Positions 1 through 64,000 of a stretch of DNA of 64,000 bases are shown here, piece by piece. Source of the DNA: Benincasa hispida. Lineage: Eukaryota > Streptophyta > Magnoliopsida > Cucurbitales > Cucurbitaceae. Numbering within the stretch: position 1 is the stretch's first letter; every line of letters starts with the position of its first letter. The stretch covers positions 44,340,394 to 44,404,393 of the forward strand of contig NC_052353.1 in the NCBI RefSeq assembly GCF_009727055.1. Direction: 5' to 3'. Under the pieces are notes generated by a model. That model saw only the letters and a list, made by a program, of their open reading frames with translations, was not told the origin of the DNA and made no database searches. The position numbers and the translations under genes are program-made.

Positions 1-994
1 CGTGGATGATTTCTTTGGTCAATCATCGTTATCCTAATCATGGAGCTGGTTGTCGTCGTTACGTACTCGCAGAACTCACACATGATTATGAAATTGGAGG
101 ATCTTCTTCAAATTTATGATCGAGAGAAAATCAATTCTTGTCATCATTTGTTGGGCCAGGTAAAAAAGCCTTACTCCATTTCAGAAAAACATAACTGTTA
201 CATGTTAAGAGTACTGATAAACTATATAACTTGTAGAAAATTAAAGTAAATGTGGTGTTGACCAACAAAAAATCAAGGAAGGTTATCTTTTCTGTAAGGC
301 CAATAAGAAAGGGAGAATTATTCGAGAAAAAGAGGAGTTTAATGGTTCGCTACTTCTATCCTATAGTAGCATTTGTTGGATGCTATGCTAGAGTGCTAGT
401 TTCAGTAATTTTAACTCATTGAACCTTAGCTGAAGATAATTAATATTTTTTCCCAAGGTTTTGAATTTGATTAAGAAGATATCATGCAAGAAACAGTAGT
501 GTTCATTATTTTATTTCACTTCTTATTTTATTTCATTTATTTCCTGTAACTATCAATGCATCCATGTAGCTTGTTAGTAAATAAGAAGAAGAAAAAAAAA
601 ACTAATCATTCAAGATAGTTTTGCTGACATGTTGGGGATATGCCTAGAAGAATTTTTGACTACCAAAGCATAAGATGAGTACTGCTCTTTTGAATACTTT
701 ACATTATTCCTTTGTTATGAAGTTGAAATTTCTCCTGTGCCCACCTTCTACAATTTAACGGTTGAAGCATTTACCAAATAAACCTTGGGCACACTAAATT
801 TAATCAGTCTGGTCTAAGCTTCCTTATTTTCAGCATTTCGGATTGAGTCTAGTTTCTCGTGTTGCTGTTGTTTTGAGGGCACAAGGCCCTTGTATATTTC
901 TGCATGACAAAATCTTTTGTTTTTTACCAAAAGTCTAATGTTTGTGGTGTCTCTTATTTAAAGAAATTTTCACTCATTAAACTGCTTTTTCCAG

Positions 995-1065
995 CGACGC
1001 TGCAAGTAGGTGACGTTGCAAATACTGCATCAAGAAGCAATTGCTCACTTTGGTATCTTTTAGAG
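995..1065 (+). pseudogene. Unidentified captured exon candidate
   Basis: An AG acceptor at 993-994 after a pyrimidine-rich stretch and a GT donor at 1066 bracket 71 bases with one fully open frame reading TLQVGDVANTASRSNCSLWY then LLE. I do not recognise the protein. It lies in the interior of the CACTA element and could belong to the same host gene as the candidate ending at 2442. Other frames contain stops. It could also be chance. Confidence 0.25.
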
Positions 1066-2321
1066 GTAAAATAGAAGAGTTTCTTGTTTTTTTTTTTACA
1101 CTAAAAGGTAGGTCAGCACGATATTGGTGAATACTTCTAAAAATATGGTCAATAAGGAAATTGTGATGGTTCGTTCAGATTGAGGAATGACCATTTCTTT
1201 GTCAAGTTGCCCTTTTAGACATATTTACTTGTATTAATGTTTATGTATGTGTTCTAAAATTTGGAGTTTTTCCTCCACCATGTTGATATAGATTGAAGGA
1301 GTGCCTGCTTGATTCATCAGATAGAGGTTTCCTGGGATGCTACTTTAAAACCCTGAATCATACTTTAAAATTGGTCAGATATTTGCCATCACGAATTTCA
1401 CCAAATATGGGCTGATTACGTGATTGTTAATTCACTTGAAAGTATCTTAGAAAGAAGAAGAAAAGTGAGGAGGAACATGGCCACAAACCAATGAGTTACC
1501 TGTGGAACCTCATAATTCAAACTTCCAGTTTAATATTTTTTTCACGATTTAATTGTCTCCAAATCTTTCGTTTGTAGGTTGTAGAGGCAAAAGTTCATCA
1601 ATTGAATTTTTCACTTAAACGCATATTCTTATCGTTAAGCAGATAGTAGTAAGATGTATTCAGAAATTAAACATCTTCATAAAGTTTTAGCAACTTTTCC
1701 GTGTAAAAACCATATTTCTCTTAATTCAGCCAGACCCGTAGCTGAAGCATTGGAGTCTAGTTGGTGATACTGATCCCATGGATGGAAGACCAGATTCAGC
1801 CGAAGTAGATACCGAGGTGTTTGTATTCTCTTGTTAGTCAACATTATAAATTTAATGGAAGTGATTGATGATCATGTATTGACTTATCATCAGAACTAAC
1901 AATCATCTTTTGGCTTTTATGCCTAGTTCGTATGCTGCCTATATATTGGAATAATTTTAGGAAACATCTCCATCTACCCTTATATATCTTAAATATTAAT
2001 AACATTCTTACCCATGTGCGAAGCGTGCCAATGCTAGAACAAGCACCAATCCACCCAATAATAAGTTATTGATCTTCCCAATCAACCATCAAGGGAGCAT
2101 GTGGGTTCCATTTTCTCGAATAAAATTGGGAAAGCCAAAGAATCTTCATGAAATTATTGAAAACTTAGAAAATAAATTTTGCTTCATGGCATTTGTTTCC
2201 TTTTTTGATAATAAGCATGCAATTAGTTGGATAAAACGTAGCTGATTTAACTGAATGTCGCAATATCATTTCTCTCATTTGATTCTTTTAGAAATCTTTA
2301 AATTGTTTTTCATTACAAATT

Positions 2322-2442
2322 CTATTTTGGACGGTGGGCTGATGTAGAATCTCTCGTCAAGGAACTGCAAAATACTAAAGGTATCGAGGCTGTATCCAAA
2401 GGGCGTTTTTTCCTTAGCCTTGGATTGGCTCCAACCTTTCAG
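2322..2442 (+). pseudogene. Unidentified captured exon candidate
   Basis: About 120 bases are open in one frame and end at a good donor (CAG/GTAAAA, 2442/2443). The peptide contains RWADVESLVKELQNTKGIEA followed by VSKGRFFLSLGLAPTFQ, which looks like real protein-coding sequence, but I cannot name the family. The 5' limit is unclear because no acceptor sits next to the open frame. The following 1.2 kb is intron-like and AT-rich. It includes a 114-codon open frame at 2562-2906 with no recognisable motif. Confidence 0.35.
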
Positions 2443-3632
2443 GTAAAATGGCAACCCTTTTCTTTTCTTTTCTTTTCTTTTCTTTTCCTTTTTTCATCAT
2501 GAGGATAATATTTGAAACTTAAACAAAAAGGAAAATTCTCCCCATCTTATCCCAAGCTTTCATGCAATCTATAGTATATGTAGTGAATGAGTATTATCTA
2601 GTTCCTTATATTTATATGGTCTTAGGCATAGCTCAGTGTCTACAGATCATTTTCCACCAAACTCTCCATTTGATGCAGCTTTATATGGCTTCTATGTATG
2701 AAAATCAGTATAAATTACTTGCTCGATCTGGAAACAAAGTACAAGTGGTAAATATTCAGAAACATTACTCTTTTGCCATTGCCAAAAAAGTCACTAAAAT
2801 TCTTATGAAGCTTGGGACTAAGAGTCAATTGTACAAAGGAATAGGCTATAGAACTTTGGATTTATACCCTGGTTTGTGGGTTTCGTACCAAGTCCATATA
2901 GCATAGGTTTGGGAGCTTACAAGATCAACAAACTTGTAGCTTGGTAGACTAAACACAAGTTTGACTTCTTAACCATAGATTACATAAGCTGACTCATGAG
3001 CCAAACACCTCCTTAGTTAATTGAAAATATTTTCTTTAATCTTCCGATAGTAAATAGATCAACACTTCCAATTCAACAACTCTAGTTTAAGTTGAAAAGA
3101 AGTATACTTCTGCATTTTTAGGGACCAACTGATCTAAGCACCCCACTCGTTTAAACTTATGTAATCTTGTGATTTTATTTTTGTATGCAATCAAGAGTGT
3201 TATTTGAAATCTGGATATTATATTGTGCAGCTGATGGTTTAGACATCTTTGGATAAAGAAACAATGAAATCAGTTATCTTAACATGCACCAACAGGGTAG
3301 AGTAGCCAGTTTCTTGAGTTTTGTTTTAAAATCAGATGGTAAAATAGCCAAAAATCTTTTGTTTTAAAATTTTAAGAAATTTCAATGCCAATTTCATATT
3401 CGTATCCCTACTTCTTAGCTTAGGAAGGATTATGCATGTTGAAGTGAGAATGTTGTGGGGATACCAGTTACAGTTAAGTTCTACATTTTGCTATATCTAT
3501 TTTAATAATACTTCTTTTCCCAATGTTAGCTTTCTTTTAGTTTCCAGGGGAAAAAAAAGAATCTACGTTTTGCTATATATCTTTTTTAATAATCTGCATT
3601 TTGTTTCATTTTGACGTTTAATTTTGTTTTAG

Positions 3633-3817
3633 ATGATTATGGCGCATCTGAGAATAGGCTGAGTAATTCGATATGAACATGGCCTATGGACCTTGCCTTG
3701 GAATGACTAGAATGGCTCGGTGGGAGCGTGCCTGTAATCTTTGTCCGAACACTCCAAAAGAAAGAGACACTTTTAAAGGCTGGAAAAGTGCAGTTGGAGT
3801 GCTTGTGGGATTCTTGA
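3633..3817 (+). pseudogene. POLD4: DNA polymerase delta subunit 4 (POLD4) pseudogene, last exon
   Basis: POLD4 is the small accessory subunit of replicative DNA polymerase delta in the nucleus. After a TTTTAG acceptor (3632) the exon reads DDYGASENRL, then in a shifted frame FDMNMAYGPCLGMTRMARWE, then in a third frame ETLLKAGKVQLECLWDS and a TGA at 3815-3817. The blocks MTRMxRWERA, (N)xPKE, LLKxGKV and ECLW are the conserved C-terminal signature of the family. At least two frameshifts and a Q-to-stop change (TAA at 3664-3666) show it is dead. The N-terminal half was not found upstream. It sits inside a CACTA element, about 690 bases before the right terminus, so it is best read as a captured fragment. 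Confidence 0.75.
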
Positions 3818-4277
3818 GTTTAAACTACTCTGCTTGCTGTGTTATTTTTGTTTAATGTATGAAGTGCATGCTATACTTTTGGACAAAATGTTCAGCCCCT
3901 GGTTGAAATGATAATCACTATTCATGTGATGTGAATGGGCTAGAAATAGAATGTTTGCTGATGACAGCTTCCTTGGTTATTTACTTCTCAGTTATGTTCA
4001 AAACCTCTTATGAGTAGTTGTATAGTTAAATTTGGCTGATATTTTCCTTTCCTAGTGTTGTTATACTTGAACTTGACATGATGTGTGAATCTGTGATTAA
4101 GACATCTTTCAATTCCTAAAAGTTGAAGAATATTTGTATAAGTACTAGCATTTCAAAATTTTGTCAATGTGATATTGGTGGGTTCCTTATTCTTGGCTAT
4201 CTTATATTTACAACAGAGTAGTGAAAGATTTATGCAGGCATTATGAGCTTGTTAATGTAAAACGGACAGATTTGGGA

Positions 4278-4505
4278 TTCAATGTCGGTTAATAATTAAA
4301 AAAAAAACAGAGGCTTGAATTTTGGATGCAACCGATATTAAAGACCTTTAATGTCGGTTGGAAATTTCACTGAAGGGCTTTAATGTCGGTTGGAAATTTC
4401 ACTGAAGGTCTTTAATGTCGATTGCAACCGACATTGAAGGTTGTGTTATTGAAGACCTTTAATGTCGGTTTAAAACCGACATTAAAGCCCGGATTTCTTC
4501 TAGTG
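4278..4505. repeat. CACTA subterminal repeat array, right end of element 1
   Basis: Direct and inverted copies of a 14-base word, TTTAATGTCGGTTG, recur every 30-50 bases, with palindromic pairs such as AATGTCGGTT..AACCGACATT near 4460-4486. In CACTA elements such repeats are transposase-binding sites; here that role is inferred. Confidence 0.65.
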
Positions 4506-6530
4506 CATGCACAAAATGAAATTGCAGCATGCTTAACAAAGATAATAAAGGGAAAGATCATACATACCTTTGACAACTTATCTTCAAACTCACTTGATCA
4601 CGAACGCTCGAACAATCTCCAAGACTGCAACACATGAACGCTCGAAAAATCTCCAAGACTGCAACACATGAACATTCGAACACAGCGATCGAAACACAGC
4701 ATGATCAACAGCGAACTTTAACATAACAATCACCAAGATCACGAACACAATAAATAGCCTCCAAAATCCTCGACTTAGTCGAGTTGAGTACGAAAACACC
4801 ACAATGGCTACCTTGATATTCTCGGTGTGAGAATCCAGAAGTGTGGGCTCTACGTGGACTTGGTTAGAGGAAGAGACCAGAGGAAGAACAATCGTGTAAA
4901 CGATTGAGCAAGTGGGAGATGACAAAGGTCTATCGTATAGTGATGCCCAATCATTTAACAAATGCTCTGCGATCGTTTAGCAAGAGCTCTGCGATCATTT
5001 AGCTAATGGCCAGCTGAGTGAACTATCGTGTAGTGTCACTCCATGATCGTTTAGTCTCTATTCAACTATTATTTAGTGAATCTTATCCACTTGACAGCCT
5101 TTCTGTGAGAACTTCCTGAGAATTGAAAATCTCAAATCTACTACTACTAAATTTAGGAAAACATTTTTCCTTTTATCTCATGGTTACCATGAAACTACCA
5201 ATAACCTCTCACTCAATTGGTTATTAGAGAAAAAGATATAATTATCCAATAATTAATATTTTTTTTAATACATATGATAACCAACTTATCATACTCTATT
5301 TATAACCTATAGTTTTAATATTTCATCTCATGAACTATGTAAACCATAGTTCTTTTTCTATTTCATGGTCCTTAATGTAAATCTCATTTACAATAATCCT
5401 CCACTTGATGTATCTCATATATCACACCGATCATATCATATATAATCGAATTACCTCTTGTCAATTTGATCATTTCAAATCAACACCAAGAACTAATTCT
5501 CAACTTGAATCCATTGAGCTACCAAGGGGACCTTATGGACCTGTAGCTCGAAGCTCTAACGAACGTGAATAACTGACTAAGCTCTCCAGTCATGGGATCC
5601 ACCATCCGTTAACTGCCAAACACTCCACTAAAGATCGACAATTGAACTCTCCTTACTACAGATATATTATGCGTCCATATCAACCAATCAATAGTTCGAT
5701 AATCTTTCATAGATCATTCATAAGTACAGCTCGGTCAATAACCATTATGCCCTTGTAGTTACATCTAACTCCTTAAGTACCACTGATCCCTCTAATGAAC
5801 ATAAGTCATAGTCCCACTATGACTGAGTTCTCTCTTCTAAAGAGAAGTTGTGGCCACTATGTTCAGACCTGGAATCAATCCTTAAGGAAGCAATCTATCT
5901 ACTTACTCCTACTTCGGGGAAGGAGTGAATTCCATCTGGTGTAACTGAGTTCCCAGCTCCCAAATCAGATAAATCCCCAAAAAGTTAGGCATGTTAAGTT
6001 GGCAATCTGGCCATTCTCACTCATACTAATCAAAGGATCGCCCTCAAAGGCAGGAGTTCCCATAACACTCAGGATTTAGGTCATGTCATCTATGGTCGTT
6101 TAGGTTAGATGTAAGTCTCAAGTATCAACAAAGTTATATATGGAGACTAGTCATTTCGTGGTCTGGTCTTATACAAACTCTTTGTATATAACACCCCCAC
6201 TTTCATGTCTTCATATGAATGGTCAGGATCTATCATCTGTAGTAGTTCACAAAACTTGCAAACCTCTACAAAGCAGGCCTTATTCGTAGTTTCACTAGGA
6301 TCAGGTATCCCTCCTTAATCCTTATACTACAGACCTATTTAGGTTATCACTTAAGACATGGTCCACTTGTTTATCTCATAGACATTCATAAGTTTACATA
6401 CAATAATCATGGAGCTTTGTTTATTGGATATGAGTAAATGCCAAATAAAATAACTCTTATTTTATTCATAATAATGTGTATAGGCTAGAAGCTACGAGAC
6501 TCCAAGAGAATTAGAACACTAATCCCAACA
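4506..6530 (-). mobile_element. Ty1/copia-type LTR, minus strand, U5 end truncated
   Basis: The right edge, AATCCCAACA at 6530, is the inverted TGTTGGGATT start of an LTR. The body matches (as complement) the plus-strand LTR at 51755-53359: the block around the word TATTCTCGGTGTGAGAATC, the U5 piece before the CACTA junction, and an ACGATCGTTTAG cluster at 4883-5065. The U5 end breaks off exactly at the CACTA terminus (4505), so the CACTA element inserted into or replaced that end. A 123-codon minus frame (4590-4961) inside it is not a gene. Confidence 0.6.
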
Positions 6531-6703
6531 ACTTAAAACATGATCCATCCGTATTTCTCTACATACATGTTTAGTTTATCGGTTTGTGATTAATGTAACA
6601 AAAATTGTAATAAAATATCATATATTTTATTATAAACAATGAGTTTATACATAACATTTACGACCTATAGGACACTATGAGATTTAAGGCATCAAACCGA
6701 AAA
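6531..6703 (-). mobile_element. Fragment of an older LTR, minus strand
   Basis: Read on the minus strand, a purine-rich tract (AAGTGGGATAT) is followed by GGTTTGATGCCTTAAATCTC, the same opening words as the LTRs at 35943 and 61668. It is cut at 6531 by the neighbouring LTR, which implies nesting. Confidence 0.5.
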
Positions 6704-7268
6704 ATATCCCACTTGACCTAAAGCTAGTAAGGTGTACAATATAGTCAAAATAAAAAGTACACAAATAATAAACTAGGGCATAAACATGTGCCGAGTAGAA
6801 AATCTCCTACTTGGCCTAGTCTAGACGTGGCCTATCTAATAGACCCATACATTGTAGGTGACCCTCAAACTCCTTAGTCGTGAGGGCCTTTGTAAACGAA
6901 TTGGTAACGTTGTGCTTTGAAGCTATATGCGTGACGATTACATCTCCTCGATGCACAATATTTCATGTGAGATGATACTTCCGCTCTATATGCTTCTCGC
7001 ACTTGTCACACCTAGGCTTTCGAGAATTAGCCATAACACCACTATTATCACAATAAAGTGTGATGGGCTTCGACATATCTAGAATGACTTCCATATCAGT
7101 CAAGAACTTCCTGAGCCATACAGCTTCCTTAGCAGCTTCACAAGCCGCTACACATTCAGACTCCATGGTGGAGTGAGCGATGCACCCTTGCTTGGTGCTT
7201 CCCTAGACTACAGCTCGTCTGTTAAGAGTGAACACTGATCTTGATTATGGATTTCCTAGAATCCTTAT
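6704..7268 (-). pseudogene. Ty1/copia RNase H remnant
   Basis: On the minus strand the region encodes the end of a copia polyprotein: SVFTLNRRAV, KQGCIAHSTMESECVAACEA, AKEAVWLRKFLTDME and ITLYCDNSGVMANSR, followed after a stop by NIVHRGDVIVTHIASKHNV. The STMESE (usually STMEAEY) and DNSGA blocks are hallmarks of copia RNase H. Several stops interrupt it. It is followed directly by its LTR start near 6703, and its upstream part is cut by the LTR at 7269-9121. Confidence 0.75.
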
Positions 7269-9121
7269 TGAAGGAACCACTGTGAAGGGATTGCAACAGA
7301 AGCGGATCATTCCAATTCTCAATTGATTTGAAAAGAAAACAATTTACAGTATATGCTTTGGGGAAAATTAAAATCATACAACATGCCCCCCCCCCCCCCC
7401 AAAAAAAAAAAAAAAAACAAAACAAAAAAGGTTTATGAAAACTTACCCTTGAAGACGTTCTTCAAACGAATCCTTCGAACACTACCACAATGGAGTCCTC
7501 AGTATTATCTGACGATAATCTAGGGGGTGTGGGCTCTAGAGTGTTTTTTGATTGAAGGAGAAAGAAGGATTTGAGAGAAAAATCTTGTGAAAGCAAAGAA
7601 CTAAAAAAAAAAACTTACAGAGATCAACTTTCTTCCTGTCTTTTTTTTCTTTTCTCTTTTGCTGGTTTAATAATGAGAGACCTCCACCACTTTTTACTTG
7701 AGTTGTATAGAGAAAAAGATGAGGAGAGAGTTAATTAAAACTATAAAAAATATATATAATAACCAATTTTTTATATATTATGCAATCATATGTTATATCA
7801 TATGTAACATATAACATATAGTTTAATATTGTATCATATACAATATATAACCTATAGTTTCTTTTATCTCTCTAATGGTATTTAATATAAATCATATTTA
7901 CATTAAATTTTAATTATAGGAATCTAATTCATTTAATTAATATTTGAATCATATTTAAACATTTAATTCCTCTCATAAATTCTTCATATTATAATGTATC
8001 AAATACATTATAGTAATTATATCACATACAATTACATAAACTTAATTATATCATATATAATTAATATACTCAATTAATTTGAACAATTCAAATTAATCTA
8101 AAACTTGATTCTCAAAAAATCCGATGAGCTAACGAGGGGACCTCATGGACCTGTAGCTTAAAGCTCCAACAGTTCGTGAATAATTAATTAAACTCTTTAA
8201 TTAAATTATTCACCATCCGTTAACTGTGGGGCACTCCAGTAAAGATCGACAGCTACATTCTCCACACTACAGATATGCTTTTGTGTCTATTGGATAGAAT
8301 CAATCCACAGTACGACGACCGTTCACAAATTTCTCGTAGGTACAGCTGGATGAATTTACCGTTTTCCTCCTGTAGTTATATCAAACTTCTTAAGTACCAC
8401 TAATTCCTCTAATGAACAATAAATTATAGTTTCACTATGACTAACCCCTATCGGCCAGGAGAGGGTGTGGCACTAATGTGTTCAAGCCCTGGAATCAGCC
8501 CTTAAGAGAGAAAGTTATCTACTTCCCGAACATAACTTTCCCCAACATTGGGGAATGAGTAGGCATGTTGAGTCGGCGATCTTGCCACTCTTACCCATAC
8601 AAATCAAAGGACCACCTTCATAGGCACGAGTTCACAACTCACGCAGGATTCAGGTCATTTTACTTATGGTCATCTTGATGAAATGGAAGTCTTTATTAAG
8701 AACGGTGTTATATAATGAGACTACTCATTTCATGGTCTGGTCTTATACAAACTTCTTTGTATAGAACATCCCTACTCACATGTCTCCACATGAATAATCA
8801 GAATTAGATCATTTGTAGAAATTTATAACAATTGTAACATCTACAAAGCGGGCCATACTCGTAGTATCACCAGGATAAGGTATCCAACCTTATCCATCTA
8901 CTACAGACCATTTAGGTTATCACTTAAAACATGATCTATCTGTATGTCTCTACATACATGATTAAGTTACGAGATAACCAAGGAACATAGTTTATTAATT
9001 TGTGATTAATGCGACCAAAATTGGAATAAAATATCATATATTTTATTAAATAAACATTGAGTTTGTAAATAACATTTACAAGTTATATGACCTTACGAGA
9101 TTTAGGGTATCAAACCCAACA
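7269..9121 (-). mobile_element. Ty1/copia-type LTR, minus strand
   Basis: The right edge ..AACCCAACA at 9121 is the complement of a TGTTGGGTTTGATACCC LTR start, and the left edge TGAAGGAACC at 7269 is the complement of a GGTTCCTTCA end, the same end as the LTR at 35943-38089. It interrupts the RNase H remnant on its left. The flanking 5-mers (CTTAT and AGTCT) do not match, so it is truncated, rearranged or older. It holds a run of 15 C followed by 17 A at 7386-7417. Confidence 0.6.
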
Positions 9122-9743
9122 AGTCTGATTACCAATATAAAATTAATAAAAATTTCATACGAACAAAGTATATCAACAGTTAATTTAAATGATCATTTTT
9201 TATAGATCAACTAATTGCCGATTGAGTTTAAGGACCATTTAAAATTGTTGATACAAAAAACTTTATACTATGAGGGGAAATAGTAGGAGTCCCTTGTAAA
9301 ATAAAGAAAATTGAACATCGACGTTGGTGTCAAGATACACATATTATGATGCTCAAGTCGGTCTTGAGTTTATGAATAAATTGATAGAAGAAAAGAATAT
9401 AGAATTTTTTAGCATATCTATGATGAATGAGTTTCACCGTTTATATAGATTAGTATAGCACAACTGACATTTCAAGGTGTAATATGACATTTAATGGAAG
9501 AATTCATAATTAATAAGCACTTAAACTACACTTAATTTGAGTTTTAAACATGCTACTCATGAGGTTTTCATAAGAGGGTTTGAACAAGACAATACCTTTG
9601 TAGTTCTCTTCAAAATTTTAGTAGAATTTCTACAAGTTTGAGCTAGATTCTTTAGATAGACCACCAACAAGATCTTCTCAACTATGCTCAAGAAGGAATG
9701 TGTGGTGGAAACACTCTAATCAAGCTGAATTGAGGATGAACTT
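9122..9743. other. AT-rich segment without recognisable gene
   Basis: There is no coding signal on either strand. It lies on the far side of the nested solo LTR from the LTR at 11814-13433 and may be the distal part of that older LTR or its internal region. Confidence 0.3.
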
Positions 9744-9748
9744 GAGAG

Positions 9749-11808
9749 TGAAGAAACTCTTGTCAAAGAGTACCTATGAGCGGAAGCAAGATCGTTTCAA
9801 ATTGATTGTGACGGAAATATAAGCATACATATAAGTTATACATTTTAAAATAAATTACGACATGCTTTCAAAAAATTAAATACAAAGGAACAAGAGACTC
9901 ACCTTTGAAGAACTTTTCTTCTGTTTATCTCTCACTTTTGCTTAGATCAACACCTCTAGTTGTCGCTGCAATGCCAAGCCAATTATTTACCCAAATCTCT
10001 CATTGTCGCTCAGCAAACCAACAGTCTTCTACACGAACAAGCAGCAACTTGGACACCACCACTCAGTGTCCTTGGTATTCTCGGAGTGAGAATCTAAGAG
10101 GCGTGGGCTCTGTTGGATTTGGTAGAGGGATGGAGGAAAGAACGACCGTATTCAATGACCAAGGAAGTGGGAGAAGTTTGAGTCTATCGTATAAACCTGT
10201 GCTTGACGTTTAGTAAAACAAGTCTAATCGTTTAGACGATCGTTTAGTGAATCTCGCTCAGGCGCACGATCATTTAGAAAAATAACACAATCGTTTAGAC
10301 AGACATGCGTGTACATGATCATTTAGGAAAACACTTTGAGCTATCGTGTAGGCTCTTGTGAGCTAAACAATAGGTAGTGTAGAACTTATGAAGCTATTAT
10401 CCGATTCATTCCAAAATGAAAACATTTTTCATTTTATCATTTAAGTTATGAAAACTAAATACAACCTCTCATTTTTACCACGGTTATGGAGAAAACGACT
10501 AATAATTATCTCATAATTGTTTTTAATTATAAATAAATATAATAACTAATTTATCATATTATATTTATAACCTATAGTTTTAATATCACATCATATGCAA
10601 CATTTAAACCATAGTCCTTTTTTCCTGTACTAGATATAAACTCCATATTTATATCCCTTTCCTCCAACTAATGTATCTCATACATAATGCAATTATATCA
10701 TATATAACTCAACTAGTTAATCATATCATATATATACAAACTCCCTCTTGTCAATTTGAACACTCAAACTGACCCAAAAAACTGATTCTCAACTTGAATC
10801 CATTGAGCTACCAAGGGGACCTTGTAGACCCTATACCGTGTTGTAAGCTCCAACAGAACGTGATTAACTAACTAAACTCTTTAGCCACGAGATCCACCAT
10901 CTGTTAACTATTGAGCACTCCATTAAAGACAGACAGTTGTACTCTTCTCACTATAGATATATTTCTGTGTCCATTGGATATAACCAGTTAACAGTGCGAT
11001 AACCCTTCACAGATGCTTGTAAGTACAACTGAGCCAATTTATAGTTTTGCTCCTGTAGTTACATCTAACTTCTTAAGTACCACTGATTCCTCTAATGAAC
11101 AATACATCATAGTCCTACTATGAGTGGATACCTCTCAGGCCACGAGAAGGTGTGTGACGCCACATCGTTCAAGCCCCATAAATCTATGTACTTACCCCTA
11201 CTTTGGGGAAGGAGTGAGTTCCATCTTGTGTAGCTGAGTTCTCAGCTCCCCAATTAGACGAATCCCCAAAGTGGTAAGTTTGAGTCGACAATCTGGCCAC
11301 TCGCACCAATGCAAATAAAAAAAACTGCCCTCAAAGACAGGAGTTACCAGCTCACTCAGGATTAAGGTCATGTTACCTATGGTCATTCTAGTGCAGTGAA
11401 GTTTCTCTCATGAACGGTGTAATACAATGAGACTATACACTTCGTGGTCCAGTCTTATACAAACTCCTTTGTATAGGATGCCCTCGCTCGCATGTCTCTA
11501 CATGAATGATCAGGATCAGACCATCTATAGCACGTCAGAACACTTGTAATAATCTACAAAACGGTCCGCATCCGTAGTGTCACCAGGATAAGGTTTCCCT
11601 CCTATATCCATATGCTACAAACCATTTTGGTTATCACTTAAGGCATGATCCACCTGTATGTCTCCACATACATGCTTAGTTATAACGACAACCAGGGATT
11701 TTAGTTTATTGGTTTATGGTAAAGCAAATAAAATATCTCATGTTTCATAGACTACAATGAAGAAAAAGAGAGAGGGTATCAACAAGAGTTTAGGGCATCA
11801 ACTTAACA
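9749..11808 (-). mobile_element. Solo LTR (Ty1/copia type) with GAGAG target-site duplication
   Basis: The 2,060-bp unit starts TGAAGAAACTC and ends ..ACTTAACA (complement of a TGTTAAGT..TTCTTCA LTR) and is flanked by identical 5-mers GAGAG at 9744-9748 and 11809-11813. That is the footprint of an integrated element that lost its interior by LTR-LTR recombination. An ACGATCGTTTAG-word cluster lies at about 10160-10370, and the TTCTCGGAGTGAGAATC block at about 10078-10095. A 102-codon plus frame (9905-10213) within it is not a gene. Confidence 0.75.
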
Positions 11809-11813
11809 GAGAG

Positions 11814-13433
11814 AGGGTAGTAGGGTTTTTAGTTTTGCAGCAACTTGGATAAAAATCCTAGAGATCTATCTCAATTCCATGCATAAAGCTTCATTATATA
11901 GACTCATTTCATGTATTAGAACATGGTTGCATGTAAGGCAGCTTCTACATGGAATTGGTTGAAGAACTCATGGTGGAATTTGATGATAAAACACCATGAA
12001 AGATGTTATTGGATTTTTCCAATTTTTGGAAAAAAATCCACTAACTCAAATTAATTTCAATGAAATTAATTTTTCTTTTAAATAAAACTATTTTATTTAA
12101 AATTTAGTTTTATAAAATGAATTCAAAATTAATTAATTCAAATAAAACTGATTTAATTAATTTAATATCTTAATATTAAATTAATAAATCATAAATTCCA
12201 CCAATATGATTCAAATTTATATAATCAATATTTAAATCATAATTTAAATATTAATTGATTCTCCAATCTCGTTTTAATTTCAACTAAATTAAACGTTTTA
12301 ATTGCATCATATACGATCGATTGAAAACCCTAAAACCTAATTTGAACATTTCAAATTGATAACCCTAAATTCAAAATTCATCCAATCAATACATTTATTA
12401 TTCCAATTTATGAGCTAGTAGAGGGACCTATTGGACCTACAGATCATGAGCTCCAACAATTTGTAATCAATTGGCTAAACTCTTTAAATCGAATTAATTA
12501 CTTTTCATTAACCATCAAGACACACAATTATAGCTCGATAGTTGCACTCTCTTCATTGTAGATCATAATCAGTAAGTTGATTCTTCTCATGTCGTTCGTA
12601 TTTACAACTGGGTCAAAATTACCGCTTTACCCCTATAAATACATCATGTCCCTTAAGGTTCCACTGAGCCTTTAATGAATAACTGATTCATAATACCACT
12701 TATGAATCATGTCCCTCTTTATCATGAGAGGGCGGAGCCCTGATTGTTCAAGACTAGGATTTAGCATTTAAGAGAACAACTTATCTGTTAACCATAAAAT
12801 GGGTAGGATTGAATCCATCTCGCAAGGCTATGTTCCCAGTTATCTATCTGGTCTTATCCCCAAAATGGAAGGCTTATTGAGCAGTGCTTTTGGACTACTC
12901 TCACCCATGTAGATGAAAGGACAATCCTGAATAAACAGGAGTTCATACCTAGCTCAGGGTTAAGATCGAGTTATCCTAGGTTACTTTAGTATGAAATAGC
13001 CATTTTTAACAGTAAACGATTGTTATAAAGAAAAGTGACTATTTTGTGGTTCAGTCTTTATGCAAACGCATTGCGTAGGATGTCTCCACTTACATGTCTC
13101 TACATGAATGATCTATGGATCACATCATTTGTATTACCTATACAAAATGGGCCGCATCCAATAGTGTTACCAGAACGAGATACCCACTTTTATCCATATA
13201 TTTATAGACCATTTAAGCTATATATACTATTAACTTGATCCTGTTTACGTCACTAGATAGAGTTAAAGTATTCATACTATAGCAATGGATATGATTATTG
13301 GATTTTCATAATAGAATGCAATATCAACAACTTTATCGAATAAGATTCTTAATAATATTTTATTGATAAATAGAATGTTTAACACAAAATTTACGAATTG
13401 CGAGTTCTAGGACATTCCTAACAACATTTTAGT
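11814..13433 (-). mobile_element. Older LTR, minus strand, host of the nested solo LTR
   Basis: The right edge ..ATTCCTAACA at 13433 is the complement of TGTTAGGAATGTCCTAGAAC. The same start, with slight changes, occurs on the plus strand at 40659. The left part is interrupted by the GAGAG-flanked LTR and its far end was not located. There is no coding sequence. Confidence 0.55.
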
Positions 13434-13820
13434 TTATTATTGCCCTCTTTCAATTTTTTGAACCACTAAGTTATAATTATCCTTGGATGAGTATACATTA
13501 CTTGATCTTGTAACCGATACCAAGGTGTAATATCCACACCAACAGTTCCTTTATGGATCATCAATTAAGAATTTGGATTGTTTTAAACACAATTGCTTTA
13601 ACTTCCATGGGTTCTTTGAGCTCATCCATCAACCAGGTTCTATGGGTTCTTTGAGCACTTCCATGGGTTCTCCATGGGTCCTCTTGATTTCCTCCTTGGG
13701 TCATCTGAGCTCCCCCATCTTCATAGGTTCTCTAAGATCTTTCATTCTCTATGTGTCCTATATTCACCATGCATCTTCTAAGCTTCTCTATGAGTCCTCT
13801 AAGCTCCGACATGAAACCTT
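13434..13820. repeat. Pyrimidine-rich imperfect repeats
   Basis: From about 13605 to 13800 variants of CCATGGGTTCTTTGAGC recur several times, interspersed with TCTAAGCTCC-like words. The 96-codon frame at 13573-13863 is a by-product of this low-complexity sequence. No gene is recognised. Confidence 0.35.
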
Positions 13821-13980
13821 CACTACAAGAATTTTGGGCTTTAATGTCGGTTGGAAAAAGTGAAACTGGATGTATAATGTCGATTTTTTTTTTTTTAAAA
13901 AAAAAAGCGGATCTTTAATGTCGGTTTAAAACCAACATTGTAGGTACCAACAATGTCAATTTAAAACCGACATTAAAGAT
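13821..13980. repeat. CACTA left terminal and subterminal repeats
   Basis: The terminal CACTACAAGAA is followed by four copies of the (T)TTAATGTCGGTT word in both orientations, including the pair around 13917-13975 that would fold back. It is interrupted by a T12A10 stretch at about 13885-13906. Confidence 0.6.
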
Positions 13981-14660
13981 CATCTTTTTTTTAAAAAAAA
14001 AAAAAAAACCAAAAACCCATTCCCCCCGATTTTTTTTTCCATTTCTCGCTTCCCTCCCACTCCCTCCCTCCCCCCCCAATTTTCTTTTTCCTTTCATTCC
14101 CAGACTTCCCTATCTATCCCTTTTTCTAAACCTTATTTTCCCCATCAGCCACCTCCTCCCTCCCATTACCGAAACATACACCTCGCCCCGCCGCTCGCCA
14201 TTCCTGCTCGAACACCATCTCATCGACCCTCTTTTCTTTCTTAGTTTCTCTTCTAAACCCTTTCCATTCGTCCGTCGATCGTGGGTGAAGAGGATTTCGT
14301 GGTGTATATCTGACCTCTGTGTCGGTTTTTTTTGTTTGTGCAACCCCACACGCTGCACCCAATCGCCTGCGTCTCATCAATCACCCGGATCTGTTTGTGC
14401 GCCACCAGGTCCGTTCTTGACCCAGATCTACTTCGCGTCTCATCAGTCGCCCGCGTTTCATCAGTCGCCTAGATCTACTATGCGCCGCCACACCCATATC
14501 GCCCATGTCTCCTTCGTTCGTTTTGCGTGTCTCTACCGTCACCAGGTCTGTTCTTTGCCAGCTGCCGCCAAGCCATGTCTGCACGCCACCAGGTTCAAGT
14601 AGATTGCATTGTATTTTTCTCTTAATTCTTGGTAAAAAAAAAAAAAAAAAATTATGGATT
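13981..14660. other. C-rich segment inside the CACTA element
   Basis: Unlike its AT-rich surroundings this part is rich in C and holds imperfect repeats of CTCATCAGTCGCCCG-type words (about 14370-14475), ending in an A run at 14634-14650. Overlapping short frames on both strands have biased composition and no motif. It may be another captured piece, for example the 5' region of a gene, but nothing identifies it. Confidence 0.3.
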
Positions 14661-15106
14661 GTCCTCTCAGATGAAGCTTCTATACAATCTTGAAGCCATC
14701 TCTTGTCAGAAGTTTTAATGATTTTTGCCTCAACATTGAGAAACTGAAATAGAAAGAGCATCCTAGTTCATGGAAATGCTCTTACGTGTAACATGTGGTG
14801 AAGATCAGTGATTGAACCTGAAAAAAATACAAAGTAACCTTGAATGTAAATATTTTTCCATGGTATTACAAATTCCCTGAATTTATATAGCATGATTTTC
14901 TTGTTTCTGTGAAATAAATTATGTCAAATAAACCTTTAGCATTTTCTTTGAGTGGCAATATTAAGTCTAACAAAGGGGGGGAAAATCGAATTATGCAAGA
15001 AAATACATTAAAAAATAGTTCATATTGTTTTGTTTGCTTTCCTGATTTTCTATGCTTTCAAATGTATCTTTTATTTTCAAATTTATAAGTCTGGCTATTA
15101 TATTAG

Positions 15107-17174
15107 GATGAAGCAGGAACTGCAACTATTAAAACTATGGAGCTTGATGCTTCTTTTGGAGGACGTGCAGTGCAACACAGAGAAATTTCAAGGCCACAAA
15201 TCAGAAAAATTTCTTGTCATAACTTCAAACCTTATATCATACCATTGGAGGGAGGTGTTGCATCTAGATTTAAGAAACCTAAGGAAGAACAATTTGAAAA
15301 ACACGGTTGTATTTTTTGTAGAGGAAAGCGAGCTGTAAGAATGAAACAGGCACTTAATTTTTCATTCCAGGAGTTTGTGTATTTAACAGTGTCTCTTCCA
15401 GTGTAATGGAGTTTTGATGTTTATTTTTGCATTTGGCTATCCAGGTTTCTTTTGCTCGTTCATCACTAAATCATGATGATGTGTTCATCATTAGCACCAA
15501 AGGGCAAGATATCCAGTTCAATGGTAAGAAATTCTAATATCCAGGAGAGGAAAAATGCTTTGGAAGTGCTCCAATTCTTGAAAGGATAAATTCATGAAGG
15601 GAAGTGACAATGTTGCAATTATATGGTAGGAATAGAAGTATCACTGTTGTTCTGACCCTCCCCTGTTTCAAGTCATTCCTTGCTCCGTTCAAAATGAGCC
15701 AAGCCATAGTTACAATGGTAGATTTTCTTGTATAACTTTCTTTCTTTTTTGGATGTTTATAGATTATAAGTATTGTTTTTTAATGTTTGAAGATATCTTG
15801 TCTTAGTCTTCTTTTGTATATGTGTACTGATATTTGCTAACACAGTTGTTATTTTCCTCTAATACAAACCAAGTGTTACTTTGAAGCATGCAAAGGAAAG
15901 AACAGATAGTTCACCTTCTGATTTGCACTGGAGGAAAACAAAGTTACAACAAGTAAAAACGTATCTCAAGATATTGTCAGGGATCCCCACTTGTGTGCAT
16001 TTCATTCACTAGAGGTTACATGTGATATATTTTTAAGTTACAAAAAAGTTCTCATTTGGCATTTAACTATTACCATTGCTGACTTTCCATTTTGACTACT
16101 TCCATTTTGATGGTTGATCTTCACATTTGTCCTTACAGGAAAGTTCCAGGTGAATATTTCAATTCTTGTTAATAAAGAAGTTAAACCAGATGCAGTGTTA
16201 TGATCTTATATTTATCATGCGCAGGTAGAGAAAATTAACACCTTCTCTCAAGATGATCTGTTGACAGAGGATATCTTGATACTTGACACTCAAGCTGAAG
16301 TGTTTATATGGATTGGTCAATCCGTTGACCCCAAAGAAAAGCAAAAATTTTTCGAAATTGGTCAGGTAGGAGTTGAGAACTATATTTTGTACACTTCAAA
16401 GTTCAATTTTCATTCATGTTGTTTTCATTTTTTTCCCAAAAATATGTGGAGATGGCTGCATCTCTAGAGGGATTGTCTCCTAATGTGTCGTTATATAAAG
16501 TCTCTGAAGGAAATGAACCATGCTTCTTCACAACACACTTTTCGTGGGATTATACTACGGCTGTTGTATGTGCTCAAACCATGATTACTCTTTTATTGCC
16601 TAATCCTATAAATCTTACAAACTTTAATAATTTTTATGCTCAGGTAAGTTTTTCAGAAAAAATAATAGTTTGAATACTTTAGTGTTGGCCATGAAATTTT
16701 GATAATATGATCACTTCCATTCACTTGTAATTACACACTCCATACATGGTTATACGAAAGCTAGAGGCTCTATAATCACCGGAAATGAGCACATTAAGAT
16801 ACTTCATATTTAAAAGAATACATTGATTTATGAATTATATAAAAGGGGGCTAAAAACGGAGAGATAAAGAAGAAAAATTAGGCAATCTCTGGTCAGAACA
16901 AATAAATTTCAAAGAGTAGAAGCATCTAATACACCCTTTATCTTCTAGGTGTAAAATGAAAATTTGGCATGTGTAGAGAATTCATAGAATGATGTCAGTG
17001 GAACAATTTATTTGAGTTGTCATATGTGAAAAACTTTTCTCCCTACAAATGGAAATGAAAGAAAATGTTTATATCATATGGTTAATCTCCTCATCTTTGG
17101 ATGGAATGTAGGTTGAAGGGAACTCATTCCAGAAAAAGGTGACTTTACTCTTTGGCATTGGACATATTGTGTAA
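15107..17174 (+). pseudogene. VLN: Villin (gelsolin-superfamily actin-binding protein) pseudogene, internal exons
   Basis: Villins bundle, cap or sever actin filaments in the plant cytoplasm. Five exon pieces are readable. 15107-15350: [45 protein letters not shown] and [11 protein letters not shown], with two compensating frameshifts and a GC in place of the GT donor. 15445-15632: SFARSSLNHDDVFI through IQERKNALEVLQFLKG, then a stop. 16139-16150: GKFQ. 16225-16365: VEKINTFSQDDLLTEDILIL through EIGQ. 16440-16562: [35 protein letters not shown], with the acceptor AG mutated to AA. 17112-17174: EGNSFQKKVTLLFGIGH and a stop. The order matches plant villin, but the middle gelsolin repeats, the N-terminus and the headpiece are missing. 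It lies wholly inside the CACTA element, so capture is the likely origin. Confidence 0.85.
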
Positions 17175-18239
17175 ATCAACTTTCTCTAACTTCAACTCAA
17201 GGAAGATTTTGTTCTTGGTATGAGATCAAGAAGTTTAGATTTTGTTGTTTGGACGATATTTGATTAGAATGTAACACCCGTTTATGACTCATGGATACTA
17301 TTTATTTGTAATTTAGATTTGATTCAAGGTGCTTGGGTTTGTGGGTTGCACTATGGTAGTTTGTGGGTTATTCATGCTCTATGGTAGTTTTTGTGACAAC
17401 TTTTGAGATTTAAAGTACATTGTGAGTTAAATTTGCTTATTGATGTATGTGTTCTTGAATATTCATTTTTTGAGAATTCTGATAGTTCTGTTGAGAACAA
17501 GTGTTGTGAAATATTTTTGGGAGTGTGTTTCTTTGAACAGGGTCAAGGTAAATTTTTGTTTTTGTTGTGATAGCATCGTTATGCTGTCGAAAATTTTCCA
17601 TCGTCTTCGTATCTCATATCTACGTAACCAAGCTTCTCTTTTTCAAGATCTTGAAAAAGTAGATTCCCTCATTTATTCAACTATTGTGTTTTCTTGTTTT
17701 GCAAGTGCAACAAAGGAGTAAAGATCTGGTATCGCAACCTCTTTATGTTTTTTCTTAGGAAACTTTAGATCCAACACATTCACTACAAGAATTTTTCCTT
17801 GAATGTACAATTTATGTACATTCCCAATAAACACGGTTAGTTGAATATGAATTCTTATCAAATTTTTAATTTCAATCCTTTGTCTTAAACCTTTTTTTTT
17901 TGTGATCCTTTGAACAACAGTGGTCAGACAAAGATGCCTATAACTAGACACTGCTGAAGCTAGGGGGTTGGTTCAAGAAGAATTATGAAGGGATCCATAC
18001 TTACCAAGTGGAGAGAGACAATAATCTCATAATGTTTGTATTACTTGTAATTTGTGTTTTCAAGGCCTGAATTATTGTACAGCCTTTTAAATTATAATTT
18101 TATAGCAGAATTTGTGGATTAAATGTAATAGATTTACAATCCATACATGAATAATATGTCATAGCCACAACATTCAATGATGATGTGTCCTGTTATACTT
18201 TTTGACCAAAAAAATAGATTCGGGAACGGAATTTAAAAA
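17175..18239. other. Non-coding interior of the CACTA element
   Basis: No exon is recognised. A CACTACAAGAA word at 17781, followed by TTTTTCCTTGAATGTAC and a short GTACA..TGTAC palindrome, resembles another CACTA or MITE terminus. No partner was found. Confidence 0.35.
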
Positions 18240-18489
18240 AGGGACAAATTCAGGCTTCAATGTTGATTAATAATTAAAAAAAAAAAAAAAACAGAGGCTT
18301 TTATGTCGATTGCAACCGACATTAAAGACTTTTAATGTTGGTTGAAAATTTCATTGAAGGTCTTTAATATCGGTTGGAAATTTCACTTAAGGTCTTTAAT
18401 GTCGGTTGCAACCGACATTGAAGGTTGTGTTATTGAAGCCCTTTAATGTCGGTTGTCAACCGACATTAAATTCCGAATTTCTTCTAGTG
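18240..18489. repeat. CACTA right subterminal repeats, element 2
   Basis: There are at least seven copies of the TTTAATGTCGGTTG word in both orientations, with the palindromic pair GTCGGTTGCAACCGAC near 18401-18416. It is near-collinear with 4278-4505, including the A-run followed by CAGAGGCTT. Confidence 0.65.
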
Positions 18490-20517
18490 ACTAAACCTAT
18501 TTTTTTTCTTTTTTCTTTTTTGGAATGTACCTTCAATGACTATTTTGAACAAGAGTGTGGGCGAATTTACTTGTTAGAATGTCTTAAACATAAATTGTAT
18601 ATGTATTATATGTTACTTATGATTATGGGCCTAGGTTTAGAGGGATGCTATATATAAACTCTCTAACCCTATTGAAGCCTTTGCATTAGTATAATCTAAT
18701 ATTTTTCTCTAATAATAAAATTGATCTCTCTACTTGCTTGTGGATCTAGCCGATCACATTATTAGTGAATTATGTAAATATCTTTGTCGATTTTTAACGT
18801 TTTCCTTTTCTCCTTTTTTTGTTTTTCGATTTTATTTTAGCTGTCATAGTATTACATTTTGTCACACCCTCTCCCAGATTACCATCTTAACCTGGATGAG
18901 AATGTGACGGCGGCAGTTATAAACCATTTTGTGATATTTATTACCTAGCTAACCTGTTTAGGAACCCTTATATAATATAATTAAAATTCAAGAACTAACT
19001 GAACTTCAAACATTTAAGACAACCTTAGGGCACCATACATAGTAACTCATAACATGTATATAAAAAACAAGGTTTAGTGGGTCCCACACACTCAAAACTA
19101 GTCCCTAGTATGCAACATGTGTGTATAAATATTTACAGAACTAACACTTAAGCCTCTTTCAACTATGACTTTAAGTGGCGGAGCAACAACACAGCTATCT
19201 TCTGGGGAGATGACCACTACCTGGAAAGGAAAACATTTAAAAATAAGGTGAGCTACTATCCTAGTGAGTGACTTAATAAAAACATAAATCTCATGCTTAA
19301 ACTAGAAGTTAGAAAACTAAATACTGAAAGCTGGAAACTTGCCAAACAAACATGTACTGAAAACTTTTAAACCCATCGTATCTAAAAACATAGTTAAACT
19401 GATTCCTAGTTGAGAGAGAACACTTTTACACAATCTCTCAACATCGGATATCTTTGTTTAAGAGAGAACCCTTTTGCTCAATCCTTTAAAATAAGTCTGG
19501 GCTGGGTTGAGAACCCTTTTGCTCAATCACCTTACACCCAATGTTGGGAAAGAGCTGTTTTTTTTTCAATCTCACCTACATCATTAACTTGTCATACGTG
19601 CACGTATAGCTAAACTGGATCTTGCCCACCTTACCATAACTTCGATGTCAAGGATCATTACGCAAGGGCATGCATTGGTTAAAACCCATAAGAGGCTAGA
19701 TGGACAAGGGTGCATGTGTGAGAGCATGAAAGCCTTAGGCATTGGGACTGCGCATGTGCGTTGAGGACCATGGGAGCAGGACACACGAGGGACGGCAGTG
19801 TCAAGTTGAGGCTGCACCGAGGATAGGTGTGCATGTGTTGGCCTGATGCGTAGTGTGGGTAGGTGAGTCTATGTGATGACGATGACTGATGGCTTTGTGA
19901 TGGTGTTAGCAAGGGAGCTATGTGTTGAGGTTTGAGCCATGCATTGGCAAATAATGTGTGGTTAAGCATGACACAAAACGATGGGATGTTGTGCTTGGTA
20001 AGGCAAGGTATGGGTGTTGGTGTGGCCGAGCGATGATATGAAGACGCTGGCTAGGCATTGGCATGAAGGTGCTGTCTAGGCGTTGGCATGATGCTAGACG
20101 ATGGCACTACAAGTTAGGAAACCAAGGTGACAACCTTGGGCAAGTCATTGGGCTTAGGTAAGCAATGGTCTTGAGGTAAGTAGCCGAGGGGTAAGCATTG
20201 GCAAAGGAAGTGGACTACGATGGTAGATACTGATGGAAGAAGCTTGGCATTGGTGATTATGGGAAGATAGTCAGCCTAACATGCATTCTTAGGGGCAAAC
20301 TATCCTGATCTAGTGGCCTGATCCCACTTAATGGCAAGGTGGCAACTTAATAGTTAAAGGATAACATGCAGTCTTGAGTATAAAATGGTAGGATTTCCTT
20401 TTTGCAGTAAAAACAAGGATTTTCAGTAACTGGTTTCTTGCTCTTATTCTGCTAAGATGTCCTTTCTGCAACATCTGTAGATTTCCTTTTCTTCTTATCA
20501 TGAGAGTCAGTTGCCAA
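18490..20517. repeat. Anonymous repeat debris, possible LTR remnant
   Basis: A TGTCACACCC word at 18860 resembles the opening of some plant Ty3/gypsy LTRs. The following 700 bases are AT-rich. About 19380-19560 holds three GAGAGAACxCTTTTxCxCAATC repeats. From about 19640 to 20330 the plus strand becomes rich in G and T, with degenerate repeats of GGCTAGGCATTGGCATGAAG type. No coding domain is found. It replaces the 5' part of the LTR that resumes at 20518. Confidence 0.3.
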
Positions 20518-20753
20518 ACTTCAGTCAACTGTCATCTACACGATCGTCTAGCGCTTCATCCTATCATTTACATAATTGAACTATCATTTAATTCTTGGAG
20601 CTTTGTCTATACGATTGAGCTGCCATTTCGTAAACGACAGAAGAATTTCAAACCTCAGCATACTATCTCCCCTGATTCTTGAATTGTTATTGACCATTAA
20701 ATCTGAGTGATTTGTGATTGTGAACATGAAGATCATAGTCATCTTGGACAACA
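20518..20753 (+). repeat. Truncated 5' LTR of the copia element
   Basis: It matches the last 236 or so bases of the 3' LTR (from about 25257), both ending ..CATCTTGGACAACA. The upstream 390 bases are absent and replaced by unrelated G/T-rich sequence. Confidence 0.8.
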
Positions 20754-20755
20754 AG

Positions 20756-20767
20756 TGGTATTAGAGA
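20756..20767 (+). promoter_or_regulatory. Primer-binding site (initiator Met-tRNA)
   Basis: TGGTATTAGAGA lies two bases after the 5' LTR end. It is close to TGGTATCAGAGC, the sequence complementary to the 3' end of plant initiator Met-tRNA, with a C-to-T change. Confidence 0.75.
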
Positions 20768-20847
20768 TCGGTGAACAGTTCAAGACAACTCCAAGATTTG
20801 AATTCTTGCATACTTCGATTCAAAATAGTGAATCTTGAAGATCAAGA

Positions 20848-21585
20848 ATGGAAACTACCAGATATGAAATTGAGAAGTTCGATGGTAAGACAGACTTTGA
20901 ACTATGAACAGAGAAGATTAAAGTAGCCTTGGGACAATAGAAGGCACTACTGGCCATTATGAACCCTGCAAAGTACCCTGAAACACTTACTAAGGCAGAG
21001 AAAGAGCAAATTGAGGTAAACGCGTATGGAACCATTGTTCTAAATGTCACAGACAATGTTTTGAGGAAGATTGTAGACCAGCCTACTACCTATGCCCTAT
21101 GGAACAAACAGAATGAAATATATCTCAACAAAGACCTGCCCAACAAATCTTTCTTGTGGGAAAGATTCTTCACCTACAAGATGGATGCAACAAAGTCCCT
21201 CACAGATAATCTGAATGAGTTCAAGAGCTTGTCTTATGAATTCAGATCAATAGAAGATAATATTGGGGAAGAGAATGAGGCGTTGATATTATTAAATTCT
21301 CTATCAGAATCTTCCAAAGATGTCAAGACAGCCATGAAGTACGATAGAGAAAGAAAATTACCATAGAAGCAATCATATCAGCTATGAGAGTTAGAAAACT
21401 TAAGTTGTAAATGAGTAAGAATGATCAACAAAGAGGTGAAGGCTTATTTTCAAGGGGAAGAATAAGAACAGGGGAAATAGAATGAAGGAGATAAGTCGAA
21501 GATAAAGTGCCATTTTTATCATAAAATGGGGCACATGAAAAAAAACTGCTATGTCTTGAAGAGGAAACTGAACCAACAGAACAAG
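20848..21585 (+). pseudogene. Copia gag (capsid) with zinc knuckle, disrupted
   Basis: Gag packages the element RNA into cytoplasmic particles. From ATG 20848 the frame reads METTRYEIEKFDGKTDFEL, the usual copia gag N-terminus, with in-frame stops at 20905-20907 (a W position) and 20938-20940 (after Q). It then stays open from 20959 to a stop at 21364. The CCHC knuckle near 21510-21555 reads CHFYHKMGHMKKNC, so its second cysteine is tyrosine. Frame is lost between 21367 and about 21500. Confidence 0.8.
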
Positions 21586-21666
21586 GGTGGTAAACAGACC
21601 GAGGCTGCTGTAGAGGAGAATTCCCTTATCTATTCAGATGCATTGGCTGCTACTGAAAAAGGTGGA

Positions 21667-21970
21667 GACCTGAATACTATGGAGACTCAAGATTGGATGT
21701 TAGATTCTGGCTGCTCAGTCCATATGACACCATCTAAGGGATAGTTTTGCACCTACAAGAAGTAGGATGGTCGGCTGATCTATATGGGAAATAGTAACAC
21801 TTGTAGAGCTATTGGAATAGCGTCTGTGTCCTTGAAAATGCAGAATAGTTCAGTAAAATTGATTAGGAACGTGAGGCATGTTTCTACTTTGAAGAGAAAT
21901 CTCCTATCCTTGGGATGTTTAATGCCATTGGTTGTGAGTATAGGGGTGTGGGAGGCACCTTTAAAATAAT
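21667..21970 (+). pseudogene. Copia aspartic protease, disrupted
   Basis: The protease would cut the polyprotein. WMLDSGCSVHMTP near 21693-21731 carries the D-S-G active-site triplet. A TAG follows at about 21742. The frame resumes with MGNSNTCRAIGIASVSLKM and IRNVRHVSTLKRNLLSLG, the typical copia protease C-terminal half. Confidence 0.8.
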
Positions 21971-22074
21971 TAAGGACTCTAAAATAGTTTTGGTGGAAAC
22001 TAAGGTAAATGGTTTATATGTCATCAAAGATGTGAAAATGGCACACTCAACCTTGTTGGCAACTGATGAATAAC

Positions 22075-23009
22075 CCGCAAAAGATAAGTTGCGGCATAAA
22101 AGGCTTTCTCATATCAGTGTGAGACGGTTACAAGTGCTCTGTAAACAAGGGATTCTTCCAAGGGGTGTTGAAGACAACCTAAAATTCTATGAACATTGCA
22201 TATTAGGCAAAGCAACAAGACAAGGGTTCCCAAAAGGACAACACACTTCAAAGGAGATCCTTGAATATGTGCATTCAGACTTGTGGGGGCCAGCTCACTC
22301 TTCATCTCTAACTGGAACAAGGTACTTTCTTTCATTTATAGATGATTACTCAAGGAAGATTTGGGTTTACTTTTTAAAATCCAAAGATGAAGTATTTAAT
22401 AGATTCAAAGAATGGAAGACCTTGATTGAAAAGCATACCTATAAACAAATTAAACATTTGAGAACTGATAATGGTTTAGAGTTATGTGGAGAGGAGTTCA
22501 ACTTGTTTTGCAGGGAGCATGACATAGTAAGGCATAGAACAGTGAGGTACACACCTCAACAAAATGGAGTAGCTGAAAGATTGAATAGAACAATGCTGGA
22601 AAAAGTTAGATGTCAGTTGTCCAATGCCTTATTACCTAAAAAATATTGGACTAAAGCTATCTTCTACACTATATACACTCTTAATAGATGCTCACATCAA
22701 TCCATAGAGCTAAAAACTCTTGAAGAGAGGTGGATAAAGCAGCCACCTAAGCTGGAACACTTGAAAGAGTTTAGATGTACATGCTATGTGCATCAAATCC
22801 AAGGGAAGTTGAAACCTAGGGTTGTAAAATGCATGTTTTTAGGCTTTACACCAGGACTAAAGGGTTATAGGCTGTGGCATTCAGTTGAAAAGAGGTGTGT
22901 AAATAGTAGATATGTGGTTTTCAGAGAAAATGAGATGTTTATGATGTCTGAACAACCATCTACTTCAATGACAGAGACAAGTAGCACAAGATTTGAGGTG
23001 AAGCCTTAA
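22075..23009 (+). pseudogene. Copia integrase
   Basis: Integrase inserts the cDNA into chromosomal DNA. The 306-codon open frame from 22089 holds the pre-integrase zinc finger as HKRLSHIS..YEHC (first cysteine changed to tyrosine) and a full catalytic core: D64 in VHSDLWGP, D127 in LRTDNG and E163 in NGVAERLNRT, giving D-62-D-35-E spacing. It is in a different frame from the protease, so a frameshift lies between 21969 and 22089. The core is otherwise well kept. Confidence 0.9.
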
Positions 23010-24261
23010 AATGATCATGGAGCTTCGACTTCCTATCATAATCTAGAGTTAGAAGGTGATAATGTTGCTGAAACCAGTGAACATATGTCAAGTGAACAAG
23101 ATGAGACACATGGAGACTTACACAATTATTCATTAGCAAGAGATAGACCTAAAAGAACTACTGTGCCACCCGTTAGATACCAATAGTATGATTCTGCTAG
23201 TGTAGAATTAAGTGCTGCTATTTCTTTGAGTAATAATGAACCTACCAGCTTTGAAGAAGCAACAAACAACCCATATGCTAGACAGTGGATTGAGGCAATG
23301 AATGATGAAATGAAGTCCCTCAACCAAAATGACACTTGGAGACTAATACCTTTGCCTAAAGAGGACAAACCTATCTCATGCAAATGGATTTACAAATTTA
23401 AAGAACAGATTCCCGGTGTGCAAAAGACTAGGTTCATGGCTAGGTTGGTTGTTAAGGGGTTTATTCAAAAGAGGTATTGACTACACTGAGGTGTTTTCTC
23501 GAGTAGTGAAGCATACATCCATTAAGCTACTCCTTTCCTTAGTTGTACAAAATGACTTGGAGCAAGACCATTTAGATGTAAAGACAACCTTTCTACATGG
23601 GCTGTTGAATGAGACCTTTTACATGAGGAAACCTCAAGGTTATGTGAAAAAAGGAGAAGAAAACTTGGTGTGTTTGTTGAACAAGTCTATACATGGCCTC
23701 AAGCAGGCACTGAGATATTGGTATGAGAGGTTTGATGAAGTGATCTCTAAGATGGGGTTCAAAAGAAGCTCATACGATTGGTGTGTCTATACAAACTCTA
23801 ATAGCTTCAAGGAACCGGCCTATCTACTTCTTTATGTAGATGACATGCTTCTTGTCAGGAATTCCAAAGAAGAATTGAGGCAAATGAAAATGCTTCATAA
23901 GAGAGAGTTTGATATGAAAGATCTAGGGGAATCAAGAAGGATTCTAAGCATTCAGATTGAAAGAGATAGAAAACAGGGCAGATTGCAAGTTGCTCAATAT
24001 GAATATTGTTCAAAGATAATTCAGAGGTTCAAAATGGAGAGTGCTAAGCCAATTCTCACTCCTCTTGCATCTCACTTCAAGCTTTCAGCCAAAAATAGTC
24101 CAAAAAGCATAGATGAAGAGAATTTAAACCATATGAAGGTTGTTCCTTTTTCCCAAACAGTGGGATCACTGATGTACCTTATGATTTCTACCAGACCAGA
24201 CATGTCCTATGCAACAAGTATGGTCAATAGGTACATGGCAAACCTTGTTAAAAGACATTAG
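23010..24261 (+). pseudogene. Copia reverse transcriptase, frameshifted
   Basis: The RT start WIEAMNDEMKSLNQNDTWRL and CKWIYKFKEQ lies in one frame (23226-23480). After a +1 shift near 23465 it continues as IDYTEVFSRVVKHTSIKLLL, LDVKTTFLHGLLNETFYM, QGYVKKGEE, KSIHGLKQALRYWYERFDE, and the catalytic YVDDM at about 23836-23850, to a TAG at 24259. In the family the first catalytic aspartate is in LDVKTAFLHG; here A is T. The stretch 23010-23225 is the variable linker after integrase, with stops. Confidence 0.88.
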
Positions 24262-24790
24262 AAAGTTGTCAAGTGGATATTGAGGTATCTATGTTCATCC
24301 AAGGATGCAAGAGTCTTATATAGGCAAAATGAGCCATCTAATGATGAAGTTTATGGTTATGTAGATGCAGATTATGCAGGAGATTTAGACAGAAGACGTT
24401 CTCTATTAGGCTATATTTTCCTATGGGGGAACAATTTGATAAGCTGGAAAGCAAGTTTGCAGCCTGTTGTGGCCCTTTCACAATAGAGGCTGAGTTCATC
24501 GCACTATATGAGGCTATGAAGGAAGGTTTGTGGCTGAAAGGTTTACTAAACGATTTTGGCACAACACAAAGAAAGGTCAGAATCACCAGAGCACAATCTA
24601 CCTATCTAAAAACCAATAGTTTCATAATAGAACCAAGCACATTGATATTAAATATCATTTCTCAGATAGGAGGTCGAGAAAGAGGAAGTTGAGATAGTGA
24701 AGATTCATACCTCAGATAGCTGATATGCTAACCAAAATTGTTCCATTAAACAAGCTTGGCAGATGCTTGGATCTTCTCGAGTTCGAGTTA
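24262..24790 (+). pseudogene. Copia RNase H, frameshifted
   Basis: YGYVDADYAGDLDRRRSLLG and NLISWKASLQPVVALSQ are in one frame. After a TAG and a frameshift, EAEFIALYEAMKEGLWLKGL follows, then HIDIKYHF at about 24641 and an ADMLTKIVPL-like end near 24719. This is the complete copia RNase H signature with at least one frameshift and stops. It ends about 80 bases before the 3' LTR. Confidence 0.85.
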
Positions 24791-24867
24791 CCTAAAAAAG
24801 GTTACCTCAAGTGAGCTCAATAGAGCAAAGAGGAAAAGGTACTCTGGATGCTTACAAAGGTGGAGAT

Positions 24868-25492
24868 TGTTACAGAAAGACACGAAATCAAGAAGAACAT
24901 TGCAGCAGGCAGTTTAACCGTTGTGGACATTTTTTTGTTATGTTTTGTAACCACCAGAACATCATCGTTGACTATAGCCCTTGCATATATAAAGGAAAAC
25001 GAGTATGAGATTAATGTAAGAGATAATAAGAAAATGGGAGAGCAATGCATTCATTTTGTAATACTTTGAAGAAGTAATAAAAGAGAACCTCTCAATTTGC
25101 ACAGTGGACGTAGGCCTTTGGCCGAACCATTTAAACTCCTGTGTCTTTTCTTTCTAACTCTACGATCGTTTAGCATTTACTAAAGTATCATTTACACGAT
25201 CGTGTAGTTCTTATCTAATCGTGTACTTGATGGTTTAGCTCCGCGTCCAATCGTCTAACTCCAATCAACTGTCGTCTACATGGTCATTAACGCTTCATCC
25301 TATCGTTTACATAATTGAACTATCGTTTAGTTCTTGGAGCTTCTTCTACACAATTGAGCTGCCATTTGGTAAATGACTGAAGAATTTCAGGTCTCAGCAT
25401 ACTACCTCCCCTGATTCTTGAATTGCTATTAACTGTTAAATCTGAGTAATTTGTGATTGTGAACGTGAGGATCATAGTCATCTTGGACAACA
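24868..25492 (+). repeat. 3' LTR of the copia element
   Basis: It starts TGTTACAGAAAG after the purine-rich AAAGGTGGAGA tract (24857-24867) and ends ..TTGGACAACA, 625 bp. It includes a cluster of ACGATCGTTTAG-type words at about 25160-25370. Confidence 0.8.
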
Positions 25493-26189
25493 TAATCCTC
25501 CATATTCTTCTTTTATTCTTCTTTAGCCATGACCGCCACGGATCTATATAGGCGATTAGATCTTGGTGTGCGACACAAATCAATGGACAAAACCGTGAAT
25601 GGGAGAGTGAATCAAAAAAGATGCTAGCATCTCACCTTGGCGACCTGCATCCAGCGATCGAAAGTCGATGATGATGGAAAAAATTGATGAACGAGGACGA
25701 ACGACCGATTTCGATGGGTGAATGACTGATCAATAAGGATGAATGGCGTGGGTGGACTGGCAAATGATGATCGATGACGGCGGTCAAATCCGACGGGCGA
25801 GCGACGGACTGGTGAAGGGCAACAAGGTGGTTGGCCGAATCCGATGGGCGAATGGTGGTAGCAGAGGGGTGTGAAATCATCGGAAGGAGTAAAGAGAGGG
25901 AGGAGGAAGAAAGGGAAAGGTAAGAAGTCAATGATTTTTCTTTTTGAAAAAAAAACATTAATGGGTGTGAAGCCCTAAGCCTGTGCATGGAGAAGAGAGA
26001 ATCATGATTATATATATATATACACGCATATCTATGTGTTTGTGTTTGGGACTGAAGACTAAATTGTAAATAACTACTGACATTAGTGGAAAAAAAAATC
26101 CAATATGCTTTTTCTTCGTAAAAAATGAAATGTTCAAGTCATTAATGTGATATAACCCTATTTCAAGGTCTTTTATGTCGAAACCCGTA
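25493..26189. other. No gene recognised; GC-richer block and AT-rich flank
   Basis: Positions 25620-25900 are less AT-rich, with repeated CCGATGGGCGAAT/CGACGGGCGAGCGAC-like words. The serine- and histidine-rich minus frame 25632-25988 has no motif. A short TA repeat lies near 26010-26021. Confidence 0.3.
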
Positions 26190-26545
26190 ATTAATTAGAT
26201 CACATAATAGGACTCAATCTAATAAAGTAACCCAATGTGATAACGTATTAATCAACATACATAGCCCATATTTTATATATACGTATTATTATTTAAACAC
26301 GTCTAACACTAACAACTATTTATTAGACAAATATAATTAGATCACATAATAAATCACTAACAACTGTTTTCTCAATTATGAATCTAGGGTCTTAATTATT
26401 TAGATCACATAATATGGTCAAATCTAATAAAATAACACAATGTAATAAAATATTAATCTACATACATCGTCCAATAGTCTACTTATACATATTATTATTT
26501 AAATATGTCCAACACTAACAATTATTTACTAGCCAAATATATGCA
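26190..26545. repeat. Diverged tandem duplication, period about 200 bp
   Basis: TTAATTAGATCACATAATA..CAATCTAATAAAGTAAC, TATTAATC..ACATACAT and TATTATTATTTAAA..GTC.AACACTAACAA occur at about 26190-26330 and again, in the same order, at about 26391-26545. Confidence 0.6.
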
Positions 26546-26734
26546 AAATAGTGATCTAAACATTACAAAGTGAATCCAAATTACAATATGAAATAAACCT
26601 AATTCAATAAATATACTCATCCATAAGCTAGTAGCTAGATCTTCGATAATGAACACATTTTGCAATTAAGATAATATTATTGCATGAACCAATAAATTTT
26701 AGATTCTGATCCTCTCCAATGTTTCTTCAATATA

Positions 26735-26905
26735 CTAAACAAAATTTATGGATTCGATGTTGAAGTGAATCCTCCTTTTTCCCCAATAGAGGAATAAAGT
26801 CAAGTGTGACAAGTCTTGCTGTAGCCCAAGTTGTAGCCTAAGATCCTGATGTCTTTGTTCCCCTAGCTTGCCTATATATTCCAACAAGTGTTTAGGGTGG
26901 TTTAT
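26735..26905 (-). repeat. Dispersed repeat copy A (related to 30370-30560)
   Basis: Outer blocks are shared in the same orientation with 30370-30560: ATTCxATxTTGAAGTGAAT..AATAAAxTCAAxTGTGACAA at the left and CCCCTAG..CxTATATTCCAA.A..TTTAG at the right. The middle differs. The minus frame (26735-26971) has no recognised domain. Confidence 0.4.
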
Positions 26906-26994
26906 GTAAAATTTAGGGTTGGAAAAATAAAGATAGAATGCAAAGATGCTAAGATTTTGATTGATAGTCATTTAAACTTTATTTGATAATCATT

Positions 26995-27170
26995 TGATTT
27001 TTTTTTTCTAGTTTTAAAAGTTAAGGCTACAAAAACTCCAGTCCCACTACTAAACCCAACTAGGTTTTTTTAGTACAACAATTGTGGGTGAGGGATTGAA
27101 CCTTCCACCTTGAGGGAAGAAGATCATGCTAATTACTACTAAGCTAATCTCACTTTGGCCCACACTAGAT
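26995..27170 (-). mobile_element. tRNA-derived SINE-like element
   Basis: On the minus strand TAGCTTAGTAGTA resembles a pol III A box, and GGTTCAATCCC about 40 bases later resembles a B box (GGTTCGANTCC), the internal promoter layout of tRNA-derived SINEs. The tail and ends are not sharply defined. Confidence 0.5.
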
Positions 27171-27464
27171 TTTGAAAACTAATTAAATAATTTGTAACAA
27201 TAATTTTTGTTTTTAGAAATTGGCTGAGAATTCAACTTTCTTGCTTAAGAAAGATGCAAACCATTGCAAGAAATATGGAGGAAATTGACTTATTTTTCAA
27301 AAACAAAAAAATCCAAAGCCATGATTACCAAATAAGGACTTAGTAATTTGTCTCTAGTTTTTTTAAAATTATGCCTATTTTCTCTCAATTTCATACTATG
27401 GTTTTTCATTTTTTTCTTGAGTGAAAGAGTTGCATTCTATAGCAAAATTCCAAATTTCAGAAAC

Positions 27465-27468
<4 letters not shown>

Positions 27469-27512
<44 letters not shown>

Positions 27513-27521
27513 NTTTTTTTT
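27469..27521. repeat. Poly-T tract with an undetermined base
   Basis: Over 50 T residues with N at 27513; the length is likely uncertain. Confidence 0.9.
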
Positions 27522-28029
27522 CTAGTTTTCAAGAGTTATCTTGATTTTTGAAAACATTGGTAAAAAGTTGACAACAAGGCAAAAATCTTAAATGTAGAAA
27601 GTGATATTTGTAAGCTTAATTTCGACAATCGAAAAAACAACAAATCATAAAAAAATTAGATAAAATAACTCTAGTTTAAATAGTTTAATTGAAAATAAGA
27701 TCTAATTCACTTGGGATATATAATCTAAATTGAATAACATAACCTTTTAAGTTATACTTCATGAAGTTTTATTATTTTATTTTATTTTGTTTTGTTTTAT
27801 TTTATTTGATGATATAGAAGAATATAGTTTTTTTTAGAACTAAGAAAACACTTTTTGGTTTCTAAACTTTCAAAATTAATAATTTAGTCTCTGGAGTTTG
27901 ATAAGTAATAATTTTTGTAGAGGAAGATATACTGGAGATCCAAAAGATCATTGAAGCACCGAAAATATCTAAACTAGGTTGACACATTCTTAACACACTT
28001 ATCATGCCCTCCAACCAATATATACATAT

Positions 28030-29386
28030 TGATAGTATAAAAAATGTACTATATGGCTTCGCTTAATTTGGGATTGTTCTTGGATTTTATGTGTTTATTT
28101 GTCTATTTTATAGGTTTCGAGCACTTAAGAGATATAACGGGGTGTTAGTGACAAAATGGAGCTAAAATGGACCAAAACAGAGCTTAATTGCATCAGTTGG
28201 GAAAGAGAAGGACAAAATAACCAAAATGAACTTGGAAGTGTAGTGCACAGTGCAGCGTCGCTAGCGCCCTCACTTTTTCCAGTAGCACCGAATTTGGTGC
28301 AGCACCGCAGTACCACAAAACTCCAGACACATGAGGATTCCCATCAATGCCGTGGCGCTATGCACTGTCTATAAATATTTTCCTTCGATTTTAGGTTAAG
28401 AGGTGAGAGATTAGCTGATTTTTACAACATTAGGGTCACTTTCGACCATTCTTGGCTGAAACACATGAGATTTCTTTTTGTTTTTCTTTGTAATATTTAT
28501 TTTTGCATCGGGATTCATGTATTGATGAATAGCTAAAGGCGAAAACATCGTTTTGAGGTTTTATGAGCAGTTTATATGGTTTAATGAGATTTTTCTTGTA
28601 ATTTTCTTGAGTTTTCTATTTATTTTTGTTTTCTATTCCTTGATTTAATTTCTAGGATGAACATGCTCGTAGATTTAATTGACAACTATATCGTTAATAT
28701 TTGTATGTTTGTTCGCCCCATGCTATGCATATTATAGGTATCCGTAATTATATCAATGACATACGTAATTTGAGTAGCAATAGGTTTTAGTAATAATTAA
28801 AGTTTTGATTGCTAGCTTTTCTAGAATCACCCAGTAATGAAATATAACGAAACCTAGGGAATAGAAATGTGTTAGGTTAGATTTGGCCAATTTAATCAAA
28901 TATTCTAATCAATCCAAGTGCTTAATGCGACTAACTAAGTGAATAGGCTTGCGTGATAACAGTAACTAAACCCCGGAATCGACATCCGCGTTGGTTTTCC
29001 CTAGGGAGTTTGTCTAGCTTTTTCAGACATTCGATTAGGCTTGATAATTAGATAACCTATGAACATTGCATGATAATCAATGAATTAATCCATAGAAAGT
29101 CTAACAACCTCTATATCGAAAAAGGTAATCTTGTCTATCTCTTTCTCATTCTATTTTATTTTCTGCACTTTGATTTCATGCAATTTAGTTTTTTCGTTAA
29201 CTCAACCTCAAAACCCCTTGTTTTTACTGCTTACAAAGATTAATTTAACTTAGAGAAGTTTTAATCTTAGGCTCTCTATGGTTCGACCCGATCTTACCAT
29301 TAAAACTACTTGTTAGTTATAGTGTTGGATTCTGAACATAAATATTATTTGATTGGTACGAAGCCTTGACAACTTTCTATCCATCA
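28030..29386 (+). mobile_element. Solo LTR with CATAT target-site duplication
   Basis: A 1,357-bp unit TGATAG..CCATCA is flanked by CATAT at 28025-28029 and 29387-29391. It holds a GC-rich palindromic cluster (about 28247-28360: GCAGCGTCGCTAGCGCC, GTGGCGCTATGCAC), then a TATA box TATAAATA at 28370-28377. Near its end GGTTCGACCCGATC (about 29280-29293) resembles the 3' part of plant Ty3/gypsy LTRs. The gypsy assignment is an inference; the LTR ends and duplication are seen directly. The short frames 28125-28374 are not genes. Confidence 0.75.
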
Positions 29387-29391
29387 CATAT

Positions 29392-29590
29392 TATTTTTTG
29401 ATATCCAAGAATGTTAGGGTCATCATACGTGCACCTCGATTGATCTCACGGGATAACCTGCCTGACCCTACAACATTTAGATGTCAAATAAACATGTAGG
29501 ATATTAAATCTTAAGTAGGTGGTCCCCATGAATTGAACTCATGACCAAGTGCCCCATCTTACAATTAGGCTAAAACCCATGATGGTTTCT
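29392..29590 (-). mobile_element. tRNA-derived SINE (Au-like), minus strand
   Basis: Reading the minus strand from about 29590: TAGCCTAATTGTAAG (A-box like), then GAGTTCAATTCATGG (B-box like), then GTAGGGTCAGGCAGG, TTATCCCGTGAGATCAATCG and AGGTGCACG, ending in ATATCAAAAAATAA. The word order and the TATC-A-run end fit the Au-type SINE of angiosperms as I remember it. It directly abuts the solo LTR target duplication. Confidence 0.7.
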
Positions 29591-30369
29591 TACATCCAAA
29601 TATCGTGATTTCACCCAATATAACAATTAACAATTTAGTCCATTGACTTTATAATTTGTAACGATTTAGTCCTCTGAGAAAAAAAATTATTAATATTTAA
29701 TGAACTTTTTTTTTAATGAATGTAGATTGATAACACGTTGATCTGGAATCAAATTTATTTATAAAGTATAAAGACCAAGTCATTACACAACGAAAATTGA
29801 CACTAAATTTTGGTAAGATTATTCTTGATAGGAACTAAATTGTCACAAATTTTAATGTATAATGATTAAATTGTTGCTAATTAAAGTTAAGAATTCAATT
29901 GTTACAATTATAAATGTACATGGATTAAATCATTATCAACTAAGGTTTAGGGACTAAATTGTTAACTAAAGTTTAGGGACAAAAATATATTTTAACCAAA
30001 CCAATAGGACTTGGTATTTTCATGAATTTTTCTAATCACCAATAATACCAAAAAAAAAAAAAAAAAAAACACATTAAGAGAAGTCCTAATATGCATTAGT
30101 TATAAAATATATGTCGATGAAACGTTTGCGTTGGCACCGAAGTTGGCATGTGCGATGATGGTTGGAAATGTCATATCTAAACGAAATTTTTCATGCGTTG
30201 GGAGAAGTTCACTTCTCCTGACATCATGACTTTCGTCGGGGAACCTTTCCACTATCGTGATCAAAAGCGTCGGGAGAGCTTTTTTTCTATGAATATTTTG
30301 ATAGTCATTCATCATAGGAGTAAATGTATTGAAACGAAATATTATTGTCCAATATTATTATACTAAATA
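29591..30369. other. AT-rich segment, no gene recognised
   Basis: It includes an A run (30050-30069) and a stretch with TGCGTTGGGAGAAG..CTTCTCCTGACATC and CGTCGGGAGAGC words (30190-30280) of unknown nature. The minus frame 30100-30315 has no motif. Confidence 0.3.
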
Positions 30370-30560
30370 TGTCCCAACAAATTTTTTGGATTCTATATTG
30401 AAGTGAATAGAATAAACTCAATTGTGACAAAATATTCCTTGTAGGCTTGGGACTGTCCTTGGGCAAGTTGCTGTAAAATACTTGGCAAGGCAACATTGCT
30501 TTTGGGATTCTTATGCCTTTATATCCCCTAGGCCTATTTCATATTCCAATAGATATTTAG
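30370..30560 (-). repeat. Dispersed repeat copy B (related to 26735-26905)
   Basis: It shares its two outer blocks with copy A in the same orientation, about 3.6 kb away. The middle (ACTTGGCAAGGCAACATTGC region) is unique. Confidence 0.4.
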
Positions 30561-31065
30561 TCTACCCTATACCTCATGAAAGGTATTTTTCCTTTTGTTT
30601 TCAAGGTAGAGAATATAGTGTGAGTATGATTGAATTCCCCCAATCATATACAATTTGAAAAGTGGGCAATATAAATCAATAAATTATTCCCAAATTCAAT
30701 AAAGTACACAACCTTTATGAGGGACTATATATATATTAATATTTCACAGCTTGCTAGTTTCCTTTAAATAGAAAAAAGTTTATTTATATTCTCATGTGAC
30801 TATAACTTCCTTGATCTTAATTTATCTTTAGGTTTGGTAAGCACTAATTATATTACCATACATACCCTTTTCAAGCATCTCATTCTCCTTGACATTCTTA
30901 ATAATTATAAAAATACCTTTTTGAGGGACCTCTCTATTCTTTTTTTTTTTTTTTTTGGTGTGCTTTGTCATTCTTTTATTCACCATACTACACTTATATC
31001 TAATTTTTCTAGATTCTAATTTCTATGTATACATGTTTCTTCAAAATAAAAATATAATATTGCTT

Positions 31066-31269
31066 TAATTGAGGATCCTACATTAGAAAAATCAAAGAAA
31101 CTGCACAACCTCAATACCGACAAAAATGAAATTTATAGTAAGAGAAAAATCCGTCGACTTTAAAAATCGTGAAATAGATGAGTTACTTATTTATTTATCA
31201 ATTGGTTTTGAGATGGAACTCAATATTATCTAATATGGCATCAGGATCCATAAAGCCTAAACAGGTATT
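31066..31269 (+). repeat. Small LTR/TRIM-like remnant, copy 1
   Basis: GATCCTACATTAGAAAAATC..GATGAGTTACT..CAATTGGTTTTGAGATGGAA, TATCTAATATGGCATCAGGA. The last words resemble a degraded Met-tRNA primer-binding site. A related copy is at 32545-32810. Confidence 0.35.
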
Positions 31270-32446
31270 TGATACCAAATACTTGGTTTAACGCAAGTAT
31301 ACGTATGCAGTTATAGTATATAATAAAATGGATTAAGAGATTGAATATTGTCCTTTGGAGATCAAATGCCCGGATTATTTTTAGCTACTCTAGAATATGT
31401 TGATTTTATTTAAGGATTGAACTTCTGATGAATGTTATGGTTTTCAAATTAAAGAAAACAAAATAAATACAAGTATAAAATTCAAGAGACAAAGGTGTTT
31501 AAGCTAGAGTGTTGATTTCCTTAATTACTTTATTAAGTCATGCAAAGGTTCCTATGAATTATTGTGTTAATGATATATTTAAATCTAGAAACTATTTTTT
31601 TTTTAATTATTATCCTTCAATAACAATATTTTCTTGTCAAAACATAATTGAGTACTAATTACTTGAAATCAAATTAAGAAGCATGACATTAAGAATAGTC
31701 ATGATTAACTTTCCTTATCAACCTATCTATTTTCATGATAGCTTTGACAATGATATGATATTATAGGTCTGATTAAACATTCATTCTTTCTAATTGAACA
31801 CTTAATTTATCAATGCATTCAAGATCACTCAATGTAAGCACAATGATATTGGAAAACAATCAATAACGCAACATCCATATAGAAAATACTAAGTATTAAC
31901 TTAAATCCATAAAAAGTTCATCAATATTCTAGAATTAAAACGTTTAGCCACTCACATTACTACAAACATATTCTCATACATTGCAACAACCATGGAAAAG
32001 TAAACAGAATATAGAGAAGAGGGAACACTACTAGAATCCCGCCGATAAAACATGTCAGAAGCACCTTGATTTTTACCTCAAGATCTCGAACGACATTTAA
32101 ACGAATCACTAAATATCTCCCATCTATTTTAAGGCTAGAGCACTCTCTAAGGTGTGCTTAATGAATTCAACTGCCCAAAATCCTATAATAAATAGAGAAA
32201 AGTTTTCTAAAATACTACCTAACGCCGGGGCACTGTCTCAATTCTTCTATACGACAAACATTAAATTTTCGTAGCGTCGTGGTGCTATATGCTAGGGTCG
32301 CGCTGCCCTGTTTTAAGCAGTTCTTGGTCTTTTTCTTTCCCCTTTTCAATGTTTGTCTTCGTTTTAACTTCGTCACAATCTTTAGCTCTTTGCTCTGAAT
32401 CTTTATCTAGAATACGATCCTTGTAAATCATTAACAAATGATATCA
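31270..32446 (-). mobile_element. LTR-like unit, minus strand (TGATAC..GATATCA)
   Basis: The ends are TGATACC and GATATCA. In reverse orientation it parallels the LTR at 28030-29386: a GC-rich palindromic cluster (32225-32310: GCGTCGTGGTGCTA, GGGTCGCGCTGCCC) next to an AT-rich TATA-like stretch (about 32184-32196). The flanking 5-mers GTATT and AATCT do not match. Confidence 0.45.
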
Positions 32447-32544
32447 AATCTAATAAAATCTTAGGTGTATTCTAGTATATTTTATATATAAAAAAGAGGG
32501 GATTAACTAAGAATGGTAAACCCAAAGAGGCACCATCTTGTGGA

Positions 32545-32810
32545 AGCATGTTGCGGATTCCATATTGGAAAAAATCAAGGGACTACACAATCTTTTTTTT
32601 TTTTTTTTTTTTTTAACAAAATCCTAAAGGTCAAGGGATCAGTAAGTGCACTTGGATATCTTAACTAAATTGACATATCCATAACATTCTTATTATGCCC
32701 TTTAGATAGAGACCACACAATCTTGATAAGATTGATGAGCTACTACTCTCAATGCCAAATGGTTTTGAGCTGGAAACTCATGTTAATTATCTAATAACTT
32801 CTACTCAATC
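32545..32810 (+). repeat. TRIM-like remnant, copy 2, with a SINE-like insert
   Basis: CGGATTCCATATTGGAAAAA..GATGAGCTACT..CCAAATGGTTTTGAGCTGGAA parallels copy 1. It is split by 32590-32700, which on the minus strand is a roughly 85-base body ending in about 23 A residues (T run 32591-32613). Related bodies are at 27905-28010 and 33715-33775, so this insert is a probable SINE. Confidence 0.4.
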
Positions 32811-33023
32811 AAGTACAATACCAAAACTCATTTTGTTCAAAATTTGCCTTTTTATTTGTTTGTAAAAAAGAAAAAGGGGAAAACACTTTAAAAGAAAACT
32901 GATTCTCCATTTCCAATTGTCTGTCTTTTATGTCCTCACTACATCTTGTGGTTTGGAAGAACACAAATCATTTGATTTCCTTTTGGCTCCAACTTGTAGT
33001 TCATTTCCCCTCTTTCTTCCTCT

Positions 33024-33031
33024 TATAAATA
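33024..33031 (+). promoter_or_regulatory. TATA box of the RADIALIS-like gene
   Basis: TATAAATA lies 159 bases before the ATG, in a pyrimidine-rich promoter context. Transcription would start near 33055-33065. Confidence 0.6.
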
Positions 33032-33189
33032 GCACCAAATGTATGTCCTCTTTGCCACAAATCCCATTCATATCCTTTTTCATCAACAAACATTGAATTC
33101 TATTTATTCTAACCCATTTTTTTTTTAGTTTTTCTCTCCCATTATTTCAAACCTATTTAAAGCTTTAATTTGGCAATATTATCAAAATT

Positions 33190-33429
33190 ATGGCTTCAAT
33201 GTCAGATCATGGGTCAGGTTTATGGACTGCAAAGCAAAACAAGGCATTTGAGGAGGCTTTGGCAATGTATGATAAAGACACACCTGATAGATGGTTGAAT
33301 GTTGCAAAGGCCATTGGTGGAAAAACTGAAGAGGAAGTCAAAAGGCATTACCAAGTTCTTTTGGAGGATGTTAAGCATATTGAGTCTGGCAAAGTTCCTT
33401 TTCCTTACAGAACCTCTAGAGGCAATTAA
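33190..33429 (+). CDS. RADIALIS-like single-MYB (SANT) transcription factor, 79 aa
   Basis: RADIALIS-like proteins are small nuclear single-MYB proteins. Antirrhinum RAD opposes DIVARICATA-type MYBs by competing for their partners, and relatives act in growth and seed or fruit development. The whole protein is one MYB/SANT domain: [15 protein letters not shown] (first helix, W13), [19 protein letters not shown] (second, W34), [20 protein letters not shown] (third, Y in place of the last W), then the family tail GKVPFPYRT. Its 79 residues fit the short end of the family. The chosen ATG follows CAAAATT and starts the usual MASM. An intron lies just after the stop (donor 33437, acceptor 34531-34532). 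It is the only intact host gene seen, in a region of transposon debris. Confidence 0.93.
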
Positions 33430-33436
33430 AATTGAG

Positions 33437-34532
33437 GTAATTTATTGAAACAAATAATACTTGTCTCGGTCCATTTAGGATCCGTTTGATAATAAGTAGA
33501 AGTGTTTGATAAATGTCTAAGTGTTTTTTCCTTTCGATTTCGTTTCCAAAATTATTCAGGAATCTAGGAAACCAACCAAATCAAGTGTTTTTCCCATTTT
33601 GTTTCAAAATATAAATATAAGTATCAGTTTACTTATAAATTCATATAATTAACTATAAGGAAGAATTTTTAAATATTTAATTTGTCATGTTTTGTATCTC
33701 ATTTTCATTTTTTGAACAAAATACTAAAGATCGAGGGATCTCACCTATAGTGCCTTCATTATGTCTCATCTTTGTGTCTCATTTTCGTGAGAAACAAGAA
33801 GCAAAAAGGGGAAAAAAAGTGAGAGAATTAACCTAAAAAAACTTTTAAAAAAAGGTGGTTATTGAACAAGGCATTAGATATAAATAATAAAATAAATAGC
33901 AATCATCTGAACAAATTAAACAAATGAATAATTAAGTTCATGGTAACTTTGCTCAACTATCTATAACTTGGGGTTAAAGTAAATAATTTAATGTAGGAAT
34001 AGAGTAAAAGTATTATTTCATCTCCACCTTATTAAGTCCACCTTAGCTTCTACTTGGTCATATTTTCAATAGTTGACTTAATATATGGACACAAAAAGAA
34101 ATGACAGGTATTTAGACACCAATTAGGAAAAAGAATAAAAAAATAAAAAATAAAGATTTTTGGAAACTAAAAAACAAATTGCTGTCTTATTCACAGCTGA
34201 GTTTCATTATCAAATAACAGTGATCTCATTTCACATAGATTCAAAGGCAGATTCAGAAATTTTTAGGTCAAAGAAAACAATAAAATCTTTACTAATTTTT
34301 ATATTATTTTTGATGTACGATTAATTGAGGCGATAAAATTGCTTGGTGTTTCATTGTATTAAAGTATTGATATAATTAAATTTATCGTGATTTAGAAGTA
34401 TTTTTATTTTTTTTTAAACTGATGACTAACATGTTTCAAGAAAAACACTTCAACTCATAAGTCATATGCATTAGTATTAGAATTTGATTTTAACCCAAAT
34501 ATTTCTTGTTCTTTCCCTTGGATTTTTTTCAG
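33437..34532 (+). other. Intron of the RADIALIS-like gene, after the stop codon
   Basis: Donor GAG/GTAATT and acceptor TTTTTTTCAG/GATGAG fit GT-AG rules. The 1,096-bp interior is AT-rich and holds a short SINE-like piece (33715-33775). No other gene is seen. Confidence 0.65.
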
Positions 34533-34690
34533 GATGAGAAACATGAAGTTCAATTAAGCAAGGTGCAGTACTGAAAGAATAAAAGAGGAANAAAAGGGGA
34601 AGATATATATATATATATATATGAAGTTCTCTATTGTATCCCTTTAAATGGAATTGTAATAGTCAAATGAATAAGATTTCTTGCTCTGTT
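34533..34690 (+). other. Exon 2 (3' UTR) of the RADIALIS-like gene with poly(A)-signal-like AATGAATAA
   Basis: Its first bases read DEKHEVQLSKVQY and a TGA in one frame. That resembles the C-terminal tail (DEKRFRNLKIR) of Antirrhinum RAD, although the exon 1 stop removes it from this protein. An (AT)n run lies at 34602-34622 with N at 34591. AATGAATAA at 34667-34675 could serve for polyadenylation. Confidence 0.55.
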
Positions 34691-35942
34691 ATCACCCATT
34701 CAACGGTTTTGTCTAGCCTTTATGAGTTTATTATTAAATCAAACCATCAATATTATGATTTATACTATTGAGATTGAAAGGTTCTTCTATTAAAAAAGAT
34801 TATAATATTGACAAGCAGTAATGGTTTTCAGGTGCTTATATTTTTTATGAGCAAGATTTTTATGTGCTTAATAATTCTACCCTACGGCTAAGTAATATCA
34901 ATTATATATACACCAATACTTTAACATTTTGAATATTTAGAATTAATATTTAAATCTAACCACACAAATATTATGAGTTGTCAAAATGAATAGCTCAACT
35001 GACATAGTACTTGAATTATCAACCTACACTTTAATACAATGCCTTTGCAAAAAAAATACATACACATATATATGAGTATAGCTCAACTGACGTAGCGCTT
35101 GAACTATCAACCTAAGATACCCCACGCTTTATATAGATATACATATGTAGTGAAATTTTAAGAATGATCTGTTCCACTAAGAGAGATGTCACACAAGACG
35201 TCTATGCAATTTTAGAGATAACTAAATACACAGAGATTGGTAATATAGTTTGGTGATAATCTGTCTACGTTTTGGGGGCAGGATACTTGGAAAAGACAGT
35301 TCACTAATATGTAAAATTCAAGCGTTTACAAGTCTATATTTATCTTTAAAAATAATGACGATTATAGTGACACACATAGAGCCCAACTTAGACGTTGTTT
35401 ACCTAGGCTCCCGCTAAATGTGAGACTTATTCTCAATCAAACTTTGGCTCCACCTAAGTATGTGAATATTAGTGAAGAAACACTCAGATTCCCCCTAAGT
35501 ATGTGAGATTCCTTCTCATTAATTAGATATATGTCCTTCTCGTGAATTCCTATCACTTGAAAACTTAGGCTCTCCCTAAGTAATGAGAACTCCTTTTGGT
35601 TGAATGAACCTTTAGGATCCCCATACGGAGAGAATCTGGCTTCTCAGGCTATGTCTTAGGCTCTCCCGAGACAGCTGTGAAGGGTTGAATCTTTTAGTGC
35701 AAGAATAACTAAAGGATAAGCCACCACAAATACAAGCTAAGATTAATTCTTTCTTCTTCGAACACAATCAATACCGAAAGTCTATCAATACTCAAATGAA
35801 CAATCTTAACATAATAGCACATGTAGTAACCCTAACAAGAATACTTCTAAACAAAATTGGCAAATTACCAAAAAGGAAAACAATCTAGAATAAAATAGAA
35901 TGCAAAATAATTCAAATAACAAAAGATATATTCTATAGAATC
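34691..35942. repeat. AT-rich repeat debris
   Basis: Two related units TAGCTCAACTGACxTAGxxCTTGAAxTATCAACCTA (about 34990 and 35075) begin with a tRNA A-box-like word and may be SINE heads. At 35380-35640 degenerate repeats of CTCCCCCTAAGTATGTGAGA type occur at 40-75-base spacing. No gene is recognised. Confidence 0.35.
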
Positions 35943-38089
35943 TGTTGGGGTTGATGCCTTAAATCTCGTAGGGTCCTGTAGTTTGTAAACACCTGTATGA
36001 ACAAACACTTGTGATGTAAGAATATGAGATATTTTCTTCACTGTTGTCTATAAAATATGAGATATTTTATTTGCATTAACCATAAACCAATAAACTGAGA
36101 TCCCANNNNNNNNNNNNNNNNNNNNNNNNNNNNNNNNNNNNNNNNNNNNNNNNNNNNNNNNNNNNNNNNNNNNNNNNNNNNNNNNNNNNNNNNNNNNNNN
36201 NNNNNNNNNNNNNNNNNNNNNNNNNNNNNNNNNNNNNNNNNNNNNNNNNNNNNNNNNNNNNNNNNNNNNNNNNNNNNNNNNNNNNNNNNNNNNNNNNNNN
36301 NNNNNNNNNNNNNNNNNNNNNNNNNNNNNNNNNNNNNNNNNNNNNNNNNNNNNNNNNNNNNNNNNNNNNNNNNNNNNNNNNNNNNNNNNNNNNNNNNNNN
36401 NNNNNNNNNNNNNNNNNNNNNNNNNNNNNNNNNNNNNNNNNNNNNNNNNNNNNNNNNNNNNNNNNNNNNNNNNNNNNNNNNNNNNNNNNNNNNNNNNNNN
36501 NNNNNNNNNNNNNNNNNNNNNNNNNNNNNNNNNNNNNNNNNNNNNNNNNNNNNNNNNNNNNNNNNNNNNNNNNNNNNNNNNNNNNNNNNNNNNNNNNNNN
36601 NNNNNNNNNNNNNNNNNNNNNNNNNNNNNNNNNNNNNNNNNNNNNNNNNNNNNNNNNNNNNNNNNNNNNNNNNNNNNNNNNNNNNNNNNNNNNNNNNNNN
36701 NNNNNNNNNNNNNNNNNNNNNNNNNNNNNNNNNNNNNNNNNNNNNNNNNNNNNNNNNNNNNNNNNNNNNNNNNNNNNNNNNNNNNNNNNNNNNNNNNNNN
36801 NNNNNNNNNNNNNNNNNNNNNNNNNNNNNNNNNNNNNNNNNNNNNNNNNNNNNNNNNNNNNNNNNNNNNNNNNNNNNNNNNNNNNNNNNNNNNNNNNNNN
36901 NNNNNNNNNNNNNNNNNNNNNNNNNNNNNNNNNNNNNNNNNNNNGGTTATCGTTGTAACTTAAGCATTGTATGTGACATATACACAGTGGATCAAATGTC
37001 TTAAGTGATAACCTAAATGGTCTATAAAATATGGATTGAAAGGAGAAAATCTATCCTAGTGACCACTACGGATACGACTTCGATTTGTTAGATTTACAAG
37101 TATTGTAAATTGCTACAAATGGTCCTGATCCTTGATCATTCATGTGGAGACATAACGATGGGTGTTCCATACAAAGAAGTTTGTAAATAAGATTGGACCA
37201 CGAAAATTTTTAGTTTTCGTTATATAACATCGTTCATGACAAAGACTTTCATTTCCACAGGATGACAATTAAAGTAACATGACCTCAATCCTTAGGAATT
37301 GGAACTTTTGCCATGAGGACGGTCTTTGAATTTGCATGGGTCGAGTGATTAGATTGGCCAACTCAAACCTACAACTTTTAGGAATTGGGTACTGATTTGG
37401 GAGAGCTGGGAACTTAGCTATAAATCAAGAGGAATTACACCTAATCGTTTACTCACGAGAGACTATATGATAGCCCTCTAGCGAGTGACTAAATGATTGT
37501 GTAAAGTAAGAGACTAAATGATTGTGTAAACGATCTAGTGATTTACTAAACGATCGTGTAAATGATCTAGCGAGAGACTAAACGATTGGCTAGACGATTC
37601 TCATGGGAACGAGATTTACTAAACGATCAAGTATTCTCAATCTATGATATAGACATAACCTTCTCCCACTTGCTTAATCGTGTAGTTCGATCATTTTCTT
37701 CCTCCATCCCTCTACCAAATTCACACAGAGCCCACACCTCTGAGATTCTCACTCCGAGAATAACAAGGTTGTCGAGTGGTAGGGTCGAAGAGTTCTTGTT
37801 CGAGGAGTAGACTATTCGTGATCTAAACGACAGTGAGAGATTAGCTAGATGATTATGATTATAACAAGATGTTACTGTTCAATTGCTCACGAGAGTAAGA
37901 GATTTACCAAAGAAGAGTTCTTCAAAGGTATGTCTCTCTTTTCTTTTGTATTTGATTAAGAAAGCATGCTGTACTTTTGTTTAAATTGCATAAGTATTCT
38001 GTATGTTTGTGAATGCCTTTATTCTTTCACAATAGACTTGGAAAGATCTTGCTTCTGCTCACTGGTTCTCTTGAATAAAAGTTCCTTCA
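35943..38089 (+). mobile_element. 5' LTR of a Ty1/copia element (contains the N gap)
   Basis: It starts TGTTGGGGTTGATGCC and ends GTTCCTTCA, followed by a primer-binding site. Positions 36106-36944 are N. An ACGATCGTGTAAACGATC cluster lies at 37445-37690, followed by the TTCTCACTCCGAGAATAAC block and a U5 resembling that of the LTR at 51755-53359, though diverged. Its own 3' LTR was not found in the window. Confidence 0.7.
36106..36944. other. Assembly gap (839 N)
   Basis: An unbroken run of N inside the LTR; its true length is unknown. Confidence 1.
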
Positions 38090-38091
38090 AT

Positions 38092-38103
38092 TGGTATCAG
38101 AGC
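38092..38103 (+). promoter_or_regulatory. Primer-binding site (initiator Met-tRNA)
   Basis: TGGTATCAGAGC, a perfect match to the plant initiator Met-tRNA 3'-end complement, lies two bases after the LTR end. Confidence 0.9.
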
Positions 38104-40481
38104 CAAGTTCTGATATTCCAAATCCATTGCTATATAGATTTGCATTTACATTCTTGGTGGGTGTTTAAAGCATGTCTACATTATGTTTAAATGTTAAATG
38201 TATTTGTGGATGTGGATTAATGGAGTTTCTCGGATGTTGCCTCTAGTTAATGAATTCTTTTACATTTCAAAGTTAAAAGAGTTTCAAAGGCCCTTGTGTT
38301 TTTGGGCATATTAACTTGATATCGAGTCTGTAATTCAAAGAGTTTGAGTCTATTCGAGTCGCTCATGATGAAGCTTCAAGGCATGGAAATGCATTTTACT
38401 TCAAGGAAGAAGAAGACCAAGGGTTGGTCAGATCGTGTATACGATGGGGGTAAACGATCGTTGAGTATGGGATACTCATTTTATGGCATGCACGCACTAA
38501 ACGATCGTGTAGGCCAGCATGCTTTAATGCATAGTCACTGGCTACATGATCGTTCAGTAAGTGTTACATTAGCGCTTGCTCTTCAATCGTCTAGACGATC
38601 ATGTTTTATAGCATAGTAGTCGTCTACATGATCGTTTGGACTTGCGTTTAAATTTGATGCACTACACAATCAAGTGGCCTTCATGCTTCACCGCATAGTC
38701 AAAGGTACTCGATCATTGCTACACGATCGTGGTTACTCGACCAAATTTACTAGACGATCAGGAAGTGTGGCTTCACCAAGGCTGTTCAAGACCCGGTTTG
38801 CTTGTTGAACGAGTTTACTCGATGGTTTAATGTAATAAATAGATTTATTTCTGATTTTTTACGCTAATCATCCAGGTCCTTGGTGAATGTACATGAGATG
38901 TATGTTTTTATTATATGTCATATAGTATGACATATAGATCAAAATCCCACTATAGATTATGCATTTTTCATCCATCATCTCTATATTGTAAGAGTTATAA
39001 TATAGTAGTTTGCATGATTAAATTACTCAAAGAGCATGCTCATGCATTATATAATATAGTAGTTATATTTATGCATGCATTAAGCATATTCATGCATCAT
39101 CTTTATATTATAAGTATTATACTATAAGGGTGTATAAAAGCATGTATGCTTAGTTTATTACCTTTATATAAGAGTTATATATAGTAATGAATAGACATTG
39201 CATGAAGTATGACACATAAGATAACTTTATAAGCATTATAAATCCCTAGTCTTGTTTGGCAATATGAATGATTTTGATTGTTTCCTTTTATAAGTATTAT
39301 AATGGAAATTAGAACTAAAATTAATAAGAAAGACATACATGCAAACTTAGGCTTGAATCACTTTTTAAAAGAGTTTTAAAATTTGATGGGGATAGACCAA
39401 AGATCACGATTCTAATGAGATCAGAAACCTAGTGTTTAATTTTTTTAATCAGTTTAATAGGATTAAATTGACTAATAAAAGATTAAAAGTGTACCAAATC
39501 TATCTACAAGAGACCTTTTGTCTAAGGCGGGTTCTGTCTAGGCTGGGGTACTTAAGTTGACGAAAACGGAACACCCCTACTTGGGAACCTACCTAGAAAA
39601 GTGAGTTAGATAGATTGTTGCATGCATGCAAATTTAATGATAGTTCGTTAAAGAGTTTAATTGGACTTGATTCGAACTTATTTAATTATCAAAAGAAATA
39701 GTTGTTTTTTAGCGAATAAACTCACACTTAGATAAAATCAGTAGCTGGATTGTCTAAATTAATGAATCCCAAGGTAGAACATTCAGTGGGAGGTACTTGG
39801 GGTATATGATACTTCACTTAAACCTCTTCACGTTTCTCCCTAACGTTCACACCGTGAGATCTATCCTCGGCCTCGAGACACCTTGGGAGTGTCCCCCTAA
39901 AGGATGGTTTTTGAGTAGGTCAAAACGAAGGTGAATGGAGAGAATGTTCATAGTAAGTGGGATCGAGACGTGAGACAACATATCCATGGTCTCTCTCATT
40001 AGGTTGGATAACGTTTTGTGCATTGCCTCGAGGCACCCTAGGAATGTCCTTCTAAAGGATGGCAATTTTGCACGACTCTTTATCTAATCTCCTGTATAGG
40101 ATAAGGTCGCTTTAGTCTCTTGTTCTAATTTGCTTTTTCCCTATGGTGGGCGCATTACGGCAAGACTCTAGGGCCTAAAAATGAGGGGTTACACTTACGC
40201 GAAATTGTTAAAGGTTAACAGTTCTAGACCGATAAATGATGACTGTTAGAGTATGTTACAAGAGTTGTTTCTATCTAATGGTTGAGAATATCACATCCTA
40301 GTGAAAGGGCACTTGATCACCCAACCGGTGACTTTTGCCCTACCTTGCAGGGGCATCATTGCATAATAGATGTCTTTTCACTTAGGATACGTAGGAACTA
40401 TTTTGCTAAAACTAAAATTGGTTTTAAAAGTCGTAATACATAGACTTATTAAGTTTGTTCATGTTTTTCAGCAACGATAAA
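38104..40481 (+). other. Long non-coding leader of the copia element
   Basis: About 2.4 kb between the primer-binding site and gag ATG has no long frame. It has a palindromic-word cluster at 38430-38770, AT-rich ATGCAT repeats at 38900-39200, and landmarks (GGTTCTGTCTAGGCTGGGGT at about 39529, CCTAAAGGATGG near 39896) that recur in reverse in the leader at 57994-59600. Confidence 0.6.
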
Positions 40482-40658
40482 ATGGCTACAACCACATTAG
40501 CTCTATTAAGTGCCGATAAATTGACTGGCAAAAACTACACTAGCACTAGTTGGAAAAAACACGATAAATACCATACTGATCATCGATGACCTTAGGTTCG
40601 TCCTTTCGGAAGAATGTCCTCCTATTCCAATTCGGACTACCACTTGAAATATTCGGAA
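40482..40658 (+). pseudogene. Copia gag N-terminus
   Basis: MATTTLALLSADKLTGKNYT opens a copia gag. Frameshifts follow, but W-K, DDLRFVLSEECPP-like residues can be read in alternate frames to about 40650. It corresponds to the minus-strand gag start near 57990. The reading ends where an LTR begins at 40659. Confidence 0.7.
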
Positions 40659-40990
40659 TGTTGGAAATGTCCTAGAACTCACAGTTCGTGTTAAACATTC
40701 TATTTATCAATAATAATGAATTGTTGATTTTGCATTCTATTATGAAAATCCAATAAACATATCCATAGGTATAGTCTGAATACTGTAACTTTATGTAGTG
40801 ACATAAACAGGATCAAGTTAACAGTATATAGCCTAAATTCTCTAATAAGTATAGGGATTAAATTGGGTATCTCATTCTGGTAACACTATTGGATGCGGCC
40901 CACTCTGTGGTTGTTACAAAGAGTTGTAAATTGCTACGAATGATGTGATCCACAGATCGTTCATATTGAGAAATGTGAGTGGGGTCGAAA
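40659..40990 (+). mobile_element. LTR fragment, plus strand (family of 11814-13433)
   Basis: It starts TGTTGGAAATGTCCTAGAAC inside gag and follows the complement of the LTR ending at 13433 for about 330 bases (TTAAACATTCTATTTATC, TATTGGATGCGGCCCAC). It then breaks off before the next LTR. Confidence 0.55.
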
Positions 40991-41022
40991 GAGAATGACT
41001 ATTGTCCAAACAAAAGGTCACT

Positions 41023-42549
41023 TGCATTAACAAGCCCGAAACTTACGTCATTAATAATATTCAAACTTGAACAAAAGAAAATTTTTGTATACAAAACTAC
41101 TTCCATCACTACAAAAGTATAGAAATAGTTGTAAATGCGGGGGAAACCATAGAGAAGCTTGAATTAATTTCTTTTAAATTAAAACTGACCTTGGAAAACA
41201 TTAAAAATGGGGTTTTGGTATTTAGTTGAAATTTGAATAAAATCCAAGAAGATAAATTACTAAGGATAAATGTAAGTCGTAACTGGTTTATCTAGTTCTC
41301 ATATCAAGTAAATATTCAATGAAATTTCAATCATCGTTTTCTGCCAATTGACTATGTCACCAAATTATGCATGCATAACTACTCAATTGATGTGATTTAA
41401 CTAATCTATATAAAGGTCGACAATCAATGAAATCAATCAAGCATCCTAATTAATAATTAAGGCTGGAAAGATCGTGGCCTAACTAAGCTACATGCTCCTA
41501 GATTCAATTGGGTTCTTAGCGGCCATAAAGAGCTAGAAACACATGCATTAAGATTTAGGATTCCACTATGTCGATTAACTATCAGGAAAAGTCATGTTCA
41601 ATTAACCAAACAGTCTTCAAATCTAAATTAAACATGCAGACAAAGATTAAAGGTCAGCCTGTAAACCTAAACATACACGTTCAATTGTTGCTACAAGGGT
41701 AAATTCAAGCATAAACGAACTACTAGGAAATGTGCGAGCTTGAAATTAACTAGCAGAGAATTGCAATCATGGTAGGGGTGTCAATCCAACATACAAATGA
41801 AAATCTAATTCAATTGAGATTTAAAGAAAACATAATTCTGAATTATAAACATCAAATTGGGCAAAACACTCAAGAGTTATGTCGAATCCTTAATCCAAGA
41901 ACTAGATAGAAAATTACCTCATTGACTCATAGAAAAATTAATGAGATACAATCTAATCAGTGCTCACGATCCAAAAATAAACTAAAAGTTAGTCTAACAA
42001 TATTGAAAATGTAAAGGGGAAAGAAGAAAACACGGCCTCTCCTCGATCTCCATTGAAATTCAATATCCATTAACCTAAAATCGAAGGAGACTATTTATAG
42101 GAAATAGGACAGCGTCGCAACACTAGATCTAGCCTACCAACACCGAGGCAGCTAATCAAGAGTGTCAGGGTGAAGAAGTCTAATGCTGCCCCTACGCTCA
42201 CTTACGGGTGCATGCAAGGCTCCTCGTCCGTCAAATCTCGTAGCATTCCAACATTGATAGGCTACATTGCATACACATTTTGTCTTACGGCGTTGGGCGA
42301 GCACCAGGCCAAGCTAATCCACGAGCGTTGCAATGCTGAAGTAGGGGCATTTTGGTCTTTTGGGCTCCTTTGAAGCTCAGATACTCAAATCACCTCCAAA
42401 TTGCTTCAAATCAACCTCGATCAGCTCTAAATTGCCAATTTTATCTCATGATTACTCAGTACCTACAAAATAGGGAAGTAAACACGTAAAATTCGATAAC
42501 GAGCTCGAATTAAGCTAGGAATAATAGCTCTTTTTGAGAGTTATTGTGC
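41023..42549 (-). mobile_element. LTR, probable Ty3/gypsy type, minus strand
   Basis: It is a reverse copy of the family at 61855-63367: AAAAAGAGCTATTATTCCTA, CTTAATTCGAGCTCGTTA near its start, and the same downstream words. Minus-strand TATAAATA lies at 42092-42099, with a GC-rich palindromic cluster (42110-42335) just upstream on that strand. Its length of about 1.53 kb agrees with the other copy. The exact edges are uncertain and no target duplication was seen. Confidence 0.55.
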
Positions 42550-42891
42550 ATATTCAAGGAAGACTTCATGTGACACAAGAATGTAATAAGGTACATGAAT
42601 TAGTTGGGGGCATGTTCAAATAGGAGGAATCCTGAAGATATAAAAAGTGTGGTTCAAAAAAACTTAAAAGAATTAGTAATTACAACCAATATGAAGAAGA
42701 TCGAGAAATTTAAAATTTTCGTTAGGATTATTATTGATTTCTTAATTAGCACAGGCTAACTTTCAAATTAAGAAATTGATCATAGACGAGAGTTCTTGGC
42801 TTTATAGACTTGATAGATATTTAATTTTGAGTAAATTAATTAATTACTTGACAAACTTATCTGATGAAAGTAGTCTTTTTCTAGACATTTC

Positions 42892-44980
42892 TATTAGAAT
42901 TTATGCCCTAAAGCCTCATAATTAATTAGTTATTTGATACAATAATTGATTGTTTATATATATGCAATAATTAGTTATTCATTATAGAAAAAATCTAAGG
43001 TTATTTCATAAGACTTGAAAAATATGTATTGCACATACAATTGGATCATATTTCAAGTAATAACCTACAGGGTCTATAGTATATGGATTAAGTTTCGGTG
43101 CCTTGGAACACTATAGATACAATCCACTTTGTAATTGTTACAGATATTAAAAGTGTTACAAATGATTTGATCTAAATCGTTCATGTAAAGACATGCGAGT
43201 GGGGTATCCTATACAAAGAGTTTGCATAAGACCTGATCATGAAATACTTAATCTCTCTTTGTAATGTCATTAATTAAAGAGATATATGTTTCATAGGATA
43301 ATCATGTAACACGATCTCAATCCTGAGTGAGTTATGAACTCCTTGGTCGGAGGATTTTTTTCACCTAAATGGGAACTAAATAATTTAAGTCGTTTCCACT
43401 AATTATGCAGTAGTGGTAGTAACGAGTTGAACACAGGGAACCTTTGAATTTCTCTGTCAATCAATTTCCAACCTGAGGTAACCGAGAGGAGGGGGTTTGA
43501 AAGTTTGTTTATTCGATTGTGCAAGAAATTAAACTGCGAGAAAAATAAAGAAAGTGTAAATTCAATAATTAAATGCTCTATATGTTACAACCCAAGCTAG
43601 GCATTCCCATATAGAATCTCAACTTTTTACTTTCTGCATTTATTTTATACAATTAAATTTCATTTGCAATGAAAAAATTTCAAACCCCTCCCTCCCAATC
43701 GACTACAATCGGGCTGTAGACTGTTTGATTGAAAAATTCAAAGGCTTCCTGTGTTCTACTAGTGCTATCATTACTACATTAATTTTGGTAGAAATAGTTT
43801 AAATTATTTGGTATGAATTTAAGCAACGAAATCAATCCAACTAGAGGGATATAGTTTATGGTAAGACCATAAATAGATTGTTCATTAGAAGGATTAGTGG
43901 TACTTAAGAAGTGAAAAGTAATTACAAGGGTAAATCAGTGATTTGACCCAACTGTAATTACAAACTACTCATGAAAGATCGACTTATTGTAAAGATTGAA
44001 TCCATGGATGTATAAACATTCTACAACGTAAATAGTGTAGTTGTAAGTGTTTAGTGGAATGACCCATAATTAGTGAATGTTCATTAACATAATAATAAAG
44101 TTTAATTAATTAATGTTGAATATTGGAGTTTCTAATTTGTAGGTCTATTAGGCCCCTTGCTACCTCACAATGGGTAAACAAGGACCAAGAACTTTGAAAG
44201 AATTTGAATTGTTTAAATTAAATAAGGGAATAATATTAATTTTATATGATACAATTAACATAATGTATATAGATACATTATAATATAAAGTTAATCGTGA
44301 ATAAGATTAAAAAATTAAACTTTGTAATAAAAATAAGATTTAATATGTTTGAATATGATTCAAATATTAAAATAACATGAATTAGATTCATCTTAAAAGT
44401 ATAGGTTAAAATTTAATATGAATGAGATTCCTATTAAAATTATAGGCTATGAGAAAGATAAAATTTGAATAAAAATCAAATATATTTAATTAAATATTAG
44501 ATATTTAATTTTATCAATCAATTAAATAATTATTTGATTGATTAATTTAATTTAATTAAATCATTTTATTTAATTAAATAAAAAGAAAATGTGAAATAGA
44601 TGGTCATGTATCCCACTTCACGTATTCTTGAAGGGGTTGATTATTTGGAGAGATGGGATTTGAGACTCATCCCCAACATTTTCATTCTATTGCTCTCTCT
44701 CTCAATTTTCACATAAAGTAGTTCTTTGTGAAATAGATTTCTAAGACCAAAATCTTTTTCTGTTCTTTTAAAATAAGGTTCCCACAAATTGGTCCTTACT
44801 AAGAAAATAGCGGAGAAGACCCAATGGTGACGTCTTTGTTCTTTTAGGAGTTTAGTAAGAGAAGACAAATTCTTGAAATTCGAGAAGACCAGGAAAAGAA
44901 TTGAAGAACAGTTCAAAGGCAATGTTTTCTTCTTCCCTAGTTTTTTCTAATTTTTTTCAAATTAATTCTCTATCTTATTC
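42892..44980 (+). mobile_element. LTR-like unit, plus strand, containing a fold-back insert
   Basis: TTAGAATTTATGCCCTAAAG, TCAAGTAATAACCTACAGGG, TTCATGTAAAGACATGCGAG and TGGTACTTAAGAAGTGAAAA follow the landmark order of the copia LTRs in this window. The edges are approximate, and a fold-back element interrupts it at 43373-43822. No coding sequence. Confidence 0.5.
43373..43822. repeat. Fold-back element, inverted arms of about 130 bp
   Basis: The left arm (43373-43510: ACTAAATAATTTAAG..GAACACAGGGAACCTTTGAATTT..GAGGGGGTTTGAAAG) is the imperfect complement of the right arm (43674-43822: TTTCAAACCCCTCCC..AAATTCAAAGGCTTCCTGTGTTC..TTAAATTATTTGGT). The loop is AT-rich. It could be a MITE or an inverted retroelement fragment. 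Confidence 0.6.
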
Positions 44981-45666
44981 TTATTATTTAAATTGAGCGA
45001 ATGTATCTATAGTACTCAAAGTGACCTTAACTCACTCTAGTGGACGACATCCATATACTCATGTATTTTTATACTAAAACTTGATCTATACAACTCTCAA
45101 AACTATAAATCTTTGGTTATATATACAAACATGTTCCAGGAGACTAACACAACCCTTAAGACATAAAATTAAAGTTACTCATTGTTTGTTTTGTAACCAC
45201 CTCAAGACTCAAATTTCAACTCCAATAGTTGTCTATCATTATAGTAAACTTTTACATTTTAATTTATTTAAAAAAATAAAAAAAAATATGACCACACATG
45301 TGAAGTCAAAGATAAATGGACCATCTTTCAACTACAAACAAAATATTCAAGGACCACACTTATAGGAATATAGTCCCTATAAGAAAGGGAAGATTCTGAA
45401 GATAAAAAAAAAAAATTACTTTCAATTGGAGGGAAGAATAATTGAGGACGACAAAGATTATAAGCATTCTTCATATTCTATTGCTTTAAATTTCTCCAAT
45501 AGAATGGCTAAATGTTGCGATGTCTATGGAGCTTAAACAAACATTCCGTTTGAAAACAAAAAATAGTGAACCTATGACGAGATGTACCATTTTGAGGATG
45601 CACCTTGAGAATCTCACATCATAAAAATTAAGGAACCTCATTGTTATGGGAAAGTGAATGTTAACC
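44981..45666. other. No gene recognised
   Basis: AT-rich sequence with short frames lacking motifs on both strands. Confidence 0.4.
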
Positions 45667-46152
45667 TTATTTGGAAAGTATGAAGACTGACCCGATGAAA
45701 TCAAATTTATATTTGGCTAATCATAGAGACCAGCCCATAGACTGAACCATTAAAGCTAAAGAAATCGATTCTTATCATAAGATCAATAAGAACCATAAAG
45801 GCTAACTCTTAGGGTCAGCGATGGAAGTTAAGAAGGACAATTCCATAGACTTCATGAAGGTCGTCCCTCATAGGGTTGGCCATGAGAGAAAAATAATGCC
45901 TAAGTAACGTTATTTGGCAAGTATGAAAACCGACTTGTTGAAATCATATATTTATTTGGCTAAGAATAGAGACCGACCCATAGACTCAAGCATTAAAGTT
46001 AAAGAAACCAATTCTTATCATAAGATCAACAAAAACCATAAAGGCCAACTCTTAGGGTCAGCCATGGAAGTTAAGAAAGTCGATTGCATAGACTTTATGA
46101 AGGTAATCCCTCATAGGGCTGGCCACGAGAGAAAAATAAATGCCGAAGTATG
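45667..46152 (+). repeat. Tandem duplication, period 243 bp, in copia internal sequence
   Basis: TTATTTGG(A/C)AAGTATGAA.AC.GAC..GGGTCAGC.ATGGAAGTTAAGAA..CCTCATAGGG.TGGCCA.GAGAG runs from 45667 and again from 45910, differing at about one base in ten. The second copy is open (46-codon blocks within 45914-46213); the first is not. Confidence 0.75.
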
Positions 46153-46199
46153 GAGGTCGACCTTGAAAAATTATGATCAAGTGTCATCTATTAAGCCAA

Positions 46200-48994
46200 C
46201 TACGTGCTCTTAGGTCCATTTGCAATGACCAAATTATGTCAGTAATGGATCCTATATTCGGGTGCTACCAACCATGTAAGTTCCTCTTACCAAGGATTCA
46301 GTTCCTAGTAAACGTTGCTACAAGCAGAGATGACTCTTTGAGTCGGTACTGATGAGGTTGTTTCAGTTGTTGCTGTAGGTAGGCTAAAGTTATTTTTGGA
46401 CAAGAAATGTTATCTGTTACTGGATAATGTTTTCATAGTCCCTCATATCAAGAGGAACTTAATCTCAGTTTCTTGTCTCATTGAACAAGGTTATACCGTC
46501 TCCTTTTCTGAGAATAAACTGTTTATTTTTAAGAATGCAATGAAGATTGATTTTGGTTCAATAGAAAGTAACTTGTATGTACTAAGGTCATTAGTCATAA
46601 AAGCCTTGTTTAACACTAAAATGTTCCGTATGGCAACAACAGCTAAAAGACCAAAGGTTTCTCCTAAGGAAAACACCCATCTTTGGCATCTAAGGTTAGG
46701 TCACATCAACCTCAATAGGATTGAGCAGTTGGTAAAAAGTGGACTTCTAAAGAGTTTAGAAGAAAACTCCTTTCCGGTGTGTGAATCATGCCTCGAGGGC
46801 AAGATGACCAAACAACTTTTTCCTGGAAAGGGTTATAGAGCCAAGGAAGCCTTGAAGCTTGTGCATTCTGACCTTTGTGATCCGATGAATGTTAGGGCTC
46901 GAGGTGGGCATGCAATATTTCATATCTTTCATAAATGATTATTCAAGGTACAGGTATCTCAACCTAATGCAACGTAAGTCTTAAGCCCTTGATCGTGATG
47001 GAGTATAAGGCTAAAGTTAAAAACTTTTTAGCTAAAAAGATAAAAACACTACAATTTGATCGTGATGGAGAGTATAAGGATCTCCAATTCCAGAACTATA
47101 TGATAGAACATGGGATTCAATTCCAACTCTCGACCCTAGTTACACCTAAGAAGAATGGTGTATCGGAAAGGAAAAAAAGAACCTTGTTGGACATGGTTCT
47201 GTCTATTATGTGTTATGCTCATCTTCTAGACTCGTTTTGGGTTTTGTAATGGAAACTACATGCTATATTCTGAACAACGTTCCCTTGAAATGTGTTTCTA
47301 AAACACTTTTGAGTTGGGAAGAGGCCATAAAGGTAGTTTACGCCACCTTAAGATTTGGGAGTGTTTAGCACATGTGCTTGTTGCTAACCTAATGAAGTTG
47401 GAACCGCGTTCGAAAGTTTTCCTTTTTGTAGGCTACCCCAAGGAAATGAGAGGTGGATACTTCTATGATCTGAGTGAGAACAAAGTGTTTATTTCAACAA
47501 ATACTATCTTCTTGGAAGAATACCCACATGAGAGATCATAAGCCACAGAGTAATCTCGTTTTATGTGAGATTGCTAGTGAAATTAAGACTACTGAGGGTT
47601 CAACAAGAGTTGTTGAACAGGTCGACAATCAACAAGAGTTGTTAAGGTCGGTGCATTTCCTCAACAAGCTCAAGAATTGAGACTGCCTCAACGTACTGAG
47701 AGAGTTATGAACCACCGGATCGCTACATGCATTTTACTGAAGCCTAGAACGTCATTTCTAATGATGGGGTCGAGGATCCATTGTCTTTTAAAAAAGAAAT
47801 GGAGGATGTTGGCAAAGATGAATGGGTTAAGGCCATGAATCAGGAAATGGAGTCTATGTACTTCAATATCGTCTAGGAGCTTGTGGATCCACCTTATGGG
47901 GAAAGATCTATTAGGTGTAAGTGGATCTATAAGCGAAAGAGAGGTGTAGATGGAAAGGTGCAAGGCTAGAGTTGTGGCAAAGGGTTATACCCAAGTCGAG
48001 GGAGTTGACTATGAGGAAACTTTCTCACCTGTTGTCATGCTGAAGTCTATCAGGATATTCCTATCCATAGCCACAGTTTATGATTATGAGATATGGCAAA
48101 TGGATGTCAAGATTGCCTTTCTTAATGGTAATCTTGAGGAGACCATCTATGTGATTCAGACAGAGGGGTTCGTAGATTTAGATCAAGAGCAAAGAGCTTG
48201 TAAGCTTCATAGGTCCATTTATGTGCTGAAACAAGCGTCTCGATCATGGAACATTTGATTTAACACTGCAGTCAAGTCGTTTGGCTTTGATCAGAATGTT
48301 GATGAGCCTTGTGTCTACAAGAAAATCATTAACAGCTCAGTAGCTTTCTTGGTACTATACATGGATGATATTCTATTCATTAGGAATGATTTAGGGTATC
48401 TGACTGACATTAATAAATTGTTAGCTGCCTAATTCCAAATGAAAGATTTGGGTAAGGCACAGTATGTTCTAGGGATCCAAATCATTCGAGATCGTAAGAA
48501 TAAGAGGTTAGCCTTGTCTCAGGCATCGTACATTGATCAAATGTTGATCAGGTACACGATGCAGGATTCCAAGAGGGGGTTTGTTACCTTTCAGGCATGG
48601 AATCATTTTGTCTAAGGATCAATGTCCTAAGACACCTCGAGAAGTTGAGGAGATGAGATGGATTTCCTATGTTTCAGCCTTTGGAAGATTAATGAATGCA
48701 ATGTTGTGTACCAGCCCCGAAATTTGCTATGTAGTAGGTATTGTCAGTCGGTATCAGTCCAATCCAGGATTTGATCACTGAACGATGGTCAAGACAATCC
48801 TCAAGTATCTTTGAAGAATGAGGGATTACATGCTCGTGTATTAAGATAAGAATCTGATCCTTACAGGATACACAGACTCTGACTTTTAGACCGATAGAGA
48901 TTCTCATAAATCAACATCAGGGTCAGTGTTCACTCTGAATGGAGGGGCTGTAGTGTGGTGAAACATTAAGCAAGGATGCATCGCAGACTCCACT
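46200..48994 (+). pseudogene. Copia pol: protease end, integrase, RT, start of RNase H
   Basis: 46396: protease C-terminus NVFIVPHIKRNLISVSCLIE, then the pre-integrase finger HLRLGHINLNRIEQL..CESCLEGK (HHCC intact) and LVHSDLCDP. 46989-47249: FDRDGEYKDL and NGVSERKKRT. 47314-47541: integrase tail WECLAHV..FVGYPKEMRGGYFYD. 47770-48260: RT start (EWVKAMNQEMESM) then [20 protein letters not shown] and [18 protein letters not shown]. 48355-48375: YMDD catalytic box. 48880-48994: SGSVFTLNGGAVVW and KQGCIADSTME. At least six stops or frameshifts. The reading breaks inside RNase H at about 48998 and resumes at 51297. Confidence 0.85.
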
Positions 48995-48997
48995 ATG

Positions 48998-51296
48998 GAA
49001 GTTGATAGAAGAAAATTAGAAGTCAATTTTTACTCGACAACCAAAATCCCATGGACGCAGTATGCGATGCATGTTCCTAAGATATGCGTTGATAGTCATG
49101 CGTCGATGGTCATGTGTTGGAATGATAATGCGTTAACGAATATATGCGATGACCATGCGTCCTGTCACAAGTTTTCTTGCGCTCACGCCAAGTACTGTCT
49201 CTTATACACATCTAGATGTGTATAAGAGACAGGCCTAGAATGTCATGCGTCGATGGTCATGTGTTGGAATGATAATGCGTTAACGAATATATGCGATGAC
49301 CATGTGCCCTGCCACAAGTTTTCTTACGCCAGAACCAAGTATAATTCCAACGCAAATTTCTCGGGTAATCCGAGGTCAAACATAGGGACTTGTAGCTATA
49401 TGTTTGCAATGATGTGCATGCGGCAGTTTAAATAAAAGAATGGAGGGGATGTTGCTAAGTTAATCCTACTCCTACTCCTATCTCATAGACAACACAATGA
49501 GAATATGCATAAGAGGTAGAGATACAACAACACTTAACATGAAATAAATGTTCGGGAGAAAAGATAAAATGCAGAGATGTTTCCATTGCAACCCTTAAGA
49601 GTGAATGTGAGGGCAACCCTAGTCAACACAAGCCAATGAGATTATGCTACACTCATGCTCAACAAATCATTTTCCAATGCAAATGCGGTGCTCCTAAGTC
49701 TAGGACGCATGTGTTGAATGCAAAAGTGTCCATAGAGCTTATTCCTAAGTCTCTACTCTTTTACTATGCGATGATGCAAAATGCACACAACGTTGCGGTG
49801 ACCGCACTCTATCGTATCCTATCTTTAGAATGCATATGAAGGGTTAATAACAAACAGTGCCTATTCCTAAGCTCCTATCTCTTGTGTTATACGTTCTAAT
49901 CTGACTCTCCCGAGCCGAAATTCTGACTGACCTTCCAACGCCTAGATCCTGCCCTTAGACTACCCTCCCGAGTATCCCTAATGGATGATCGAAGCATACA
50001 TACTACAAGATAATCACATGAACTTGGTTGACGCAAGATTGTTACTATCTCTAGTGAACAATGCATACATTGCTTAATGTGTCCAACCACTTATCCTCCC
50101 GGACAGTTGATTGTTATTGACTTTACTCATAGACAAGCAATGTGTTAGCCTATAGACAGACGTTGCAGCAGCTTCACACTAAGCAAATAAGGTTACTCAC
50201 ACACTTGCGCAATGCACACCTCTCGGTGAGTTGCTACATGTTTCATATTCCTAATCAACATGACTAAGTATGCAATACCCAATCACTCCCACTAAGTGTT
50301 GCAATGAAAGTAAAGATGCTAAGCAAAGAAGATGGAGATGGAGTCGAAGGAACTGAGAAATGCATTGAAAGCAGATTGTATTAATTCTTAATTCCAAAAT
50401 GTCATACAATACAATATGAGAAAAGAAAGGAAAAGGAAATGACCGGCTGGAAGCAAAGTCTTGCTTCCAGCGGATGTGCGTCAAGGCTGTCAGTGGCGCC
50501 ATGGATGGGCGAAGGAGCTGACTCTCTTGAGATCTAGCTCTGGTCGAAGGCTTCGGTCGTCACTCGGAATGGATGAAGGAGGTGAAGAACTCTTAAGCGT
50601 CTTCTCACGCATTTTATCTGGATTGCGGGGAAAATCTCAAGTTTGAGGGATAATCTCTGGATCATTTGAATTTCAGCTCATCGACTTCTATTTATAGAGC
50701 TTGGGTCGCTGACAACATTAATTAGACTGCTCTGAGTCTGACGTTCGACGCGTTAATCCTTTTCTAAACCTCTGCCACTAATGGCGTGGTAGGTGAAATG
50801 TCAGCATTAGCTTTGGATTTTCTCGAGGTAGATGTGTTCATGCATTCATTCCACCTACCTTGCGTTGATCCCATTAGTTTGCGTTATTGTACGGCCGCAA
50901 TCATTCAATGAGCGCATTCGCTTAATACCACAACTCTACATGATGACCACAATCGTTTGATGAATGCAATTCCTATGCGATGAACGCATGCGGCTGATCA
51001 CCGCAACACCCATGCGTTGATCTAATGCGTTTGTCTTATGATGGAGAATTTCTCCGTATGCGGTCGTCTATGTGGTAGTCTGATTTTCGCGTTTGCATTC
51101 ATTTCCAGCATTAGCTACAAAAATAAAACATTGAACGCATAATTAACACAAAATAACGTGTTAGCTGAAATTCATCGTGCTGATTGACGCAAAATCTTTT
51201 TCTCATGAATTTCTAACATGATTGTCGCATATTCTACCTAACAACCTTCATAATTCTAAGTAAAAGAACTAAGATGGTATACATTTCTGCATGTCA
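48998..51296 (-). mobile_element. 2.3-kb insertion inside RNase H (LTR-like, probably minus strand)
   Basis: RNase H stops after the STME residues and resumes with NYVATCEATKEV at about 51300, so this block is an insert. It contains TATTTATAG (50689-50697, TATA on the minus strand) next to a cluster of ATGCGTTGATC/GCGATGAACGCATGCGG words (50740-51070), the layout seen in other LTRs here. It also holds diverged 100-bp direct repeats at 49095-49194 and 49242-49342 separated by a library adapter. Ends and class are uncertain; no coding domain is seen. Confidence 0.5.
49195..49232. other. Nextera mate-pair junction adapter (assembly contaminant)
   Basis: The 38 bases are CTGTCTCTTATACACATCT followed at once by AGATGTGTATAAGAGACAG. 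Each half is the 19-bp Tn5 mosaic end used in Nextera libraries, and the head-to-head pair is the circularisation junction of mate-pair libraries. It is not plant DNA. The frame 48995-49225 that crosses it is spurious. Confidence 0.97.
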
Positions 51297-51660
51297 TCAG
51301 AAACCAATTACGTAGCCACTTGTGAAGCAACTAAGGAGGTTGCTTGGCTAACAAAATTCCTTACAGATTTGGAAGTTGTTCTAAATATGAATTTGCCTAT
51401 CACTCTTTATCGTGATAACAGTGGGGCTGTGGCAAATTTGAAGGAACCTCGGAGTCATCTTTAAGGCAAGTATATAGAATAGAAATACCACTTGATCAGG
51501 GAGATTGTGCATCGCGGTGATGTGATAGTCACGAAGATCGCGTCGAAGCACAATGTTGCTAATCCCTTTACAAAGGCTCTCATGGCTAAAGTGTTCAACG
51601 ATCACCTGAAGGGTCTGGTCTATGGAACATGCGACATCTTGTCTAGGGCAAGTGGGAGAT
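51297..51660 (+). pseudogene. Copia RNase H, 3' part
   Basis: TNYVATCEATKEVAWLTKFL, LPITLYRDNSGAVANLKEP, IVHRGDVIVTKIASKHNVAN and PFTKALMAKVFNDHL complete the RNase H broken at 48998, with stops. A purine-rich AATTGGGAGAT tract (51744-51754) precedes the 3' LTR. Confidence 0.85.
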
Positions 51661-51754
51661 GATACTGGGATATGCCCTAGTTTATGGTATATTGTACATG
51701 TTTGTATATTGTATTGTACATTAGTCTCTCGAGACATTAAAACAATTGGGAGAT

Positions 51755-53359
51755 TGTTGAGATTGGTGTCCTAATTCTCCAGAGTCTCGTAGTTTGTAAT
51801 ATATACACATTGTTTATGAATAAAATAAGAGTTATTTCATTCTGGCTTTTACTCATATCCAATAAACAAAGCTCCATAGTTATCGTATGTAAACTTAAGC
51901 ATGTATATGAGATATACAAGTGGATCATGCCTTAAGTGATAACCTAAATAGGTTTGTAGTATAAGGAGTAAGGAGGGCTTCCCGATCCTGATGACATTAT
52001 GGATATGACCTGCTTTGTAGAGATTTGTCAATGTTGTTCATTAGAGGGATCAGTGGTACTAAAGAGTTAGATGTAACTATAGGGGCATAACGATTATTGA
52101 TCAAGTTGTACTTACGAGCGATCTGTGAAAGGTTATCGCATTGTTGATTGGTTAAGATGGACACATAATATATTTGTAGTAAGGAGAGTTCAGTTGTTGG
52201 TTTTTAGTGGAGTGTCTGGCAGTTAATGGATGGTGCATCCTGTGACTAAAAGGTTTAGTCAGTTATTCACGTACGGTTGGATCTTCGAGCTATAGGTCCA
52301 TAAAGTCCCTTGGTAGCTCAATGGAATCAAGTTGAGAATCAGTTCTTGGTGTTGATTTGAAATGTTCAAATTGACAAGAAGAAAATTTCATTATATATGA
52401 TCTGATCGGTGTGATATATGAGATGCATCTAGTGGAGGATTAATGTAAATGAGATTTACATTAAGTACCATGGAATAGAAAAAGAGTTATGGTTTATATG
52501 TTTCATGAGATGAAATATTAAAACTATAGGTTATAAATATAGTATGGTAAGTTGGTTATCATTTATATTTATAATACTATTAATTATTTGATAATTATCT
52601 TTTTTTTTCTCTAATAACCAATTGAGTAGGAGGTTATTGGTGGTTTCATGATAACTGTGAGATAAAAGGAAAAAAGTTTTCCTAAATTTGGTTAGTTGTT
52701 GAATTGAGATTTCCATTTTAGGAAACTTCTCACGGAAAGGTTGTCAAGTAAATGTGATTTACTAAACGACATCTTGGAGAGACTAGACGATATGGAGTGT
52801 TTCTATACGATAGACACTCAGATGGCCGATGAGCTAAATGATCGCATAGCTTTTGTTAAACGATTGGGCATCGTCTATACGATAGACTTTGCCATCTCCC
52901 ACTTGCTCAATCGTTTACACAATTTTTCTTCCTCTGATCTCCTCCTCTAACCAAGTCCACACAAAGCTCACACTTCTAGATTCTCACACCGAGAATACCA
53001 AAGTAACCTTTGTGGTGGTGTCATACTCAACTCGACACTGTCGAGGTTATTCGGAGGCCGTTCGTTGAGTTCACGGTGTTCGTGTGGTGGTTGTCGATTG
53101 TTCGTGATCTTGGAGATTGCAGTGTTCGAGTTCTTTGTTGTTCGTGTGTTGTCGTGTTGCTGTGAACAAGCGTTCGTGATCAAAAGCATCTTCAAAGGTA
53201 TGTGAATTCTTCCCTTGATCTTTAGAAAAGCATGTTGTAATTTCGATTTTGTTCATAGCCTGTTGTTTTCGTTTGTGTACTTGTAAATGTTGATATAGGA
53301 TTGAAATTTGGAACAATCATTCCGCTGCTCATGGAAATCCTCAAGTCTAATTTCCTTCA
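51755..53359 (+). mobile_element. 3' LTR of the plus-strand copia element
   Basis: TGTTGAGATTGGTGTCC..AATTTCCTTCA, 1,605 bp, directly after the purine tract. Features are a TATAAATATAG box near 52533, the ACGATCGT-word cluster at 52750-52930, the TTCTCACACCGAGAATACC block and U5. It differs from the LTR at 35943, so the two do not pair as one recent insertion. Minus-strand frames inside (51381-52031, 52968-53316) are not genes. Confidence 0.75.
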
Positions 53360-53364
53360 CTAAG

Positions 53365-53510
53365 GTGCCTTTTATGGAAGGTTCGAGATGCTTCATGTCA
53401 ATTATTGATGATTTTTAAAGGAAGGTGTGGATGTATCCACTGAAACGGAAGGATGGGGCCTTTGGGAAATTCCTTGAATGGAAGAAGCAGGTTGAGAACC
53501 AAATAGTCAA
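53365..53510 (+). pseudogene. Copia integrase fragment
   Basis: The plus strand reads CFMSIIDDF, stop, RKVWMYPLKRKD and AFGKFLEWKKQVENQ, a piece of the copia integrase core. It follows the LTR end directly, so it comes from another element. Confidence 0.65.
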
Positions 53511-53539
53511 CTCCTTGAGTATCCAGATAGACATTAACA

Positions 53540-53932
53540 TGGTAACAGGTGAGAAAGATTCCTTATAGTCAACTCCCTCAACCTGGGTATAACACTTTGC
53601 TATCGGTCTAGCCTTATAGGACTACACCTTACCATGTGCATCCTTTTTCTTCTTGTAGATCCACTTGTAACCTATAAGTTTAATCCTATCAGATTTATCT
53701 ACATGATCCTGGACTGAATCGAAGTATATAGACTCCATCTCGAGATCCATAGCTTTGAACCATTCATCTTTGTCCACATCTTCCATTGTCTATTTATAGA
53801 ACAATGAATCCTCAACATTTCCATCTGTTATGACGATCAGGGTTTCTATTAAACCCATATAATGAGTAGATGGGTTCACAACCCTCCCACTATGTCGTGG
53901 CTTTCTCAATGATTGAGGTGGATGTTACTGAC
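53540..53932 (-). pseudogene. Copia RT start, minus strand
   Basis: The minus strand reads SLRKPRHSGRVVNPSTHYMG, FYKQTMEDVDKDEWFKAMDL, KLIGYKWIYKKKKDAHGKV and QVEGVDYKESF. This is the integrase-RT linker and first RT motifs, with stops. It is separated from its integrase (55800 onward) by the LTR at 53933. Confidence 0.8.
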
Positions 53933-55790
53933 TGTTGGGTTTTATGTCCTAAAACTTGTGGTTTGTAAACAATAAACTTATTTCGTTATCAATAAAGATG
54001 TTATTGAGATTTATTAAATATAGTTGTTATTGAATATATGAATTGCAGCGAAATAAAAGTAGATCAAGTTCGAGTAGATAACCAAAATGGTATATGGTTA
54101 AGGATGGGTACCTTATCTTAAGGACACTATCAGATGCGACCCACTTTGTATTTAATACAAACGATGTGATCCTGAATCGTTCATGTGGAGACATATGAGT
54201 GGGGCGTCCTGTTCAAGATTGACTATTACAAAGCGATGACTTAGGTAACTTGTCCTTAATCCTAAACTAACTATGAACTTCTATTCATTCATAATTATCC
54301 TTAGATTTTCATGGTTGAGGATTAGCTCAACATCATTGGCTTAATAGGCCTCCCATTTTAGCGGTAAGACCGGGTAGATAGCTAGGGACATAGGGTACAA
54401 GATGAAATTCACTCATACCCACTTTTAGGGATACTAGAAAGTTTGTTCCCTTAAATGCTGAATCCGAGTCTTGAACAAGGGGCTCCACCCTCTCATTGGT
54501 TAAGGAGGGATTTGGTTTGGTGATTGGATCACAAACAAATTATTCATTAGAGTATCAATGGGACTTAAGGAGCAAAATGTAATCTCGGGGGTAAAATAGC
54601 TTTTGACATAGCCGTTATTACGAACAACCTATGAAGGGTTGACTTACTAATTATGGTTATCTCGAGTGGACATAAATATATCTACAGTGAAGGGAGTGCA
54701 ACTATTAGACTTTAGTGGAGTGACCCAGTGAATGTTGGTTAATTGGATTAAAGAATTTAGCCGGTTCATTTCGGATCCTTAGAGCCTATGATCTGTAGGT
54801 CCATAAGGTTCCCCTACTAGCTGATATAAGACTAAACCTTAGAACAGTGTGACAATCCAGTTTAAATTGTTCAATTCGATTTTTGGAGTAAAGTATTGAA
54901 TATATCCTATATATTTAACCTAATGTTTAATTATGAACTAAACATATAAAGTGAAAATTGGAGATATTTTAATAAGATTTAAATATCAGGATTATGAATA
55001 GGGATTCATACTGATTGGGATTAGTGTTGGATTTAATAATTGAATATTAAATTAAATGAATTAAATTGTTTAATTAATTATTTAATTTTAAATGAATTAT
55101 TAGAATTAATTTTGAAATTAAATAAAATTTGTCAAAATTGCAACAAAAGTCAAAATTGTTAACTAGGTCAAAATTGTAACTTAAGTCAAGATGTTGACTT
55201 TAGACTTTGATAGGTCAAAAAATCAAATAATTGACTTTGGATTTTTAGAGTCAAAGATAGAGTTTTGACCAGGTTAGTGGAAAAATCCAACATTTTTTAG
55301 TGGGAAAATCTTATTTTTGTATTGCTATGTGTCAATCTCACTTGAAGACACTAATCCCACTTTGAGTTAGTGGAATTTGAGTGTCAAATTCTTATTAAAT
55401 TAAATTTGCATGATTTAATGATTTGACCTATAAATAAAAGAGTTTTATAATGTTTAATTTTCTTGGCAAAGTGGACTTTTATGAGATTTTTTAAGAAAAA
55501 TCTCAACCTAATTCTCTCTTAGCTACTTACCCTTATCCAATCCAAAATGGTCACTCACTGGATCCCACATTCCCAGTCTATAATTGAAGAACAGTCAGGA
55601 ATACTCTCGTGATGGTCTACGAACCGTTTGTAAGGAGATTGGAGCGAATTTGGAGAAGAATTAAGATTACAAAGGTTATATATTCTCCATCCCTTTGTTT
55701 TAATTTAATTTCATGATCATTCTTTTGAATTAACATAATTAGAGTACTTTAGATCCTTTATTTCTTCTGCCGCACATGTGTTCATTTCAT
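53933..55790 (+). mobile_element. LTR inserted in the minus-strand copia element
   Basis: TGTTGGGTTTTATGTCCTAA opens an AT-rich unit of about 1.85 kb with LTR landmarks (GTTCATGTGGAGACATATGA, GTGACCCAGTGAATG, CCATAAGGTTCCCCTACTAG). It ends near CCGCACATGTGTTCATTTCATCA. It splits one minus-strand polyprotein between integrase and RT. The 5-mers at the edges are similar at best (CTGAC; TTTAC), so the duplication is unproven. Confidence 0.55.
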
Positions 55791-55799
55791 CATTTACTA

Positions 55800-56640
55800 G
55801 ATAAACCGACATCAACTAGCCACTTCTCGTTCCTTTAGTGTAGTCTACAAATAGTCATAGTTTTGAACGATGTTCCAATTTCTTAGGATTAGCCTTAAGC
55901 ACGTGTACTGGATAACCCCAAATTTTGAAATGGCATAAACTACCTTTACGATCGTTCCATAATTCTAAAGGTGTTTAAAAAACACTCTTGGATGAAACAC
56001 ATTTCAAAATATAAGCTGCAGTCTGTACTGTATAATCCCAAAACGAGTCAGGTAAATGAGCATAACTCATCATAGATGGTCCATGTCCAACAAGGTTCTA
56101 TTTCTTCTTTATGACATACCATTTTGTTGAGGTGTACCAGGTGCCAAGAGTTGGTACACAATTCCATGTTCTATCGAATAGTTTTGGAATCTCAAATCCA
56201 TATACTCTCCGAATTGATCAGCTCAAAGTGTCTTAATTTTTTTACCTAATGTATTCTCAACTTCAGCCTTGTACTTCTTGAACTTTTCAAGAGCTAAACA
56301 AGGTAAACATACCCATACCTAGAATAATCATTTATCAAAGAGATGAAATATTCAAACTTTTCTCTTGCCTTAACATTCATAGGACCATTGAGGTATGGAT
56401 GTACAAGTTCTAAGTGTTCTTTGGCTCTATGACCTTTTCCAGTAAAAGGTTTTTAGTCACTTTGCTTTCAAGGTATGACTCACATACTAGTAAAGATTTT
56501 TTTTTCCTAACTTGCTTAAAAGACCAATCTTAATCAATCTTTCGATCCTATTGAGATTTATGTGACCTAATCTTAGGTGCCAAAGTTGGATATTTTCTTT
56601 AGGAAATTTTTTTTTTATCTTTTATTTTGAGTTACTACAG
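55800..56640 (-). pseudogene. Copia integrase, minus strand
   Basis: The minus strand encodes the integrase tail (VDYTKGTRSG at about 55830), the block complementary to 55980-56110 (WDYTVQTAAYILKCVSSKS-like), the region of the catalytic glutamate, and the pre-integrase segment near 56500-56620. Many stops interrupt it; individual catalytic residues were not all located. Confidence 0.65.
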
Positions 56641-57215
56641 TTCGAATATTTCAGCATTAAGATGGGTCTTATATGCTAACGATCTTAACACATAAAGATT
56701 TTTTTCTAAGTTTTCCAAACAAATAAAAGCACCATTCTTGTAAAGAAACACTTTATTTACATTGAAATTTATAGAATAGTTTAGTTCATGTAGACATTTT
56801 ACAGAAATCATGTTCCTCTTTAAATCAGAAACAACATATACATTATCTAATAATAAATAGGATTTATGTAAAAGTACTTAGAGGCCTCTAGGTACTATAG
56901 TTGAGACAACTTGCCCAATTCTAACACGTATAGTCATCTAACCAGTCATGAGCTGCTGCCAAGAACTGATTCCCTAAAAAGAATAAAAATTATGATTAAT
57001 GGTGCCTGAATCAATTATCCAGGCTAAATCATCATTCTCTACTATGCAAGTATCCAGTACTAATAAATCATATTTACCATATTTGGCTTTCTCTTTTTTG
57101 CCAAATACTTAGGACAATTCCTCTTCTAGTGTTCATCCTGGTTGCAATGGAAGTAGATTCCCTTGGCAACCTTCGCCTTTCTCCTCGTTTGGACCACAGT
57201 AGGGCTAGCTTTCCT
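56641..57215 (-). pseudogene. Copia protease and zinc-knuckle region, minus strand
   Basis: AWIIDSG (about 57010-57030) is the protease active site. Upstream, IYFHCNQDEH, stop, KRNCPKYLAKKEKAKYGKYD is a damaged zinc knuckle (the first paired cysteine lost and a stop present). Confidence 0.75.
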
Positions 57216-57993
57216 CTAACCTCCCTTCTTCTTCTTCCACTTTTTGGTGTCAAAAGAAGAAGGTACAGACTCAATTCCAGAGATTGAACTCTTGTGGAAC
57301 TTCTTTGTGGAAGTGGTAACATTTGTTTCTCCCTTCTGATCCTTCACTTTCATCAAGGATTGATAAGTCTGTAGATTATTAAGAAGGGTGGTCGAGTTGT
57401 AATCTAGCTTGTTCATAACAATGTTACTATGGAGTTGCAGGAAAGTCTCAGGCAGAGTCTCCAGAATGAAGCTAACTTGACTCACTTCATCGATGATAGA
57501 CTCATTCATCTCAGACATGTTAAAGTGGACCATCATGTTCAGAACATGTCTCGAATAGATGCCCCTTCTTTCATATAGGCATTAAAGATGAATTTAAGAG
57601 CGTGGTGTTGGAGTTGGGTAGACGGTTGTTCAAACTTCTCCCTCAACAAATCCACGATCTATCTTGCGGGGACCATAGTTTCATGCTTCTTGGCCAAAAC
57701 TTCAAACAAGTTGGCCAAGATGTACGCTCAGGTATTTTCATTTACTTTGACCCATCTTTCTTATGTATCCTGAATATTTTGAGATGATCCAGTAGTGGGT
57801 TTTTTAGGATATTTTTAAGAAGGACGAACCTCAGGTCACCAATAATTAGTACAGTGTTTATAGTGTTTTTCCAACTAGTATAATTCTCACTGTTTAGTTT
57901 GTTAGCACTTAACAAGTTCAATGCAGAACTAGTCATTTTGCAAATTGTTGAAACATAAGAATTATTTATATTAGTTATTAAAGCATTACCCAT
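57216..57993 (-). pseudogene. Copia gag, minus strand
   Basis: The N-terminus MTSSALNLLSANKLNSENYT SWKNTINTVLI and DLRFVL lie in 57742-57993. The C-terminal capsid part (LETLPETFLQLHSNIVMNKL, LLNNLQTYQSLMK) is in 57216-57536. A frameshift separates the parts. The residues are the same type as the gag start at 40482. Confidence 0.8.
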
Positions 57994-59600
57994 GTAAAAC
58001 CAATCAATTTAGAAAAATTTTAATGTACCCTATGTGACATTAATTTTACAATAATTCTTCAGTGTGTCTGGATAAAAGCCACCATAGGGTGATCAGTTAT
58101 CCATTTACTAAATTGAGACAATCTCAACTAATTATTACACCAGAATAACTCTTATTCCTATAATGATTAGTCACCACTTTCGGTCTAGAAATTGTTAATT
58201 TACTTGACAAATTAACAATTTCTTGTAACTATAACGCTTCATTTTAAACTCTATAGTTTTGCCCCAATGAGCCAAGCCTTAAAAAAAATTGATTGAGGTA
58301 AAAACTAAATAATTCCTATCTATTTATGGAGTTAATGTAAAATTTCCAACAAAATACCATCCGTACGGGGACACAAGCAAAGTGCCTCAAGGCCGAGCAT
58401 GAAACTTTACACTGAACCAATGAAGGAGATCATGGAATGTGTTGACAGACATCCCTCTCCCACTTATTTTAAGCACCCTCTCCATTCACCTTGTTATTGA
58501 CCTACACAAAATGCCATCCGTAGGGGAATATAAGCAAAAGGACCCTCAAGGCCATGTATAGTTTCTCACGGCATGAACAATATAGGGAGAAACATTAAAA
58601 GAAATTGAAGTATTATATACATCATTTTCCTTCCACTAAGTGTTTTAAAAATATGATTCATTTACTTAGAAAAATCTAGTTAATTAATTTTACTGAGTGT
58701 TAAATTTTCCCAATATAACTCTTATATTGGATAGTTTAATAATAACGATTCTTATTTATTAAACGCTTCAATAAACCTTAATCATTCATTGCATACTTAT
58801 AATATATTTATTTAATTCACCTTCCAACTGGTCGGTTCCCATGTAGGAGTGTTCTGTTTCCGTTAGCTTAAATACCCCAGCCTAGACAGAACCTTCCTAA
58901 GATAAAGGTCCCTTATAGATAACTATATTATAAATTTAATCTTTTATTTACTCCAATAACCATTTAAAATTAATTTAACCTATATTTGCATGCAACTCTT
59001 AATTATAAATTTTAATTCTAATTTTATTAACTTATAACAATTATAAAGTTTAATGAGATAAGTAAAACCAATACATGCATCTAATGACATATTAAAAATA
59101 TAACAATTATATGTTTCTAACGTGGTGTCATGCTTCATGCATCTTCATCTTTCATTACATTACATATAACATTTATATAATAGAGTAATGAAAACATACA
59201 TAACATAAATCCCCCATCCAAACTATATATTATAACAACTATAATATAAATCATGCATGGACATGTTATAAATTCAATGAATTATATAATATAACAATTA
59301 TATTTAATATGATGCATGGGCATGCTTAATAACATTTATATTAAAATGGTGCATGAAATAATTTTTATCCTACAATGGAAATTTTATACAATAGGGCATA
59401 TACTAGGAAATATAACAAAAATAAAGTATACATCCTATGTATAATAAATATAAAAGCAATATTGGATCGAAGTTGACATCTTAAATGTTAATTAAATTAA
59501 TATAATACTTATATCAATTTATTTAATGGAAAAAAATAAAAATAATTAATTATTACAAAATAATAATTAAATAAACGAAAAACTACTCGAAACTGCTTGC
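57994..59600 (-). other. Copia leader, minus strand
   Basis: It mirrors the plus-strand leader 38104-40481: TACCCCAGCCTAGACAGAAC at 58873, the GCCATCCGTAGGGG/CAAGGCC blocks at 58360-58550, and ATGCATGGGCATGC repeats at 59250-59330, at matching distances from gag. No gene. Confidence 0.6.
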
Positions 59601-61668
59601 TAGGGGACTCGAACCATGACCTGTGAACGACCTCCTGATGCATGTGCAACACCTTCGAAGCGTAACGATGCTTTACACAAGCATTGTTACACTGCCTTTT
59701 TCCTTGTCGTAGCGTGGCCCTACACTGCATGCAATGTAGCTACGCTGGCTTTTCCCTTTCCAAATTGTAGCGTTATGTCGTATGCAACGTTGTGAGCATA
59801 GCAACGCTGATGCTAGCACAACTACGTAGGCCATTCAACCTTACAGCGTAACACACGGCATAATTACTCTAATGAAGATATAAACACAACTTCCCCACTC
59901 TGATATGTTGCACGTAAAAATGAGTGAGAAACGGGTTGAAGGGAGTTATCAAAATAACTCTTACCCCATTTTAATTTTCTAAAATTCAAATAATTGAATT
60001 TTAATTTGATATATATATATATATTAACCATTATATTAAAATATATGTTATATCACACATAAAATATAACCTATGATTTATATTATATCATATATAATAT
60101 AACTCATAATTGATTATTCTCTCATTTAACTTATAGTATTAAAATGAATCACATTCATATTAATTTTAACCTATAATTTTTATATGAATCACATTCAAAT
60201 ATTTATTTCTCTTATTAAAACTTTACGTTATAATGTATCATATACATTATCTTATGGGAAATTAAATTATATGATAAATATATATTCAGAAACCAAAGCC
60301 ACGACTTCAACTATTTTGTAATTGCAGATGTGGCAATGACATAGCAATCACATAACAATCACATAGAAATCAGATAGCAATCACATAACAATCACATAAA
60401 AATCAAATAACAATAGAATTTTAGTCGGAAGTTTTTTGACATGTTTGCAAAAAAGCAAAACCTAGGGACACACGCACAATTTTCATTTATTTTTTTTATT
60501 AAAGTTCCAATTGCCTCTTATCTTAATTATATCTTATATAATTTCTTTCTTTTAATTAATTTTAACAATTCAAATAATCCAAAATTAATTTGATGCTCAT
60601 TAATTTTTATTGAGCTAACAAATGAACTTTATGAACCTATAGAATGAAACTCCAATGATACTTGATTAATTAATCGAACTCTTTAACTAAAATAATCAAC
60701 TAAAGTAATCAACCTTCATTAACTGTTAGTCATTCCATTAAAGATCGACATCTACACTCTTCATACTATTGATATATTTATGTATCCATTGGATATAACT
60801 AATCGAATGTACGATGGCCCTTCACAAATTGATGGTAAATACAGTTGGGTCAAAATTATAGTTTTACCCTGTAGTTACATCTAACTTCATAAGTATCACT
60901 GACCTCTTTAATGAATAATTAGTTATAGTCTAACTATAATCAAACCCCTCTTGGGCCAATAGAAGGTGTGGCATCATATTGTTCAAGACCTGAAATCAGC
61001 CTGAAGTTTGCAATTTATCTACTTACCCTAATAATAGGGAAGTACTGAATTTCTTCTGGTGTAACTGTGTTCCCAGCTCCCCAATTAGAAAAATCCCAAA
61101 AATGGTAGGCATATTGAGTTGGCGAAACTAGTGACTCTTACCTATGCAGATCAATACACGGCCCTCCCTCGTAGGCAAGAGTTCACAATCCACTAAGGAT
61201 TAAGATCAAGCCATCTATGGTCATCCTATTGAAATGTAGGTTTCTTCTAGCAACATGTTCTAAAGTGAGACTATTCATTTCGCGGTCTGATATTATACAA
61301 TCTCTTTATATATGATACCTCTACTCACATGTCTTAACATGAATGATTAAGATTAGATGATTTGTAGTACTTTACAATAATTATAAAAATTACAAAGCAG
61401 ACAATGTCCGTAGTGTGATCAGGATAAGGTACCAGTGCTATCTATCTACTAAACCGTTCAGGTTATTACTTAAATATGATCCGCCTGTATGTCTCCATAT
61501 ACGTGTTTAAGTTACATCTAATGGACCTTGGATTTTAGTTTATTGGTTTTGAGTTAATGAAACTAAAAGTCAAATAAAATACAACTTATTTTGTTAGATA
61601 AATAATGTGTTTTTATAATATAATTTACAAATTACAAGACCTTAAGATTTAGGGCATCAACCTCAACA
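59601..61668 (-). mobile_element. Copia LTR with adjoining palindromic cluster, minus strand
   Basis: The right edge ..AACCTCAACA at 61668 is the complement of TGTTGAGGTTGATGCCC. The LTR landmarks (TATACAATCTCTTTATATATG, TCCATTGGATATAACTAATC, AAAGATCGACATCTACACTC) run down to about 59900. At 59650-59855 a cluster of AGCGTAACGATGCT, GTAGCTACGCT, GCAACGTTG words follows. No recognisable U5 end or primer-binding site, so the LTR end is deleted. A B-box-like GGTTCGAGTCCCC lies on the minus strand near 59603-59615. Confidence 0.55.
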
Positions 61669-61854
61669 CCTGAATAGTAGATCGGAGAGATGTCCGTTTG
61701 AAAAATAAAGACCGTGGTTTGTGCCCTAATTGCAATGATAGAATCAAAGGGAAGGGAAAAGGAAAAATTAAAAATCACATACAAATTAAAACAGAGAGAA
61801 AAATAACTTGTGGAGATAGAGAGTGAGGTAGAGAAGAAAGACTAAAAGAAATAG
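61669..61854. other. Short unassigned spacer
   Basis: A-rich sequence between two LTRs with nothing recognisable. Confidence 0.4.
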
Positions 61855-63367
61855 TGTTAGTTCTAAAAAAGAGCTATTATTCCTAGCTTAATTTGAACTC
61901 GTTAGTGGATTTATGTGTTTATGTCTCTATTTTGTAAGTAACGAGCAACGAATTAGGTAGAATCAAGGATTTGAAGCTGATCGGGACTAATTTGAATTGA
62001 TTTGGTGTAGATTTGAAGTATCCAAGCTTCAAAGGACGTGAAATAACCAAAATACCCCTAGTATCAGCGTCACAATGCCGCGCAACCTTCAAGCCCAAGC
62101 CTATAAAGACAGTAGCATAACATTGCAACACTCGTTTAGAGCGTTGCGACGCTATGACATTTGACGGAGGGAGGAGAAGCATGCGCACGAGTGAGTGTTA
62201 CAACGCTCGACCATTGCATTGCAATGCTGCTTGAGTTTTTCTATAAATGTCTTCTTTTGCTAGGTCAAAAAGATGCTGAATTGTATTGAAAAAGGTCGTA
62301 AAAACACCGAAACTCTTCATGGAGGCCAAGAGAGGCTTTGAGTTCTCTTTTTGCTCTATGTTTTGAGTATCGTAGGTTAGATTTACTTTTCTGGATTATG
62401 GATTTGTATTGGATTGTATCCATTGGTTTGTCTATGAATCAATGAGGTAATTTTTTTTAGTTCTTGGACTAAGTGTTCTTTGTAATTTAATCAATGAGGT
62501 ATTTTTTGTTAGTTCTTGGACTAAGTGTTCTTTGTAATTTAATGAGTTATATGTTCAATTTTGTGCTTCAATTAAGAATTCTGTTTTTCTTTAATCTCCC
62601 CTAATTTAGATTTTCTTTTATGTATTGGATTGACAACCCTATCGTAATTGCATGTCTTTGCTAGTTAAATTCAGGCTCGCATGTATCTTGTAATCATCCA
62701 TGCTTTGAATTTACCCATGTAGCACAGATCAGATGAGCACGCTTAGGTGTATAGGCTGACCTTGAATTGTTGCATTGTACATTAGTCTATATTTAAAGAA
62801 TACATTTATTATTTGAACATAGCTTTCCTGACAATTAGTCAACATAGTCGAATACTTGATTTTCATGCACGTGTTTCTAGTTTTTTATGGTTGCCAAGGA
62901 CCCAATTGCATCTAGGAGCATGTAGGCTAGATAGAGCACGGTCTTTCCAGCCTTAACTGCGGATTAGGATGCTTGATTTGGTTTGGATTAATTGATTTTC
63001 AGCCTTTGTAAAGATTGATTAGTTCTTATCAAATTAAGTAGCTATGCATGCGTAATTCAAATATTAATTATTTAGTATATAACAATGACTTAATTTACAT
63101 CGAATGGCCACTTGATCTGAGAACTAAACGAGTCCCATATCATTCCATATATCCCATGCAATTTACTTTTTTTGCATCTTCCTAAATCAAAACCAAAATT
63201 CCATTTTTACTATGTTTCCAGCAGTCAAATCTAACACGAAACAAATTAATTATTCGCTTTCCTGTAATTCGACCCTGCACTTACCACTATTGCTACGTTT
63301 CTGTAATGATAGGAATGGTTCGGTAATTTACAAATTTTTTTTTAACTAGACTCTAGGCTTATCAACA
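61855..63367 (+). mobile_element. LTR, probable Ty3/gypsy type, plus strand
   Basis: TGTTAGTTCTAAAAAAGAGC..GGCTTATCAACA, 1,513 bp, same family as 41023-42549 in reverse. The palindromic cluster at 62068-62230 (GAGCGTTGCGACGCTATGAC, TGCATTGCAATGC) is followed by TATAAAT at 62242-62248. TAATTCGACCCTGCACTTAC near its end is typical of plant gypsy LTRs. The flanks AATAG and ATGTA do not match. It contains a 44-bp direct repeat (about 62448-62541). Confidence 0.6.
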
Positions 63368-63393
63368 ATGTAGGCTTTCAGGGCTCTGGCAAT

Positions 63394-63644
63394 GAGAGAG
63401 AGAGAGAGAGAAACTTACATGCAACAGTGGGTGGCCATTAGGCGTTGGAAAAGGCAGTGCCACGAGCGGAACTCAGAAGAGATGGAGGGAGAGAAGATCG
63501 AGAGAGGTAGAGAGATGGAGGAAGAGGAGATTGAGAAGAGATGGAGGGAGAGGAGATCGATTGACAATTCGATAGAGATGGAGAGATGAAGGAACAGGAG
63601 GCGGACTGAGATGAGAGATCATCAAAGTTCAACTAAGAGACCTA

Positions 63645-63678
<34 letters not shown>
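63394..63678. repeat. (GA)n, purine-rich tract and (TA)n microsatellites
   Basis: (GA)9 lies at 63394-63411, a GAGATGGAGG-rich purine tract at 63480-63600, and (TA)n at about 63649-63678. The frames 63392-63632 are by-products of this composition. Confidence 0.85.
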
Positions 63679-63683
<5 letters not shown>

Positions 63684-63866
63684 ATTTTGTTCAGTTTCAT
63701 ATGCAGTTTTTGAAATTGAAACCGAATCGACTCTTTTTACATTGATTTTGGAATTTCATCGAACCACATCCAACCACATTTTTTGGTTTTTATCGTTATT
63801 TTGGTTCAGTTCGGTTCGATTTTGAAAATTGGTTTGTTTTATGCGGTTTCATTGTCCACCCCTAGT
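63679..63866. mobile_element. Possible hAT-like or MITE terminus
   Basis: TTCGGTTCGATTTTGAAAAT..TTCATTGTCCACCCCTA is the complement of the TAGGGGTGGACA type start of non-autonomous hAT-like elements in plants. A left partner was not found. Confidence 0.3.
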
Positions 63867-64000
63867 AATTGGACTGTTTTTTATCACGTTTACTTGAATC
63901 TATCACATTTATTGTTACTGTTTAGAGTTGAACGGTAATGATAATGATAACAGTAAATTTGACAGATTCATATGTCTCATATTGTAATAATAAGAATAAT

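Follow-up and report, generated by a model that had tools for sequence, protein, structure and literature searches.

The window analysed here is a stretch of 64,000 nucleotides (64 kb) from the genome assembly of Benincasa hispida. At positions 49195-49232 it contains CTGTCTCTTATACACATCT followed directly by its reverse complement, together 38 bases that form an exact head-to-head pair of Tn5 mosaic ends. An earlier note on this DNA had described a perfect pair of 19-bp mosaic ends at this place, and the description holds, as both arms are exact and 0 bases lie between them. The pair, referred to below as the adapter, is enclosed by two copies of a direct repeat, and the features of the locus are the following:

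49095..49194, + strand: direct repeat, left copy, ending at the adapter; 91 of 100 bases identical to the right copy
49195..49213, + strand: 19-bp Tn5 mosaic end, first half of the presumed synthetic junction adapter; exact match, the 19-mer being printed as Tn5MErev in an excerpt of PMC4248319
49214..49232, - strand: 19-bp Tn5 mosaic end, second half, inverted and abutting the first; exact match, 0 nt between the arms
49233..49241, + strand: the 9 bases between the adapter and the right repeat copy, unlike the 9 bases left of the adapter (CGCCAAGTA compared to GCCTAGAAT)
49242..49341, + strand: direct repeat, right copy, beginning 9 bases past the adapter; 91 of 100 bases identical to the left copy

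The two repeat copies do not differ at all over their first 63 bases, their 9 differences lying within the last 37. In BLAST the core of the repeat comprised 88 bases, with 95.5 % identity and 141 bits. The earlier claim of 100-bp direct repeats differing at several positions is thus correct in substance, with 91 of 100 bases identical, while the right end given for them, 49342, was one base too far (49341). Self-comparison of the window with an E-value limit of 1e-5 revealed no other copy of the 100-bp repeat, and a scan of viral contigs for the 63-base identical core gave 0 exact matches. In the right flank, the left repeat copy was the sole match to 49233-49700.

The window is a gapped scaffold, with a run of N at 36106-36944 (839 bases) and single Ns at 27513 and 34591, which would be consistent with a draft assembly. 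The flanks of the N run, 36032-36104 and 36945-37420, match the near-contiguous segments 11766-11695 and 11693-11231 of another copy of a dispersed sequence, and it is possible that the size of the gap is wrong or that the gap holds an insertion. Such dispersed related sequences, approximately 67-89 % identical in pieces and present on both strands, were seen at 4743-12981, 36032-38089, 43033-44463, 51312-53072, 54239-55124 and 60522-61668. Only 2 stop-to-stop reading frames of at least 80 amino acids are present at 4700-12000. Reading frames of the window match Pfam domains of copia-type retrotransposons (gag, GAG-pre-integrase, integrase core, retroviral SH3-like and RVT_2 reverse transcriptase), a content that appears consistent with plant DNA. 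At 20941-24261 copia-type pieces lie in separate frames, namely gag, GAG-pre-integrase, integrase, SH3-like and reverse transcriptase. Directly after the reverse-transcriptase domain starts the region 24124-24447, which we take to be RNase H, and a decayed stretch in the left flank of the adapter (48644-48958) resembles this region with 32-33 % identity in tblastx. No continuation of that element was located in the right flank. There is also a 100-base inverted similarity of 77 % between 48899-48999 and 7162-7263, i.e. between the decayed copia stretch and the interior of a dispersed repeat. A unit of 243 bases occurs twice in tandem at 45662-46150, with 86 % matching between the copies, just upstream of a copia GAG-pre-integrase fragment (46342-46938). 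The window gave no Rfam family at the gathering threshold, and ARAGORN, run with the bacterial code, predicted no tRNA.

When up to 3 mismatches were allowed, the mosaic-end 19-mer matched the whole 64-kb window twice, both times in the adapter. Nine other adapter and linker sequences (TruSeq, Nextera R1/R2 tails, 454 and lox linkers, SMRTbell, EcoP15I and SOLiD internal adapters and an ONT adapter), gave 0 exact matches on either strand of the 64-kb window. Since only one junction was seen within 64 kb, the window is not heavily contaminated with adapter, a point against the artefact reading given below.

The same 38-mer was found in assemblies of unrelated organisms. The collections scanned may omit records from the window's own genome; in them the exact 38-mer occurred in at least 120 stretches of prokaryote genomes, from at least 19 assemblies of bacteria belonging to several phyla (the matches listed were assigned to assemblies manually, using titles and accession prefixes), and in 7 viral-contig stretches. 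Cyanobacteria, Enterococcus, Streptomyces, Collinsella, Pseudomonas and metagenome bins are among the bacterial carriers. The 19 assemblies do not represent 19 independent events, because some of them share a genus or a project. When positions 49080-49400 were used as the query, 5 of 72,556 plasmid records matched a part of it, covering 12-14 % at query positions 110-155. The adapter occupies query positions 116-153, and four of the five records match from position 116 on with 100 % identity and share at most 2 bases beyond the adapter. As the matches are confined to positions 110-155, the plasmid records share the adapter and not the flanks, and a plasmid origin was rejected on this basis. 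The wide recurrence of the 38-mer in bacterial, viral-contig and plasmid sequences is as expected of a reagent. Several public bacterial assemblies contain many copies, some of them a few hundred bases apart, and Enterococcus sp. 10A9_DIV0425 has 59 copies in the fetched stretches (among the matches listed).

The flanks of the junctions in these other assemblies were compared to those in the window. The 127 fetched loci (among the matches listed) contained 154 junctions, of which 117 had 150 bases without another junction on each side and were tested. The other 37 were dropped because they had a short flank or a second junction in the flank, which would match through the adapter itself. Of the 117 tested junctions, 25 lay between the copies of a direct duplication scoring at least 30 bits. 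The same was true of 12 of 1201 positions drawn at random from these loci, although such positions could still land on parts of a duplication. The 25 junctions derive from 9 of the 19 bacterial assemblies (among the matches listed) and one viral contig. In 18 of the 25 cases both copies lay within 2 bases of the junction. The best piece of each duplication was at least 99 % identical in 21 cases, and 93-98 % identical over 19-41 bases in the other four. As 92 of the 117 junctions had no flanking duplication, the flanking repeat is an inconstant mark of the artefact. Sliding along the window, such a direct repeat was found at 21 of 1232 positions, and four positions, in the regions 26.2-26.5 kb and 45.7-46.1 kb, reached 100 bits with 81-88 % identity. 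Runs of N occurred within 150 bases of 35 of the 154 junctions elsewhere, compared to 223 of 2402 random positions. The enrichment fits scaffold seams, although some of the N runs there represent masking.

We consider it nearly certain (probability approximately 0.98) that the 38 bases represent the junction adapter from a mate-pair library that was left in the assembly, i.e. an artefact and not biology. This reading is supported directly by the identity of the adapter, by its recurrence in unrelated assemblies and by the absence of the marks of an insertion. Two synthetic 19-bp mosaic ends would have been joined when a tagged genomic fragment was circularised, or one 38-bp ring adapter would have been ligated in. 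An untrimmed read through the junction probably made the join: it would have entered contig building or gap closing, and would have stitched together two stretches bearing related copies of the 100-bp repeat. The 38 bases would then be absent from the organism itself, and the two flanks would not necessarily be neighbours, or both be present, in the real chromosome. The earlier proposal of a chimeric read that was assembled across two copies of the repeat is plausible, and from the 9 differences it would seem that the join brought together two related copies or alleles, the flanking copies presumably deriving from different places or alleles. Sequence order at approximately 49.09-49.35 kb should not be trusted.

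A genuine insertion in the sequenced line, either of a minimal Tn5-type element or of a construct with mosaic ends, would agree with the orientation of the two ends, which both face outward like the termini of a Tn5 transposon. Insertion of Tn5 results in a 9-bp target-site duplication. The 9-mers flanking the adapter, GCCTAGAAT on the left and CGCCAAGTA on the right, form no such duplication, and with 0 nt between the mosaic ends there is no transposon body, so that insertion of a Tn5-type transposon was rejected. In the fetched loci (among the matches listed), 151 junctions had 9 complete bases on both sides, and the two 9-mers matched in 1 of them. In addition, according to excerpts of PMC4248319, the mosaic ends were introduced in vitro in place of the weakly active natural Tn5 ends, and the DNA between the ends needs to be long enough to let them meet. 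That the two ends arrived by insertion is thus highly improbable, and we give equally little credence to a genuine mosaic-end scar carried by the sequenced line at this place, e.g. from an engineered construct. Least credible of all is a natural palindrome that equals the adapter by chance. The window does contain other self-matching palindromes, e.g. at 63647-63680 and 13884-14007, but the sequence at 49195-49232 is identical over 38 bases to a reagent printed in the available text of PMC7357533. Furthermore, the 19-mer matched shuffled versions of the window on average 0.01 times even with 3 mismatches allowed, 0 of 100 shuffles contained two matches, and no further exact piece of the mosaic end of at least 13 bases was found in the 64-kb window.

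Under the preferred reading of a mate-pair artefact, the flanking repeat may itself be a product of the faulty join. The repeat would in that case naturally be single-copy here, the second copy having been added from another allele or paralogue. Direct duplications are frequent beside junctions elsewhere (25 of 117 compared to 12 of 1201), and hence the second copy may not exist at this place in the real chromosome. The close abutment of the duplications to the junction in 18 of the 25 cases and the lack of another copy of the 100-bp repeat in the window also point in this direction. On the other hand, the two copies differ at 9 of 100 bases, with the differences clustered at one end, unlike most of the junction duplications elsewhere, and this counts also against the artefact reading in general. 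The local direct repeats that the window also has at 26.2-26.5 kb and 45.7-46.1 kb indicate that natural ones occur in this genome. We regard a naturally single-copy repeat as possible, with a chance somewhat short of even. The 9 differences would also rule out, as the sole account, a circle of one short fragment that was read twice.

What the artefact affects is data quality alone. The 38 bases need to be masked, and the join at approximately 49.09-49.35 kb is unfit for deducing repeat, gene or retrotransposon structure, for primers and for breakpoints. The adapter persists in public assemblies, and in about one in five of the junctions tested (25 of 117, among the matches listed) it adjoins local direct duplications that might be taken for a biological feature.

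The 38 bases are closest to two known reagents. The text available from PMC7357533 prints the identical 38 letters as a biotin-labelled ring adapter for circularising mate-pair fragments of approximately 4 kb. In that protocol the 38-mer is ligated ready-made to ultrasound-sheared DNA, in contrast to a junction arising from tagmented ends. The Nextera mate-pair junction is described in excerpts of the NextClip paper (PMC3928519) as two 19-bp adaptors that are joined upon circularisation and sought as a 38-base pair, of which 34 bases are used in the search; unprocessed reads are said there to lead to a lower scaffold N50. The window has the same arrangement, two 19-bp adaptors head to head, 38 bases and no spacer, although these excerpts give lengths and not letters. 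The earlier note had identified the 38 bases as exactly the Nextera junction. Identity with a published mate-pair circularisation adapter and agreement with the NextClip description bear this out, although the library need not have been made with the Nextera kit, the ready-made ring adapter being identical; judged from the window sequence, the two reagents cannot be told apart. The term junction adapter is used for different sequences in the portion available from PMC11575248, and the available portion of PMC6298255 describes a library protocol with nothing decisive for the adapter question. Natural Tn5/IS50 has similar 19-bp ends, of which the outside end matches both adapter arms with 3 mismatches and the inside end has no match in the window within 3 mismatches. 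In contrast to the natural element, no element lies between the two ends in the window, and both are exact copies of the engineered mosaic end.
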